From Dromaius novaehollandiae (lineage: Eukaryota > Chordata > Aves > Casuariiformes > Dromaiidae), in assembly GCF_036370855.1 (NCBI RefSeq), contig NC_088117.1, positions 930,001 through 994,000 of the forward strand: a stretch of DNA of 64,000 bases, given 5' to 3'. Positions 1 to 64,000 of the stretch are shown here, piece after piece (within the stretch, counting starts at the first letter, position 1; each line of letters begins with the position of its first letter). The position numbers and the translations under genes are program-made. Below the pieces are notes generated by a model. The model was given only the letters and a program-made list of their open reading frames with translations, made no database searches and had not been told where the DNA came from.

Positions 1-306
1 GCCAACACCCAGAAACCCCAGCTAATCAAATCTGCTTGCCTTCTTGGACTTCTCCATTAGAAAAGAATGGGCCTCCTGACTGAATCTCATGATTCTTGCC
101 CTCAGAAAAAAGCCTGGTGATGCTATTACCCATTCCAAATTATCTATTTAACAGCTTCTCTTTGCTATTACTGTTATTATTGTTAATGAAGGAGCACTTG
201 GTGACAGGGTTTCAGAGGGACAGGAGCAGGAGAGTGGCTTGCTGCCTCTGTGAGCAAGAAGACAATTTCCTTGGCATCATCTCACATGTCTCTGTCTCTA
301 TTGCAG

Positions 307-3300
307 ATGCCAGAGATGAGGGATTCCGTCCTGTCAGGCACTGAGACTGTGGCTTCCCAGATCCGCTCTGGCAGTGTCATTGTCTTCCCACAGTGAGTAT
401 GTTGGGTTCAGCAGCCCCTGGCTGACCAAGCCAGGACCTTCTCAGCTTGCGTCTGGTTGTGCTGTCTTGCCAGGGCTTGTGAAGTCCTCTCAGGAAGTTA
501 TTCAGAACTAATCAGCAGTGGACCTCTATGATGCATCACACAGTTTCTGGATATAGTCTAGAGTAATGCTGCATATTCTGCTCTCTTACCAGAGATTTTA
601 CATTAGCTCCCTAATATCTTTGTGACCAGATTATTAACACAAGGTGCAAAGCAAATATGGAGCTCTTATTCAAACTGGAGTCTTCTGGTTTCCAGGTATG
701 AACTCCAGATTGTGCAGCCTGCCATCAAAGGACCCGCAGAGCTCACCGAAGAACAGGAGGAGGAGAAGGATGATAATGGCAACAAAAAAGGTAGTGGAAG
801 GGTTGACACCTGGGTGGTGTTTGGACATTCTCCTCACTAATGGGACATTATAGCCAAGGCTACAATGCAAGGCATAGGCAACTTCATTTCATTTTGAAAG
901 TTGGGAATTCCAATCCTGCTTTCTTAATTGTTCACAAACATACAAGTATCTTTGGGCTGAACACACCAAAAGAGTGAACTTGCACACACGAGATCTGTAG
1001 AGAGATCCCAAAGTCTGTGCCCTTCATGGGAATTTCTCCCTCCTTCCCCGCAAGGCTCCATTTAGTCACCAGCATTTCTCAGCAAGGCCTCCCCCTGCTT
1101 TTCACAATATAGACAAGAGAAGCCAGTAGTACCAGAATTCCCCAGGGAATAACATTACCCTTTAGAAATTAAGAGTTGGACAACATCCAGTGTCAGGAAA
1201 GGCCTAAAACCTCATGGGAAACATGGCTCCAGGGGGATGGCTTGGTGCAGTTTCATCACATGTATGCACACCTGCACATCATTCCTGTTAGAATGGGCAC
1301 AAAGATGCTGTTTGAAGAGTTCTCTGCTTTCTTGCTTGCAGGGGCTCTTCCTGACAATCGCCTTCTCTCCAGAGAGAGGCATGCTCCACCCAAAAAGACT
1401 TCTATCCATAAGGAGGAAGACAAGATGCACAAAACCAGGGGAAAAAGGCTTCCTGCCAGGTCGAACTTGGGGGAAAATGGATGTGGGGGACCCTGTGCTC
1501 TTATTCTTTTTAGGAATAAGAAGTTTCCTTCAGACACAATGTCTGGGCTAAGTCTGGCAGGCTATTACCATGTGGTACAGATGCTAAAGTTTCCTTGTTG
1601 GGTAATCAGAGCATTAATGCAACTGCCAGGAGGGATCTGTGGTATTAGAGCCTTGAAATAACAGACAGGAGCCTCCATTCCCATGACTCTGGCCTTCTTC
1701 TTGATCTACCAAGAGAAGGCCTAAACCTGGGCATCCTGAGCTTTCCTAGGGAATGTTGTGCCACACCTGATGTTGCAGCTTGGGGTTATCTCTTTCTCTG
1801 TATTTGAAAGTACTTGGTCGAATGCAACCAATCTTCCTGCAGAGCTAGCTGCCTTCTGCTGCAGGGGCAGGGGCACACCTTGGGAGACCAAACTGGAAAA
1901 CAAACTCGTCCTCTACTCATACAGATGCCTTCTATTCTACCTTTTTAGTCCACCACCACCAATCCAGTGGAGCTCAGTGAAGAAAGTGGAAGCCAAAAAG
2001 AAAGAAATCCCTCATGCTGGACCAAAACTTGTAAACTTTATTGCTGAAGCTATTAAGACAAAAGAGCAGGTATATAATAGGGAGTGATGCAATGTTTGCG
2101 TAGTAGTTTATTGTAGAAAAGCACAGTTGTACAGCCATTGACTCTGAAAAGATGTCGCAGTGTGTGCTCATTTGTACATTAAGTGACTTCTCCTGGAGTC
2201 TACTTTAAAAGATGGGGGTTACTGTATGTTTAGAATCTGCTCTTCACTTCTGTTGCCTCATGAAACACATTAGAACACCTTCCTTGCCACTATTCATAAT
2301 GGAGTTCAAAATCAAAATGCCAGGCTTTTCTGGGATAGGAAATAGGAGTTTTTTAGATCATTGGTTAGTTCACACCTTGGTTGAGCCCACGATAATTCAG
2401 GAGCAAAACACAGCTGACAAAAAGGGGCAGAAAAGAGAGTGAGAAATCAATAATAATAATGAATATAAAAACAAAAGCAGATGAGACTGACATTGCTGCT
2501 GTTACATTTCTGTGGCCCTCCAGAGAAGAATCCTCCAGGTTAAGAAACGACACCAAAGAGGTCTCCGTGAACTTCAAGCTGTAGAAAGACAGGAGAAGAA
2601 AGAATGGCAGAAGAAAGAGAAAGACAGAAGGAAAGAAAAGGAAAAATTGGCACCACCGATCCCTGGGAGAGGAAACGATAAGCTACAGAGGGCCACGGTA
2701 CAGGCAGCATTTTAAACTAGACAGGAAGAAAACATCTCTCTCCTACAGAGGAGCTTGAGATTTCAGGCTATTTCAAGTATTCCTGGAACTCTTACTGCAA
2801 AATGGCAGGAGTCTCATGAGAAAGGGTCAATTGGGCGACGCAGTGAAACCCTGGTCAGACTCCAGCATCCAACTCCTGGGGCAGGCGGAGGTCCTTCTTC
2901 TGGTTCCCCCTCTACTGCCACAGTATCCCGGCCAGAATTCACCCCTGGGATCTGTACGCTGGCAAACAGCCCTGTGTCTTTGCAGCATGCTTGTCTGAGA
3001 TTCTCCCTTCCTTTGCAGAAACCCACTGTTTCTTGGGGCACCACGCAAATCCCTTCTGCCAGCATGAGGAGGAAGGTGACCAGCCCAGATCTCATAGAGA
3101 GAATGATGGGGAACTGGAAAGAGGATGGCGAATCATCCTCAGAGAAGGAGGGTGACAACTCACTGGAGATACCCCCAAAAAGGTAAGTATGGAGCAAGTC
3201 GTGCCAAGGCCTGGGGCAGCTGAGTAGCACTGACCCATCTGCAGGGTCAAGGATCCAAATCCCTGATCCATGGCTCTCCTCTGAGCTGTCAAGCCATGGG

Positions 3301-3916
3301 GAGACCTGGGGTCAGGAGCCCCCAACTCCAGGTGCCTTTCTGCAGCCCAAAGCAAATGCCTAAACCACATCCTGCGTTGAAGAGTGCTGTGGGCACCAGT
3401 GAGACTCTGTGTGCAGGGCCTGGGGAAGGTGAGAGGCAGGAAGGTTTCAACCAGAGCATGAGAGAGGGTTTCTCCCTGCTTTTGCAGGCACATTTCTCCT
3501 AGGAAAACGCAGGCATTGCTCGCAGCAGTGACCTCTCTGGTGGAGAAGGTCACGCAGGGACAGACAAGAGAGATCAGTAGACAGAGGGATCATGAAGAGG
3601 AGGCTCAAGTGAGTAAAGAGCTATCTGCTGCAATGGGGTGTCCCTCTCTCCTTCCACTTCCAGCAGCACCTAGAGGGACTTCTCCTGGCACCTCCCGTGG
3701 GAGGGACAGCAGCACACTTCTGAGTCTGTGGCCTTGGTCAGACAGTCCTTAACTGAAGGGGAAGTTGCTGATGACTCAGAATAAGATTTCCGCTTTGGAC
3801 ATAGGTGGCTGAAGACATAAGGATTTGTCCAACGTTCGGCTCTCCATTTTCAGACTGGCAAGCCTGTCCTACCCTCTCAGAGTACAGACACCAAGACCCT
3901 TTGCCCTGGGGGTTGA
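307..3916 (+). CDS. Unrecognised multi-exon gene, 3' part (charged, coiled-coil-like protein)
   Basis: Seven exons are supported by splice sites and reading phase: 307-392, 696-790, 1949-2069, 2524-2697, 3019-3182, 3488-3608 and a terminal exon from 3854 to the TGA at 3914-3916. The joins 1-2 and 3 to 7 keep frame. Exon 2 ends in phase 1 but exon 3 needs phase 2, so an exon in the 1.16-kb intron 791-1948 is probably missing from this model. Exon 1 opens with an ATG directly after an acceptor; whether that is the true start is unknown. The protein is hydrophilic. Exon 4 (58 codons) is a dense Lys/Glu/Arg stretch typical of a single alpha helix or coiled coil, followed by a Pro-rich link. Exon 5 is Ser/Glu-rich and exon 6 has a short amphipathic helix (QALLAAVTSLVEKV). 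No catalytic motif or membrane segment is seen. I do not recognise the family. The regular splice sites and open frame argue that it is a real gene. Confidence 0.6.
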
Positions 3917-4223
3917 TACCTATTCACTCCATCGCAGGTACTGCCTGACTCAGTTCCCACTTGACTCAGCCCCCGACTGATTAGTTGCACTGGGGACTTC
4001 TCACTGGCTTGGGCAGGAGTGCCTGTGCCGTATCACAGAGACCACTGAAATGCTGCTCAAAGCGGCTCCATTAATACCTGGCCTGCATTAGGCCTGCTGT
4101 ATTTCCTTGCTTTCTTTCTGTACCTAAAACTGAACTTCTTTTCACTTCTCAGGGCTAGAGAGCCAGTCCAGCACAATGTGAACCAGCAACTGCCAGCTGT
4201 GCTGCCAAAGCGTTCTTGTGTTG

Positions 4224-4229
4224 AATAAA
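4224..4229 (+). other. Poly(A) signal AATAAA of the upstream gene
   Basis: An AATAAA hexamer lies 308 bp after the stop codon at 3916 and is followed within about 40 bp by a GT-rich stretch. This suits a cleavage site near 4245-4260 and a 3' UTR of about 340 bp. Confidence 0.5.
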
Positions 4230-4259
4230 ACCAAATCTCCAAATTGTTGTGCATCTGTC

Positions 4260-5383
4260 CTTGGCAAGGTGTGCATTGCTCTGCACTGAGCAATATGCGA
4301 GCTTTGCAGGGTCAGGAAAAGGACAGCTCAGAGACAGGGAATGTGTTTCAGTCCCTGCTCTGGGGGCAGTTTAAAGGGTCATTACGTAATTCTTCTGCTG
4401 GAGCCACATTCTTCGTGGTTTAGGGAAACTCCCTCTCTTTCCTGCTCCTTTGCCCCAGAGAGGGGAGGAGTCGAGAGCTGCAACTGCAGTAGTGCAGGAG
4501 GGACTGTGAGGTTGGCATGAAGAGTGTGTGCGTGGAGGTTTCTTCTCCCCATACCTTCCTCAGCAACTGAGCTCAAGGCGGAGCGGTGTCACTCGAGCTT
4601 GTGCAGGATGGGGTTTTCAGACCCAATGAAAAGGGTCTCTCCTCATGGCCTGTTCTGTGCCCCAGGAGAGAGCTAGAAGAAACATGAGCTTCTAATGGGA
4701 GTCAAGGCAATACAGATTGCCCTGCTCGGGGGCTAAAGTCCAGCTTCAGGAAGATAACCCAGGCTTGGAAAGGCTCTGGCCTCAAATAGCATGTCTTGTT
4801 TGACTGCAGCATCTACTTTGTCCCTAACATGACAGTCCTCGTGTAGCATCACATGGCAAAGTGTGGACATAGCTTTCCACAGCCTTATGGGTTCCCTTTT
4901 CTGGACAGCCAGCTGTGGAGCCTCCTCTGCTTGCCTCAATGCCTCTCTGCCTTGGGAGCGAAACAGAGGAACTGAGGGTGCCTCAGACTAACACCATGGA
5001 GTGCTGAGGAACACAAACATACCACTACCATAGGGAAGCTGCTTAACTAAATCAGCAGGTGTGTTACTGACACCACTGATCTGCAACTTCTCTGTGTTTG
5101 AAAGATGACGGAGCATCACTGGTATTCATCCTAGAAAGAGGTAAACTTAAGATTCGTGCAAGGCCAATAAACCTGCTGTTTTCATTCATCACCTGACCAG
5201 CCGGGAGATGGTCTAGACAGTCAGAACAACAATCTAGAGGTAGAGATGGACATTACCAAACCGGATATACCTTTCACCATCAAATCATGCAGTGAAAGAT
5301 CAGCTAACTTGTCAGCACTAACATCAGGAGCAATATGGATTTCCAGGTGGCAAGTGAGCTTAGTAGAACTCCCAAGGGGTAGG
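4260..5383. other. Intergenic stretch, nothing recognised
   Basis: No exon with matching splice sites, no LTR and no LINE fragment was recognised. The left edge of ERV-1 cannot be placed exactly and could begin somewhat before 5384. Confidence 0.4.
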
Positions 5384-6735
5384 AGTGCACTACAGGCAGA
5401 CTTGAGCGGCTGATTTCTGAGCAACAACCAGAAAAGTTGGAAGGTAATCTGGCAGAGCGATGGCCGCCCCAGGGGGCCTTCGGTTACCAGGAGCTAACTT
5501 TCCTGCGTCATCATTTGGAGGATAGGTTCCCCAGACAAATGGATTACTGGTATGTATGGGACGACTGGGCATTTGCTAGACGAAAAGAGGCGCCTAGGAA
5601 AGAGAGAATCTTTCCTCAGAATGCTGTAAGTACCGCAGCTGCTGAAACGCCTGTGGCAGTTATTCCACCCCATGCGCCACCCCCTGCTTCAGCTTCCCTA
5701 TACGCCCCCTTGCCTTCCGCCCCCGCCCTTCAAGCTCCTCTGGAAGTCGTTCCTGTGCCAGGAGCGGCCCCACCCGATCCGGAAGGGGTACCTCGGGTCG
5801 CCACTACACGAGTCTACCGTCCCTGGAGACCCCAAGATTGAATTATATGGAGTCAAGGGCTCCCCAGACTTAGGGATGATCCAGAGAGAGTGTTACAAAT
5901 CCTAAGGGGAATTGTGCGGGCGTATGACCCTACCTGGGGAGATGTACAAACGCTCCTTGAATCTGCGTTCACTCCAGATGAAAGGTGCTCAATTTTGGAT
6001 GCAAACCGCCGTTGGGCAGCAGAGAGGGGTGTCGGGGCTGCTCGAACAGCCTGGCCAGCTGTGGACCCCGGGTGGAATCATAATGTAGATGCAGATTACA
6101 GGCAGCTGCAATTAGCCAGAGAGTGCTTAGAAGAAGCTATACATTTGGCAGGACAAAAGACTGCAAATTGGTCTAAAGTAAGGGAGTGTCAGCAACAGGC
6201 AGAGGAACACCCCTCGGCTTTCTTTGCTAGGCTAATTAAGCAAGTCAGAGTGTATGGGGGAGGACTAGACCCAGAAGCCGAGGCTAACAGGCCGCTAATG
6301 ATTTCTGCATTTGTAGACCAGGCAGCCCCGGACATTAAAAAGTATTTTTCCAAACATGTTCCTGACTGGCCAGGAAAGCGGATGGACGAAATATTACGTT
6401 TAGCCACATTTGTGTATAATAGTCGAGAGGAGGAGAGGGCAAAAGAAAAGAGACAGCAAAAAAGAGAGGAAGTTAGTGTGTTAGCAGCTGTGTTAAGAGA
6501 CGGATTTAAAGGACCCAGGGGGAGGGGACGTGGAAGAGCCCGGAGAGATAGATGGAGTCAAGGTGAACGTGCTGTACAATCAGGAGTTAATGATGTTTGT
6601 TATTATTGCGGGGAACAAGGACACTGGCAGCAGGAATGCCCAGTGAGGCCCCGTGTAGTTAGGAACAGAGGAACCGGCTTGAGACTATCAAACACTAAGG
6701 AGGAGACCAGGCGATTCCCAGTCAATCCACAATGA
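5384..6735 (+). pseudogene. gag: ERV-1 gag (matrix, capsid, nucleocapsid), interrupted
   Basis: Gag forms the virion core. A frame open from about 5384 holds a matrix-like segment (to about 5600) and a Pro/Ala-rich region (to about 5840). A capsid-like domain follows (about 5870-6420; note DPERVLQILRGIV and a conserved C-terminal helix), then a Lys/Arg-rich linker. A single CCHC zinc knuckle ends it (CYYCGEQGHWQQEC, near 6597-6640). The matrix lacks its usual N-terminal Met-Gly start, consistent with 5' truncation. An in-frame TGA at 5839-5841 splits matrix and capsid. The gag stop TGA at 6733-6735 is followed by protease in the same frame. Confidence 0.85.
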
Positions 6736-9700
6736 CAGGAAACAGGAGACTCAGAAAATACTGTGGAAATTGGAGTAAATTTATGGGATGTAGATTTGGA
6801 TTTTGAGGGCCACGTAATGGCAAATATAGACGGTTTAGAAGTTCCCTTTCTAGTGGATACTGGAGCCACCCTTTCCCTTTTAAATTTTGAGCCTAAAGGA
6901 TGCAAGTCATCAGATAAAATAGTGATGCAAGGAGTGACAGGAAAGGGCGAACGAATGTTATCTAAGCCCTTAGTACTCACTATTGGGGGTAAAACAGTGT
7001 GGGGACGTTTTATAATTTCCACAGATGCACCTATATGCCTTTTGGGGAGAGATCTTCTGCAAGCCTTGGATACTCAGATCTGCTTACAGCCGGAAGGGAT
7101 AAAGCTAATAATTATGGGTTCATGTGTTCTGGCTAAGACACCAGAACCAGAGTCAACTAATCTGCAAATTCCAACAGGTTTAGAATCAGTTTCTAAAAAA
7201 TTATGGAGCTCTTCAGGGATGGATGTGGGACTACTGAAATCAGCTAGTCCAGTCTCGATAAAAACAAAGGGGGGATTGCCTCCTGCAGTTAAACAATACC
7301 CTGTCCCAAAGGAAGCAGAGAAGAGTATCCAAAAACAAATTGATCATTATCTGAAACTGGGTATCCTTAGAGTCTGTGAATCCCCATATAACACCCCAAT
7401 TCTGCCAGTTAAAAAGAACAGGCAAGATGCTGATGGTGATCCAGAGTATCGCTTTGTACAAGACTTAAGGGCTATAAACCAACATGTAGTTGCTCCACAT
7501 CCAGTAGTCCCCGACCCATCAACCATTTTACTACAAATACCCCATTGGGCAACTTGTTTTACTGTGACTGACCTAACAGCAGCCTTTTTTAGTATACCGA
7601 TAGCTGAAGATAGCCAAGATCTCTTTGCTTTCACTTGGAAGGGACAACAATTAACTTGGACGAGGCTGCCACAGGGATTTACTGGGTCTCCGACTATTTT
7701 TTCGCGTATACTTAAAAATGACCTCTCAGATATCGAACTTCCAGGACATTCTGTATTAATACAATATGTAGATGATTTGTTATTAGCAAGTAAAGATGAT
7801 GAGACATGTTTAAAAGATACTGTTTTTCTATGTAACGCTCTTGCAGAAAAAGGGCATTGAGCAGCTCTGTCTAAACTCCAGCTGTGTCAAAGAGAGGTAA
7901 AATATTTGGGTTTTATCTTAAAAGAAGGACACAGGTTAGTTGATCCAGAACGAGTAAAGACAATTCTTGATATGCCTCGTCCTGTAACAAAAAAACAGCT
8001 TAGGGGATTTTTAGGAGCTGTAGGATTCTGCCGACCGTGGATTCCTGGGTTAGCAGAATTTACTAAGCCTCTGGTACAGGCAACAAAAAAGGAGGAGATA
8101 GAGCCTTTGGCCTGGGGCCCAGAGAGGGAGAAAGCTTTTACCTCTGTGAAAAAAGTGTTGGTTTCAGCCCCTGCTCTAGGGTTACCAGATTACAGCAAAC
8201 TATTTGCATTATTTGTCCATGAGCGACAGGGAGTAGCAAGTGGGGTACTCACCCAAAAACTAGGCCCTCACCGTAGACCAGTGGCCTATTACTCCACGCA
8301 GCTAGATGAGGTAGCTAAAGGCACTCCAGGATACATCAGAGCAATAGCAGCTACTGCAGTTCTTATTGAAAAAACACAACCTGTAGTTTTGGGTCACTCA
8401 TTAACTGTGTATGTGCCACATGAAGTAGAACTGTTAATGAAACAATATGCAACTCAAGCACTATCCCCACAGAGAGCTCACCGCTATGAACTGATAATAC
8501 TGCATGCAGATAATGTGACTTTAAAAAGATGCAATATTTTGAATCCAGCAACGCTATTGCCTCTACCGGAGGACGGAGAGCCACATCGTTCCTGTGAGCA
8601 GGTGGTCGTCAGCTCGAGCAAGCCCCAGAAGGACCTTAAAGATGAACCTTTGGAGAACCCGGACTTAGTTCTGTTTACAGATGGATCATCCTATTATTTG
8701 GACAGAAGATGTCACTCCAGCTATGCTGTCACTAACGTCTTTGAGGTACTCGAGGCCAATCCTTTGTCTCTGTCTGTAAGTGCTCAAGGAGCAGAATGAA
8801 TACCATTGACCCAAGCAGCAAAAATAGGTAAGAGCTTGCGGGTAAATATCTATACCGACTCTAAATATGCATTTGGAGTATGTCATGCAACAGGGATGTT
8901 ATGGAAAGAACGAGGATTCTTTTCGTCATCAGGAAAGAAATTAGCTAATGGAGAAGAAATACGTAATTTGCTGGAAGCAGTTCAACTGCCCAAAGAAATT
9001 GCTGTAATACACTGCCCAGCCCATACTAAAGACACTACAGACATTAGCAGAGGAAATGCTTTAGCCGACGCTGCTGCGAGGGCTGCAGCTCGACAACCTC
9101 TGAGAGAATGTATGGGGGCAGTTCCAAGGATGGACCAAAGTGAGTGGCCAAACTTAATAGACCCCAAAACTATGTATGAAAAAGACTGCTCAGTGGAAGA
9201 GAAAAAACAATGGGAGCAGTGGGAAGCAAAACAAAATGATGATGGAATATGGACAATTGGGGAAAAACCAATTCTACCAAAAAAATATTTAATTACTATA
9301 GCTAGGTGGTTTCACGATAAAGCTCACGGGGGAGCCGAGGCAATAGCTAAGCAGGTACAGAAAGTATGGGCTGCTCCAGGAATTTATGCAGCTGCTAAAA
9401 GAATAACGAATAGCTGCCCGACCTGCCAGAAGTTTTCAAATAACAAGCCAAGCTCAGATTTAGGGGGGGGTGACCATGGGCTTACTTCCCTTTCCAGAAG
9501 CTGCAAATAGATTATGCGGATATGCCATCTGTCTATGGGTACAAACAGTTGTTAGTGATAGTAGATCAGTTATCAGGCTGGGTAGAAGCTTTCCCAACAA
9601 GAAAGGCCGACACAGGGGGAGTGGTAAAAGCCTTACTGAAAGAAATCATACCCAGGTATGGGGTCCCAGAAACCATTGATTCAGATAGGGGTGCCCATTT

Positions 9701-10265
9701 TACAGCAAGCATAATCAATCAGTTATATAAATCATTAGGAATAAAAAGAAACCTACATACTCCTTATCACCCACAATCTTCAGGACAAGTAGAAAGAATG
9801 AATAGAACATTAAAAGAGAAAATAGCAAGAATATGCACACATGCTAGACTGAAATGGCCAGAGGCATTAAACTTAGCTCTATGGGATGTTCGAAATTCTC
9901 CACGGCAACCCATAGGACTAACACCAGCAGAAATTCTTTTTGGGAGACATTTAGCGATACCAGGGACTTATATCCCTGCTAAGACCAGCCTATTAGATGG
10001 AGATGAACGAGTAACACAATATGTACTAGCCTTACAAGAACGGTTTCAGACTTTGCAAAATCAGGCTCAGTGGTTTCAGCCGGTGCCGTCAGACATTCAG
10101 GCACATGATATACAGCCTGCAGATAAAGTGTCGATAAAGGTATTCTCGCAAAAAACAAAATTAGAACCAAAATGGGAAGGACCCTATACTGTATTGTTAA
10201 GTTCTTACTACGCTGTTAACATTCTAGGAAAAGAGAATTGGATTCACCGCTCTCACGTGAACTGA
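6736..10265 (+). pseudogene. pol: ERV-1 pro-pol (protease, RT, RNase H, integrase), interrupted
   Basis: This region follows gag in the same frame after a TGA. The protease has the LVDTGA active-site motif near 6850 and a GRDLL motif near 7047. Reverse transcriptase follows, with LPQGF near 7670 and the catalytic YVDD near 7768. RNase H keeps FTDGSS near 8675 and YTDS near 8855. Integrase has an HHCC zinc finger (about 9310-9435) and the D, D, E triad: QIDYAD near 9510, a second Asp in DSDRGAHF near 9680, and Glu in GQVERMN near 9785. Breaks are in-frame TGA at 7858-7860, TGA at 8797-8799, and a frameshift in the run of eight G near 9464-9471. The integrase end stays open to 10,265. Confidence 0.9.
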
Positions 10266-11905
10266 AGTATACGCAGAAAATGAATGGAGCTGGGATAATA
10301 CTAACCAACTTCCCCAACTCCTGGGAAGGACAGGAAAGGAAATAAAGATAGGGTGTCGAGTGATCAACGGGTCCACCCATGAGAAGGCGACTCAAATCTC
10401 TCTCACTAAAATCAAATCAAACGAAAAAGAAAGGAAAATTTGTGCCACTGAAAAACTGGATTGTTGGTACAATTTTACCTTAGAACAGCCTGTTCTTATA
10501 GTTTGCCTGTGGGCTCACCACAATGTGGGACTATCATTTAAATTTAAAATAGACATTATTGAGTCCAGTACAGCAATACCTACCCTGACTACAATTATTT
10601 TCACCAATATAAATAACTCTGTTACCATGAAGAGCAAGAAAACCTTATCCCCACAAATCTTTGAAATTGGACCGTATGTGATTAGAAATACAGGCCAACA
10701 ACAAGTATTATTTAATCCATCATGGTCTCTCAAACGAGTAGAGCTATTAATGCAAATTAATATCTCTACAATCAAACCGACCTGTTCACCATTCTTCGGT
10801 ACGTCCTATGTGGGATGGACGGCGTGGTTATATAGGTGAACCCTCACCTCTCCAAAACGAGCAAAGAGAGATGTGACTGGTATCATAGGAACAGGATTGG
10901 GAGTCCTAAACAGTATAGATGCTGAAGTACTCGTAAATAAACTGAGCACAACAACAAGTGACTTATACAGATTAAAACATCCATTGAGGTCTTCTCTATT
11001 AGCACTAGGAACTAACCAGTGGCTTTCATCCGAGATATTACCTCAGTGGGAAAAAATGAATGAAAAAGATCACCAATTGATAGTGGATGCACTTGGGGAA
11101 GCCCAAATTAATATTTCCCTGGCCCTCAGTTGCATCCAAGCTCAACTGTGGATGCAATCTATGGTAGCAGCGATTATAAGGGAAGGGGAAGAGGGCACTT
11201 TACCCACTGAAATTTGAAAGGTAATTTGGGATAATGCGACTGAATTTGAAAAGGAATTCCAATCCTGGTGGTATCTGGTCAATTTTACTTATGATCCTAT
11301 CAACACTAAGGCCACAGCCTTTGTTTTAACAATACGTAATGCTTCAACATACACAATATATCCAATCATTGCGTTAGGATTAAATCGCAATGGAGCTATA
11401 CTCTATCCACTGGAACATAGAGTATGGGCCCAACGAAATAGAAATAAATGGCAAACTGTGGACGTTAGCGCATGTATTGTACAGGAACAGCAAGGGTTTA
11501 TTTGTGAAAGTAATACTATCTAAGCCCAAGACATTTGTCTTGACACTGAGCAAAATGTTTGTCATTTTGAAATACACCCTGATGAAACAGCTGAAACTAT
11601 ACTTGTATATATTGGGAGAGGATGTGTATGTATGAGAACCTTTTGCAGTCTTGTAGTTATAGATGGCATTGTAGTAGATATAAGTAATCATTCAAATATC
11701 TGTAATTTTAACTTTACCAAAATCATGGGATGTGATTTTAATTATTCAGCTCCTATCACGTCTTATCAATTGTTACAATCTAATTATACATTAATTCAAA
11801 ATTTACTACCTACCCCCATTGGGATGAATCTCACCCTGGTAAGGAAACTACTACAACAGGATGGTTTGCATCGACTGCTAGAGCGCATCCGGAACAGTGG
11901 ACAGA
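10266..11905 (+). pseudogene. env: ERV-1 env, interrupted and of unusual type
   Basis: The frame runs straight on after the integrase stop, with no signal peptide visible, so the start of the surface subunit is probably lost. The surface part is short, with several N-glycosylation sites. A furin-type site (RAKR) lies near 10,858-10,869, followed by a Gly/Ile-rich fusion-peptide-like stretch (about 10,873-10,900) and heptad-like helices. In-frame stops are TGA 10837, TGA 11215 and TAA 11521. I do not see the CX6CC motif typical of gammaretroviral transmembrane subunits after the helices. Instead a long Cys-poor stretch is followed by a Cys cluster near 11,620-11,650. The copy is cut at about 11,905, where integrase sequence resumes. 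I cannot assign the env family. Confidence 0.65.
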
Positions 11906-12487
11906 TGATGATGGAATATGGACAATTAGGGGAAAACCAATTCTGCCTCTCCCCAAAATGCAGTTCCTACAGCTAGGTGGTTTCACGAGAAAGCTCATGG
12001 GGGAGCAGAGGCGGTAGCTAGGCAAGTACAGAAAGTCTGGGCCAGTGCAGGAATATACGTGGCTGCAAAAAGAAGAACAGGACATTAGACGAAAGAATCA
12101 CAAAGATATGCACACACAGTGGCCTAACATGGCCAGAAGCCCTAAACTTAGCTCTGTGGGACGTACGAAATGCTCCACAACAACCCGCAGGACTATCACC
12201 AGCTGAAATTCTCTGTGGTAGACCTTTAGGGACTTCTATTCCAGCTAAGAGCAGCCTGTTAGACGGAAATGAACGACTAAGCCAGTGTGATCTAAGTATA
12301 CAAAAAAGGTTTGAAAATCTTAAAAAATATGCTCAGTGGTATCAATCCCCACCACCTGAAATACAAGTGCCTGATACACAGCCTGGGGATGAAGTTTTAG
12401 TTAAAGTATTTTTATGAAAATCCAAGTTAAAACCCAAATGGGACAGGCCATATACTGTCATACTATGTTCCAATTTTGCTGTTAAAG
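11906..12487 (+). pseudogene. Second, diverged integrase segment inside ERV-1
   Basis: This stretch realigns to ERV-1 integrase already seen upstream. 11,908-12,065 matches the HHCC zinc-finger region at about 9,239-9,400. 12,090-12,485 matches the C-terminal part at about 9,822-10,215. The catalytic core between these is missing, and the frame is broken by stops and indels. The copy is clearly diverged from the first one, so it came from a related but different provirus rather than from a recent duplication. Confidence 0.75.
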
Positions 12488-13009
12488 TTAGACTGTACTT
12501 GTATATATTGGGAAAGGCTGTGTATTTATGAGAACCCTTTGTAGTCTTACATTCGTAGAGAACATTGCTGTAAAGACAAGTAATCACTCAAATAGTTGTG
12601 TTGGTAACTTAGTTCTTCAGCTCCTGGTACGTCTTATCCATTGTTACAATCTAATTACACACTGAGTCAAGCTTGACTGCTTACCCCCATCGGAATGGAT
12701 CTTACATTGGTGGAGAAACTACTGCAACGTGATGAGCTGCATCAGCTGCTCGAATGCATCCGAAACAATGGACAAAAAGCTCTAATCACCACTCATCATG
12801 ATAGAGAGGAGATACAGGACGTCTTGGAAAGGGTGAAGCAGGACGGAGCACATCATGGTTGGGGATGATCACCAACTGCAACAGGGATTCATACTCACGT
12901 GTTGTACCCAGGAGTAGTTGTGTTAAGTTTAACCATGTTATGCCTATTACTTATGATCATATTATACATAAGATTATGGAAAGTGATGGTATGCCTTGAC
13001 AGCCTTTGA
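12488..13009 (+). pseudogene. Second env 3' segment with membrane anchor
   Basis: 12,488-12,780 is a diverged repeat of the env tail at about 11,604-11,905, sharing for example the stretch coding VYIG.GC and a leucine-rich helix. It continues into a hydrophobic membrane-spanning segment (about 12,900-12,965, Val/Leu/Ile/Met-rich) with a short basic tail and TGA at 13007-13009. This is the only env end in ERV-1 with an anchor, so the first env copy is truncated by the mosaic junction. Confidence 0.65.
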
Positions 13010-13062
13010 GAACTCTTGTCTAAAGGATTAGCAGGGATGCTTACCAGAAACAAAGGGAGGCC

Positions 13063-13561
13063 TGTTAAAGAATATTGAGCTGGAACTGTCTAGAGGTAAC
13101 AGCTTAGCACAACTTATATAAACCTTGCTTAGCATGAGTAGCTAAATGTGCTGAAGCCTTAGGCTGCACTCAGATAACGTGAGGAACTGTCAGCTAGTCC
13201 AGTAAGGAAGGGCCCCAGGGCCGGTGCAAGGTGGAAAGATAAGGAAGCTTACGAGGAAGCTAAGGCCATCAGCAGAAGCCACCACAATAAAGATAAGGCA
13301 AACCAGGCTGCCTAGAGACAGCAGTGGGAGCCACCGAAGAACACGAAGCCCCCAGAGCCAGATATGGTGATTGGTCTGAAGCTTTGCATGGGGTGTGGGG
13401 AGCTTAGCTTGTGAGGGTATAATTGCCCAGGGATTACTTTGTTTGGGGTGCCTCTTGGGAGGCAGCCAGCTCGAGCTGTAATTCCTGCAGGTGCATCATT
13501 AAATTGTATTGAATTTACTTTGATTTGGCTCTGAACTTCTCAGCGGGAACCCAGGGTCGCA
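13063..13561 (+). repeat. ERV-1 3' LTR
   Basis: The LTR starts TGTTAAAG directly after a purine-rich tract (13,048-13,062) and ends near ...GGTCGCA. It holds a TATA-like box (TATATAAA near 13,116) and AATAAA near 13,286. About 90 bp early in U3 (from CTGTCTAGAGGTA through CCTTAGG) match the ERV-2 LTR. The right edge is approximate because no second LTR copy exists for comparison. Confidence 0.65.
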
Positions 13562-16489
13562 CCCTGTTATGGTGGCTGGCAAGCGTAATTTTCCATAGCA
13601 CTGTGTCCTTTGAAGAGGTGGGACACCTGTGGTTTAGTTAAGTGATGGCTTGTAGTCTTGGCAAGAAGGTATTGGCCTGGACATGTCTGTCTGAGAGAGG
13701 AGTGAGTGTTGGTCACCCTGGTGATGAGGGCAACATCACCCTTGGGAAGTGCAGGAAAGAGAATGGAAGGGCAGGGAGCTTCCTCCATTTTTCCTGTCCT
13801 CTGGTAGGTTTGGGATTTGTGGGCTGTGGTGGAGCAGCAGATCACTTCCCCCTGTGTTTCCCAGCAGAAGCACTGACCCTGTGTCTCAAGCACAAGCTCT
13901 TCTGTTCCAAGTCCATGGGCTCCATTTCCTCCTGTCCATTCAAGGTGATGTTGAGTGATTCCCGAGTCGCAAAAGCTTGGGTGCAGGGGAGGCAGGAAAG
14001 GTCTGCGAGGAAAGAGTCGGTGGCCCAGAAGAACGTGCACAGGCAGGGAGGCAGCTTTATGCAAACGGCATTTCTGTCTTTACTCATGTTCTGTCGGTTC
14101 CCAGGCTCTGACCTGAATTGTCCTCCTGTAGACGAGTTTAATATGCCCGAGGTGCAAATACTTCTCTTCCTGCAGGACCGAAGCTTCCAATGGCAAGGAG
14201 GTGGCTTTGGAAGAAAGCGTGGATGTGCAGGCGCTGGCACAGTGTTTGTTTCTTCTCGGAGCTTGTTGCCTCCTTCTTTGCAGAGGCCAAGGCTGCTCTT
14301 CAGCTCTGAGGTACTTTGCTGTGGGCTCTGTTAGACTTGAGGAGGCAAAGAACGCCTCTGCCTCTGGAGGTGGCTGGGAAAGAGGCTCCTGTGCAGTGGG
14401 CTGGTCTGTGGGACTTCGTGGCATGACTCCGTTTCCTTCCTCTTCCTGGGAAATGCCATTTCCTTTCCTGTCATTTCCCTGTCCCCAGTGAGCGCTCCTC
14501 TGACTCCAAGCCAGTGTTCTTGGGTGTTCTCCCTTGCGGACTCCTTTGAGACGAGGGGGCAGGCGACCGGTTTAATTTTCCTCGCCCCAGAGTTTTCAAG
14601 CTGGAACCATCTCCCATTGTTAGGGACTTGTTTTTCCTCAGAAGGCAGTTTGGTCTGTGTTCCTATTTCCCCCTTGCCGGGAGGCATTTCTTCTGCTTTG
14701 CCGCGGAGCAGTTGTTTGCAGATAAAAGCTGCGTTGCTCACTGCGTTCTGTTTTGGCTGCACGTTCAACAGCACGGGGGTTTAGGATGCTGGCCAGGCCC
14801 CTGTAGCTCTTGCTGACCAAAGGAGGCCAGCGTGGGCTTCTCTGGGTGTGTGCCCCCGAGAAAGGGGAGTGTGTGGGCAAAGACATGTGCTGCCTTGCAG
14901 GAAAGCGCAGAATTGCTTCAGTAGCAGTCTCAGTGCTCGCCTAGAGTGGCACAGTCACCTTGGCAGCTGTCCGGAGAGAGGACTTCCTCTCCCCAGACAT
15001 CTGCCTACTTCCAGAACGTTGACTATCTGCATACCAGAGAATTAGGCCGTTGATGGTTATCTTGACACTACCCTTCTGCAACAAAGACATCCCCTTCTGT
15101 AGGTGAGCAAAGAGACAGAGTCATGAATGCCCCAGTCCCGTCACACCTGCCCTCCAACTTGGCCTCTGGGCTTTCTCAGGACAGCCTCTCAAACTCCGCC
15201 TAAAACCATTTCAGTTCAACAGTCCTGTGTTATGTATCCCTACTGCTTGTCCGTGGGAAGTATGGTGCTGGAGGGAGGCTCACCTGCTGGGTTACCCGGA
15301 GATTTCCTTAACAGTTGCTGTCTTCCTAGGAAGAATGTGAGAACAAGTCCTGCAGCTTGGCCTTTGAAAGGAGTCAGGTCATTAACGCACCTTGGCTGGT
15401 CCCACGTGCTGCACAGGCGCCGAGCGGACTGAGAGCTGCAATAGCAGAGGCTTTGTGTCGGGCTTGCTCTGGCGATGCTTGGCTTGTGTGAACATGGTGG
15501 TTTAGGCAGGGGCCTCCCTGGGCCCAGCGAGTCTCTTGCATCATGTGACGCTGCTGCTCTTCCTCCTTTGGTCTCTGTGTAGGGCCAAGGGGTGTAAGTG
15601 CATCCCAAGAGGAAGAGGCGAGCAGGAGGAGGAAAGCATGTCAAGAACCCATCCTCTGCATGTGCACAGAGCTGCCAATACCTGCTCACTTGTGCCAGCT
15701 GCCCCTTAGAAATTATCACCGGGTTCTCAGCACCCACCGCCCCCCTCTGCTGTTCTGCGGTGCTAGTTGCTGCTGTAGGAGCGGCCCAGCGCAAACAGGT
15801 CCTTTGGAAGCAAGCAGTGGTTTCAGGCTGGTTTGGCCGGCCTTGTTCCTGCAGCCTGGGACCATGTTGAGGTGTCCTGCTTGCGTGGCTTGGGTCCTGA
15901 GCGGTCTCCAAAGTCTTACGGGGTGGCCTGGGAGGTTTGGGGCAGTGGCGCAGGGGCAGTTCCCCTGCAGTCCCATCCTGGGAGCCCTAGGACAGGCTGG
16001 GGAGTCCCAGCAGGGCAAGGGCACCGCTCTGCTTAAAAGGCTGAGCTGGGTGTGCTGGAGACGCTGCAGTGTGTGAGCGACTGGTTTCTGCAGCTGCCTT
16101 CTCTGCTGTGGAGCTCTTTGGCAAGGGGGTGAAAACAACGATTTAGTACTTCCCTCTCCTCCTGCAGTCACGTCTCTCATGCTGCGTTTTCTCCCCCCAG
16201 CTTTTCTGTACTCATTCCCTGCCTTGCTGGTTCTCAAATCCCTGCCAGCTCCCCTTAGCCCTTGGGGGAGGGAAAGCCCTGCCTCTGGAAACCTCCCTGC
16301 TTCTTCAGAAGCTTGGGCAGTCTCATCATTCTTTAAACCCCAGCAGTGCACAGCTCTACTCCTTACAGCTTGGGGATGGAGGAAACAGAGGCTCAAAGCA
16401 AACAAAAGTAACACAGGTAGCAGTATTTGGGTTTGAATTTAACTTTGCCAAAAGAAGAAAAGAAAACTGGTGTCCCTTCTGCTGCAGCA
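13562..16489. other. No convincing gene
   Basis: Several open frames of 100-230 codons exist on both strands, but they overlap each other, lack recognisable domains and do not form an exon chain. No LTR or LINE was recognised. Undetected exons of a neighbouring gene cannot be excluded. Confidence 0.35.
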
Positions 16490-17704
16490 GGGTAGTTTCT
16501 AAATATTTATTGTTATATAATCCTTGGCTGCCTCAGCAACTGGACCAAAGTCCCTACCGGGGTCTTGACCAGAGCCAGCTGCTTCCAGGGGGGCAGGAGG
16601 GAAATGCAGGCAGGGGGCTGGGGGGCCGGGGAGGCGGTTTGGGAGGGCGCCGGGCAGCACCAGGCACAGCGGGTGGCAGCGGCTGCATCTGGGCTGCAGC
16701 CACGGTCTGCTGGTGCCCAGGTGCTGGGGCAGTGCTGGGGGGCCGCGAGGGCCGTGGGGGGGGCGGGCGGGGCGGGCGGCTGCCCGCGCGTGAGGGCTCC
16801 GGTTCTCTGGGGCGCCAGGGTGGGCGGGCCGGTCTTCCAGGTGCGCGTGGCGGCCGCTGGTGTTGCGTCCGGCTCTCCGGAGCACCGGGGCGGGTGGGCC
16901 GGTTGTCCTGGCGCGAGAGGCGGCCGCCGGCATCTGGTCTGGATCTCTGGGCTGCGCGGAGGTTCCTGCGGGGAGAGGTGGCTGTTCAGGACAGGCGGGC
17001 TGTGGGTCCCAGGGCAGAGGAGAGCCTGGACCTGCCAGGGCTGCAGCAGCCCCGCGGCGTGGACGGGCTCCGAGGGCCGCAGCTCTGGGCCCCGTCGGCC
17101 GCCTGGCTGGGCCGGGCCGCAGCTGACGCGGGGGTGCCGGGGGAGCGGCGTGCAGCCCCCGTGGGGCCTGGCACCCTGCCTCTGAGTAGCAGCAGCGTGG
17201 TACTGAAAGCTACAAGTAGCAAACAGGGCACACTTGCACCCGCACAGCTTTGGTTTTGCTTCTCTGCACCAGCCACCCAAGCCCAGGGGCCTCTCAAGTC
17301 CTTCTTGGCCCATACCACATTGACCTGCCTTCTCTGCACATGCTGGGAAGGGGATCTACGTTTGAGAAACAGCAGACACTGAAGTACGTGCACAGTCTGC
17401 CAGAATCTAGGAGAGCTGCAGAGTCTCACTTCGCAGTGTGCCTGACAAAGACCAACACTCAACTTATAGTATTTGACTGACAGCGACTACTCAGGGGATC
17501 CTCGAGGAAACAAGATCACAACTTCTTCTGCCATGAATGCCCTTAACACGCTCTTTGCAATATGTATCCAAAGTACAAAATCACTGCCCGCACTGAAAAC
17601 ACACTCGTTGGGAGTGTCCAGGTTCAGATGTTACAGCGTCCTTTCCCAGAGCCATGCCTAGAGCTGGGAAGAAGTCATCACCATCACCTGAGTTGCTCCG
17701 ACAG
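16490..17704 (-). other. Possible 3' UTR of the minus-strand gene, including a GC-rich block
   Basis: The block 16,580-17,190 is very G-rich on the plus strand with many CpG. Overlapping frames on both strands there are a consequence of base composition. A minus-strand AATAAA (TTTATT at about 16,505 on the plus strand) could end the transcript of the gene whose stop lies at 17,705, but this link is inference only. Confidence 0.25.
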
Positions 17705-20700
17705 CTAGGCTGAGGAGCACATTTGGAATTAATGGCATTAGATAACAAGGTGATTTCTCTTCCCAAATTCCCTCAGAGTGGACTGTAGCTACTGCAGTTC
17801 TTACTTGCTATGGCAATCTCGCCCTTCTTTGTTTCTCTTCCTGACTTGGCTTTGCCTTCGTCTATGGCTGGGTCTTCTCTTTTAGCAACAGTGTCAGTAT
17901 TAGGTAATACTGGCAACAGTAAGAATGGCTTTCAGAAAAGAATACTCATTGCTATGAACTAAGGGCTCAAATAGAAATTCTTACACCAGAAATCTCAACA
18001 GAGTACTGTCAGCAGCTAACTTTGCCCTCCAGAAGACTACATCTGTAAACTCTTCCTTACTAATAGCAGCTGTCTAATACAGAATTTTGGGGAAAAAAAC
18101 AGTGAACTCACCGTTTCCTCCTCCTCATCAGCCAAATAACTAGGCAACACAACGCTGCTCCAGCCAAGAGGATACCCAAGACCGTTGCAGTGCGTACCGT
18201 GCAATGCTTTCGTATGTCTTTTGGCTCTGCGGCAGCTGCACTTCTCCCACTAGCCAAACCTGGAGGAAATTACACAAGGCCATATGTTACTGTGTTCTGC
18301 ACTGCTGATAATCTCACAGTCTGTTTGACATTCCCAGGAAATTTTCTTTTTCCCTTTCTTAGCATCTCTGAAGGAGGGAAATCTCGGGGACGGCAACACT
18401 TGCTTGGTTTCAGTAGCAGCAAAGTCCCCAGGTCATTGCAAATCAGCACGCTTTGGAGTCTCTCTTTAGCCTCTCAGCCTTGTTTACCTTCTGGGATGGC
18501 CATAATCCAGGTTTCCCAATTGGAGGGGTTTGCTCTCCCTTTCTGGCAATCCTTCACATCCCACAATCCCTTTGGTGCTCCCTCGCCCTTCTGAGGCTCA
18601 AAAGGGCTGTTTCACGGAGGCATCCTCTTGACACTTTGAGACAAGTCAGCCCACTGAACAAAACTCATCAGGCCAGAAGGAGAGCACACAGGGGTGCTCA
18701 TCTGGTTTACCAGTAACTCCTCTGAGCGACGTGGACAAAAGCCATCCCGGGTCCAGGGAGTGCCACCCTGACTCTTCCCTCCCAGGTCAGCACACTTGCC
18801 CCAAGGGAAAAGAGTCCGGCTCTCTTGGGCTCCTGCTTCCATAGCCAGTGACACTGCTATTCCGGGCTACACCACGTCCCGGCTCCAACCGAAATGGTGG
18901 GTGCTGGCTGCGCTGCTCAGCCCAGCAGCCAGGGTGGGCACCTCTGCGGCAGCCTGCGGCAAAGACGACACCTGAACCTGGCTCTCTCCCTTTGCCTTTT
19001 CTCCAGCACAGGCACCACCTCCCCTTCCTTCGCCCTCTGGTCTTCCAAACACCACTCGTATGCTCCCAGTCTTCAGGACTCCTCTCTCACTTAGGCATCC
19101 CTGCAAGACTGCTCAGTACCTCGGTGCTTTGGAAAAAAGGCGTATTTCCTGTCGTGCAGGGCTTCTCCGGGCTGTGACACACTTGGAAGCGCTGTCAAGA
19201 ATCAGAGAGAGGTAAAGCCTCAGCACTGCTCAGGCACACAGCATGCAGAAGGAGGCATGAGGTTCCCTCCAAACCCCTGCCCGGCCTGTGAATCAGGGCA
19301 TCATTTAGGACCTCCTTTCACAGCAGGGATCCCACTTGGTACTCCTTTTGTGCCTAGGGCCTCTGGGGACTCCCTGCAAGTTCTGAGATGCAGGTGGGGC
19401 AGGAGGTCTAGTCGATTAAGAGTCGTGTTTCCTAACTTGCGCTCAATGTGGTTAAAACTGCCTCCTTCCCCAAACGGCAAAGCTCCGAAATCCCAGGGAG
19501 CTGCATGGTGTGGGAAGTGAGGCTATCTCATAGGACCCACAAAGGTTTATATGCACATGTCTGGCACACTAATTGCAATCATCTCCACACACCAGAGGCA
19601 AAAAACATCTTCAGAAAGCCGCTCCTGGCTTGCTTTAGAACACTTCCAATGCCCTAAGACTTTAACATTTGGCCGCTGACATGCTGTGCAGTAGCAGGCC
19701 CCAAGGGAAGAGCCTGCAGACACACAGGGCTTTTGATTTCCTACAGCGGATGACAATGGACAGCAAGTACCTGGCATGCCTGTTGCTTGAGTTGCCTCTC
19801 TCTCTTCATCAGAGGCTGGCAGGCTGTGACTGCCTCCTGCCGGAAAGGTCTCCTTCTCCAGGGTCTCCTGATGATTCTCTTTGGAAAGAAAGCCAGACAG
19901 CTTGATCAGAAGGAACTGATCCTCATCACTTCCGCATGGTATCTTCAGGAGGCAATCCTTTTCAAAAGGCTTCAGTAAAAAGCTCAGAAACAAAACCTGG
20001 CATTTCGGGGTGGGCACCTGCTCACTAGCCCAATGTGTCCTTTGTAGAGAAAAATCAAAGCGCACAAAATCTTCCAGATAACCAATACAGGCAGCAACAC
20101 CTGCTGTACGGGTGAGGAGACGAGACAATTGCATGGGAACCTCTCATTCTCATGCCACTTGGTGCCTTTTTGAGAATTGGCAAGATGACATTGAATCCTT
20201 TCCTTCAAAGAGGGCAGGAAAAACCTGTAGCCGGTTCAGCTGGGGAAAAAGGCCTCCTGAGGACCAAGGCTCATCATGCCAACTCCACCACACAGTACGC
20301 GTAACAGTCACATACGGTACACTGAGCCCCAAGCTCTTGCCACTGTGTTCAGGGCGCATTCACAAACATGCTGCAGCCTCAGCATCTTTGTCACCAGCAA
20401 GGCCTGGACAAAAGGAGACAATCCCATACATCCCTGGCTTCTGCAGGACTGATAATCTCACTGCGTGTTTGGGACTCCCAGGCAATTTTACATGCCGTGG
20501 TGTTACTATGGCTGATTCTGGTCTCTTGGCACCGGCGGACAAGAAAGCTCACTGACACTTCTCAGGGGCAAGAGCCCACTGGCCAGTGAAAGCCTGAACC
20601 AGCGCTGCCCCTACCTGTGCCCCTGGGCTTCAGGGAGGGCATGTGTGCTGGGCACCTTGGATTCCCCAGGAGGGCAATAAAAGAGGAAAAAAGAGAAAAT

Positions 20701-23700
20701 ACTAATAGAAGAATCAAAAGGAAAGGAAGACAGACTACTTACCCCTGAGATCTCCCTGAGGCTCGAGCAGAGGCTCCAGCCCCTGAGAAGCTGCAGAAGC
20801 TTCAGTGACTTGAGGGACATCTGTAATTACACACGGAGGAGAAAAGGGTAGAATACCTGGGGCAATACACGTGTTTGTAAAGGAACTCCAGTGCACTGAA
20901 AGGGATGTTGCCATGCCCTGGGTAGGTCTAGATTCGCACAGCGGCCGAGGGGCCTGCCTGACCTTTGGCTAGGCACACGGCGCCTCTCACAGTAAACCAA
21001 GAGTCACGCCTCACCTCTGGGATTCCCCAGAGACTAATTGCAAGCATCTCCACACACCAGAGACAAAAGTCATCTTCAGAAAGCCGCTCCCGCCTTGCTT
21101 TAGGACACTTCCCACACTCTAGCACCTTAACGTTAACAAACGCGGCGAAGAACACGCTTGTAGAAGAGACCCTCAACAAGCTCTGCGGCTTGCCAATGCC
21201 TGCAAGGTGTGACGTGGTGCGTCACTGCGGCGAGGCTCTGATCCATCCCTTTCTCCTGCGTAAGCCACAGCTTATCCATAGCTGTTTCTAAAACCTCACG
21301 TTTACAATGATCTCCCTTAACACAGAGTGAAATCTACCCACCAGCTGCTCTCTCCAAGTCCTTCAAGATGTCCTGAAGGAGTTTAGAATATTTCTCAGAC
21401 GACTTTCCTCTCTGGGCCTTGTACTTCCTCTGCCGAGGACCTAAACAGAAAGTATTAAGTTAAATTGCACATGAACAACATCCGCACAAGTAAATGCTGC
21501 TTCTTTCAAATAACCCAAAAGAGTAGGCAAAGAGTCACGACTCACCTGTACGACTCCCCACAGACACTGCCTGGCCATCCAGACGAGAGGCTGCATAGCC
21601 ATCTCCTGCGGCCACATCTGCAACCAAAGGGACGAGCAGAGCTCTCGTTACCTATTTCCATATGCTGCTTCAGATTTGAATGGTAGCGAATGAGCATGGA
21701 ATGTCTCATTACAGCAAGGCACTCGTCTTGCCCTTCCGCTCCTGAGTCTTTGGCAAACACTTATCGGGTGCCTGCACAGGCACCACGTGGCTACAAATCC
21801 AAGCATGCTGGGAAAGGATGCCCTGGAGTTCACCTGAGCTCTAAGCTCAACCCCAACAAGCCTGCTGGCTTTGCTGCAGGCACTGGAAAAGCACAAGGCT
21901 GGAGCAGCCAGGCAAAGCACCCACCGCAGATCTCTGAAGCCCTCCCAAAGCCCGCTCTGCTCTTTTGCAGGCATGAGCCTCGGCCAAGGACTGAAGCTAC
22001 ACGGCCCACGAACACAACTCTGAAACCACAGGCTCCTCCCAGGAAGGGAATACATCTCCACCACTTACTCCTGGCATGCTCCTGAGGCTCAGAAGTGGGA
22101 TCCAGCTGAGAAGCTGGAAGGCCCCTGCCTGCAGGAAGGCCTGTAAGCAAACACAGACAAGACAAGTTTTCATTATGGGCTGCAACATACTTCCACAGAA
22201 GTGACTTGTCATGAATCGAAGGGGAATGCGGGACACGCCAGTAGTTCAGGAGTCTCCCAGCTGCAGGAGGGCCAGGGGTACTTGTTGCCTGGGCCCTGCC
22301 GCCTCTCCAAATCCTCCGCTGAGGAGCTACTCAGCAGCCCCCAAGCACCCCCAGCATAAACACATGGCCCCTCGATGCTTTTTTCTGGGGAGGTCTCTAA
22401 TGTCTCCAAGGAAACCAGGAAGGCTCCTCCCAGGAGAGGGAATACATCTCCACCACTTACTCCTGGCATACTCCTGAGGCTCAGAAACAGGATCCAGCTG
22501 GGAAGCTGGGAGGCCCCTGCCTGCAGGAAGGCCTGTAAGCAAACACAGACAAGACAAGTTTTCATTATGTGCTGCAACATACTTCCACAGAAGTGACTTG
22601 CCGGGAATGGGGGACACGCATGTAGTTTGAGAGTCTCCCAGCCACAACAGGGCCAGGGGCACTTGTTGGCTGGGACCTGGCACCTCTCCAAAATCCTCTG
22701 TCGAGGCGCAACCCAGCAGCCCCCAAGCACCCCCAGGACAAACACACAGCCCCTGGGTGCTTTCAAAAGTGAAATGGAAGCGAATGGAAGGGGGGGGCCC
22801 ATGATGGGACATATATGTAGGTCAATAGTCCCAAAGCTGTGGAGGGGCAGAGAGGACCTTTTGCCTGGCAGCTCTCAAAGGAAAGAAATGCTCACAACTT
22901 ACCCCTGGGACTCCCCTGCGGCTGTAAAGCCCTTGGACCCCAGAGGAAGTATGAAGCACAATTTCATGGGAGCAAAATAGCACAAGGAAAGTTCTTGTTC
23001 TTTCAGGGAAGTAAAAACTGACTACGTACCCCTGGGAAGACCTGGAGGCTCGGCAACGGGATGCAGCTGAGAAGCTGGATAATCCTCAGCTTCAGCCACA
23101 TCTGTAAGCAACCACCGATGGGAGCAGTTCTCATCATGTATTGCCACAGACAGCCCCCAAGCACCCCCAAGACAAACAAACACGCGGCCCCTCGGCCCCT
23201 TCTTCCGCGGAGCTCTCTAACCTCCACCAAGGAAGCCAGCGCTCTGCAAAGGGGCAACCCTCAGCACCGGAGGACACGAAGCAGCATTCGCACTGCGGGG
23301 GCACGAGAGCTCCCCGGCCAGCGCCAGGCCAAAGCGGCGCCAGGAAAGGCACGCTTCTGCTCTTGCCAGGGAAGCTCAGGTCCCCCGAGGACTCACCTCC
23401 AGCCTGTCCGCGAGGCTCGGCGCCGGCGTCCGGCCACGCAGCTGGATCGCCATCGCCGCCGGGCACCGCTGCAACCGCCCGCGGGGACAACAGCTCCCGT
23501 CAGCCAGCGCCAGGCGCCGCTCCAGGCACAGCTCTCGCCCCCGGCCCCCGCCGCCCCCCAGCGCACCCCCCTCCCCGCGGCCCCACGAGCCTCGCCCAGC
23601 CGCTCCCGGCCCCCGACGCCGCCTCCCGCCGCCCCGGCCGCTCGCCAGCCGGCCCCGCCGCCCCCAGCCTGCCGCGCCGCCTCCGCCTCCGCCTCCGCCT

Positions 23701-23845
23701 CCGGCGCCGCCCGCCCGCCCGCCCTACCTGGGCCCGGCGCTGCCCGCGGAGCAGCCCGGCTGTCCCGGGCACGCAGCGCCGCCAGGAGCCCGAGCAGCAG
23801 CAGCAGGCGCCGCCCGGCGCCGGACGCCCCCCGCGCTCGCACCAT
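17705..23845 (-). CDS. Predicted type I membrane protein gene with repeated 72-bp phase-1 exons (unrecognised)
   Basis: Minus-strand exons in order: 23728-23845 (start ATG, Leu-rich signal peptide LLLLLGLLAAL), 23397-23468, 23030-23101, 22461-22532, 22069-22140, 21546-21617 (each 72 bp), 21342-21440 (99 bp), 20743-20820 (78 bp), 18112-18259, 17805-17878, then a terminal exon from 17709 with TAG at 17707-17705. All ectodomain exons start and end in phase 1 with canonical splice sites, so any number can be combined in frame. Their products share a loose repeat of about 24 residues (PASQL..P..EPQ). The 99-bp exon is Lys/Arg-rich with an amphipathic helix. Exon 18112-18259 encodes one membrane span (VLGILLAGAALCCLVIWL) followed by a basic MRRRKR stop-transfer. 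The predicted length is about 300 residues. Function and family are unknown to me. The last two exons have weaker acceptors. Confidence 0.55.
19545..21145. repeat. Diverged local duplicate pair in an intron
   Basis: About 19,565-19,665 and 21,035-21,125 align well (shared CATCTCCACACACCAGAG and a following AGAAAGCCGCTCC). A second pair is about 18,300-18,345 and 20,448-20,495 (shared CTGATAATCTCAC). Both lie in introns of the minus-strand gene and suggest an older, larger internal duplication of about 1.5-2 kb. Confidence 0.5.
22029..23225. repeat. Tandem exon-plus-intron duplications within the minus-strand gene
   Basis: Blocks at about 22,029-22,383 and 22,421-22,770 align along their whole length, offset 392 bp. 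Each carries a 72-bp exon and its upstream intron. A third, more diverged block at about 23,030-23,225 shares the exon position and the intron motif CAGCCCCCAAGCACCCCCA. The exon number of the gene therefore grew by local tandem duplication. Confidence 0.75.
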
Positions 23846-24530
23846 GCTGCCCGGCGCCAGCAGCCGCCCCCCGCCGGCGCCCTCGAGCAACGCGCGCGCG
23901 GAGCGGCGTCTGCGGGGCGCGGCGCGGCACAGCCCCGCGCAAAACCCCGCCCTGCAGCACCCCGCCCTGCACCGCCCCGCAGCACGACGCAGCGCAGAGC
24001 CCCGCACTGCACCGCAGCGCAGCGCAGCGCAGCGCAGCGCAACACCGCGCAGCACGACGCAGCGCAGCGCAGCGCGGGGCCCCTCTGTGAGCTCAGGGCG
24101 CGGCGCGGCGCAGCGCGGGGCCCCTCTGTGAGCTCAGGGGCGCCCTCCGCGCGGGAGGCGCAGGGGGCCGCGCACCCCCGCCGCGGCCCGCGCTCCCTCC
24201 GCGCGCCGGCGCCGGCGCCGCCCTGTGCGGGCAGCCCGGGCATGCTGGCGGCCGGGGGTGCTGCTGCCGCCCTCGAGGAGCCCCTCGGGGGCAGCCCGGC
24301 TCTCTGCCCACACGCTCGCGCCCCTGCGCTCGCCTCGCTGCTCGGCAGCTCCGCGCCAGCGCCTGCTCCGGCCTCGCTCGCTGCTCTCCTTCGCGCCCCG
24401 CTGCCGCCGCTCTGCCCCAGCGCCGGCGCCAGCTCTGCGCTTCTGGAGCTGGCCCGGGGGCAGCTGCTGACAGGCGGGGGGGCTCCAGGGCCAAGCCTGT
24501 GCCCCAGCTCTCCTCCCCCGCCCCGCTGGG
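23390..24530. promoter_or_regulatory. CpG island at the start of the minus-strand gene
   Basis: A dense run of CpG and very high G+C covers the first two exons and upstream sequence. The likely minus-strand transcription start is between about 23,850 and 24,050. No TATA box is evident, as expected for a CpG-island promoter. Long open frames on both strands here reflect the lack of A/T-rich stop codons. Confidence 0.6.
24012..24139. repeat. Pentamer run and 40-bp minisatellite in the CpG island
   Basis: 24,012-24,041 is a (CAGCG)n run. A unit of about 40 bp containing GGGGCCCCTCTGTGAGCTCA occurs twice (near 24,077 and 24,117). The run lies in the presumed promoter and upstream region of the minus-strand gene. 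Confidence 0.7.
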
Positions 24531-24540
24531 ACTCTGCCTG

Positions 24541-24866
24541 CTAAAGCCCTAAAGAAACACTACATCAAAATGCTGTATTTCTCCGTACGTGTTGCCAGTT
24601 TGGCAAAAGAATTGGAGGTGCATCTATCCCTAACTGAACTGTCCTCCATAAAACACAAAAAATCACTCCCACAGGTCAAAAAGCCCCACGCCCGGGTGAA
24701 GACCCCTCCCCGAGCATGTGTAGTAGTAAATTGGTGTGTAAGCAGTAGTATAATTGTCTGTAAATTACTCTCCAATCAGTGTAAAAGGGAAAGTTGCAAA
24801 CCTTGCAATGTGTTTGTAAAAATGCTACTTGAAAAGGCGGGGGAGTGTGCTTGATTTGTGGGAAAC
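24541..24866 (+). repeat. LTR remnant abutting the ERV-2 5' LTR
   Basis: 24,541-24,637 matches 24,978-25,076 inside the ERV-2 5' LTR. 24,775-24,866 matches about 25,535-25,628 of the same LTR. The remnant lacks the sequence between and stops at GGGAAAC, exactly where ERV-2's own TGTTAC begins; an intact LTR continues GGGAAACCACCGAGC. It is a related, older LTR that ERV-2 inserted into or recombined with. Confidence 0.65.
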
Positions 24867-25739
24867 TGTTACAAGACAACCCTGGGAAGCTCAGAAAGAA
24901 TGTTCAAACTAGGTAGTTTAGGATAACTTCTATTTTCTGAAAAGAAGCATTCTTTAATCAAGGGCATCCTAGAACTGCTAAAGCCCTAAAAGAAACATTA
25001 AATCAAAATGTTTTATTTCTAGGTACGTATTGCCAATTTGGCAAAAGAACTGGAGGTGCACGTATCCCTAACTGAAGATCTTGGGACCTGGACTGTCAGT
25101 TATTGAACTCAAGCTGTCTAGAGGTAGCCGCTTCGCACAACTTGTATAAAACTTGCTTAGCATGACTAGCTGAATTTGCTGGAGCCTTAGGCCGCACTCC
25201 TAGTCCAGTGAGAAAGGGCCCCGGAGCTGGTGGAGGCTGGAAAAATGAGGGAGTTACAAGCAGGTTGCATTCCTGCGCTTCACACTCCGAAAGGGAGGAT
25301 GTCAAGGCTTTGAAATAAGGCCTGCTTGGGCGCCAGGAGCCTGGGAGACAAAGCCTCCTCTCACTGCGGGAGCAGTGTTCATTAGGAGGTCTGGACTATC
25401 TCCTCCTCGTCAGGACCTTGGGAGATAACACCTGCTGTCCCTGCTGGGGCAGTGTCAGTTGCTGGAATGACCATCTCCTCCTCAGGACCTTGAGAGACAG
25501 GGGCGGGACCCGGGCAATGAAGAAATCCCTGACCAACCAGTGCAAAAGGGAAAGTTGCAAACCTGCCAATGTGTTTGTCTTGATGCTACTTGAAAAGCTG
25601 GAGGCGGGTGCTTGATTTGTGGGAAACCACCGAGCACCCAGGCTTGCGCAGCTCTGAGCTAAATAAGCCAATGTCTCTGCTGAGTGTGTAATTATTGGCT
25701 TATTGCACACCGGGCAACGAATCCGCTTTTTGGACAACA
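24867..25739 (+). repeat. ERV-2 5' LTR (873 bp)
   Basis: It begins TGTTACAAG and ends GGACAACA, so the ends form the inverted repeat TGTT...AACA. A TATAAAA-like site lies near 25,145. A segment of about 190 bp (roughly 24,935-25,125) is absent from the 3' LTR and matches the adjacent LTR remnant, so it may be the ancestral state. Confidence 0.8.
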
Positions 25740-25745
25740 GTTTTC

Positions 25746-25763
25746 TGGCGACCCAGATGGGAC
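25746..25763 (+). other. Candidate primer-binding site of ERV-2
   Basis: TGGCGACCCAGATGGGAC lies six bases after the 5' LTR and begins TGG, complementary to a tRNA 3' CCA end. It resembles the 3' ends of arginine tRNAs but with several mismatches, so the primer tRNA is only suggested. A possible splice donor (GCGGGTAAGC) follows near 25,890. Confidence 0.5.
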
Positions 25764-26062
25764 CCTCCCTGTAAAGCCTTGCCTGGATCATCTTGCCAGT
25801 TCCCGGCGGGGAGACGCTGCTCTTCGGACTCCAGCGCGCACCGACCGTTTTGTTCGGGGACTCCGCGCGCACCCTCCCCAGTCGGAGCGGGTAAGCGGCT
25901 CAAAGGTGCAACGCAGTAATTATTAAGAGACATTGCATCGAGGGTATGATATAGGGGCAATTGGTTGTGGTAACCCAGTGTAAGCTTTGTACACATTTGG
26001 ACAGTGCCGACTGGAGTGTACGAAAGCATAATTGGTAAGAATGTTCTTTTAAGGGTAATAAT

Positions 26063-27598
26063 ATGGGAACAGGACAATCTGCAGGGGTATCCCCCTGTTC
26101 TCCTTTAGGATGCATCCTGAAACATTGGGATAAGTTTGATGGGGATCCTGTAACAAGGAGAAAATGAAAGGAATACTGTACTCAGTGGTGGCCAATGTAT
26201 AAAGTGGAGGATGAGGGAAAATGGCCAGAAATGGGAACACTAAACTAGAATACAATTTTGCCACTTATGTTGTTTTGCAGAAGACAGAACAAATGGGATG
26301 AGGTCCCATAGGTGGGTTTGTTTTTCTCTCTGAGAAATGATCATGAAAGAAGAAAAAAATGTAAGCTATTGGTCTCTGACTCCAATGTGTTAATGATGAT
26401 GGAAGACAAAGAGAAAATGCCTCGGTGTTGCTCTGCTTGTAGCATTGGGAAAAGATGTTTAAAAGTGGGTGATGAGGAAGAGGATGTACAATTATTGGTC
26501 TCTCCGGAAAGAGATCAAGATAGTGTCGATGGCAGAGGTAAGGGAAGTGAGGCATGTAGCCCAATTGCAGGCAGAACTCGGGCTACTCGGGCTCAACAAA
26601 ATGCTGTGATTGAGGCCGCGCTGCGTCAAGCAGTGGGACCAGACGGACTGCCTGTAGATGCGAAGGTGCCGTTTTCAACTCCAGATTGAATGAATCGGAA
26701 GGAGTCTGCCGGGTCGTACCGAGAAAATCCAGAAAAGATGTATCAATCCTTTAAAATGATAATTGCGAATCATAACCCAGCCTGGCAGGATTTACAGGTG
26801 CTTTTAAATACTTTGCTTGCACCTGAGGAGAAGAGACTGGTATTGGACACAGCTCGAGAGGAAAATGAAAGAGAAAGTGCTAGAGATGGAGCGAACCGTT
26901 TTCCGCCGGCCCAAGAAGCAGATTGGGATCAAAATACAGGGGCAGGCAGGTTAATGACTAAACAGTAGCAACAGTTAATATTATATGGGGTAAAGCATGG
27001 AGTACCTAGGCCCAAGAATATTGCAGAACTATATCAAGTCGCACAGGGTGAGAATGAGGATCCCTCTGCATTTTACGAGCGGTTATGTGAAACCGCCCGA
27101 AAATGGACAGACTTGGATCCCGAGGACGAAGCGAACCAGACGACTTTTACTACATTATTTGTAGGACAATTGGCACCAGCTAGAAGGAGAAAGCTTCAGA
27201 AAGTAGATGGTATGTTGGGGATGTCAATGTCGCAATTAATAGAAATTGCATCTAAGGTGTACAATAACAGGGAAGAAGCAGAGAGAAAGGAAAAGCAGAA
27301 GGAGAAACTGAAAGATAAGAGGCAAAACGCTGCAATCTTGGCAGCTGCATTTGCCCAGGCACAAACTTCCTCTTGGGGAAGAGGCTTTCCAAAAGGATGA
27401 GGATGTGGCAGAGGGCATAGAGTAGGAGGGAATTTGGGAAATAGAATTTCACTGAGGAGAGACCAACGTGCGATCTGTAGGGAGAAGGGGCACTGGGGAA
27501 GTGAGTGCCCGAAGAAACAATCAGATCACTGGAAACCTCCGTCTGTATCTGTTCCAGAGGCAGATTTGCTCCTGATCAGTACAGAAGATTCAGACTGA
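26063..27598 (+). pseudogene. gag: ERV-2 gag, multiply interrupted
   Basis: Gag starts at ATG 26063 with Gly as second residue (MGTGQS), as expected for a myristoylated matrix protein. One frame runs to the TGA at 27596-27598. In-frame stops are at 26165, 26246, 26309, 26687, 26966 and 27398. The matrix is followed by an acidic region (26,500) and a capsid-like domain (about 26,700-27,250). A long Lys/Glu helix comes next, then a nucleocapsid whose zinc knuckle reads RAICREKGHWGSEC, so the first of the three cysteines is Arg. Protease follows the final TGA in the same frame. Confidence 0.85.
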
Positions 27599-30500
27599 TG
27601 GGGACTGGGGGTTGAGAAACTGGATTCCCCAGCTGGACCCCTGCTTTCAGTAAAGCTGGGGAACAAAACAGTTAAATTTTTAGTAGACACTGGAGCAATG
27701 TATTCGGTATTAGACAGCTGTAAGGGACCAATGAGTAAATTCTCTATGCCAGCAATTGGGGCCACGGGAAAGCGAGAGGTCAAACCTTTCTTTCAACCAA
27801 TTAAATGTAAAATAGGAAATAGAGTGTTAACACATGAATTCTCATATGTGCCAGAATGCCCATTACCCCTAATGGGGAGGGATTTACTGAATAAACTGGG
27901 GGCACAGATAATCTTTGATAAAAACAAAGTTCAGGTGCACATTCCACAAAATGGTGCCTGGAAAGCACAAGCCTCTATGTTGCAGAAAGCACTGGATTCT
28001 GAACAGGTGGAGAGTGGACCAAGCGCAATTCCCTCCGAAGTAATGGACACAGTAGTCCCTTTTGTGTGGGCAATGCAGAAACCTGGGAGAGCCAGATATG
28101 TAGAACCGGTACAGGTGGACTTAAAACAAGGAGCTAAATCGGTAAGGCGAAAACAGCATCCCATGAAGTTAGAGGCCCGTGTTGGACCGGAGCCTATCAT
28201 TACTAATTTCTTAAAGTAGGGACTGTTGCGAGACTGTCAATCCGAGTACAATAATCCAATCCTGCCTGTTAAAAAACCACATTCACAAGAATATCGTCTA
28301 GTACAGGATTTGCGAGCTATTAACCAGATAGCGACTGATGTGCACCCAGTGGTACTCAGTCCACACACTTGGTTAACGACAACAAATGATTCAAATGTCT
28401 ATTTTACAGTATTGGATTTAAAAGATGCTTTCTTCTGTATCCCTGTGGAGGAACAAAGTCAACAATTATTCGCCTTTGACTGGGAAAGTCCTACAACGAG
28501 ACGCAAAAAGCAGTTGTGCTGGACAGTACTCCCGCAAGGATTCAAGAACAGCCCTACAATTTTTGGTAAGGTACTCGCAAGAGAATTAGAATTATGGCAA
28601 GGTAAGACAGATACCACTACCTTATTACAGTATGTGGACGATATCTTATTGGGGGCAGACACGACTGAAGAATGTAGAGAAACAAGCATCAGTTTATTAA
28701 ATTTGGGGGCAACAGCGGGATATAGGGTGTCTCAGAAAAAAGTACAGATCACGAAGGAAAGCGTAATCTATCTAGGCTTTGAAATATCCCAGGGGGAAAG
28801 AAAATTAGGAATCAAAAGGAAAGAAGCGATTTGTCAGATCGCCCCCCGAAAATGAAGACGAGACCTTAGGGGATTTTTAGGAATGGCCGGGGGGTGTCGC
28901 CTGTGGATACCTAATTTTGGATTAATGGCAAAGCCTCTCTATGAAGCTGTTAAGGGGCCGGGAGACTTGCTGGAGTGGACTCCAGAGTGCCGAAAAGGAT
29001 TTGATGAAATCAAGATTGCTGTCATGAGTGCTCCCGCATTAGGACTTCCAAACCTAACAAAGCCATTTGACCTTTACGTACATGAGAGAGGGCACCAGGC
29101 GTTGGGAGTGCTCGTACAGACTTTAGGAAACTGGAAAAGACCTGTGGCTTACTTTCCAAAACACTTGGATAAAGTGAGTGCAGGGTGGCCAGGATGCCGG
29201 AGAGCAGTTGCAGCTGCTGTGTTGTTGATACAAGAAGCAGGAAAATTGACGTTGGGACAAAAGGTGACTGTTTATGTGCCACATGCTGTTGCAGCAGTTT
29301 TAGGACAGAAGGGGCATCACTGGTTATCCGCGAGTAGGATGGTGCAATACCAAGCAGTAATACTTGAGCCAGAAGATGGAACCATGAAAGTGTCTAATAC
29401 CCTTAATCTGGCATCTTTATTACCACTTGATGAGGAGGGGAGGTTGGCTCATGACTGCCTGCAAACTCTTGCGCGAGCGTATTCCAGCCGTCCGGATTTG
29501 AGAGATATTCCATTGCAGAATCCAGATTGGGAATTATTTACTGATGGGAGCAGTTTTATAATAAAGGGAGAAAGAAGGGCTGGAGATGCTGTTGTCACTT
29601 TGGAAGAAGAAATCGAAGCAAGATCGCTGCCAGCAAATACATCTGCCCAGAAAGCAGAACTGATTGCTTTAAGCCAGGCTCTGGAAGTATCGGAAGGAAA
29701 ACGGACCAATGTGTTTACAGAGTCAGAATACGCCTTTGGGGTTATACATGCCCATGGCGCAATTTGGAAGGAAAGAGGATTGCTATCTTCTCAAGGGAAT
29801 CCTATAAAATAGAGTAAGGAGATTATGGAGCTACCGGAAGCAGCTAATAACCCCAAAGAAATAGCAGTAATGCATTGCAAAGCGCACCAGTCCAGACAGA
29901 CTGTCATAGTTAAAGGGAACAAAAGGGCCGATGAGGCTGCAAAAAGGGCAGCACTATTCGTGTCGGTGGCAGCCTTAGTTCCAGAGAGAACGCTAAGAAT
30001 GGAAATTCCGGTAGACACTGAAAAAGAAAATAAATTAGCAGAAATACTGAAATGCATCAAGACTTCCGAAGGATGGTGGGTAGCATCTCCTGGACAATGT
30101 GTGGTAACTTTGCTGATAATGAAGAAGCTGATGGAGCAAATACATGATAGTAGCCACATGGGAGCCGAGGCATCGGTTGAAACAGGTAAAAGAGTTGCTG
30201 TGGGAGTTAGTATGTTAATAATTGCAAAGGGTATTACACAAAAATGTGAAATCTGTCTTAGAAATAATCCCAAGATTCAGAAGAAGCCCCCCCCTCCCCA
30301 GGGGAAGTAAAAAGGGGCGTCATGCCTGAGGATTACTGGCAAATTGATTTTTCTGAATTACCAAGCTGTAATGGATATAAATACTTGTTGGTAATTGTTG
30401 ACAGCTTTTCAGGATGGCCTGAGGCTTTCCTGTGTCGCACCAATAAAGCAAGGGAGGTAGTGAAAATGTTATTAAAAGAAATCAAAGCAAGATTTGGGGT

Positions 30501-31179
30501 ACCAGAAGGATTTTCTTTGGATAGGGCACCTCATTTTATAGCAGAAATAGTACAGGAAATCTCAAAAATAGCACAAATTAAATGGGATTTACATACCCCC
30601 TGGAGGCCACAGTGCAGTGGAAAAGTGGAAAGAATGACTCAAACAATGAAGAGAGAGAGAGGAAAATTGTGTCAGGAGACTCAGATGAAATGGACTGATG
30701 TTTTACCTCTGGCATTATTAAGAATCAGAATAACCCCCAGGGTTAGGGAGAAAGTTGGTCCATTTGAGATTCTGTATGGTAAACCTTACACTGTCAATTT
30801 AACTGGAAATGACATTCAGATGCACGTTAAGGGCGATCAAATTTTAAGGGATTCTCTCTTGTCTATGGCAGAGGTTCTTACTTCTCTCCGTAGGTACATC
30901 CAGTTAAGATCTCCCGTACTTTTAGATTCACCTGTACATTCATTCCAGCCGGGAGATCAAGTACATCTTTGGACCTGGAAGGATGAGCCGTTGACAGAAA
31001 AATGGAGAGGACCATATCTTGTACTACTAACAACAAATACTGCTGTGAAACTGCAGGGAATTGGTTCCTGGATCCACTACACCCGAGTGAAAGCAGTGCC
31101 TCGAGAGATGTGGAAAGCTGAACAAGTTCAGCCTTTAATGTTACGAGCTGTATTAGAAGCGAATCGGTTTCAAATTTAG
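27599..31179 (+). pseudogene. pol: ERV-2 pro-pol (unit 1 of the array at its 3' end), interrupted
   Basis: Protease has LVDTGA near 27,680 and MGRDLL near 27,880. Reverse transcriptase has LPQGF near 28,530 and YVDD near 28,632. RNase H (about 29,540-29,800) keeps FTDGSS, but its third acidic position reads TESE instead of TDS. Integrase has an HHCC finger (about 30,145-30,265), QIDF near 30,340, LDRAPHF near 30,520 and GKVERM near 30,620. In-frame stops are TAG 28217, TGA 28853 and TAG 29810. A C8 run at 30,287-30,294 breaks the frame between the zinc finger and the core. From 29,435 on this sequence is the first unit of the tandem array. Confidence 0.9.
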
Positions 31180-31257
31180 ATTGTCTTCAGGGAAGAATTG
31201 CTTTAATCTGTTTGTTAGGAATAGGGTTAATATCGTTGTTATGGTATCTGTGTAAAA

Positions 31258-32029
31258 ATGATGTTCTCCTTAACAACCAGGGGAGAAATGTGGTGGTTAG
31301 TTTTTCTAGGTTCCCTGAGCCAAGCAATTAAAGGGAATCAGGAAGGATTTTGGAGTCACAATCTCCATTTGGAAGTAATTACGAAATCTATGAAGCTAGT
31401 TAACCGGAGGGATTGCTGGGTGCGTACCCACTTCCCTGGCCATTCCAACAAGGGCTTCCTGCTAATTGGAGTGCCTCTTAATTTTTCCTTTATGGAATTT
31501 ATACAACAGATAAGAAATGACAGTGATCAAAGGAAATATGATGAAACAACTGAACAGGAATGGGAATTTCAGAGTGTGACAGGAGATTATTATCAATGTA
31601 TCCGAAGATGTAATAATAGTAATAAATGGTGGGAGAAAACTGTACTTTATGGAAAACAACCGATCAACTGTACTGGAGCCATTAAGGTAGGAGGTTATAA
31701 AAATTGCTATGTTATTGGCATCTCAGGGAGGAGTATGTACAGTAATAAACACTGGTTGCTGTGTATATGTGGATCAAAGCAGGAGAATTTCTGCCGATCT
31801 AAATGAAATCTGGAAGCAGACTGAAATCTTACGTGGGGTTCAGAAAGATGATACTTCTTTCGGATTTGAAGAAACATGGAAATGGTTGACTTCCTGGTTC
31901 CCTGATGTAAGCTCATGGGTTAAAAACTGTTTAACAATTTTGGGAATGGTGTTAGTAGTTTTTGTATGCATTTATGTAGTGATTCAATGCATTTACAAAA
32001 GTAATATGGGAAAGATTTTAAAAGAGTGA
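31258..32029 (+). pseudogene. env: ERV-2 env, internally deleted (unit 1)
   Basis: 31,258-31,806 encodes an N-terminal part of the surface subunit with a hydrophobic leader (WWLVFLGSL) and several NxS/T sites. In another frame, 31,709-32,029 encodes the end of a gammaretrovirus-like transmembrane subunit. That part has the CX6CC motif (CTVINTGCC), a Trp-rich pre-membrane stretch, a membrane span near 31,935-32,000 and a short tail. The cleavage site, fusion peptide and helical region between are missing, so the join near 31,700 is a deletion with frameshift. This differs in type from the env of ERV-1. Confidence 0.75.
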
Positions 32030-32065
32030 GACTAATATGATCATCTAAGTCTCAAAAGGGGGAAT

Positions 32066-32820
32066 TGTTACAAGACAACCCTGGGAAGCTCAGAAAGAAT
32101 GTTTGAAGTAGGTAGATTAGGATAACTTCTATCTCTCTTTTCTAAAAAACTGAAGCTGTCTAGAGGTAGCCACTTAGATAAAATTTGCTTAGCATGAGTA
32201 GCTAAATTTGCTGAAGCCTTAGGCCGCACACTTGCTTAGCATGAGTAGCTAAATTTGCTGAAGCCTTAGGCCGTACTCCTAGTTCAGTAAGAAAGGGCCC
32301 CACAGCTGGCGCAGGCTGGAAAGATAAGGGAGTTACAAGCAGTCTGCATTCCTGTGCCCTACTCTCCGAAAGGGAGGATGTCAAGGCTTTGAAATAAGGC
32401 CTGCTTGGGCGCCAGGACCTTGGGAAGCAAAGCCTCCTCTCACTGTTGAAACAATGTTAATTAAGGGGTCTGGATTATATCCTCTTCGTCAGGACCTTGG
32501 GAGATAACACCTACTGACCCTGCTGGGGCAGTGTCAGTTGCTGAAATTACTATCTCCCCTCATCAGGACCTTGAGAGGCAGGGGTGGGAGCCAGGGAATG
32601 AAGAAATCACTAACCAATCAGTGCAAAAGGGAAAGCTGCAAACCTGCCAATGTGTTTGTCTTGATGCTACTTGAAAAGTTGGAGGGGGGTGCTTGATTTG
32701 TGGGAAACCACCGAGCACCCAGGCTTGCGCAACTCTGAACTAAATAAGCCAATGTCTCTGCTGAGTGTGTAATTATTGGCTTATTGCACACCAGGCAACG
32801 AATCCGCTTTTCGGACAACA
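32066..32820 (+). repeat. ERV-2 3' LTR (755 bp), unit 1
   Basis: It follows the purine tract CTCAAAAGGGGGAAT and has the same TGTTACAAG start and GGACAACA end as the 5' LTR. A 47-bp stretch is tandemly duplicated at 32,185-32,278. A CCAAT box lies near 32,610. Confidence 0.85.
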
Positions 32821-33929
32821 AAAGTGGACCTATATTTGTTGATTAGCAAAGAGAGAATGACCTTACAAAGCTGGAGCTTTGGAAGCAAAGGGCACTGTGT
32901 CAACACAGGCTGCTTGCCCTGAGCAGCATTAAGAACAGCAAGAGAGCATAAAGTAATACTTAAACTCCAGTTAACTGAATGTGTAGTTTGCTTCCAGCAG
33001 CATCTTGAACTGTCTTTGTTGTCCCGTTCCTTAACCATCTGTGCTGTGCTATTTTTGTTCCAATCACATAGTATCAGTCTTCAAGGATTATGGAGGGTCC
33101 TGTATGGTTCCTGTAAGGTGAGAAATAAGCATTTAAAAAATGAAATCAGTTTCAGAGGTCATGGATAAACTGTAAACCAAATGTGATTGTTAAAGCCCCC
33201 ATTCTTATAACAGTTTGTTAAAAAAAAAACCCAAACACCACCAGCTTCAGGCTACTGTTCACTGGAAAACTACTATTACAGTAAGCACTGACACTATTGA
33301 TTTGAGTTAGAATGAAATAGAAAAGAAATAGGGCATGTTGCACCTTGCCTAGAATAAGGGCCCAGGAGGGCCCTCATCTTCTGAGGGACAGAAGATTTTA
33401 CAAAATTAATCAAAATGAAAAATATTCATTTTGCTTAATACATTATTTGAAGTTTCCCAGGTACTTTGTGATGAAAATCTCAACGACCTTTGCACTTCTT
33501 TTGTTATTTACTCTTTTTAAAGAGGTATTACAGGAAAGAATTGTCATACTTCTGTAGTGTGTTCATCCTAGAAGTGGCAAACCTGACCTTAAAGCTAACT
33601 TTAGTGGGACGGGGTTCAAACTCACCTCTCCCACCTCTCACTCTAATGCAGTTGTCATCAGACTATAAAGTTAGTTCTACTGGTTGGACTTGCTATCATC
33701 CTGGCTGCTAGAAAAAGCATGACTCTATAGGCTGATGGTTAGGGTTATTAGCAGTGAGACAGACAGTCGACAGGCAGACGGAGTCCTATTTTTTTCTCTT
33801 GGGTTTGTTTGTGTACTCTACATATAGCAGTCATCACTCCCTCTACTGGCCTGAATTAAAAAGAAGAGACTGGCTGCGTTTTATAAAGATCCTGATCTTC
33901 TCTGAGTATATAGGGAGTATTTTGAAAAT
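32821..33929. other. Host flank of ERV-2 (unit 1), no gene recognised
   Basis: This 1.1-kb A/T-rich stretch lies right of the 3' LTR. Short frames exist, but none shows a domain or splice chain. It was copied with the ERV into units 2 and 3. Confidence 0.5.
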
Positions 33930-34586
33930 ACAATAAATATGACATGGGTTTATCATGGTAGATTGTGCCCAACTAATATCTTTTTTGATAGGGTGAATGA
34001 TTCCATTGAAAAGAAAGATCAACTATCTCTAATCGCACTGGAATTCAGTAAAAGAGTTGGTGCACTGCAATGGAAAAAAATCTTCTGGTTAAAGTGGAGC
34101 TTTCTAAAAAACTGTAAGCGATGGGTATGGGGAGGGCACGAGGAGCTAAAAAAATGAAAGCAACAAATATCCATGCTGAAAAAAGTGCTGTATAGTTGAA
34201 TACAGGTGACTAGTGGACTCCCTTGAGGATCAAGTGTCAGACTGATTTTAGTTAACATTTTCATTTCTGGTCTTGACACAAAAAGAGTACGTGACTGTTT
34301 GTTGATGACAAAAAGCTGAGAGGCACTACTAAGTCAGGTGACACCGGCCAACATAGTGGAAGGAAATGGAATGATTGGTACAAAACACAGTGCTAACAAG
34401 TGACAATTTGGTTATGTGGGGGCAAAGAAGAACTCTTACAGCTGGAGATATCAGAGATCACCTCCAAGGAAAAGGTGTTAGCTAACCATTGGATGCTTAG
34501 GAGCCACAAGACAGCTTCAGGAATAAAACATAAGCAGAAACCATCCTACGGTGTAGCAGATGAAAAAATAGGGAAATGTAAACATA
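33930..34586 (+). mobile_element. Old CR1-like LINE fragment (unit 1, cut at the duplication junction)
   Basis: Decayed matches to the end of a CR1 reverse-transcriptase frame are visible. They include a stretch reading like ...LEFSK near 34,040 and TTTGTTGATGACAAAAAGCTG near 34,297, which corresponds to the common CR1 segment coding FADDTKL. It has many stops and is very old. Confidence 0.55.
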
Positions 34587-36332
34587 GAGGGGAGGTTGGC
34601 TCATGACTGCCTGCAAACTCTTGCGCGAGCGTATTCCAGCCGTCCGGATTTGAGAGATATTCCATTGCAGAATCCAGATTGGGAATTATTTACTGATGGG
34701 AGCAGTTTTATAATAAAGGGAGAAAGAAGGGCTGGAGATGCTGTTGTCACTTTGGAAGAAGAAATCGAAGCAAGATCGCTGCCAGCAAATACATCTGCCC
34801 AGAAAGCAGAACTGATTGCTTTAAGCCAGGCTCTGGAAGTATCGGAAGGAAAACGGACCAATGTGTTTACAGAGTCAGAATACGCCTTTGGGGTTATACA
34901 TGCCCATGGCGCAATTTGGAAGGAAAGAGGATTGCTATCTTCTCAAGGGAATCCTATAAAATAGAGTAAGGAGATTATGGAGCTACTGGAAGCAGCTAAT
35001 AACCCCAAAGAAATAGCAGTAATGCATTGCAAAGCGCACCAGTCCAGACAGACTGTCATAGTTAAAGGGAACAAAAGGGCCGATGAGGCTGCAAAAAGGG
35101 CAGCACTATTCGTGTCGGTGGCAGCCTTAGTTCCAGAGAGAACGCTAAGAATGGAAATTCCGGTAGACACTGAAAAAGAAAATAAATTAGCAGAAATACT
35201 GAAATGCATCAAGACTTCCGAAGGATGGTGGGTAGCATCTCCTGGACAATGTGTGGTAACTTTGCTGATAATGAAGAAGCTGATGGAGCAAATACATGAT
35301 AGTAGCCACATGGGAGCCGAGGCATCGGTTGAAACAGGTAAAAGAGTTGCTGTGGGAGTTAGTATGTTAATAATTGCAAAGGGTATTACACAAAAATGTG
35401 AAATCTGTCTTAGAAATAATCCCAAGATTCAGAAGAAGCCCCCCCCCTCCCCAGGGGAAGTAAAAAGGGGCATCATGCCTGAGGATTACTGGCAAATTGA
35501 TTTTTCTGAATTACCAAGCTGTAATGGATATAAATACTTGTTGGTAATTGTTGACAGCTTTTCAGGATGGCCTGAGGCTTTCCTGTGTCGCACCAATAAA
35601 GCAAGGGAGGTAGTGAAAATGTTATTAAAAGAAATCAAAGCAAGATTTGGGGTACCAGAAGGATTTTCTTTGGATAGGGCACCTCATTTTATAGCAGAAA
35701 TAGTACAGGAAATCTCAAAAATAGCACAAATTAAATGGGATTTACATACCCCCTGGAGGCCACAGTGCAGTGGAAAAGTGGAAAGAATGACTCAAACAAT
35801 GAAGAGAGAGAGAGGAAAATTGTGTCAGGAGACTCAGATGAAATGGACTGATGTTTTACCTCTGGCATTATTAAGAATCAGAATAACCCCCAGGGTTAGG
35901 GAGAAAGTTGGTCCATTTGAGATTCTGTATGGTAAACCTTACACTGTCAATTTAACTGGAAATGACATTCAGATGCACGTTAAGGGCGATCAAATTTTAA
36001 GGGATTCTCTCTTGTCTATGGCAGAGGTTCTTACTTCTCTCCGTAGGTACATCCAGTTAAGATCTCCCGTACTTTTAGATTCACCTGTACATTCATTCCA
36101 GCCGGGAGATCAAGTACATCTTTGGACCTGGAAGGATGAGCCGTTGACAGAAAAATGGAGAGGACCATATCTTGTACTACTAACAACAAATACTGCTGTG
36201 AAACTGCAGGGAATTGGTTCCTGGATCCACTACACCCGAGTGAAAGCAGTGCCTCGAGAGATGTGGAAAGCTGAACAAGTTCAGCCTTTAATGTTACGAG
36301 TTGTATTAGAAGCGAATCGGTTTCAAATTTAG
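34587..36332 (+). pseudogene. ERV-2 RNase H-integrase fragment, unit 2
   Basis: It begins inside RNase H at the duplication junction. A TAG remains at 34,962-34,964. After it a single frame of 451 codons (34,977-36,332) is open, because the C run at 35,439-35,447 has nine C instead of eight. No gag, protease or reverse transcriptase accompanies it, and no LTR promoter lies directly upstream within the unit. Confidence 0.9.
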
Positions 36333-36410
36333 ATTGTCTTCAGGGAAGAATTGCTTTAATCTGTTTGTTAGGAATAGGGTTAATATCGTTGTTATGGTAT
36401 CTGTGTAAAA

Positions 36411-37182
36411 ATGATGTTCTCCTTAACAACCAGGGGAGAAATGTGGTGGTTAGTTTTTCTAGGTTCCCTGAGCCAAGCAATTAAAGGGAATCAGGAAGGA
36501 TTTTGGAGTCACAATCTCCATTTGGAAGTAATTACGAAATCTATGAAGCTAGTTAACCGGAGGGATTGCTGGGTGCGTACCCACTTCCCTGGCCATTCCA
36601 ACAAGGGCTTCCTGCTAATTGGAGTGCCTCTTAATTTTTCCTTTATGGAATTTATACAACAGATAAGAAATGACAGTGATCAAAGGAAATATGATGAAAC
36701 AACCGAACAGGAATGGGAATTTCAGAGTGTGACAGGAGATTATTATCAATGTATCCGAAGATGTAATAATAGTAATAAATGGTGGGAGAAAACTGTACTT
36801 TATGGAAAACAACCGATCAACTGTACTGGAGCCATTAAGGTAGGAGGTTATAAAAATTGCTATGTTATTGGCATCTCAGGGAGGAGTATGTACAGTAATA
36901 AACACTGGTTGCTGTGTATATGTGGATCAAAGCAGGAGAATTTCTGCCGATCTAAATGAAATCTGGAAGCAGACTGAAATCTTACGTGGGGTTCAGAAAG
37001 ATGATACTTCTTTCGGATTTGAAGAAACATGGAAATGGTTGACTTCCTGGTTCCCTGATGTAAGCTCATGGGTTAAAAACTGTTTAACAATTTTGGGAAT
37101 GGTGTTAGTAGTTTTTGTATGCATTTATGTAGTGATTCAATGCATTTACAAAAGTAATATGGGAAAGATTTTAAAAGAGTGA
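36411..37182 (+). pseudogene. ERV-2 env, internally deleted, unit 2
   Basis: Same deleted structure as unit 1, with one substitution (Ser or Gly codon on the opposite strand; C for T near 36,703) shared with unit 3. Confidence 0.85.
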
Positions 37183-37218
37183 GACTAATATGATCATCTA
37201 AGTCTCAAAAGGGGGAAT

Positions 37219-37973
37219 TGTTACAAGACAACCCTGGGAAGCTCAGAAAGAATGTTTGAAGTAGGTAGATTAGGATAACTTCTATCTCTCTTTTCTAAAA
37301 AACTGAAGCTGTCTAGAGGTAGCCACTTAGATAAAATTTGCTTAGCATGAGTAGCTAAATTTGCTGAAGCCTTAGGCCGCACACTTGCTTAGCATGAGTA
37401 GCTAAATTTGCTGAAGCCTTAGGCCGTACTCCTAGTTCAGTAAGAAAGGGCCCCACAGCTGGCGCAGGCTGGAAAGATAAGGGAGTTACAAGCAGTCTGC
37501 ATTCCTGTGCCCTACTCTCCGAAAGGGAGGATGTCAAGGCTTTGAAATAAGGCCTGCTTGGGCGCCAGGACCTTGGGAAGCAAAGCCTCCTCTCACTGTT
37601 GAAACAATGTTAATTAAGGGGTCTGGATTATATCCTCTTCGTCAGGACCTTGGGAGATAACACCTACTGACCCTGCTGGGGCAGTGTCAGTTGCTGAAAT
37701 TACTATCTCCCCTCATCAGGACCTTGAGAGGCAGGGGTGGGAGCCAGGGAATGAAGAAATCACTAACCAATCAGTGCAAAAGGGAAAGCTGCAAACCTGC
37801 CAATGTGTTTGTCTTGATGCTACTTGAAAAGTTGGAGGGGGGTGCTTGATTTGTGGGAAACCACCGAGCACCCAGGCTTGCGCAACTCTGAACTAAATAA
37901 GCCAATGTCTCTGCTGAGTGTGTAATTATTGGCTTATTGCACACCAGGCAACGAATCCGCTTTTCGGACAACA
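37219..37973 (+). repeat. ERV-2 3' LTR, unit 2
   Basis: Same length, ends and 47-bp internal duplication as the LTR of unit 1; no difference noticed by eye. Confidence 0.9.
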
Positions 37974-39739
37974 AAAGTGGACCTATATTTGTTGATTAGC
38001 AAAGAGAGAATGACCTTACAAAGCTGGAGCTTTGGAAGCAAAGGGCACTGTGTCAACACAGGCTGCTTGCCCTGAGCAGCATTAAGAACAGCAAGAGAGC
38101 ATAAAGTAATACTTAAACTCCAGTTAACTGAATGTGTAGTTTGCTTCCAGCAGCATCTTGAACTGTCTTTGTTGTCCCGTTCCTTAACCATCTGTGCTGT
38201 GCTATTTTTGTTCCAATCACATAGTATCAGTCTTCAAGGATTATGGAGGGTCCTGTATGGTTCCTGTAAGGTGAGAAATAAGCATTTAAAAAATGAAATC
38301 AGTTTCAGAGGTCATGGATAAACTGTAAACCAAATGTGATTGTTAAAGCCCCCATTCTTATAACAGTTTGTTAAAAAAAAAACCCAAACACCACCAGCTT
38401 CAGGCTACTGTTCACTGGAAAACTACTATTACAGTAAGCACTGACACTATTGATTTGAGTTAGAATGAAATAGAAAAGAAATAGGGCATGTTGCACCTTG
38501 CCTAGAATAAGGGCCCAGGAGGGCCCTCATCTTCTGAGGGACAGAAGATTTTACAAAATTAATCAAAATGAAAAATATTCATTTTGCTTAATACATTATT
38601 TGAAGTTTCCCAGGTACTTTGTGATGAAAATCTCAACGACCTTTGCACTTCTTTTGTTATTTACTCTTTTTAAAGAGGTATTACAGGAAAGAATTGTCAT
38701 ACTTCTGTAGTGTGTTCATCCTAGAAGTGGCAAACCTGACCTTAAAGCTAACTTTAGTGGGACGGGGTTCAAACTCACCTCTCCCACCTCTCACTCTAAT
38801 GCAGTTGTCATCAGACTATAAAGTTAGTTCTACTGGTTGGACTTGCTATCATCCTGGCTGCTAGAAAAAGCATGACTCTATAGGCTGATGGTTAGGGTTA
38901 TTAGCAGTGAGACAGACAGTCGACAGGCAGACGGAGTCCTATTTTTTTCTCTTGGGTTTGTTTGTGTACTCTACATATAGCAGTCATCACTCCCTCTACT
39001 GGCCTGAATTAAAAAGAAGAGACTGGCTGCGTTTTATAAAGATCCTGATCTTCTCTGAGTATATAGGGAGTATTTTGAAAATACAATAAATATGACATGG
39101 GTTTATCATGGTAGATTGTGCCCAACTAATATCTTTTTTGATAGGGTGAATGATTCCATTGAAAAGAAAGATCAACTATCTCTAATCGCACTGGAATTCA
39201 GTAAAAGAGTTGGTGCACTGCAATGGAAAAAAATCTTCTGGTTAAAGTGGAGCTTTCTAAAAAACTGTAAGCGATGGGTATGGGGAGGGCACGAGGAGCT
39301 AAAAAAATGAAAGCAACAAATATCCATGCTGAAAAAAGTGCTGTATAGTTGAATACAGGTGACTAGTGGACTCCCTTGAGGATCAAGTGTCAGACTGATT
39401 TTAGTTAACATTTTCATTTCTGGTCTTGACACAAAAAGAGTACGTGACTGTTTGTTGATGACAAAAAGCTGAGAGGCACTACTAAGTCAGGTGACACCGG
39501 CCAACATAGTGGAAGGAAATGGAATGATTGGTACAAAACACAGTGCTAACAAGTGACAATTTGGTTATGTGGGGGCAAAGAAGAACTCTTACAGCTGGAG
39601 ATATCAGAGATCACCTCCAAGGAAAAGGTGTTAGCTAACCATTGGATGCTTAGGAGCCACAAGACAGCTTCAGGAATAAAACATAAGCAGAAACCATCCT
39701 ACGGTGTAGCAGATGAAAAAATAGGGAAATGTAAACATA
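37974..39739. other. Copied host flank and CR1 fragment, unit 2
   Basis: Copy of 32,821-34,586, with the CR1-like part from about 39,083. It ends at the second RNase H junction. Confidence 0.85.
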
Positions 39740-41485
39740 GAGGGGAGGTTGGCTCATGACTGCCTGCAAACTCTTGCGCGAGCGTATTCCAGCCGTCCGG
39801 ATTTGAGAGATATTCCATTGCAGAATCCAGATTGGGAATTATTTACTGATGGGAGCAGTTTTATAATAAAGGGAGAAAGAAGGGCTGGAGATGCTGTTGT
39901 CACTTTGGAAGAAGAAATCGAAGCAAGATCGCTGCCAGCAAATACATCTGCCCAGAAAGCAGAACTGATTGCTTTAAGCCAGGCTCTGGAAGTATCGGAA
40001 GGAAAACGGACCAATGTGTTTACAGAGTCAGAATACGCCTTTGGGGTTATACATGCCCATGGCGCAATTTGGAAGGAAAGAGGATTGCTATCTTCTCAAG
40101 GGAATCCTATAAAATAGAGTAAGGAGATTATGGAGCTACTGGAAGCAGCTAATAACCCCAAAGAAATAGCAGTAATGCATTGCAAAGCGCACCAGTCCAG
40201 ACAGACTGTCATAGTTAAAGGGAACAAAAGGGCCGATGAGGCTGCAAAAAGGGCAGCACTATTCGTGTCGGTGGCAGCCTTAGTTCCAGAGAGAACGCTA
40301 AGAATGGAAATTCCGGTAGACACTGAAAAAGAAAATAAATTAGCAGAAATACTGAAATGCATCAAGACTTCCGAAGGATGGTGGGTAGCATCTCCTGGAC
40401 AATGTGTGGTAACTTTGCTGATAATGAAGAAGCTGATGGAGCAAATACATGATAGTAGCCACATGGGAGCCGAGGCATCGGTTGAAACAGGTAAAAGAGT
40501 TGCTGTGGGAGTTAGTATGTTAATAATTGCAAAGGGTATTACACAAAAATGTGAAATCTGTCTTAGAAATAATCCCAAGATTCAGAAGAAGCCCCCCCCC
40601 TCCCCAGGGGAAGTAAAAAGGGGCATCATGCCTGAGGATTACTGGCAAATTGATTTTTCTGAATTACCAAGCTGTAATGGATATAAATACTTGTTGGTAA
40701 TTGTTGACAGCTTTTCAGGATGGCCTGAGGCTTTCCTGTGTCGCACCAATAAAGCAAGGGAGGTAGTGAAAATGTTATTAAAAGAAATCAAAGCAAGATT
40801 TGGGGTACCAGAAGGATTTTCTTTGGATAGGGCACCTCATTTTATAGCAGAAATAGTACAGGAAATCTCAAAAATAGCACAAATTAAATGGGATTTACAT
40901 ACCCCCTGGAGGCCACAGTGCAGTGGAAAAGTGGAAAGAATGACTCAAACAATGAAGAGAGAGAGAGGAAAATTGTGTCAGGAGACTCAGATGAAATGGA
41001 CTGATGTTTTACCTCTGGCATTATTAAGAATCAGAATAACCCCCAGGGTTAGGGAGAAAGTTGGTCCATTTGAGATTCTGTATGGTAAACCTTACACTGT
41101 CAATTTAACTGGAAATGACATTCAGATGCACGTTAAGGGCGATCAAATTTTAAGGGATTCTCTCTTGTCTATGGCAGAGGTTCTTACTTCTCTCCGTAGG
41201 TACATCCAGTTAAGATCTCCCGTACTTTTAGATTCACCTGTACATTCATTCCAGCCGGGAGATCAAGTACATCTTTGGACCTGGAAGGATGAGCCGTTGA
41301 CAGAAAAATGGAGAGGACCATATCTTGTACTACTAACAACAAATACTGCTGTGAAACTGCAGGGAATTGGTTCCTGGATCCACTACACCCGAGTGAAAGC
41401 AGTGCCTCGAGAGATGTGGAAAGCTGAACAAGTTCAGCCTTTAATGTTACGAGTTGTATTAGAAGCGAATCGGTTTCAAATTTAG
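39740..41485 (+). pseudogene. ERV-2 RNase H-integrase fragment, unit 3
   Basis: Same as unit 2, including the nine-C run (40,592-40,600) and the 451-codon frame 40,130-41,485. Confidence 0.9.
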
Positions 41486-41563
41486 ATTGTCTTCAGGGAA
41501 GAATTGCTTTAATCTGTTTGTTAGGAATAGGGTTAATATCGTTGTTATGGTATCTGTGTAAAA

Positions 41564-42335
41564 ATGATGTTCTCCTTAACAACCAGGGGAGAAATGTGGT
41601 GGTTAGTTTTTCTAGGTTCCCTGAGCCAAGCAATTAAAGGGAATCAGGAAGGATTTTGGAGTCACAATCTCCATTTGGAAGTAATTACGAAATCTATGAA
41701 GCTAGTTAACCGGAGGGATTGCTGGGTGCGTACCCACTTCCCTGGCCATTCCAACAAGGGCTTCCTGCTAATTGGAGTGCCTCTTAATTTTTCCTTTATG
41801 GAATTTATACAACAGATAAGAAATGACAGTGATCAAAGGAAATATGATGAAACAACCGAACAGGAATGGGAATTTCAGAGTGTGACAGGAGATTATTATC
41901 AATGTATCCGAAGATGTAATAATAGTAATAAATGGTGGGAGAAAACTGTACTTTATGGAAAACAACCGATCAACTGTACTGGAGCCATTAAGGTAGGAGG
42001 TTATAAAAATTGCTATGTTATTGGCATCTCAGGGAGGAGTATGTACAGTAATAAACACTGGTTGCTGTGTATATGTGGATCAAAGCAGGAGAATTTCTGC
42101 CGATCTAAATGAAATCTGGAAGCAGACTGAAATCTTACGTGGGGTTCAGAAAGATGATACTTCTTTCGGATTTGAAGAAACATGGAAATGGTTGACTTCC
42201 TGGTTCCCTGATGTAAGCTCATGGGTTAAAAACTGTTTAACAATTTTGGGAATGGTGTTAGTAGTTTTTGTATGCATTTATGTAGTGATTCAATGCATTT
42301 ACAAAAGTAATATGGGAAAGATTTTAAAAGAGTGA
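41564..42335 (+). pseudogene. ERV-2 env, internally deleted, unit 3
   Basis: Indistinguishable by eye from the unit 2 copy. Confidence 0.85.
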
Positions 42336-42371
42336 GACTAATATGATCATCTAAGTCTCAAAAGGGGGAAT

Positions 42372-43126
42372 TGTTACAAGACAACCCTGGGAAGCTCAGA
42401 AAGAATGTTTGAAGTAGGTAGATTAGGATAACTTCTATCTCTCTTTTCTAAAAAACTGAAGCTGTCTAGAGGTAGCCACTTAGATAAAATTTGCTTAGCA
42501 TGAGTAGCTAAATTTGCTGAAGCCTTAGGCCGCACACTTGCTTAGCATGAGTAGCTAAATTTGCTGAAGCCTTAGGCCGTACTCCTAGTTCAGTAAGAAA
42601 GGGCCCCACAGCTGGCGCAGGCTGGAAAGATAAGGGAGTTACAAGCAGTCTGCATTCCTGTGCCCTACTCTCCGAAAGGGAGGATGTCAAGGCTTTGAAA
42701 TAAGGCCTGCTTGGGCGCCAGGACCTTGGGAAGCAAAGCCTCCTCTCACTGTTGAAACAATGTTAATTAAGGGGTCTGGATTATATCCTCTTCGTCAGGA
42801 CCTTGGGAGATAACACCTACTGACCCTGCTGGGGCAGTGTCAGTTGCTGAAATTACTATCTCCCCTCATCAGGACCTTGAGAGGCAGGGGTGGGAGCCAG
42901 GGAATGAAGAAATCACTAACCAATCAGTGCAAAAGGGAAAGCTGCAAACCTGCCAATGTGTTTGTCTTGATGCTACTTGAAAAGTTGGAGGGGGGTGCTT
43001 GATTTGTGGGAAACCACCGAGCACCCAGGCTTGCGCAACTCTGAACTAAATAAGCCAATGTCTCTGCTGAGTGTGTAATTATTGGCTTATTGCACACCAG
43101 GCAACGAATCCGCTTTTCGGACAACA
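42372..43126 (+). repeat. ERV-2 3' LTR, unit 3
   Basis: Third copy of the 755-bp LTR, with the same internal 47-bp duplication. Confidence 0.9.
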
Positions 43127-44235
43127 AAAGTGGACCTATATTTGTTGATTAGCAAAGAGAGAATGACCTTACAAAGCTGGAGCTTTGGAAGCAAAGGGCA
43201 CTGTGTCAACACAGGCTGCTTGCCCTGAGCAGCATTAAGAACAGCAAGAGAGCATAAAGTAATACTTAAACTCCAGTTAACTGAATGTGTAGTTTGCTTC
43301 CAGCAGCATCTTGAACTGTCTTTGTTGTCCCGTTCCTTAACCATCTGTGCTGTGCTATTTTTGTTCCAATCACATAGTATCAGTCTTCAAGGATTATGGA
43401 GGGTCCTGTATGGTTCCTGTAAGGTGAGAAATAAGCATTTAAAAAATGAAATCAGTTTCAGAGGTCATGGATAAACTGTAAACCAAATGTGATTGTTAAA
43501 GCCCCCATTCTTATAACAGTTTGTTAAAAAAAAAACCCAAACACCACCAGCTTCAGGCTACTGTTCACTGGAAAACTACTATTACAGTAAGCACTGACAC
43601 TATTGATTTGAGTTAGAATGAAATAGAAAAGAAATAGGGCATGTTGCACCTTGCCTAGAATAAGGGCCCAGGAGGGCCCTCATCTTCTGAGGGACAGAAG
43701 ATTTTACAAAATTAATCAAAATGAAAAATATTCATTTTGCTTAATACATTATTTGAAGTTTCCCAGGTACTTTGTGATGAAAATCTCAACGACCTTTGCA
43801 CTTCTTTTGTTATTTACTCTTTTTAAAGAGGTATTACAGGAAAGAATTGTCATACTTCTGTAGTGTGTTCATCCTAGAAGTGGCAAACCTGACCTTAAAG
43901 CTAACTTTAGTGGGACGGGGTTCAAACTCACCTCTCCCACCTCTCACTCTAATGCAGTTGTCATCAGACTATAAAGTTAGTTCTACTGGTTGGACTTGCT
44001 ATCATCCTGGCTGCTAGAAAAAGCATGACTCTATAGGCTGATGGTTAGGGTTATTAGCAGTGAGACAGACAGTCGACAGGCAGACGGAGTCCTATTTTTT
44101 TCTCTTGGGTTTGTTTGTGTACTCTACATATAGCAGTCATCACTCCCTCTACTGGCCTGAATTAAAAAGAAGAGACTGGCTGCGTTTTATAAAGATCCTG
44201 ATCTTCTCTGAGTATATAGGGAGTATTTTGAAAAT
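43127..44235. other. Host flank, unit 3, no gene recognised
   Basis: Same content as 32,821-33,929. Confidence 0.7.
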
Positions 44236-45140
44236 ACAATAAATATGACATGGGTTTATCATGGTAGATTGTGCCCAACTAATATCTTTTTTGATAGGGT
44301 GAATGATTCCATTGAAAAGAAAGATCAACTATCTCTAATCGCACTGGAATTCAGTAAAAGAGTTGGTGCACTGCAATGGAAAAAAAGTCTTCTGGTTAAA
44401 GTGGAGCTTTCTAAAAAACTGTAAGCGATGGGTATGGGGAGGGCACGAGGAGCTAAAAAAATGAAAGCAACAAATATCCATGCTGAAAAAAGTGCTGTAT
44501 AGTTGAATACAGGTGACTAGTGGACTCCCTTGAGGATCAAGTGTCAGACTGATTTTAGTTAACATTTTCATTTCTGGTCTTGACACAAAAAGAGTACGTG
44601 ACTGTTTGTTGATGACAAAAAGCTGAGAGGCACTACTAAGTCAGGTGACACCGGCCAACATAGTGGAAGGAAATGGAATGATTGGTACAAAACACAGTGC
44701 TAACAAGTGACAATTTGGTTATGTGGGGGCAAAGAAGAACTCTTACAGCTGGAGATATCAGAGATCACCTCCAAGGAAAAGGTGTTAGCTAACCATTGGA
44801 TGCTTAGGAGCCACAAGACAGCTCCAGGAATAAAACATAAGCAGGAACCATCCTACGGTGTAGCAGATGAAAAAATAGGGAAATGTAAACATAGAAGGCA
44901 CTTCACCCAGAACTGTGTGTGGTATTTTGGCCAGGCAAGAGGAATTCAAAGTGGAAGAGATGTTAGCAGAAGGAAAAAGGATATACAAACCATTTATAAT
45001 TCAGGCTGGGCTGTGACATTACTACTTTTTAAACAGGAATAATGGGGCAAAGGACCTAGTTTTATGATGCAGCATGAACAGCATAGTTAAAAGAAAAAAT
45101 GATAGGATGCAATTCCAAAAGGTCTCTTCCAGTCCTGTAT
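44236..45140 (+). mobile_element. Old CR1-like LINE fragment, uninterrupted copy
   Basis: Here the CR1-like sequence continues past the duplication breakpoint (44,893) to about 45,140. It ends in a stretch resembling the common CR1 3' region (CCAAAAGGTCTCTTCCAGTCC). This copy shows the original arrangement before duplication. It has three private differences from units 1 and 2: an extra G near 44,388, C near 44,823 and G near 44,845. Confidence 0.6.
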
Positions 45141-46879
45141 TTTTTCTGCAAATAGTATCTTATCCATAATTTACTCCTAATAAACGATAACCTCCCATCA
45201 CAACTTACAATAGAAACTACTCCACATTTCTCACAGGGATATATGAGAGCTGTGTGACCTAAGATTCACACCTGACGGCCTGCTCAGCAGAATTTACCAG
45301 CTATTTAGAGAGTACATTTCCACTTAAAAACATCTGAAGTACACTTACTGTACGGGATGTTTCATACCCTGGTATTACATGTCCAGTCTATTGTTTTCAG
45401 ATTACAATGCACTGGTTTCTATTCCTTATTGATTCAACATTCTGTATTTCTGTCACGGAGATTATGGCTTCAGTAATTCTGGCAGGTACAGCCTAAGAGG
45501 AATCCTGGAAATTAAACCAGAGACTGGTAAGTTTTTCACAAACAATAAATAAAAATGCAGATCAAAAGTTTTTAAAGCTCAAATGATTTTTAAATAACAG
45601 TTCTTTCATGGGCTGTAGTGCTTAGCCGAGACTTAAGGAAAAGTTCCCCATTTGTCTTACTATAAATTGACTTACTAGCTTCAGACTGACAGTGCTTTCT
45701 TCATAAAGAAAGGGAGGTTTAAACTGATTAGCTGGCTCTTTTTATAATGCTGGAAAATCTGGCATTTGTGAGGATTTTTTTAAACACTAAACCAACCCAT
45801 GATAAGCTCTCCTGGTACGGAGCCCTGCAACCAAGTTATCTGGAGATGTTACTGTCAATATTTTCTAGCATGCCAGGGCATCTAATTATACCACCTATTG
45901 GTTCAAGAAAAAAGCCTCTTTAAGAGTAGGCAGAGGGTTTTCTTTCTCTGCTTGTTCTTTGTCAAGAGGAAAAGATATTCCACCTCCCATTTTTTTTATG
46001 TCTCTTGCCCACAGATCTCAGCTTAGAATCACCATGGCTTTACCTGAAATGCCACCCCTCTTTAGGGGATAAGAAAGGATGTGACCACCCTCCTGGCTTC
46101 TGGGTGTAGACAAAGCATTATGAATTTAAACTGTACGACATGGGCATTAGAATAACCCCAAAGAAGACAAGGAAGTGTAAACTACCCAAATTTGCTACGC
46201 TAGGCTGCTTTCAACTGCTTCAAAGCGTCTGGGTAGCAACGATGGAAAAAAGAGCACTGGTGCCACCAAAACCTGCCCAGCAGCGGCTGAATTCTGGCGG
46301 GTTAGAAGAGTAATGCAACAGGCTGTGCTGAGTAGGTGCAGGGTGGGAGTCGCTGCTGTGCTCGTGGCGAACAAGTCTTTTAGGAGGCCGAGAGGTCTCA
46401 GAGCCGTGGCTCTGAAGCGGTCACTGCTCTGGCCATGTGGTAACTTAGACCGATGTAGACTTGGTGCATTTCGGCGACAGCTGGTCGTGCTAAAGTAACG
46501 ATGAAGCTCTGCTCTTGCTGTTATTCACCGTGCAAGCGTGGAGCTCACCAACCACTTGCGAAGCGGTGCTGGCGGTGTAACGCTGGTGTGCATGAGGTCG
46601 AGCGAGCTCGCCAGGAGTGTTTGAGGGTCGGCCTGGGAGATGGGCCTGGCTCCAGCCGCGGCGGGCAGGCGGGGGCTGGCTGTCGAGGGACGGGCTGCTC
46701 CAGGAAGAGTTTGCCATACGCCAACTGTAGGGACTCCTTCCACCTCACCCGTGACGCTCCGTGCTTCTTCTCTGCTGGGCTGCGTTGCGCCAATTCCCCT
46801 CTCATCTCTCCCCTGCAGAACGTAAGGGGTTGTGCGATGCAGTATATTTGAACGATGCCTTTCCCAGAAATTGCTCCTC
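45141..46879. other. Intergenic, nothing recognised
   Basis: The first 1.1 kb is A/T-rich. From about 46,250 G+C rises toward the CpG island. No exon chain was found on either strand. Confidence 0.4.
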
Positions 46880-47520
46880 AGGAGCTAGCCACGGCAGGGT
46901 GACGGCGAGCGCGCGCAGGCCTCAGCGGGGAGAGCCGCTGGCCCTGCAGGAGCCGTGCGGGAGGTGGGGGCAGCCCCAGCAAACGCCGCGCCCCGGCTCC
47001 TGCGGAGCAGCTTCGGCCCCCTGCAGACTGTAAGCGAGGAGAAGGCACCCCAGGCTGCACGAAGCGAGGACTCTCCGGGCCTTTCCTCCTCAGGCCTTCG
47101 CTGCAGACGCTCCGGGGCCTCCGGGCCGCTGCGGAGGCGCTGCCGGGGCCCGGCGGCGGCCCCGCCTCCCTCGCCCCGCTACCGTCTCCACGGCAACGCG
47201 GGCGCCGCCGAGGCGGAGCGCGGCCGCTGCGGAGCCGTCGGCGGGGGCCGCCGCCATGGAGGCCGGTGCCGAGCGAGTTTCCAGTCAGGCGGCGGCCGAG
47301 GGCGGCGCAGAGGAGGCGGCAGCGCCCGGCGACGGCAGCGGGCCTGGGGGCGGCGAGGTGCGCGGGCCGCGGGGAGCCGCCGTCGGGGAGCGCCCTGCCT
47401 GGCGCAACCGGCTGCAAGCGGGGCCCCCCGCCGCCGCCCCCCGGCCTGGGCCGGGCCGGGGAGCCGGGCCAGGCGGTGGGAGCGCGCCGTGCAGGGCTTT
47501 CTGCCTTCGTGTTCCCCACC
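46880..47520. promoter_or_regulatory. CpG island promoter of ANKMY1
   Basis: CpG-dense, G+C-rich sequence surrounds exon 1 of ANKMY1. It includes an NRF1-like GCGCGCAGGC near 46,910 and the X-box-like site at 47,184. No TATA box is seen. Confidence 0.65.
47184..47197 (+). promoter_or_regulatory. RFX X-box-like site 59 bp before the ANKMY1 start codon
   Basis: GTCTCCACGGCAAC matches the RFX consensus GTNRCCNNRGYAAC at all but one position (T for R). X-boxes near the start site are typical of ciliary genes under RFX and FOXJ1 control. Confidence 0.5.
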
Positions 47521-50500
47521 GGTCCATTTGGCAAGGAGATGGGTCTCTGAAATGCAGGTTTTTCCTAGGCTTGCATCTCTCCTCTCGCCTCTGGTTTTGG
47601 GGCAAACTAGGCGGTTTCGCCTTATTTCTTAGTAAAGCGAGCGCTTTCCCAGCTCCCCTGCAACATCCGAGCACCTGCTCGGCCAGCGCGCTGGCCCTTG
47701 CTGCCCTTTGGGGGCATTCTGTTGCTCTGTGTTCAGGTTAATAATATATTTGCTGCTAAAATGCAAATCGGGACACAAGTTCCCAGATAACGTGCTTTTG
47801 CCCCCTGCTTCGAAGGACTTGGTCTGCCCTCACGCTCAGGGTAAGCAGATGGCTGCCGTGATGCCGTTGCCGAGTCCTGGGTCGCTGTCGATGGCTGAAC
47901 GTGGCCTCAGACCCCAGTGGGGAGAGCGGGAGGCCGGCAGGGGAGGAGGGGATGCTGCCGTGAGCTTTTGGTACAAAGTTTAACCTCTGAAGTGTGAGTG
48001 CATCTTCCTGTATGGTGAAAATACCATGAGGAGTGACTAATGTTTCCGGTTCCCTTGTGAGGTTCTTCTCTTCTGCGCCACCTGTGAGTACTGAGCTGCC
48101 GTTTTGATTGTCAGGGAAAGCTGCCACGGCAACGTAACTCGAAATCATCCGTTAGGGATCGGTTGTCTGCACGGTGGGACATCTCTTTTTCCGCTTATGA
48201 GTTATACCATTGCGCAGATAGAAAATTTAAAATTAGCTCTTTTTCTCTTCCTCTGGAACTCCATTTGCCTATCAATGCTCCCAAGAATCAGTCTAGCAGA
48301 GAAACACAGCCTTAATTCTGGCAATATAAAGACCTCGGCATTGCTCCTCACTGTTGTCTTTTGGGGGCAAACTCCGCGTTCTAAGCAAAAGTCCTAACAC
48401 GCATCAGGCAGAAGCAGTAGCAGCAGCTGCCTGTCTTCGGTGATGATTATTGTGGCAACTCACTTGATAGAGGGTAGTAGTTTTCAGGTTTTGTTGATTG
48501 GGCTGAATTTGCATTGGTGACCTAGAAATGAAAGTCTCCACGGCACCATCCTCTGACGAGGCCTTAGGGAAGTTACTTAGCACTTTTCACCTTTTTTCTT
48601 TCAAACTAAGAATAGTCATAGTTTATTCAAACTAAGAATAGTCATAGTTTATGCTACAGAATACCAGGGCTACTTTGTTCTCCATAGGGTTCATCCTATC
48701 CCTTCAGTTATGCTTTTATTAAAGACAAGCTATATGATTGATTAGGATATTTAGGTGATTTAATTTGAAGAGAAATAACACTGAAGACACATAAATGCCT
48801 TTAATAAAGCATTTAAGGAATTGAGGTTTTGATTTAAATGGGAATTTTTTTCAATTACAAAATTTTGATTAATTTCTATAAAACGTCCCCCAAATGTCTG
48901 TCTTTTTGCTTAAAAATAATGGATACCTTAAAGTGTTTGTGGCTACAATCAATCACGATTGATCAAATTTCAATCAAAATCCATCAGATGAGTGGGCTGA
49001 TAGTTAAGGATTTCTTCACTGAAGACAAAAGGCATTATGGACAAGCTTTTGACTTAGCGTCTGTCACCTTGATACAGTTCAGCACTATGTTTACGTACGA
49101 TACGATGTTTTTTCAGAACTTTCTACTGAGGGTCAGAAGTGCCAGTTTTAGAGTAGCAATCGAATTTATCTTTTTAGCAAGTAGTGCACAAAGGTGTAAT
49201 CTCCAGGGACTTCACCTGCAGCTGGAAATTAAAGACCTTATGGCAGGGCTGAAGACACATGAGATCAGCAATAAACATATATCGTTTTATTTAAATATTA
49301 TAATTATTTTATTTATTATACATCTTTAGTTATATTTTATTTATAGTATATTGTTAATTGTATTTTATTTATTATATTTTATTAATTATATTTTAAATAA
49401 ATATAATTGTATTTAATACAAAATTATGTTGACTACTCACTGCAGACTGCATTTTATTGTACTTTAAGAGTATGGGTTGTTAGGTTGAGGGTGAGTAAAA
49501 TTCATCAGAAGGTAGGGGTTGGGCATTTATTTGAGTGATAGCTCTTTCTCCAAGCAGAGTTTTGTCATTTGGAAGTAGGAATATTCTCTATGTGTGGAGG
49601 TTCTTTCCTTCTGTAATGAAAAAATTGATTTATAAGCATGTTAGCTAGGTGTTTTTTGTTTGGTTTTACTGGGTTTTATGTATTCGGCTGCTTGTTTTTT
49701 AGCAAAATACGTGTTTTCATGGCTATGCTGAATGCCCTGTTTTGTCGGATGCAAAATTTCCCAACCAAATGTGTATTGGGATACAGGTCTTTGTGAGAGG
49801 TGTTGAACACTTTGATAGGTCTTGGTTTAGCCTGCATCATTTGGCAACATATCAATGATATAAACACTGCTAAAATAGTATGATCTTCCATCATGACTGC
49901 TACATGATGGAAGAGCTGCTGTGGCAACTGGTAAAATCTTGGTGGAGTTTTGAAGACAGTGACTACAGTGAAGTTGAGATTTTGCCTAGTCTTTCTTAAC
50001 TGTATAACAGTTTCATCCTCAGTTTCCTGCACCATGTTAGTGCTGCTCTGTTACATTAAGGAGGCAATTAAAAATTCATTTCTGTCCTCTGAACGGTATC
50101 ATTCTTACTGTCCCTTCTCTTTGTGGTGGATTACAGAGATACACGGGACAGTTGTACATGGACCATCGCCATGGGAAAGGGATATGCTACTGGCCTGATG
50201 GTTCCAAATTCATTGGAGCATTTTATCTCAGCCACGTAGAAGGCTATGGGACTTGGGAATGGAAGGACGGCAGAAAATTTCAGGTAACTGGAAAAATGTT
50301 GTGCTGTTACCATGATTTCCCTGCCTTTCAAAGTCAGCATGAGTACAGGAAAATTTGAGTGGTTTTTTTTTCCAGGCAGCTCCATTAGTGTTTGGGTTGT
50401 TTAGAGCAAAAGTGTCATGCTTCAGTCTCCAGTAAGCTAGATTGCTCTCTTGAACTACTCAACTTCTACTGTACACAACTTTTGCTTAGGGAAATATTGA

Positions 50501-51990
50501 AGGAGATAATGTGATACTGCCTGTCTAGAACTGAAAATCTGGTGCCTGGAAGAGTGTCTTTTTCCAGTTTCTAATGTAGAAGTCTTCGGTATTTACTCCC
50601 CTTGCTAGATGAAGAACTCATTAGCTAGTCAGTACTCTCAACAGGCATATTAAGAAGCCAGCAATATGAAACTGAAAAATACTGCATTTGAAGAGACTGT
50701 GGAGACAAAGAGCATTCTGGAGTATCGAGATAGCTAGTTGTCTCTTTTGTATCATTTCCAGGCCTGCTGCTACTAGTAGAAGCTAGAAAACTTGTTTTCT
50801 AAGAGTTTATAATTCTTTGTTTTCAAAGAAGAAGAAGGTGTATCTGAAAAGTGCCCAGCGTAGGGCAGCCCTCCCCTCATACTGATACATGGGTATCTCT
50901 GCAACAGGAAACAGTGCTTCATCAGATAATCCAAAAGATATAACAAAACAACATACAGCCTTTGCATTAAGTTGGCCAACAAGAACATAACATTCTTGCT
51001 GAATGTTGATAATGTGGCACTAATTATGGATTTCGGAGAACTTTAATTTGAATAGATCATGTATAATCTGAAACTAAGGGAAAAATAGAACACCCTCAGG
51101 TTATAATCAAACTTGAAATTTTATTCTTGCCAGTCATAGTGCTTTTTCCTGGTTCTTTATCTCCATAGCTAAACAGTTCAATGAGTGAAGCAGTTAATTT
51201 GTGTTCCAAATAGCTGTTTTGAGGTTGTGATAGCCTTGTGTGAATATGCCTTGAATCAGAATCCTGCTCAGGCTAAAATCTACGTGAAATTTCATCTAAA
51301 CATAACATCCCAATGTAGTTAAATTTAGGGCCTTCCACTGTTCTTGTACTGGAAAAGTTAATGTGTTTGTCATTAAATGAATCAAACTGACTGTGAAGGC
51401 TTTGTAGTACAGAATGGCTTCAGCAGTTATTACTCTGCCAATAAGAAATGGACCAATAAGATGCAGGCAGAACAGTTGAGATAGAAACCAGACTTTAATT
51501 GTATAACTTGTTTGATCTCTGATTGATACTAACGAGCTTACTCGTTTCTTAAGGGGCTGTACAAATCTGATGAGCGATTTGGACCGGGAATTGAGAGCTA
51601 TCCAGATGGCTGTCAGGATGTTGGCTTGTGGCTGAGGAATCATCTAATTAAACTGTGTACTGAAGTACCTGGTTATTTTTCTGTCTCGGATCATCCAGAA
51701 CACTTCAGATATGTTGATGCCAGTTCTCAAAGGAAGTATATTTCTGTTGAGGGGGACCCATTTCTCCGTAGCTATAAACGTCTCCCCTTTGATGACAAGA
51801 ATATTTTGCCTGAAGGAGTTTTTGCCTATTCCCATAACACAGATCATCTTACTTTGACTTGCACCTTTCTGAAAGAGTGTGATGCTTCATATTTTCAGAA
51901 TACCTCCAAGCTGCCTGAGGAAGAACCTTGGCCTGTTGCAAATGTAACCCCCTTACTGGTCAGAATGCAGATGCATGTTTATAAGCACAG
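47256..51990 (+). CDS. ANKMY1: ANKMY1 exons 1-3: Ala/Glu-rich start and MORN repeats
   Basis: Exon 1 (34 codons, ATG at 47256) is Ala/Gly/Glu-rich. Exon 2 and the start of exon 3 encode about three MORN repeats (for example [17 protein letters not shown] and [11 protein letters not shown]), membrane- or protein-binding beta-hairpins. The rest of exon 3 (to codon phase 2 at 51,990) is a conserved non-repeat domain. Intron 1 (47,358-50,136) contains a second X-box-like site, a 26-bp duplication and an A/T-rich tract. Intron 2 (50,284-51,553) shows nothing further. Confidence 0.85.
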
Positions 51991-54900
51991 GTAGCTGTTG
52001 ATCATTTGTTTTTTATGTATGGATTTTTATAAATCATATCTATTATTTTCAAATATAAGTTGCATGATTGCAGCTGCTCTCCAAAAGTTTTTTTTATAGT
52101 CTTGAGATGACAGGTTGCCAATGAGGAATTTTTTAAATGAAACAAACAATTTATGATACCAGTGGTACCTTTCTGTGGTTGTCTTAACTCTTATTCTACT
52201 TCAAGGCTATAGAAAACATGCTGCAGCAAGTCTGCAGCTACTTGTAACTGCCCACTGAGCCTTAGGTTTATGTGTAGCTTGATACTTGTACATGGAGATG
52301 TTCTTTGGGCAGGCAGAGTATGTTTTGGTTTGCTTTGTTGCTGGGAACACGTGCCACATGTGTGTATTTTATAGCCATAGCTAAAGCTGGTTATATAAAT
52401 CAAATACTAAACAGATATGAATGTGCATGCTAAATATTCTGTTTGTAGAAACACTTGGCAGTTAGATTTTGCTTTCTAATTTTATAGGTGTTGGATGGCT
52501 GGATATTTATGGACTCTTCTGTAGCCAAAATCTGTGTGCTGCTGCCAGCAGCCCCTAGACTAGTTTGCCTTTCTGCCTGTAATTTAAGCAAACTTATACT
52601 ATCTGAAATAGTTCTTAAAATGATAGCTGTTCATATTTTTGCATCTTACCCAGCAGCATGTTTTGCTCTTGATGTGTTTTTTCTTTAATTGCATTAGCGG
52701 CCTAAGAGTACCTAGCTGCTTAAATGCATCAGTGTTTTTTTCTCCTTTGCTAGGTTCTGTGAAGCAGAGTTTACTTCAGACGTCAACTTCATTCTCAGTG
52801 GAGTCCGCAGTACTTATGGGCCTCCAGGCCCCAAAGAACTTGCCTCAGAGCAGTTAATTCAGAAAGCGGCAAAAGGAGACTTTGATGGGGTCTATACGAT
52901 TCTGAGGGATGAGCTTGCTCATCCGGACGTAGCAGACAAACATGGATACACAGCACTTGCTGCTGCCGCTGTAAGACTCTGAGAATGACTCTTTACCATA
53001 TGATGAGAAATTCCTGGTGTAGTAGCCTGGATTAGATTTTTCTCTTGTTCCATTACATAGTAAGTGTGAAGGGAATGTTCAGTAAACAACAAAAGAGCAG
53101 GTGTGGCATGAGGAATATCTGTAATGAATGGTATCATGCCAAACCCCACAGTAAATAATAATCTACAAAAAGAAGCACTTCAGTAAACATTAGAGATTAT
53201 TTTAGCTGTCAAGTTTGTTTTCCGTTTGTGATTATGCAGTGGACTAGATCTGCGTTCTTGGGTATGACCCTGTCCTTATTACTGTTTTTTTCTTGTCCAG
53301 TCGTAATCACATTCAGACAGGGTTATTTTGTTTTTGCTGGCAAGGGGTGGTGGTTAGAAACTGTGCATGCATGACTTGCTGTAGGGGAGGATGACCTCCC
53401 CTTTTCTTTGTGCCCTTTTCAGCTACCTGAATAGCTGGCATTCATTGTAAAGTCCAGCAAAATTTAGATAATAATTTAGGGCGCTATATTTCCCCTACAG
53501 TCATCTCAATCACTTTTAGCCTCTTTCTGTGTGTGAATCCTCACTGAGTTCCTGTGAAATCTGGTAGAAATTGTTATAAAAAAGAGAGGAAGGTCAGGGA
53601 TATACTTGAGGATGCTCCAAGGTACACATTCTGAACCCCGTAAGACATGGTTCAGTATCGCGTTTTTATTGTGTGGCAAATATAAACCTGAATTAGTTCA
53701 ACAGTGTTGGCTCTCACTACTTTCAAACTGTGCTGCCTATTCTTTCCATGTAGAAATCTGCAAGTGCGTGAGTGTATGTGCAAGTACAGATGTTTACAAA
53801 ATAAAATAACATCCTGAAGCATTTTCTCCTCTACAGGTGTTAATTCCCACAACGATATTGTCAATCTTCTTCTCGATAGTGGAGCTGATGTGAATAAGTG
53901 TAGTGATGAAGGATTATCTGCTCTCTCCATGTGCTTTATTCTGTATTATCCAGCAGAATCTTTTAAGGGTAATATTGCTGAGAGGAACTTGCACAGCTGC
54001 AAGGTTGGTTTATTTCTAATCTAAATCAGAATCTAATCTAATCAGAATCTAATCTAATCAGAATCATGATATATTCTCGTCTCAAGCTGTAAGTTTACTT
54101 TTCGGAATTACTTTACTGTGTTGACTCCCTAGGAAAAAGCCAGAACTTTTGTGCATCTTGCACTCTGAGGATGCAGAGTATTCTCTGCTCTCACTACTAA
54201 GTCCTACTTCAAATGACCAAGCTCCAGTGCAGAAACAAGCTTACTCTGCAGTTGAAATAGGGCACTGTATTAATAGCACAGATGTGAGGCCACGTCTGCT
54301 AGGTATTTAAGACAGTGAAGATGCAGCGGGCAACTGGTGGGAATTACGAAAGCATCCCAGCAGGACAAGAGGATTTAGGTGGTTCCGATAGCACAGAGTC
54401 CTGCTGGCATGGTTGAAGTGTCAAGCAAGAAGCAATTCAACTGTCAGAGGAGTCTCTTGACCCTTAGGGAGTGTTTACAAAGGAAGACTCATGACCCTAG
54501 GCTTCCTCCTGCCGAAAAGAGAAGTACCTGCTTTAAATTGTCCTGTGGAGGAGCATGATACATATTTTGTAAGAGTACAAACCATGCAGTGGGGAAGGAG
54601 ATGATAACAAGGGTGAAGCAGAGGGTCAGGAATCTCCAAACAGTCTGAGAAGATAGAAGGAATCAAAGAGGGGCCTAGGCAGGTAGGGACTGTGTGGTAG
54701 AAATGTAAGGATGTTGCTGAGGCTTTCAGAAGAGGCTACACAGGTCTAAATGCCCTCAAGAAACTTGTTGGAAATGAACTACAGAATAGTTTTTGGTTGC
54801 TGTAAAATACCTGTTCAAGTTCCAAGAGTATGTTTAAGTGGTGGCCCGTTACCAAAGTTGCAAGACTTCTGTGGGAAGGAAAGAAAGAGAGAGAGAGAGA

Positions 54901-57900
54901 TGTATATAAAGCAGATGCTCAGAGATTCACAGAAAATCAGTGTGAAACTATTACTTCTCATTTTGGAGTGAGAAAAGGAAATTAGGAATAAACAGGATTT
55001 GTTTCTGTCACGGTCTCTAAGATTCAGAAAGGAAAATGTGCTTTGCTTTCTCTTTTCCTCTGAGTTGAATACAAATCCAGAAGATTTGGAAACAGTGGTC
55101 TTGGAGGTCCTAGTTCTACATTCTCGTGCAAAATAATGCAGGTTGAAAATCTGTAAGAGTCTTGTAAGCATGTTTTACTCACAAAGGAAATTGAGCAAGA
55201 AAATGTTCAGTTATTTGGTTTATTTAAAAAAAAACTTAGTTACAAATTACTTCTAAATGATTTCCCTATCTGTTGTTAACTGAATTCCATTATTATTACA
55301 TGCTCTTGTATTACTGTTATTACTTGTATTATTGTTCTGATGACTGAATATGCTGACTCACCCATTGAAAGTGTGGTTTTTCATTTTTGTAACTACTTTC
55401 TTTTATTTTTTTAATCTTCAAGCAGAACGAACAATCAGAACCGTCAGAAACAGCTAATGTGTCTGAAGGCGTAATCGCAGAGTAAGTCTCACTTATGCCC
55501 TATGAATGGGAGACAGAGTCTCCTAAGTCTCTTTGAACATAGAAGGCAACAATTAGTATTTCACATATTTCACAGAAGGGTGCAGCTATTGCAGGAAAAG
55601 CTAGTCAGATGTCAGTATAATTTTGTTTGCTTAACTATAGAAATCTTGTGTTCATATCAGTAGAAGCCACTCGTTTATATGCTCTGTTATAATTCAGGTT
55701 GGCAGAGTGTGAAGAGTGAAGCTGGAAAGTGTAGTTCAAGCTAAGGACCTCATGCTTGAACAAGACAAGCTTTCCTGATTGCATACTTTGCAGCTTGTCA
55801 CAGTCTGCTATGCACACCTGCAGTGTAGTGTGGATATGAGGAAAGATAAGAATATATTCAGCTTACTCTTTGAAGTTTTGACTACATTTGACCGTGCTGG
55901 TTGTTTTCTACAGGTGTCTGTTTAGCCGCGTGGCCTGAAATGTAGTCTTTTTGTCTTGCTTTTATGGATCCCCCAAAGGGCCACATCTTGCCTTTTGTTT
56001 TGCCTCCAGAGCAGTCCCCAAAGATGATGAAATTTTTGTCTTGGGTTTTATGCCAGCGTAGGTCACTTTGACGTCTTAGAATTCCCACAATGAAAATTCC
56101 CTGTTGGCCTTCTTGCCCTTCATCCCTTGCATTTGGCTTTTGTGGCACATCTTGCCACCTCCCTTGCTTCTCTCATGAATATTGTGTGTGCGTTGCATGT
56201 TTTTCATTGGAATATAAAGATGCACTGAATGTAGGGCTTGTGAGTAAAAATGAGTTAATGCCATGTGAGAAAAGAGGAGCCTCTGCCCAGATCACTATGT
56301 GGTAGAGTTTCTGGGTGATATCCAAGGACTGTTTGCTTTTTTTGATGGTGTTAGGTTTCTTTTTTAGGGGTGTGCATGTGTATTTTGCCTCCATGGAAAT
56401 ACAGATGGAATCATCAGCCTGCTGAAATACACTGTCCTAGTCCAGCATAGCTCTTGTTCCAGCTTTGGTTAAGGGAAACACAGAAAAAGTATCTCTGTTT
56501 TCTTGGGATGGATGAATGAAGTACGATAGAGGAAAGAACCTTCCAAACAGTCTTAGATGACAGGAAGGAGGAGTCAGTCTGTTTCTGTCATTAAACAAGT
56601 CTCACACTAAACGTTTAGAAGTGACACATGAGTGAATAGTGGAGATGCAGGGAACCTTACTTTGCCTATCCATTCCCATGCAACCCGAAGGAACTGCTTT
56701 TAAGTGCTGCCTTTTTAGTTTGGAGGGGTGAGATGTCCTCTTCAGGTAATAATATTGTTGCCTGGGTGGAGCACGGCAGTTGTTGTGACACTGCTCTAAA
56801 GAATGAAGTCTTGTCTCTGCCAAATGCCATTTTTAATGTCTGCACCTGGGAGTCATCTTAGTTCACCATCATTTAGAGGTTTTTTGCAAGATGCTAATGA
56901 GTGATTCTGGTATTTTCCATGTCAACTTTAGACAGCAGAAGAGATGGGCAACAATCCAGCTGCTGCTTCACCGAGGTGCAGATCCCAATGCATGCTGGAT
57001 ACCAGCACCCCTTCTCTTCCTTGCCGTTAAAGCTGCAGATGCAGAAGCAGTGAAACTCCTCTTAGAAAGGGGAGCCAGGACTGATGTGCGGCTTCCATCC
57101 AAGGTTTTATTGCATTATAATTGATAATGATGTAGGATTCTAGATGAGTGCAGCAGCTTCTGTGTCCTGCTGTAAAATCTGCAAGTAAGAACCAGGTTTA
57201 GAACGGACAAAAAGCTGTTTAAAGTGATTATCCTGTTCAAAGAACTATTTTATAGAAAGAACTCAAAGCTCCTTATTCCCTGAGTTTTCCTTCCTCATTA
57301 TGTTTTCTTGTTGCCAAGCCCATGCATGACTGGGGAATGCTTGTGAAGCTGCTCCTCAAGTTGGTAACAGCTGTTGTGATTTTGGTACGTTGTGTATCTG
57401 GTACCTTGAGCTTTCCACTGTCCCGTAACTCAGTTTGTAGGTTCATGGTGGCTGAAAGTGAGACACAGTATGTGGGAAGAAGAAGCTGGGATTATTCTGT
57501 TGAAAATATTTGGTACTGTTTTAAGTTGCGATAAACAGGAGTCTTAATGCTATGTTTCTTTTTTCAGTTTGGGGGTTTAACCCCTCTCCACATAGCTGTA
57601 TCTATTCCTGGGGAGGAAGGAGTCCAGATAACACAGTACCTCCTGCATTCTGCACCAGATCTTGATGCAAGGGCAGAAGATGGAAATGAGGTATATGGTC
57701 CAGACCAGGTATGTTGCTTTGTGAGCTCAGCTTCTTGCAGCTCTTGAAGGCTGCACAATACATAAGCAGGGAGTTGAGCTTCCTGCCTGCTTGATTTCCG
57801 TGAAATTTTTGCATCCTATTGGAATAACTATGGTCCTTTAAAAAAAAAAAAAAGCCACTGGAGGTTTGTATTATTGGGTTACAGTAAACACATCCATGTG

Positions 57901-60900
57901 TTTTGATGCCCCAGAACATTTTTGCTGTCATGCCTCGTTTAAGGCAGAGGTTAAAAGTCTCTTGTGGGCAGTCTAGTATAAATGCCTGAAGGTATAATGA
58001 GAGCAGTGAACATAGGACCACTGTCAGAAACAGACACATGATGGGACCTGCTTGTTTCATCTCCATGGAGCCTGCCTACTTGTTTTTGTTTTGTTTTGTT
58101 TTCCTTGAACACAGACTCTTTCTGCTGGATTCCTGCAGCATTCACTGTGCCCCCAGAGTTACAGAAAGATAGCTCTGCAGTAAACTTTTTTGGTAGTACA
58201 GAACTTTTTGGTTAGGGTTGCCATTTTTTATGATAATTGTCTACTTGTGATGGAGTTATACCAGCGAAAAGTGCTCTTTTTGGCATTTGTTAGCTGAGGA
58301 ATTACTTTACGTTATAGTACTTAAATCATTTCACAGAATTACAAAACAGTTGAGAGTTTGGAAGGGACCTCTGAAGATCGTCTGGTCCAAAACCCCAGCT
58401 CAAAGGAGGGTCAATGAGAGCAAGTTGCTCAGGACCTTGTCCAGTTGGGCTTTGAATATCTCCAGGAATGGAGACTCCATGGCCTCTCTGGGCAACCTCT
58501 TCCCGTGTTTGATCACCCTCACAGGGAAAAAAGATTTTTATTATGTTCAAGTGGAATTTCCTGTCTTTCAATTCCTGCCCATTGCTTCTTGTCCTGCCAC
58601 TGGGTGCCACTGAGAAGAGTAAGGCTCCAGCTTGTTTACTCCCTCCCATCAGGTATTTATACACATTGATAAGATCCCCCGAGCCTTCTCTTCTCAAGGC
58701 TAAACAATCCCAGATCTCTCAGCCTCTCCTTGCACGAGAGATGCTCCAGTTCCTTAATCCTCTTTGTGGTCCTTTGCTGGACTTGCTCCAGGGGAGTCCA
58801 GAACTAGACACACAGATGTGGTCTGACCTGGGCTGAACAGAGGGGAAGGATCACCTCCATTGGCCTGCTGGCAATGCTCTTTCTAATGCTGCCCACGATG
58901 CTGTTGGCCTGCTTTGCTGCAAAGGCACGTTACTGGTCATGTTCAGCTTGTCCACCAGGACCCCCAGGTCCTTTTCTGCAGAGCTACTTTCCAGTAGGTC
59001 AGCCCCCAGCATATACTGGTGCCTGGGGTTATTCCTTCCCAGGGGCAGGACTCTGCACTTCCCTTTGTTGAACTTCATGAGGTTCCCCTCTGCCCATCTG
59101 TCCAGTCTCTCGAGGTCCCTCTGAATGGCAGTGCAGCCCTCTGGTGTATCAGCCACTCCTCCCAGTTTGGGATCATCAGCAAACTTGCTGAGGGTGCACT
59201 CTATCCCTTCATCCAGGTCAATTAGTAAACAGTAGTAAACAACTTAACCAGTATTGTCCTTGTATTGACCCCTGTAGGTGCACCACTGGTGACTGGCCCT
59301 CGGCTGAACTTCATGCCACTGATCATAACCCTTTGAATCCGGTAGTTCAGCTAGTTTTCAGTCCTCACTGTCCATTTATGTAAGCCATACTTTAGGAGCT
59401 TGTCTATGCAGACGTTGTGGGAAAAAGTTTTGACAGCCTTACTGACATCAAGGTAAATGACATCCACTGCTCTCCCATCTTTCACCAAACTGGTCATCTC
59501 CTTGTAGAAGGCTATCAAGTTGTTCAGGCTCGATTTCCCCTTTGTAAATCCAAGCTGACGACTCCCATTCACTTTCTTTTCCTTAGTATTTTTGGAAATG
59601 GCTTCTCAGAGGATGTGCTTCATCACCTTCCCAGGGATTGAAATGAGGCTGACGTACTTGTAATTCTGCAGATCCTCCTTCTTGCCCTTCCCGAATATAG
59701 GAGTGACATTTGCTTTCTTCCAGTCCTCAGGAACCTCACCTGGTTGCCATGACATTTCAAAGATAATTGAGTGACCTTGCAATGACATTGATGGGCTCCC
59801 TGACATCCCATCAGGTCCTAGTCACTTGAAAAATGAGTTGGCTTGTGTAACAGGAAAGATAAGATTTGTCTTGTCATGACAGTGGCTAAGGTGAATGTCT
59901 GTTTGCAGTCCAGGGAGGTTTAGATAGCTTCTTCAGTTTGTATTGCAGTACTTTCTCCTTTAGTAGCAATCAGGATGACTTGGTACCTATTTGCAAACAG
60001 TATGCAGTTATAAAATGCCCAGATGCAGTGCAGGCTATATTACTTTCTGACATACCATTTTTTATTTTTTTATATTGGTCTGGTAAGCCTATATTCATGC
60101 ACCTTAAATGAATGACATGTGAATGAACTTGAGTGAAGACCCTTTTTGCCTGATAGCTTGCTTCTTTCTTCCCACCCCTCACTGTATCATTTGGCCCAGT
60201 AAAAGTTATTAAATTCTGTCTGTAAAATTTTCCTTCCCTGGATTCCTCCAGTGGAATCAAATTTCTTAATGTGCAGTGCTGAAGATGATTTAGGCAGATG
60301 GAATCTGAATGTAAAGAAGGAAGTAGAAAAAGGGTGGCCATTGCTTTGGTGAGGCTGAACAAGTCTCGTCCATGATTGACATCCAGAGCAATGGGTGACC
60401 AAGCAGTTTATTTTCTTCTGTATGTCTCTGAGCTATGTTACAAATGTTCACATAATTTCACTTAGGTTCCTCTGCCTCAAACCAGAGAAACCCAGTTGTC
60501 CCGTGGTGTCACTGTGCACCTGAAGAATGAAACAGGACCACCAAAAGGGTACTTCTCCTCCTATTTTGGTCCTGTTCCAGAAGAAGGTGGAAGGAGTGCA
60601 TTGCATATTGCATGCGAAAGAGAGGATAACTGTGAGGTAAGAGCATGGCATCCGAGGTTCTGCTCATAGAGAGTACTTATAAGCTAAACTCCCCAAATGA
60701 CATATCTGGGGAATGAATACTTTTCATCCCTCTGTAAGGAGCTGATTGAATTCCCAGGATAAACTCCTTACCTTGTGAATTATTAGTGTTGTACTGATTA
60801 AAAACCCATTAGCACTTGAGAAAAAAATATTTCTTAAGTCTTTAGAATTCTGTTTAACACAGGAAATTCCTCTGCTTAAGTTTCCATTAGTGACTTGGCC

Positions 60901-63198
60901 ATTAAGTTTTACTGTTCACGAGGCCAATTTGAAGCTGGACAGTCTGAGTTTTCTCATGTGCTAACCTTTGAGCATTTGGGTTTTTACCGTAGTAACATTC
61001 TTCTAGCAGATTTACGAGGTGTGCACTTGGAGGAAGGAGAGGTTTTTGAGAGAGGAGATGTACTTCTTCAGAGGCAAGCTTACGTATACCCTTTGGCAGC
61101 AGGGTTAATGAGATTTGGTAATCTGATGGAGAGGTTTATGCATAACACTACCATGCTTGGGGTTCTTAGCCATGAGAAAATGGAGGTATATTTTTGCTAT
61201 AGGATCATAGCTTAGGTGAAAGGCTTGGACGTGTTTTATGCTGCTCATTTTGTTCATTATTGTTACATATATATTATATTTAAAAGTTCACATTATTATG
61301 ATCTAATTCCACCTTTTTCTGCACCTGCCTACACAGCATGCCAGAGATGTTATCCGCCTCCTTTTAATGCATAAGGCAAATCCAAACACACTGTGGAGTG
61401 GCCATTCACCACTTTCCTTAGCAATCGCCAGTGGGAATGATTTGGTGAGCATCTTTGAGTTCCTCTTTACGCGTGTTGTACTCCTCCATTTGTCTCTGCC
61501 TTCTCTGATGACAGGCAGACTTGGGTAACTAGTTATGTTTGCCATAATTCATTCCCAGTGAAAGTACTAAATTTGCTTTTCTTTCAAACCTGTGGATGTT
61601 GCATGAGCTGAACTAGAGGAGCCCTGTAGTATGACAGTGATAGCTAGAAATATTTGGTAAGATTCAGAAGGGTATAGCATTCAGAGAAGAGTATCCATTT
61701 TTATGAATCACAAGAACATGCAGTTCTCTTACAGGCTACCTCCCCACTCAAATCATCCCAGCCAAATGTTAAAACACTTTGCTTCTGGATATAAGAAAAA
61801 AAATGTAGCTCTTTGAGGGTAAGGAGTATGCTTTTCTAGGAAAAGATCAGTGATCACACTTGGAAAGGATCTGGGCATTACGGGGCTCAGCACTCCACAG
61901 AGGAGGCTTACAGCTCACACAGTAGAGTGCAGTATGTGAAGTCAGCACCTACCTTCCCTGAGCAGGGAATGGCCTGCCTTCTGCTCAGACAAGGCCCTTA
62001 AGAGTGGGTCCACAGCAGCCAGCATGCTGCGAGAGAAAGTGTACCAGCAAAACAGGTAATGGTGACAAAGTGGTGTGTCTGCAGTGCTCTGCTCCTCTTG
62101 GAATACAGCTCCAGGCTCCTGGTTCATCTTCTTTGTGGAAAACAAGGGAGGAGAGTGAGGGGGTAAGAGTTGCACCCAGGCTGCCCACTAAGCTCAGCCG
62201 TTGTGCAGGCAACCAGCCAGCACAAGGCCAGGGGAAGAACAATTGGAAGGGAGCAAGCGTGACTGTGTAGCCTAGTGGTTCAGGTAATAAGCTGATAGGG
62301 GCAGGGTTTGGGTCTAATTTCTGTTTCTCGGGTTACTTTCTCCTGTGTAAAAGCACGCTAATAATTCAGTCAGGCATTGTCTTGGAAATGCAGATGTGAA
62401 CAAAGCAAGGGGAAGCCACTTTCAGTGTTACTGATGAAATCAAAATTTTACCTCTTGTTCTGTCACTGCAAGTTTTATACTGTGTGTTAGGATTAATGGT
62501 AGATCATAATGGAAAAGATCTACTGTGTATTGTTACTTTCTAGCTATATTTATTTCAGTAGAAAGTTATCAGTCATCTGGATACAATATAATAGGGAGCT
62601 ACAGGATGGACTGCGGAAGTAGATACAGTAGAAATGGATGCAGCCAAATACAGTAGAAAATAGATTCTGTATCAAATGTTTGAACCAGAACATTTTTCCT
62701 TATGTTATCTTTGTTTCTTTTAAAAGACAATTTAGGTATTTTTCTGGAAAAAGGAGTTTACTGCATCTTTGATTTGTTTGTACAGAAAAGATGAAATTTC
62801 AGGACTTCCCACGGAATGGAAAGTCCCATATCCAACACATTCTACTGCTTCTCCTGCCCCTCTCAGAGGCTAACATTCAATGGAGTGATGATCTAATAGA
62901 CCATAAATGTTCAACCTCTCTAATCCTTATCTTTATGGTAAAACATAGGTGGTTTTAGTATATTTTATGAAACCTACCCTATAGCATCTTGGTCTGGCTG
63001 GGGTATCGCTTTTCTGCTGTGGAACTGTCAAAATGCATCTCCAGCAATTATCTGTTGCATTTGCAGGCAGTGGTCGAACTCCTCAAACATGGGGCTGATC
63101 CAAATCTGCCATTAAGCAGAGCAGTAAGAAGTGCCCTCTGTACAGCTGTCAGTACCACATATGAACAGAAGAGAACAAAAGCACAGAGGATTGCTTTG
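47256..63198 (+). CDS. ANKMY1: ANKMY1, ankyrin repeat and MYND domain protein 1 (5' part, continues beyond window)
   Basis: Eleven exons are recognised: 47256-47357, 50137-50283, 51554-51990, 52754-52970, 53837-54003, 55423-55481, 56932-57103, 57568-57708, 60466-60636, 61337-61444 and 63067-63198. All have GT-AG sites, and all junctions except exon 4/5 keep frame. The order MORN repeats then ankyrin repeats, and the close match to the known ANKMY1 domain plan, support the name. The Zn-binding MYND finger expected at the C-terminus is not in the window. About 617 codons are covered. The cellular role of ANKMY1 is poorly defined; expression in ciliated tissues and testis is reported for the family. 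Exon 5 appears to be two bases out of frame with exon 4, so the copy could be damaged. Confidence 0.85.
48120..48133 (+). promoter_or_regulatory. Second X-box-like site in ANKMY1 intron 1
   Basis: GCTGCCACGGCAAC matches the RFX consensus at all but one position and shares the half-site CCACGGCAAC with the promoter site. Confidence 0.35.
48601..48652. repeat. 26-bp tandem duplication in ANKMY1 intron 1
   Basis: Two perfect copies of a 26-bp unit starting TCAAACTAAGAATAGTC. Confidence 0.9.
49285..49425. repeat. A/T-rich low-complexity tract in intron 1
   Basis: About 140 bp of almost pure A/T with repeated TTTATT and ATTATATTTTA words. The overlapping 163-codon frame to its left is not considered a gene. 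Confidence 0.8.
52754..57708 (+). CDS. ANKMY1: ANKMY1 exons 4-8: first ankyrin block
   Basis: Ankyrin signatures are [10 protein letters not shown] at the end of exon 4, [11 protein letters not shown] in exon 5, [13 protein letters not shown] and [12 protein letters not shown] in exon 7, and [10 protein letters not shown] in exon 8. Exon 6 (59 bp) is a short hydrophilic linker. Exon 4 ends in phase 0 at GCT|GTAAGA, while exon 5 is open only if read from its third base (AG|GT GTT AAT...). The direct join therefore shifts frame and meets TGA after about 18 codons. Confidence 0.8.
54004..55422. other. ANKMY1 intron 5, no element recognised beyond simple repeats
   Basis: It contains a short GA microsatellite near 54,880-54,901 and otherwise nothing recognised. 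Introns 51,991-52,753, 52,971-53,836, 55,482-56,931 and 57,104-57,567 are likewise plain. Confidence 0.5.
54016..54066. repeat. Short tandem repeat in ANKMY1 intron 5
   Basis: About three imperfect copies of a 16-18-bp unit built on AATCTAATCTAATCAG, just after exon 5. Confidence 0.8.
58322..59830 (-). mobile_element. CR1 LINE 3' part in ANKMY1 intron 8
   Basis: On the minus strand, decayed reverse-transcriptase frames read in CR1 order: [12 protein letters not shown] (near 59,730), LGFTKGKSS and YLDVSKAV (59,350-59,570), then a C-terminal part with [18 protein letters not shown] (58,851-59,156). The 3' end carries the typical GAGGGGAAGG and GGAAGGGACCT region (complement near 58,360). It is 5'-truncated, as usual for CR1, and broken by frameshifts. 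It is clearly younger than the CR1 fragment in the ERV array. Confidence 0.85.
60466..63198 (+). CDS. ANKMY1: ANKMY1 exons 9-11: second ankyrin block
   Basis: Exon 9 begins with an insert loop and ends [15 protein letters not shown]. Exon 10 gives [13 protein letters not shown] and exon 11 [14 protein letters not shown]. All three are phase 0 at both ends. Introns 60,637-61,336 and 61,445-63,066 hold no recognised element. A 106-codon frame at 60,895 is treated as chance. Confidence 0.85.
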
Positions 63199-64000
63199 GT
63201 GAGAGAAATGTGGGGTTTTTTTTGTTGTTTTTAACTTCAGGAAAAGCAGTAATTTTTATCAGGTGTGTTGAGTTCCATTTCTCTTTAATGGGCAAGCTGA
63301 TTTTTTTTTTTTTTTTTTTTTGCAGAACAATTCATTTGTGTCTCTTCCCAATGCTATTTGTTTGTCTCCTAAGGAATAGAGGTTTTGTAAGGAAATTCGT
63401 TTTCATGTTTGAGTGAAGGTGATGGCAACCTCCTTGTGTAGAAGAGGAAACACTGCATTTAAAGCAGATGGGGGTTTGCCCATGGCCCTGTCAGATCTGA
63501 CTGTTACCTTGTTTGTAAACACAGCTGGCATCCACATGAAGAAAGATGCATTGCATTTGATTGTGCTATATAAAGTAGTTGATAAAGTGCACTTTCTCAC
63601 CTATGATGAGCTCAATGGAAGCATTTGGCCTTGTGAAAACTGGACATTTTTCCCTCGTCCCATAAAGCACAGAGCTGACCTCATTGAGAATGGAGGGGAG
63701 GAAAACTGCAGTTGAGGAGCACTAGGAGAGGAGGTGATTTCTCCAGCCGGGTTCTGTTCTACCCCGCGTCACTAGTTGTCCGTGCTTCATCTGTTGCTGC
63801 AAGATTAGGTTGTGAGATATCCAGAAACAAATAGCAAATGCCTCCAAGGAGGTTTTATTTACAAAACACATGTAGATTTAACAGTCCATCAACGGCTCTC
63901 CAGTGGCAGAAGAAATGCACAATTTGGTACACAGAGTAGCCACACAAATCGAGGTTAAGCTCTGATATTCAGCCCTGTCTCTAACTGTGGCATGGACACA
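63199..64000. other. ANKMY1 intron, right edge of window
   Basis: It contains a poly(T) run of about 23 bases near 63,300. No further ankyrin or MYND exon was found, so the gene continues to the right. Confidence 0.5.

Follow-up and report, generated by a model that had tools for sequence, protein, structure and literature searches.

Three near-identical tandem copies of half a provirus and its host flank upstream of ANKMY1 in the emu genome

In a stretch of 64,000 nucleotides of emu (Dromaius novaehollandiae) DNA, below called the window, we observed half of an endogenous provirus, together with adjacent host DNA, in three direct units that are nearly identical. A protein comparison with two emu entries showed 2 changes in 299 residues, as expected of an emu or a close relative. 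We consider it quite probable that an old provirus was followed by a non-homologous tandem duplication and then by an unequal crossover that added the third copy.

The array appeared in self-comparison as one direct match of 10,309 columns (29435-39741 against 34587-44895) with 99.92% identity, 6 mismatches and 2 gap openings. The units were located as follows, with the evidence in brackets.

29435..34586, + strand: unit 1, copy A, 5152 bp (self-comparison, unit alignment, ORF, Pfam)
34587..39739, + strand: unit 2, a mosaic, 5153 bp (unit alignment)
39740..44893, + strand: unit 3, copy B, 5154 bp (self-comparison, unit alignment, CR1 comparison)

In the alignment of the three units 8 of 5154 columns were variable, with six substitutions and two one-base length differences. 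Three 5 kb copies at identities of at least 99.8% exclude a chance resemblance, and the three near-identical direct units of 5,152-5,154 bp reported in a preliminary description of this DNA were borne out by both comparisons. Unit 1 runs from a point in pol just before RNase H through integrase, the start of env and the 3' LTR into 1.77 kb of host flank that includes a CR1-like piece. On its left side, unit 1 begins inside an uninterrupted pol ORF (28883-29812), and the right end of unit 3 continues into single-copy flank within the CR1-like fragment. There was no sign within the window of expansion beyond three units, and an Rfam scan of the window produced 0 matches.

The units meet at two internal junctions.

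34577..34596, + strand: junction 1, CR1-side flank joined to pol (GA, 2 bp, common to the source sites; no inserted bases)
39730..39749, + strand: junction 2, the same letters as junction 1 (unit alignment)

In the stretch compared, from 30 bases before each junction to 40 bases after it, the two were letter-identical, which points to one origin. With two bases in common, the breakpoint sites share at most a few bases, as is typical of microhomology-type joins. No longer homology between the source sites exceeded shuffled sequence in six comparisons (30, 100 and 300 bp to either side, direct and inverted), where between 10% and 95% of 300 shuffles reached the same score; an inverted repeat or a hidden longer homology at the breakpoints was therefore rejected. 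The earlier claim that the source sites have just GA in common, and that the first duplication was not driven by homology, agrees with these tests. The outer edges of the array look like undisturbed ancestral sites, since the pol ORF is uninterrupted through 29435 and a CR1-like match extends through 44893. The left breakpoint falls near residue 185 of the ORF that begins at 28883, for which Pfam gave a connection-type domain at residues 58-159 and RNase_H at 216-309. Thus, the breakpoint previously placed inside RNase H is positioned in the linker before it.

The right breakpoint had been assigned to an old CR1 element.

44611..44982, + strand: CR1-like fragment that spans the right breakpoint (44893) in a collinear match (provisional CR1 consensus)

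Against a provisional CR1 consensus, the plus strand scored 139, compared to a maximum of 109 in 200 shuffles (z 5.4). With the same consensus, the left part alone scored 89 (shuffle maximum 99, z 2.9) and the right part alone 54 (shuffle maximum 66), while the minus strand and a control flank stayed within the shuffles. The assignment is thus upheld by the collinear match to the provisional consensus across 44893, but not by the comparison of the breakpoint region with the window's own copy at 58.8-59.9 kb, which we take to be CR1-like and which gave no score above shuffles. A 129-aa piece of that copy had no Pfam match.

The parent provirus and its LTRs were mapped as follows.

24867..25739, + strand: 5' LTR of the parent provirus, outside the duplication (sequence comparison)
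32066..32820, + strand: 3' LTR in unit 1 (LTR mapping)
37219..37973, + strand: 3' LTR in unit 2 (LTR mapping)
42372..43126, + strand: 3' LTR in unit 3, with the ANKMY1 start codon 4.1 kb downstream (LTR mapping)

The breakpoints (pol 29435, flank 44893) are outside all four mapped LTRs, and recombination between LTRs was rejected as the source of the array. The 5' and 3' LTRs were 90.4% identical over 591 aligned columns. The LTR-LTR distance of 0.103, compared to 6 substitutions per 5152 bp between copies A and B, gave a ratio of 88 (41-241), in line with the earlier view that the LTRs are strongly diverged and that the amplification is far younger than the insertion. On the other hand, the three extra LTRs counted in the preliminary description should be two, since one 3' LTR was already present before the amplification.

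Pfam matches above cut-offs (PF00078, PF00075, PF00665 and PF18697) correspond to reverse transcriptase, RNase H, integrase core and an MLV-type integrase C-terminal domain, a combination that we take to characterize a class I retrovirus. Because of the MLV-type domain on the integrase, the protein sequence points to a class I (gamma-like) rather than a class II provirus; the name "ERV-2" was probably the earlier reader's own label for the second ERV in the window. Among the best 120 of 208 protein matches of the integrase piece, the top named ones were from birds, with lower matches from reptiles, bats, a rodent, a frog, cartilaginous fish and one entry labelled Klebsiella; no related integrase loci were found in viral contigs. 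By eye, the LTR flanks GGGAAAC and AAAGTGG had no 4-6 bp repeat that could be a target-site duplication. The 5' edge of the provirus seems to have been rearranged, since an LTR fragment adjoins the 5' LTR.

The eight differences between units showed a clear order. All five left differences were private to unit 1 (units 2 and 3 agree) and all three right differences were private to unit 3 (units 1 and 2 agree), so that unit 2, with no private difference, equals unit 3 on the left and unit 1 on the right at 8 of 8 positions. With the unit of each private change assigned at random, this type accounts for 9 of 6561 patterns and a single switch of any kind for 45, both counted after the pattern was seen; given the 5/3 counts, the probability of the order alone, also computed after the pattern was seen, was 1 in 56. 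Although the mosaic signal comes from eight differences only, its polarity is informative, as a crossover that adds a unit should leave left-of-3/right-of-1 rather than the opposite arrangement.

36705..39233, + strand: interval of unit 2 holding the inferred crossover, from the last left to the first right difference (identical across the three units; includes the LTR)

Provided that the assembly is right, we infer that unit 2 arose when a two-copy array expanded, in the animal, through one unequal crossover. This evidence, unused in the preliminary description, supports its claim that unequal crossing over added a unit.

In the sequence of events that we propose, an old endogenous retrovirus of class I (24867-32820) would have been located upstream of ANKMY1. 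Much later, a point in pol would have been joined, with 2 bp in common, to a point in an old CR1-like piece 1.77 kb past the 3' LTR, presumably by end joining or replication template switching, and the product would have been a direct 5.15 kb tandem duplication A-B. The eight positions at which A and B differ may be new mutations or may come from two alleles. Copy B on one chromatid would then have paired with copy A on another, and a crossover inside the LTR-holding 2.5 kb interval would have produced A, B-left/A-right, B, the order seen in the window; the net effect would be two LTR copies added upstream of ANKMY1. End joining or template switching followed by crossing over had been proposed before: the non-homologous start (GA only) and the crossover (the mosaic) hold, but a 2-bp junction cannot select the first-step mechanism among end joining, template switching and circle reintegration.

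Assemblers classically go wrong in copy number at near-identical repeats of 5 kb, and a real two-copy array could have become three if haplotypes were joined out of register or a loop was read once too often. An out-of-register join would give exactly the A, B/A, B mosaic. However, an overlap assembly should not invent a pol-CR1 join with an overlap of only 2 bp, so at least one real duplication would be needed; a haplotype join should moreover bring in allelic differences along some 5 kb, to an extent that depends on heterozygosity, and 0 of the 8 differences were of that kind. We regard an assembly error as unlikely, while giving it real weight.

Both remaining alternatives keep three real copies, and we give each very little credence. 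The identical junctions and near-identical units would be expected if all three were made at once, whether by a rolling circle, by template switching several times over or by a multimeric circle that inserted, with the eight differences arising afterwards as private mutations; the 2-bp junction suits replication-based mechanisms. Still, private changes should then occur anywhere in any unit, yet unit 2 has none and those of units 1 and 3 are sorted left and right, so that this origin appears highly improbable. Gene conversion within a three-copy array, with the left part of unit 2 taken from unit 3 and the right part from unit 1, would yield the same mosaic, and edge units of tandem arrays are known to diverge first. 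It would, however, need two conversion events, both with the right polarity, and would not account for how the third copy arose, and we find it just as hard to credit.

Downstream of the array, on the same strand as the LTRs, ANKMY1 was confirmed.

47256..47357, + strand: first coding exon of ANKMY1, 34 residues common to emu P0121 (in a CpG island)

Of ten pieces scanned, one matched MORN, four matched ankyrin (two of the four above the curated cut-off) and five matched nothing; the MYND part was not seen within the window. Bird ANKMY1 headed the protein matches of the joined exons (best 120 of 520), and nine exon pieces matched emu P0121 in order. Among the matches listed, the emu had at least three ANKMY1-like entries on three contigs, and the single-gene setting may therefore be too simple.

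Unequal crossing over in a tandem segmental duplication that began at a microhomology junction is a textbook kind of event. The emu array resembles it in its non-homologous first junction, homology-driven copy gain and mosaic inner unit, without any essential difference; that half a provirus lies in the unit is incidental. Transposon-bearing tandem units could expand further by unequal exchange. Literature searches found no published report of this locus. A long-read study of the human HERV-K(HML-2) loci 7p22.1 and 6q14.1 describes proviral sequence in direct tandem copies that vary between individuals, with two internal regions sandwiched by three LTRs (PMC11807958). Whereas units of that type are bounded by LTRs, the emu array breaks in pol and in host flank, with no breakpoint in an LTR, and each unit carries 1.77 kb of host DNA. 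In the K222/K111 case, a provirus without 5' LTR and gag was amplified by host recombination long after insertion, with recombinants between copies (PMC4425911); the emu units are similar in these missing parts, in their late multiplication by host recombination and in the probable recombinant between copies, but K222/K111 lies in CER repeats in the pericentromeres of nine chromosomes, compared to three head-to-tail copies at one locus beside a gene. A tandem transposon-bearing unit also occurs in satellite DNA seeded by transposable elements (PMC12628747), while the emu array has just three units and no sign in the window of going further.

The kind of event is already well known; this is an ordinary process in an unusually clean case, where an old provirus and its flank were probably multiplied by the host's own recombination and the order of steps can be read from eight differences. 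On the crossover reading, particular two-copy alleles should occur in the species, as should the reciprocal one-copy alleles, and read-depth tests at the locus must allow for possible further ANKMY1-like loci. More speculatively, and with only a slim chance in our view, the array could be an active LTR cassette of variable copy number and an incipient macrosatellite, in a region itself multiplied in the emu (several ANKMY1-like loci). If so, each crossover would add or remove one LTR in 5.15 kb steps upstream of ANKMY1 and change its expression, and LTR dosage near the gene would be tuned by recombination, not transposition. In any case, counts of ERV or LTR copies can go up with no new insertion.

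Comparing the window with itself gave one direct match of 10.3 kb at an offset of one unit, and the alignment bore out the preliminary description of three near-identical direct units: they measure 5152, 5153 and 5154 bp, and differ in 8 of 5154 columns. Every unit contains the end of pol (beginning shortly before RNase H), integrase, an ORF in the env position, the 3' LTR and host flank (1.77 kb). The env label was given by position and by eye, and the ORF had no Pfam match.

Units of the array and LTRs of the parent provirus, an old and probably class I ERV (units from the alignment)
24867-25739, 5' LTR at the start of the parent provirus, single copy, outside the duplication
29435-34586, unit 1 (copy A), 5152 bp
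32066-32820, 3' LTR of unit 1, 755 bp
34587-39739, unit 2 (mosaic), 5153 bp
37219-37973, 3' LTR of unit 2, 755 bp
39740-44893, unit 3 (copy B), 5154 bp
42372-43126, 3' LTR of unit 3, 755 bp

One pol piece forms a single 451-codon open frame in unit 2 (34977-36332) and in unit 3 (40130-41485), and two shorter ORFs in unit 1 (29825-31179). Within the 3' LTR, at 32185-32273 and likewise in units 2 and 3, a 42-bp sequence occurs in two exact copies 47 bp apart; both match one single place in the 5' LTR.

The left breakpoint, 29435, falls near residue 185 of the ORF starting at 28883. In that ORF, Pfam assigns residues 58-159 to a connection-type domain and 216-309 to RNase_H; contrary to the initial description, the breakpoint precedes RNase H and does not lie inside it. 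The right breakpoint, 44893, is within the host flank. The bases common to both source sites are GA and nothing longer, as claimed; in six local alignments (±30, ±100 and ±300 bp, each in direct and in inverted orientation), longer homology did not rise above chance, with 10% to 95% of 300 shuffles scoring as high. The two internal junctions, joining flank to pol, are identical to each other.

A CR1 element had been placed at the right breakpoint. With a provisional CR1 consensus, a plus-strand CR1-like match at 44611-44982 ran collinearly across 44893 and scored 139, whereas the best of 200 dinucleotide-block shuffles reached 109; its left part alone scored 89 (shuffle maximum 99, z 2.9) and its right part alone 54 (66, z 1.6), while against this consensus neither the opposite strand nor a flank taken as control scored beyond the shuffles. 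The collinear match upholds the claim in part, but a test with the CR1-like copy found elsewhere in the window gave no match above shuffles. Because the pol ORF is unbroken across 29435 and the CR1-like match continues through 44893, units 1 and 3 seem to lie still in their ancestral outer settings.

Five differences on the left (unit columns 401 to 2118) set unit 1 apart from units 2 and 3, three on the right (4648 to 5106) set unit 3 apart from units 1 and 2, and none of the 8 is private to unit 2. Unit 2 is therefore a mosaic whose left side is B and whose right side is A. Such a unit is expected if, in a two-copy array A-B, B on one chromatid had paired with A on a second chromatid and an exchange somewhere between column 2118 and column 4648 had turned two units into three, so the proposed gain of a unit by unequal crossing over accords with the arrangement found. 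With private changes placed in random units, 9 of 6561 patterns were of this type and 45 of 6561 had any single switch, both counts computed after the pattern was seen. For the reciprocal product of the crossover, a lone unit is predicted that matches unit 1 at the left differences and unit 3 at the right ones.

An identical mosaic would also arise if two two-copy haplotypes had been joined out of register, making the third copy an artefact; we regard this as unlikely. The duplication behind the array is very probably real, because overlap assembly should not create a junction with a 2 bp overlap.

The LTR-LTR distance is 0.103 (K2P, 589 sites), while 6 substitutions separate A from B over 5152 bp, or 0.12% (interval 0.04-0.25%). 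The ratio of the two divergences, 88 (41-241), is independent of rate and agrees with the claim that the amplification is far younger than the insertion. At a bird substitution rate of 1.9e-9 per site per year, the provirus would be ~27 million years old and A and B ~0.3 million years apart (0.11-0.67), a value that dates the A-B divergence and not the event, since ratites may evolve more slowly, the LTRs are rearranged outside the aligned part, and A and B may come from different alleles. No difference that must postdate the third copy occurs in the roughly 10.3 kb of sequence that is informative; therefore, the crossover may be younger still.

The gene downstream of the array is ANKMY1 as judged by protein similarity, in agreement with the initial assignment: the joined exon translations matched 520 proteins, and ANKMY1 from ratites and other birds led the best 120. 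A domain scan of 10 pieces found MORN in one, ankyrin in four (two of them above the curated cut-off) and nothing in five. Exon by exon, among 12 of the best 120 matches, three emu entries were closest (97.3% identity over 513 residues for one, 98.7% over 302 for two), followed by kiwi at 94.1%. Over 299 residues (7 of 9 exon pieces, the two omitted being absent from the emu entries P0167 and P0196; five proteins), the window differed from P0167 and P0196 at 2 positions each, from the third emu entry, P0121, at 8, from kiwi at 20 and from rhea at 21. The source bird is therefore emu or a species very close to it, such as cassowary; the best 120 matches include no cassowary protein. Among the matches listed, the emu entries lie on three contigs of 1.02, 1.82 and 14.7 Mb; P0121 and P0196 have 11 mismatches in 483 aligned columns, and between P0167 and P0196 there are 21 mismatches and 12 gaps in 587 columns, and exon use differs in one stretch. 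Since the three entries differ from each other on separate contigs, emu likely has at least two ANKMY1-like loci; P0167 and P0196 may represent either separate loci or a pair of haplotypes. The host gene (47256-64000) may itself have been multiplied. Exon 1 begins at 47256, within a CpG island. The 3' LTRs are on its strand, and their ends lie 14.4, 9.3 and 4.1 kb upstream of it. Of the three extra LTRs described at 4-15 kb, the distances hold, but the extra copies are two, the third corresponding to the original LTR.

Other repeats in the window
5400-13255, second ERV, distinct from the tripled provirus; its ORFs were judged by eye to be gag-, pol- and env-like
24538-24866, fragments of a second LTR, of the same family as the 5' LTR of the parent provirus and adjoining it

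Within these fragments, 24762-24866 is about 84-85% like an inner LTR part, and 24538-24638 resembles, at 88%, a segment that has a match in the 5' LTR and none in the 3' LTR. No target-site duplication of the parent provirus was seen. Sequences akin to the LTR of the tripled provirus occur at 13073-13255, in the second-ERV region, and self-comparison with 20-base words found no LTR pair of the second ERV's own. A direct duplication of about 360 bp (86% identity) lies outside the ERVs at 22022-22763. Two ERVs per 64 kb is dense for a bird. For the emu W, PMC8310711 gives 22% transposable elements compared to 6.4% on autosomes.

The tandem form is common to this array and the tandem HERV-K loci (PMC11807958), whose repeat is framed by LTRs, unlike the present one. 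K222 (PMC4425911) likewise shows amplification of a 5'-truncated provirus, but its copies are dispersed and pericentromeric. The array is a fresh example of a known process, tandem duplication of the microhomology type and then unequal crossing over.
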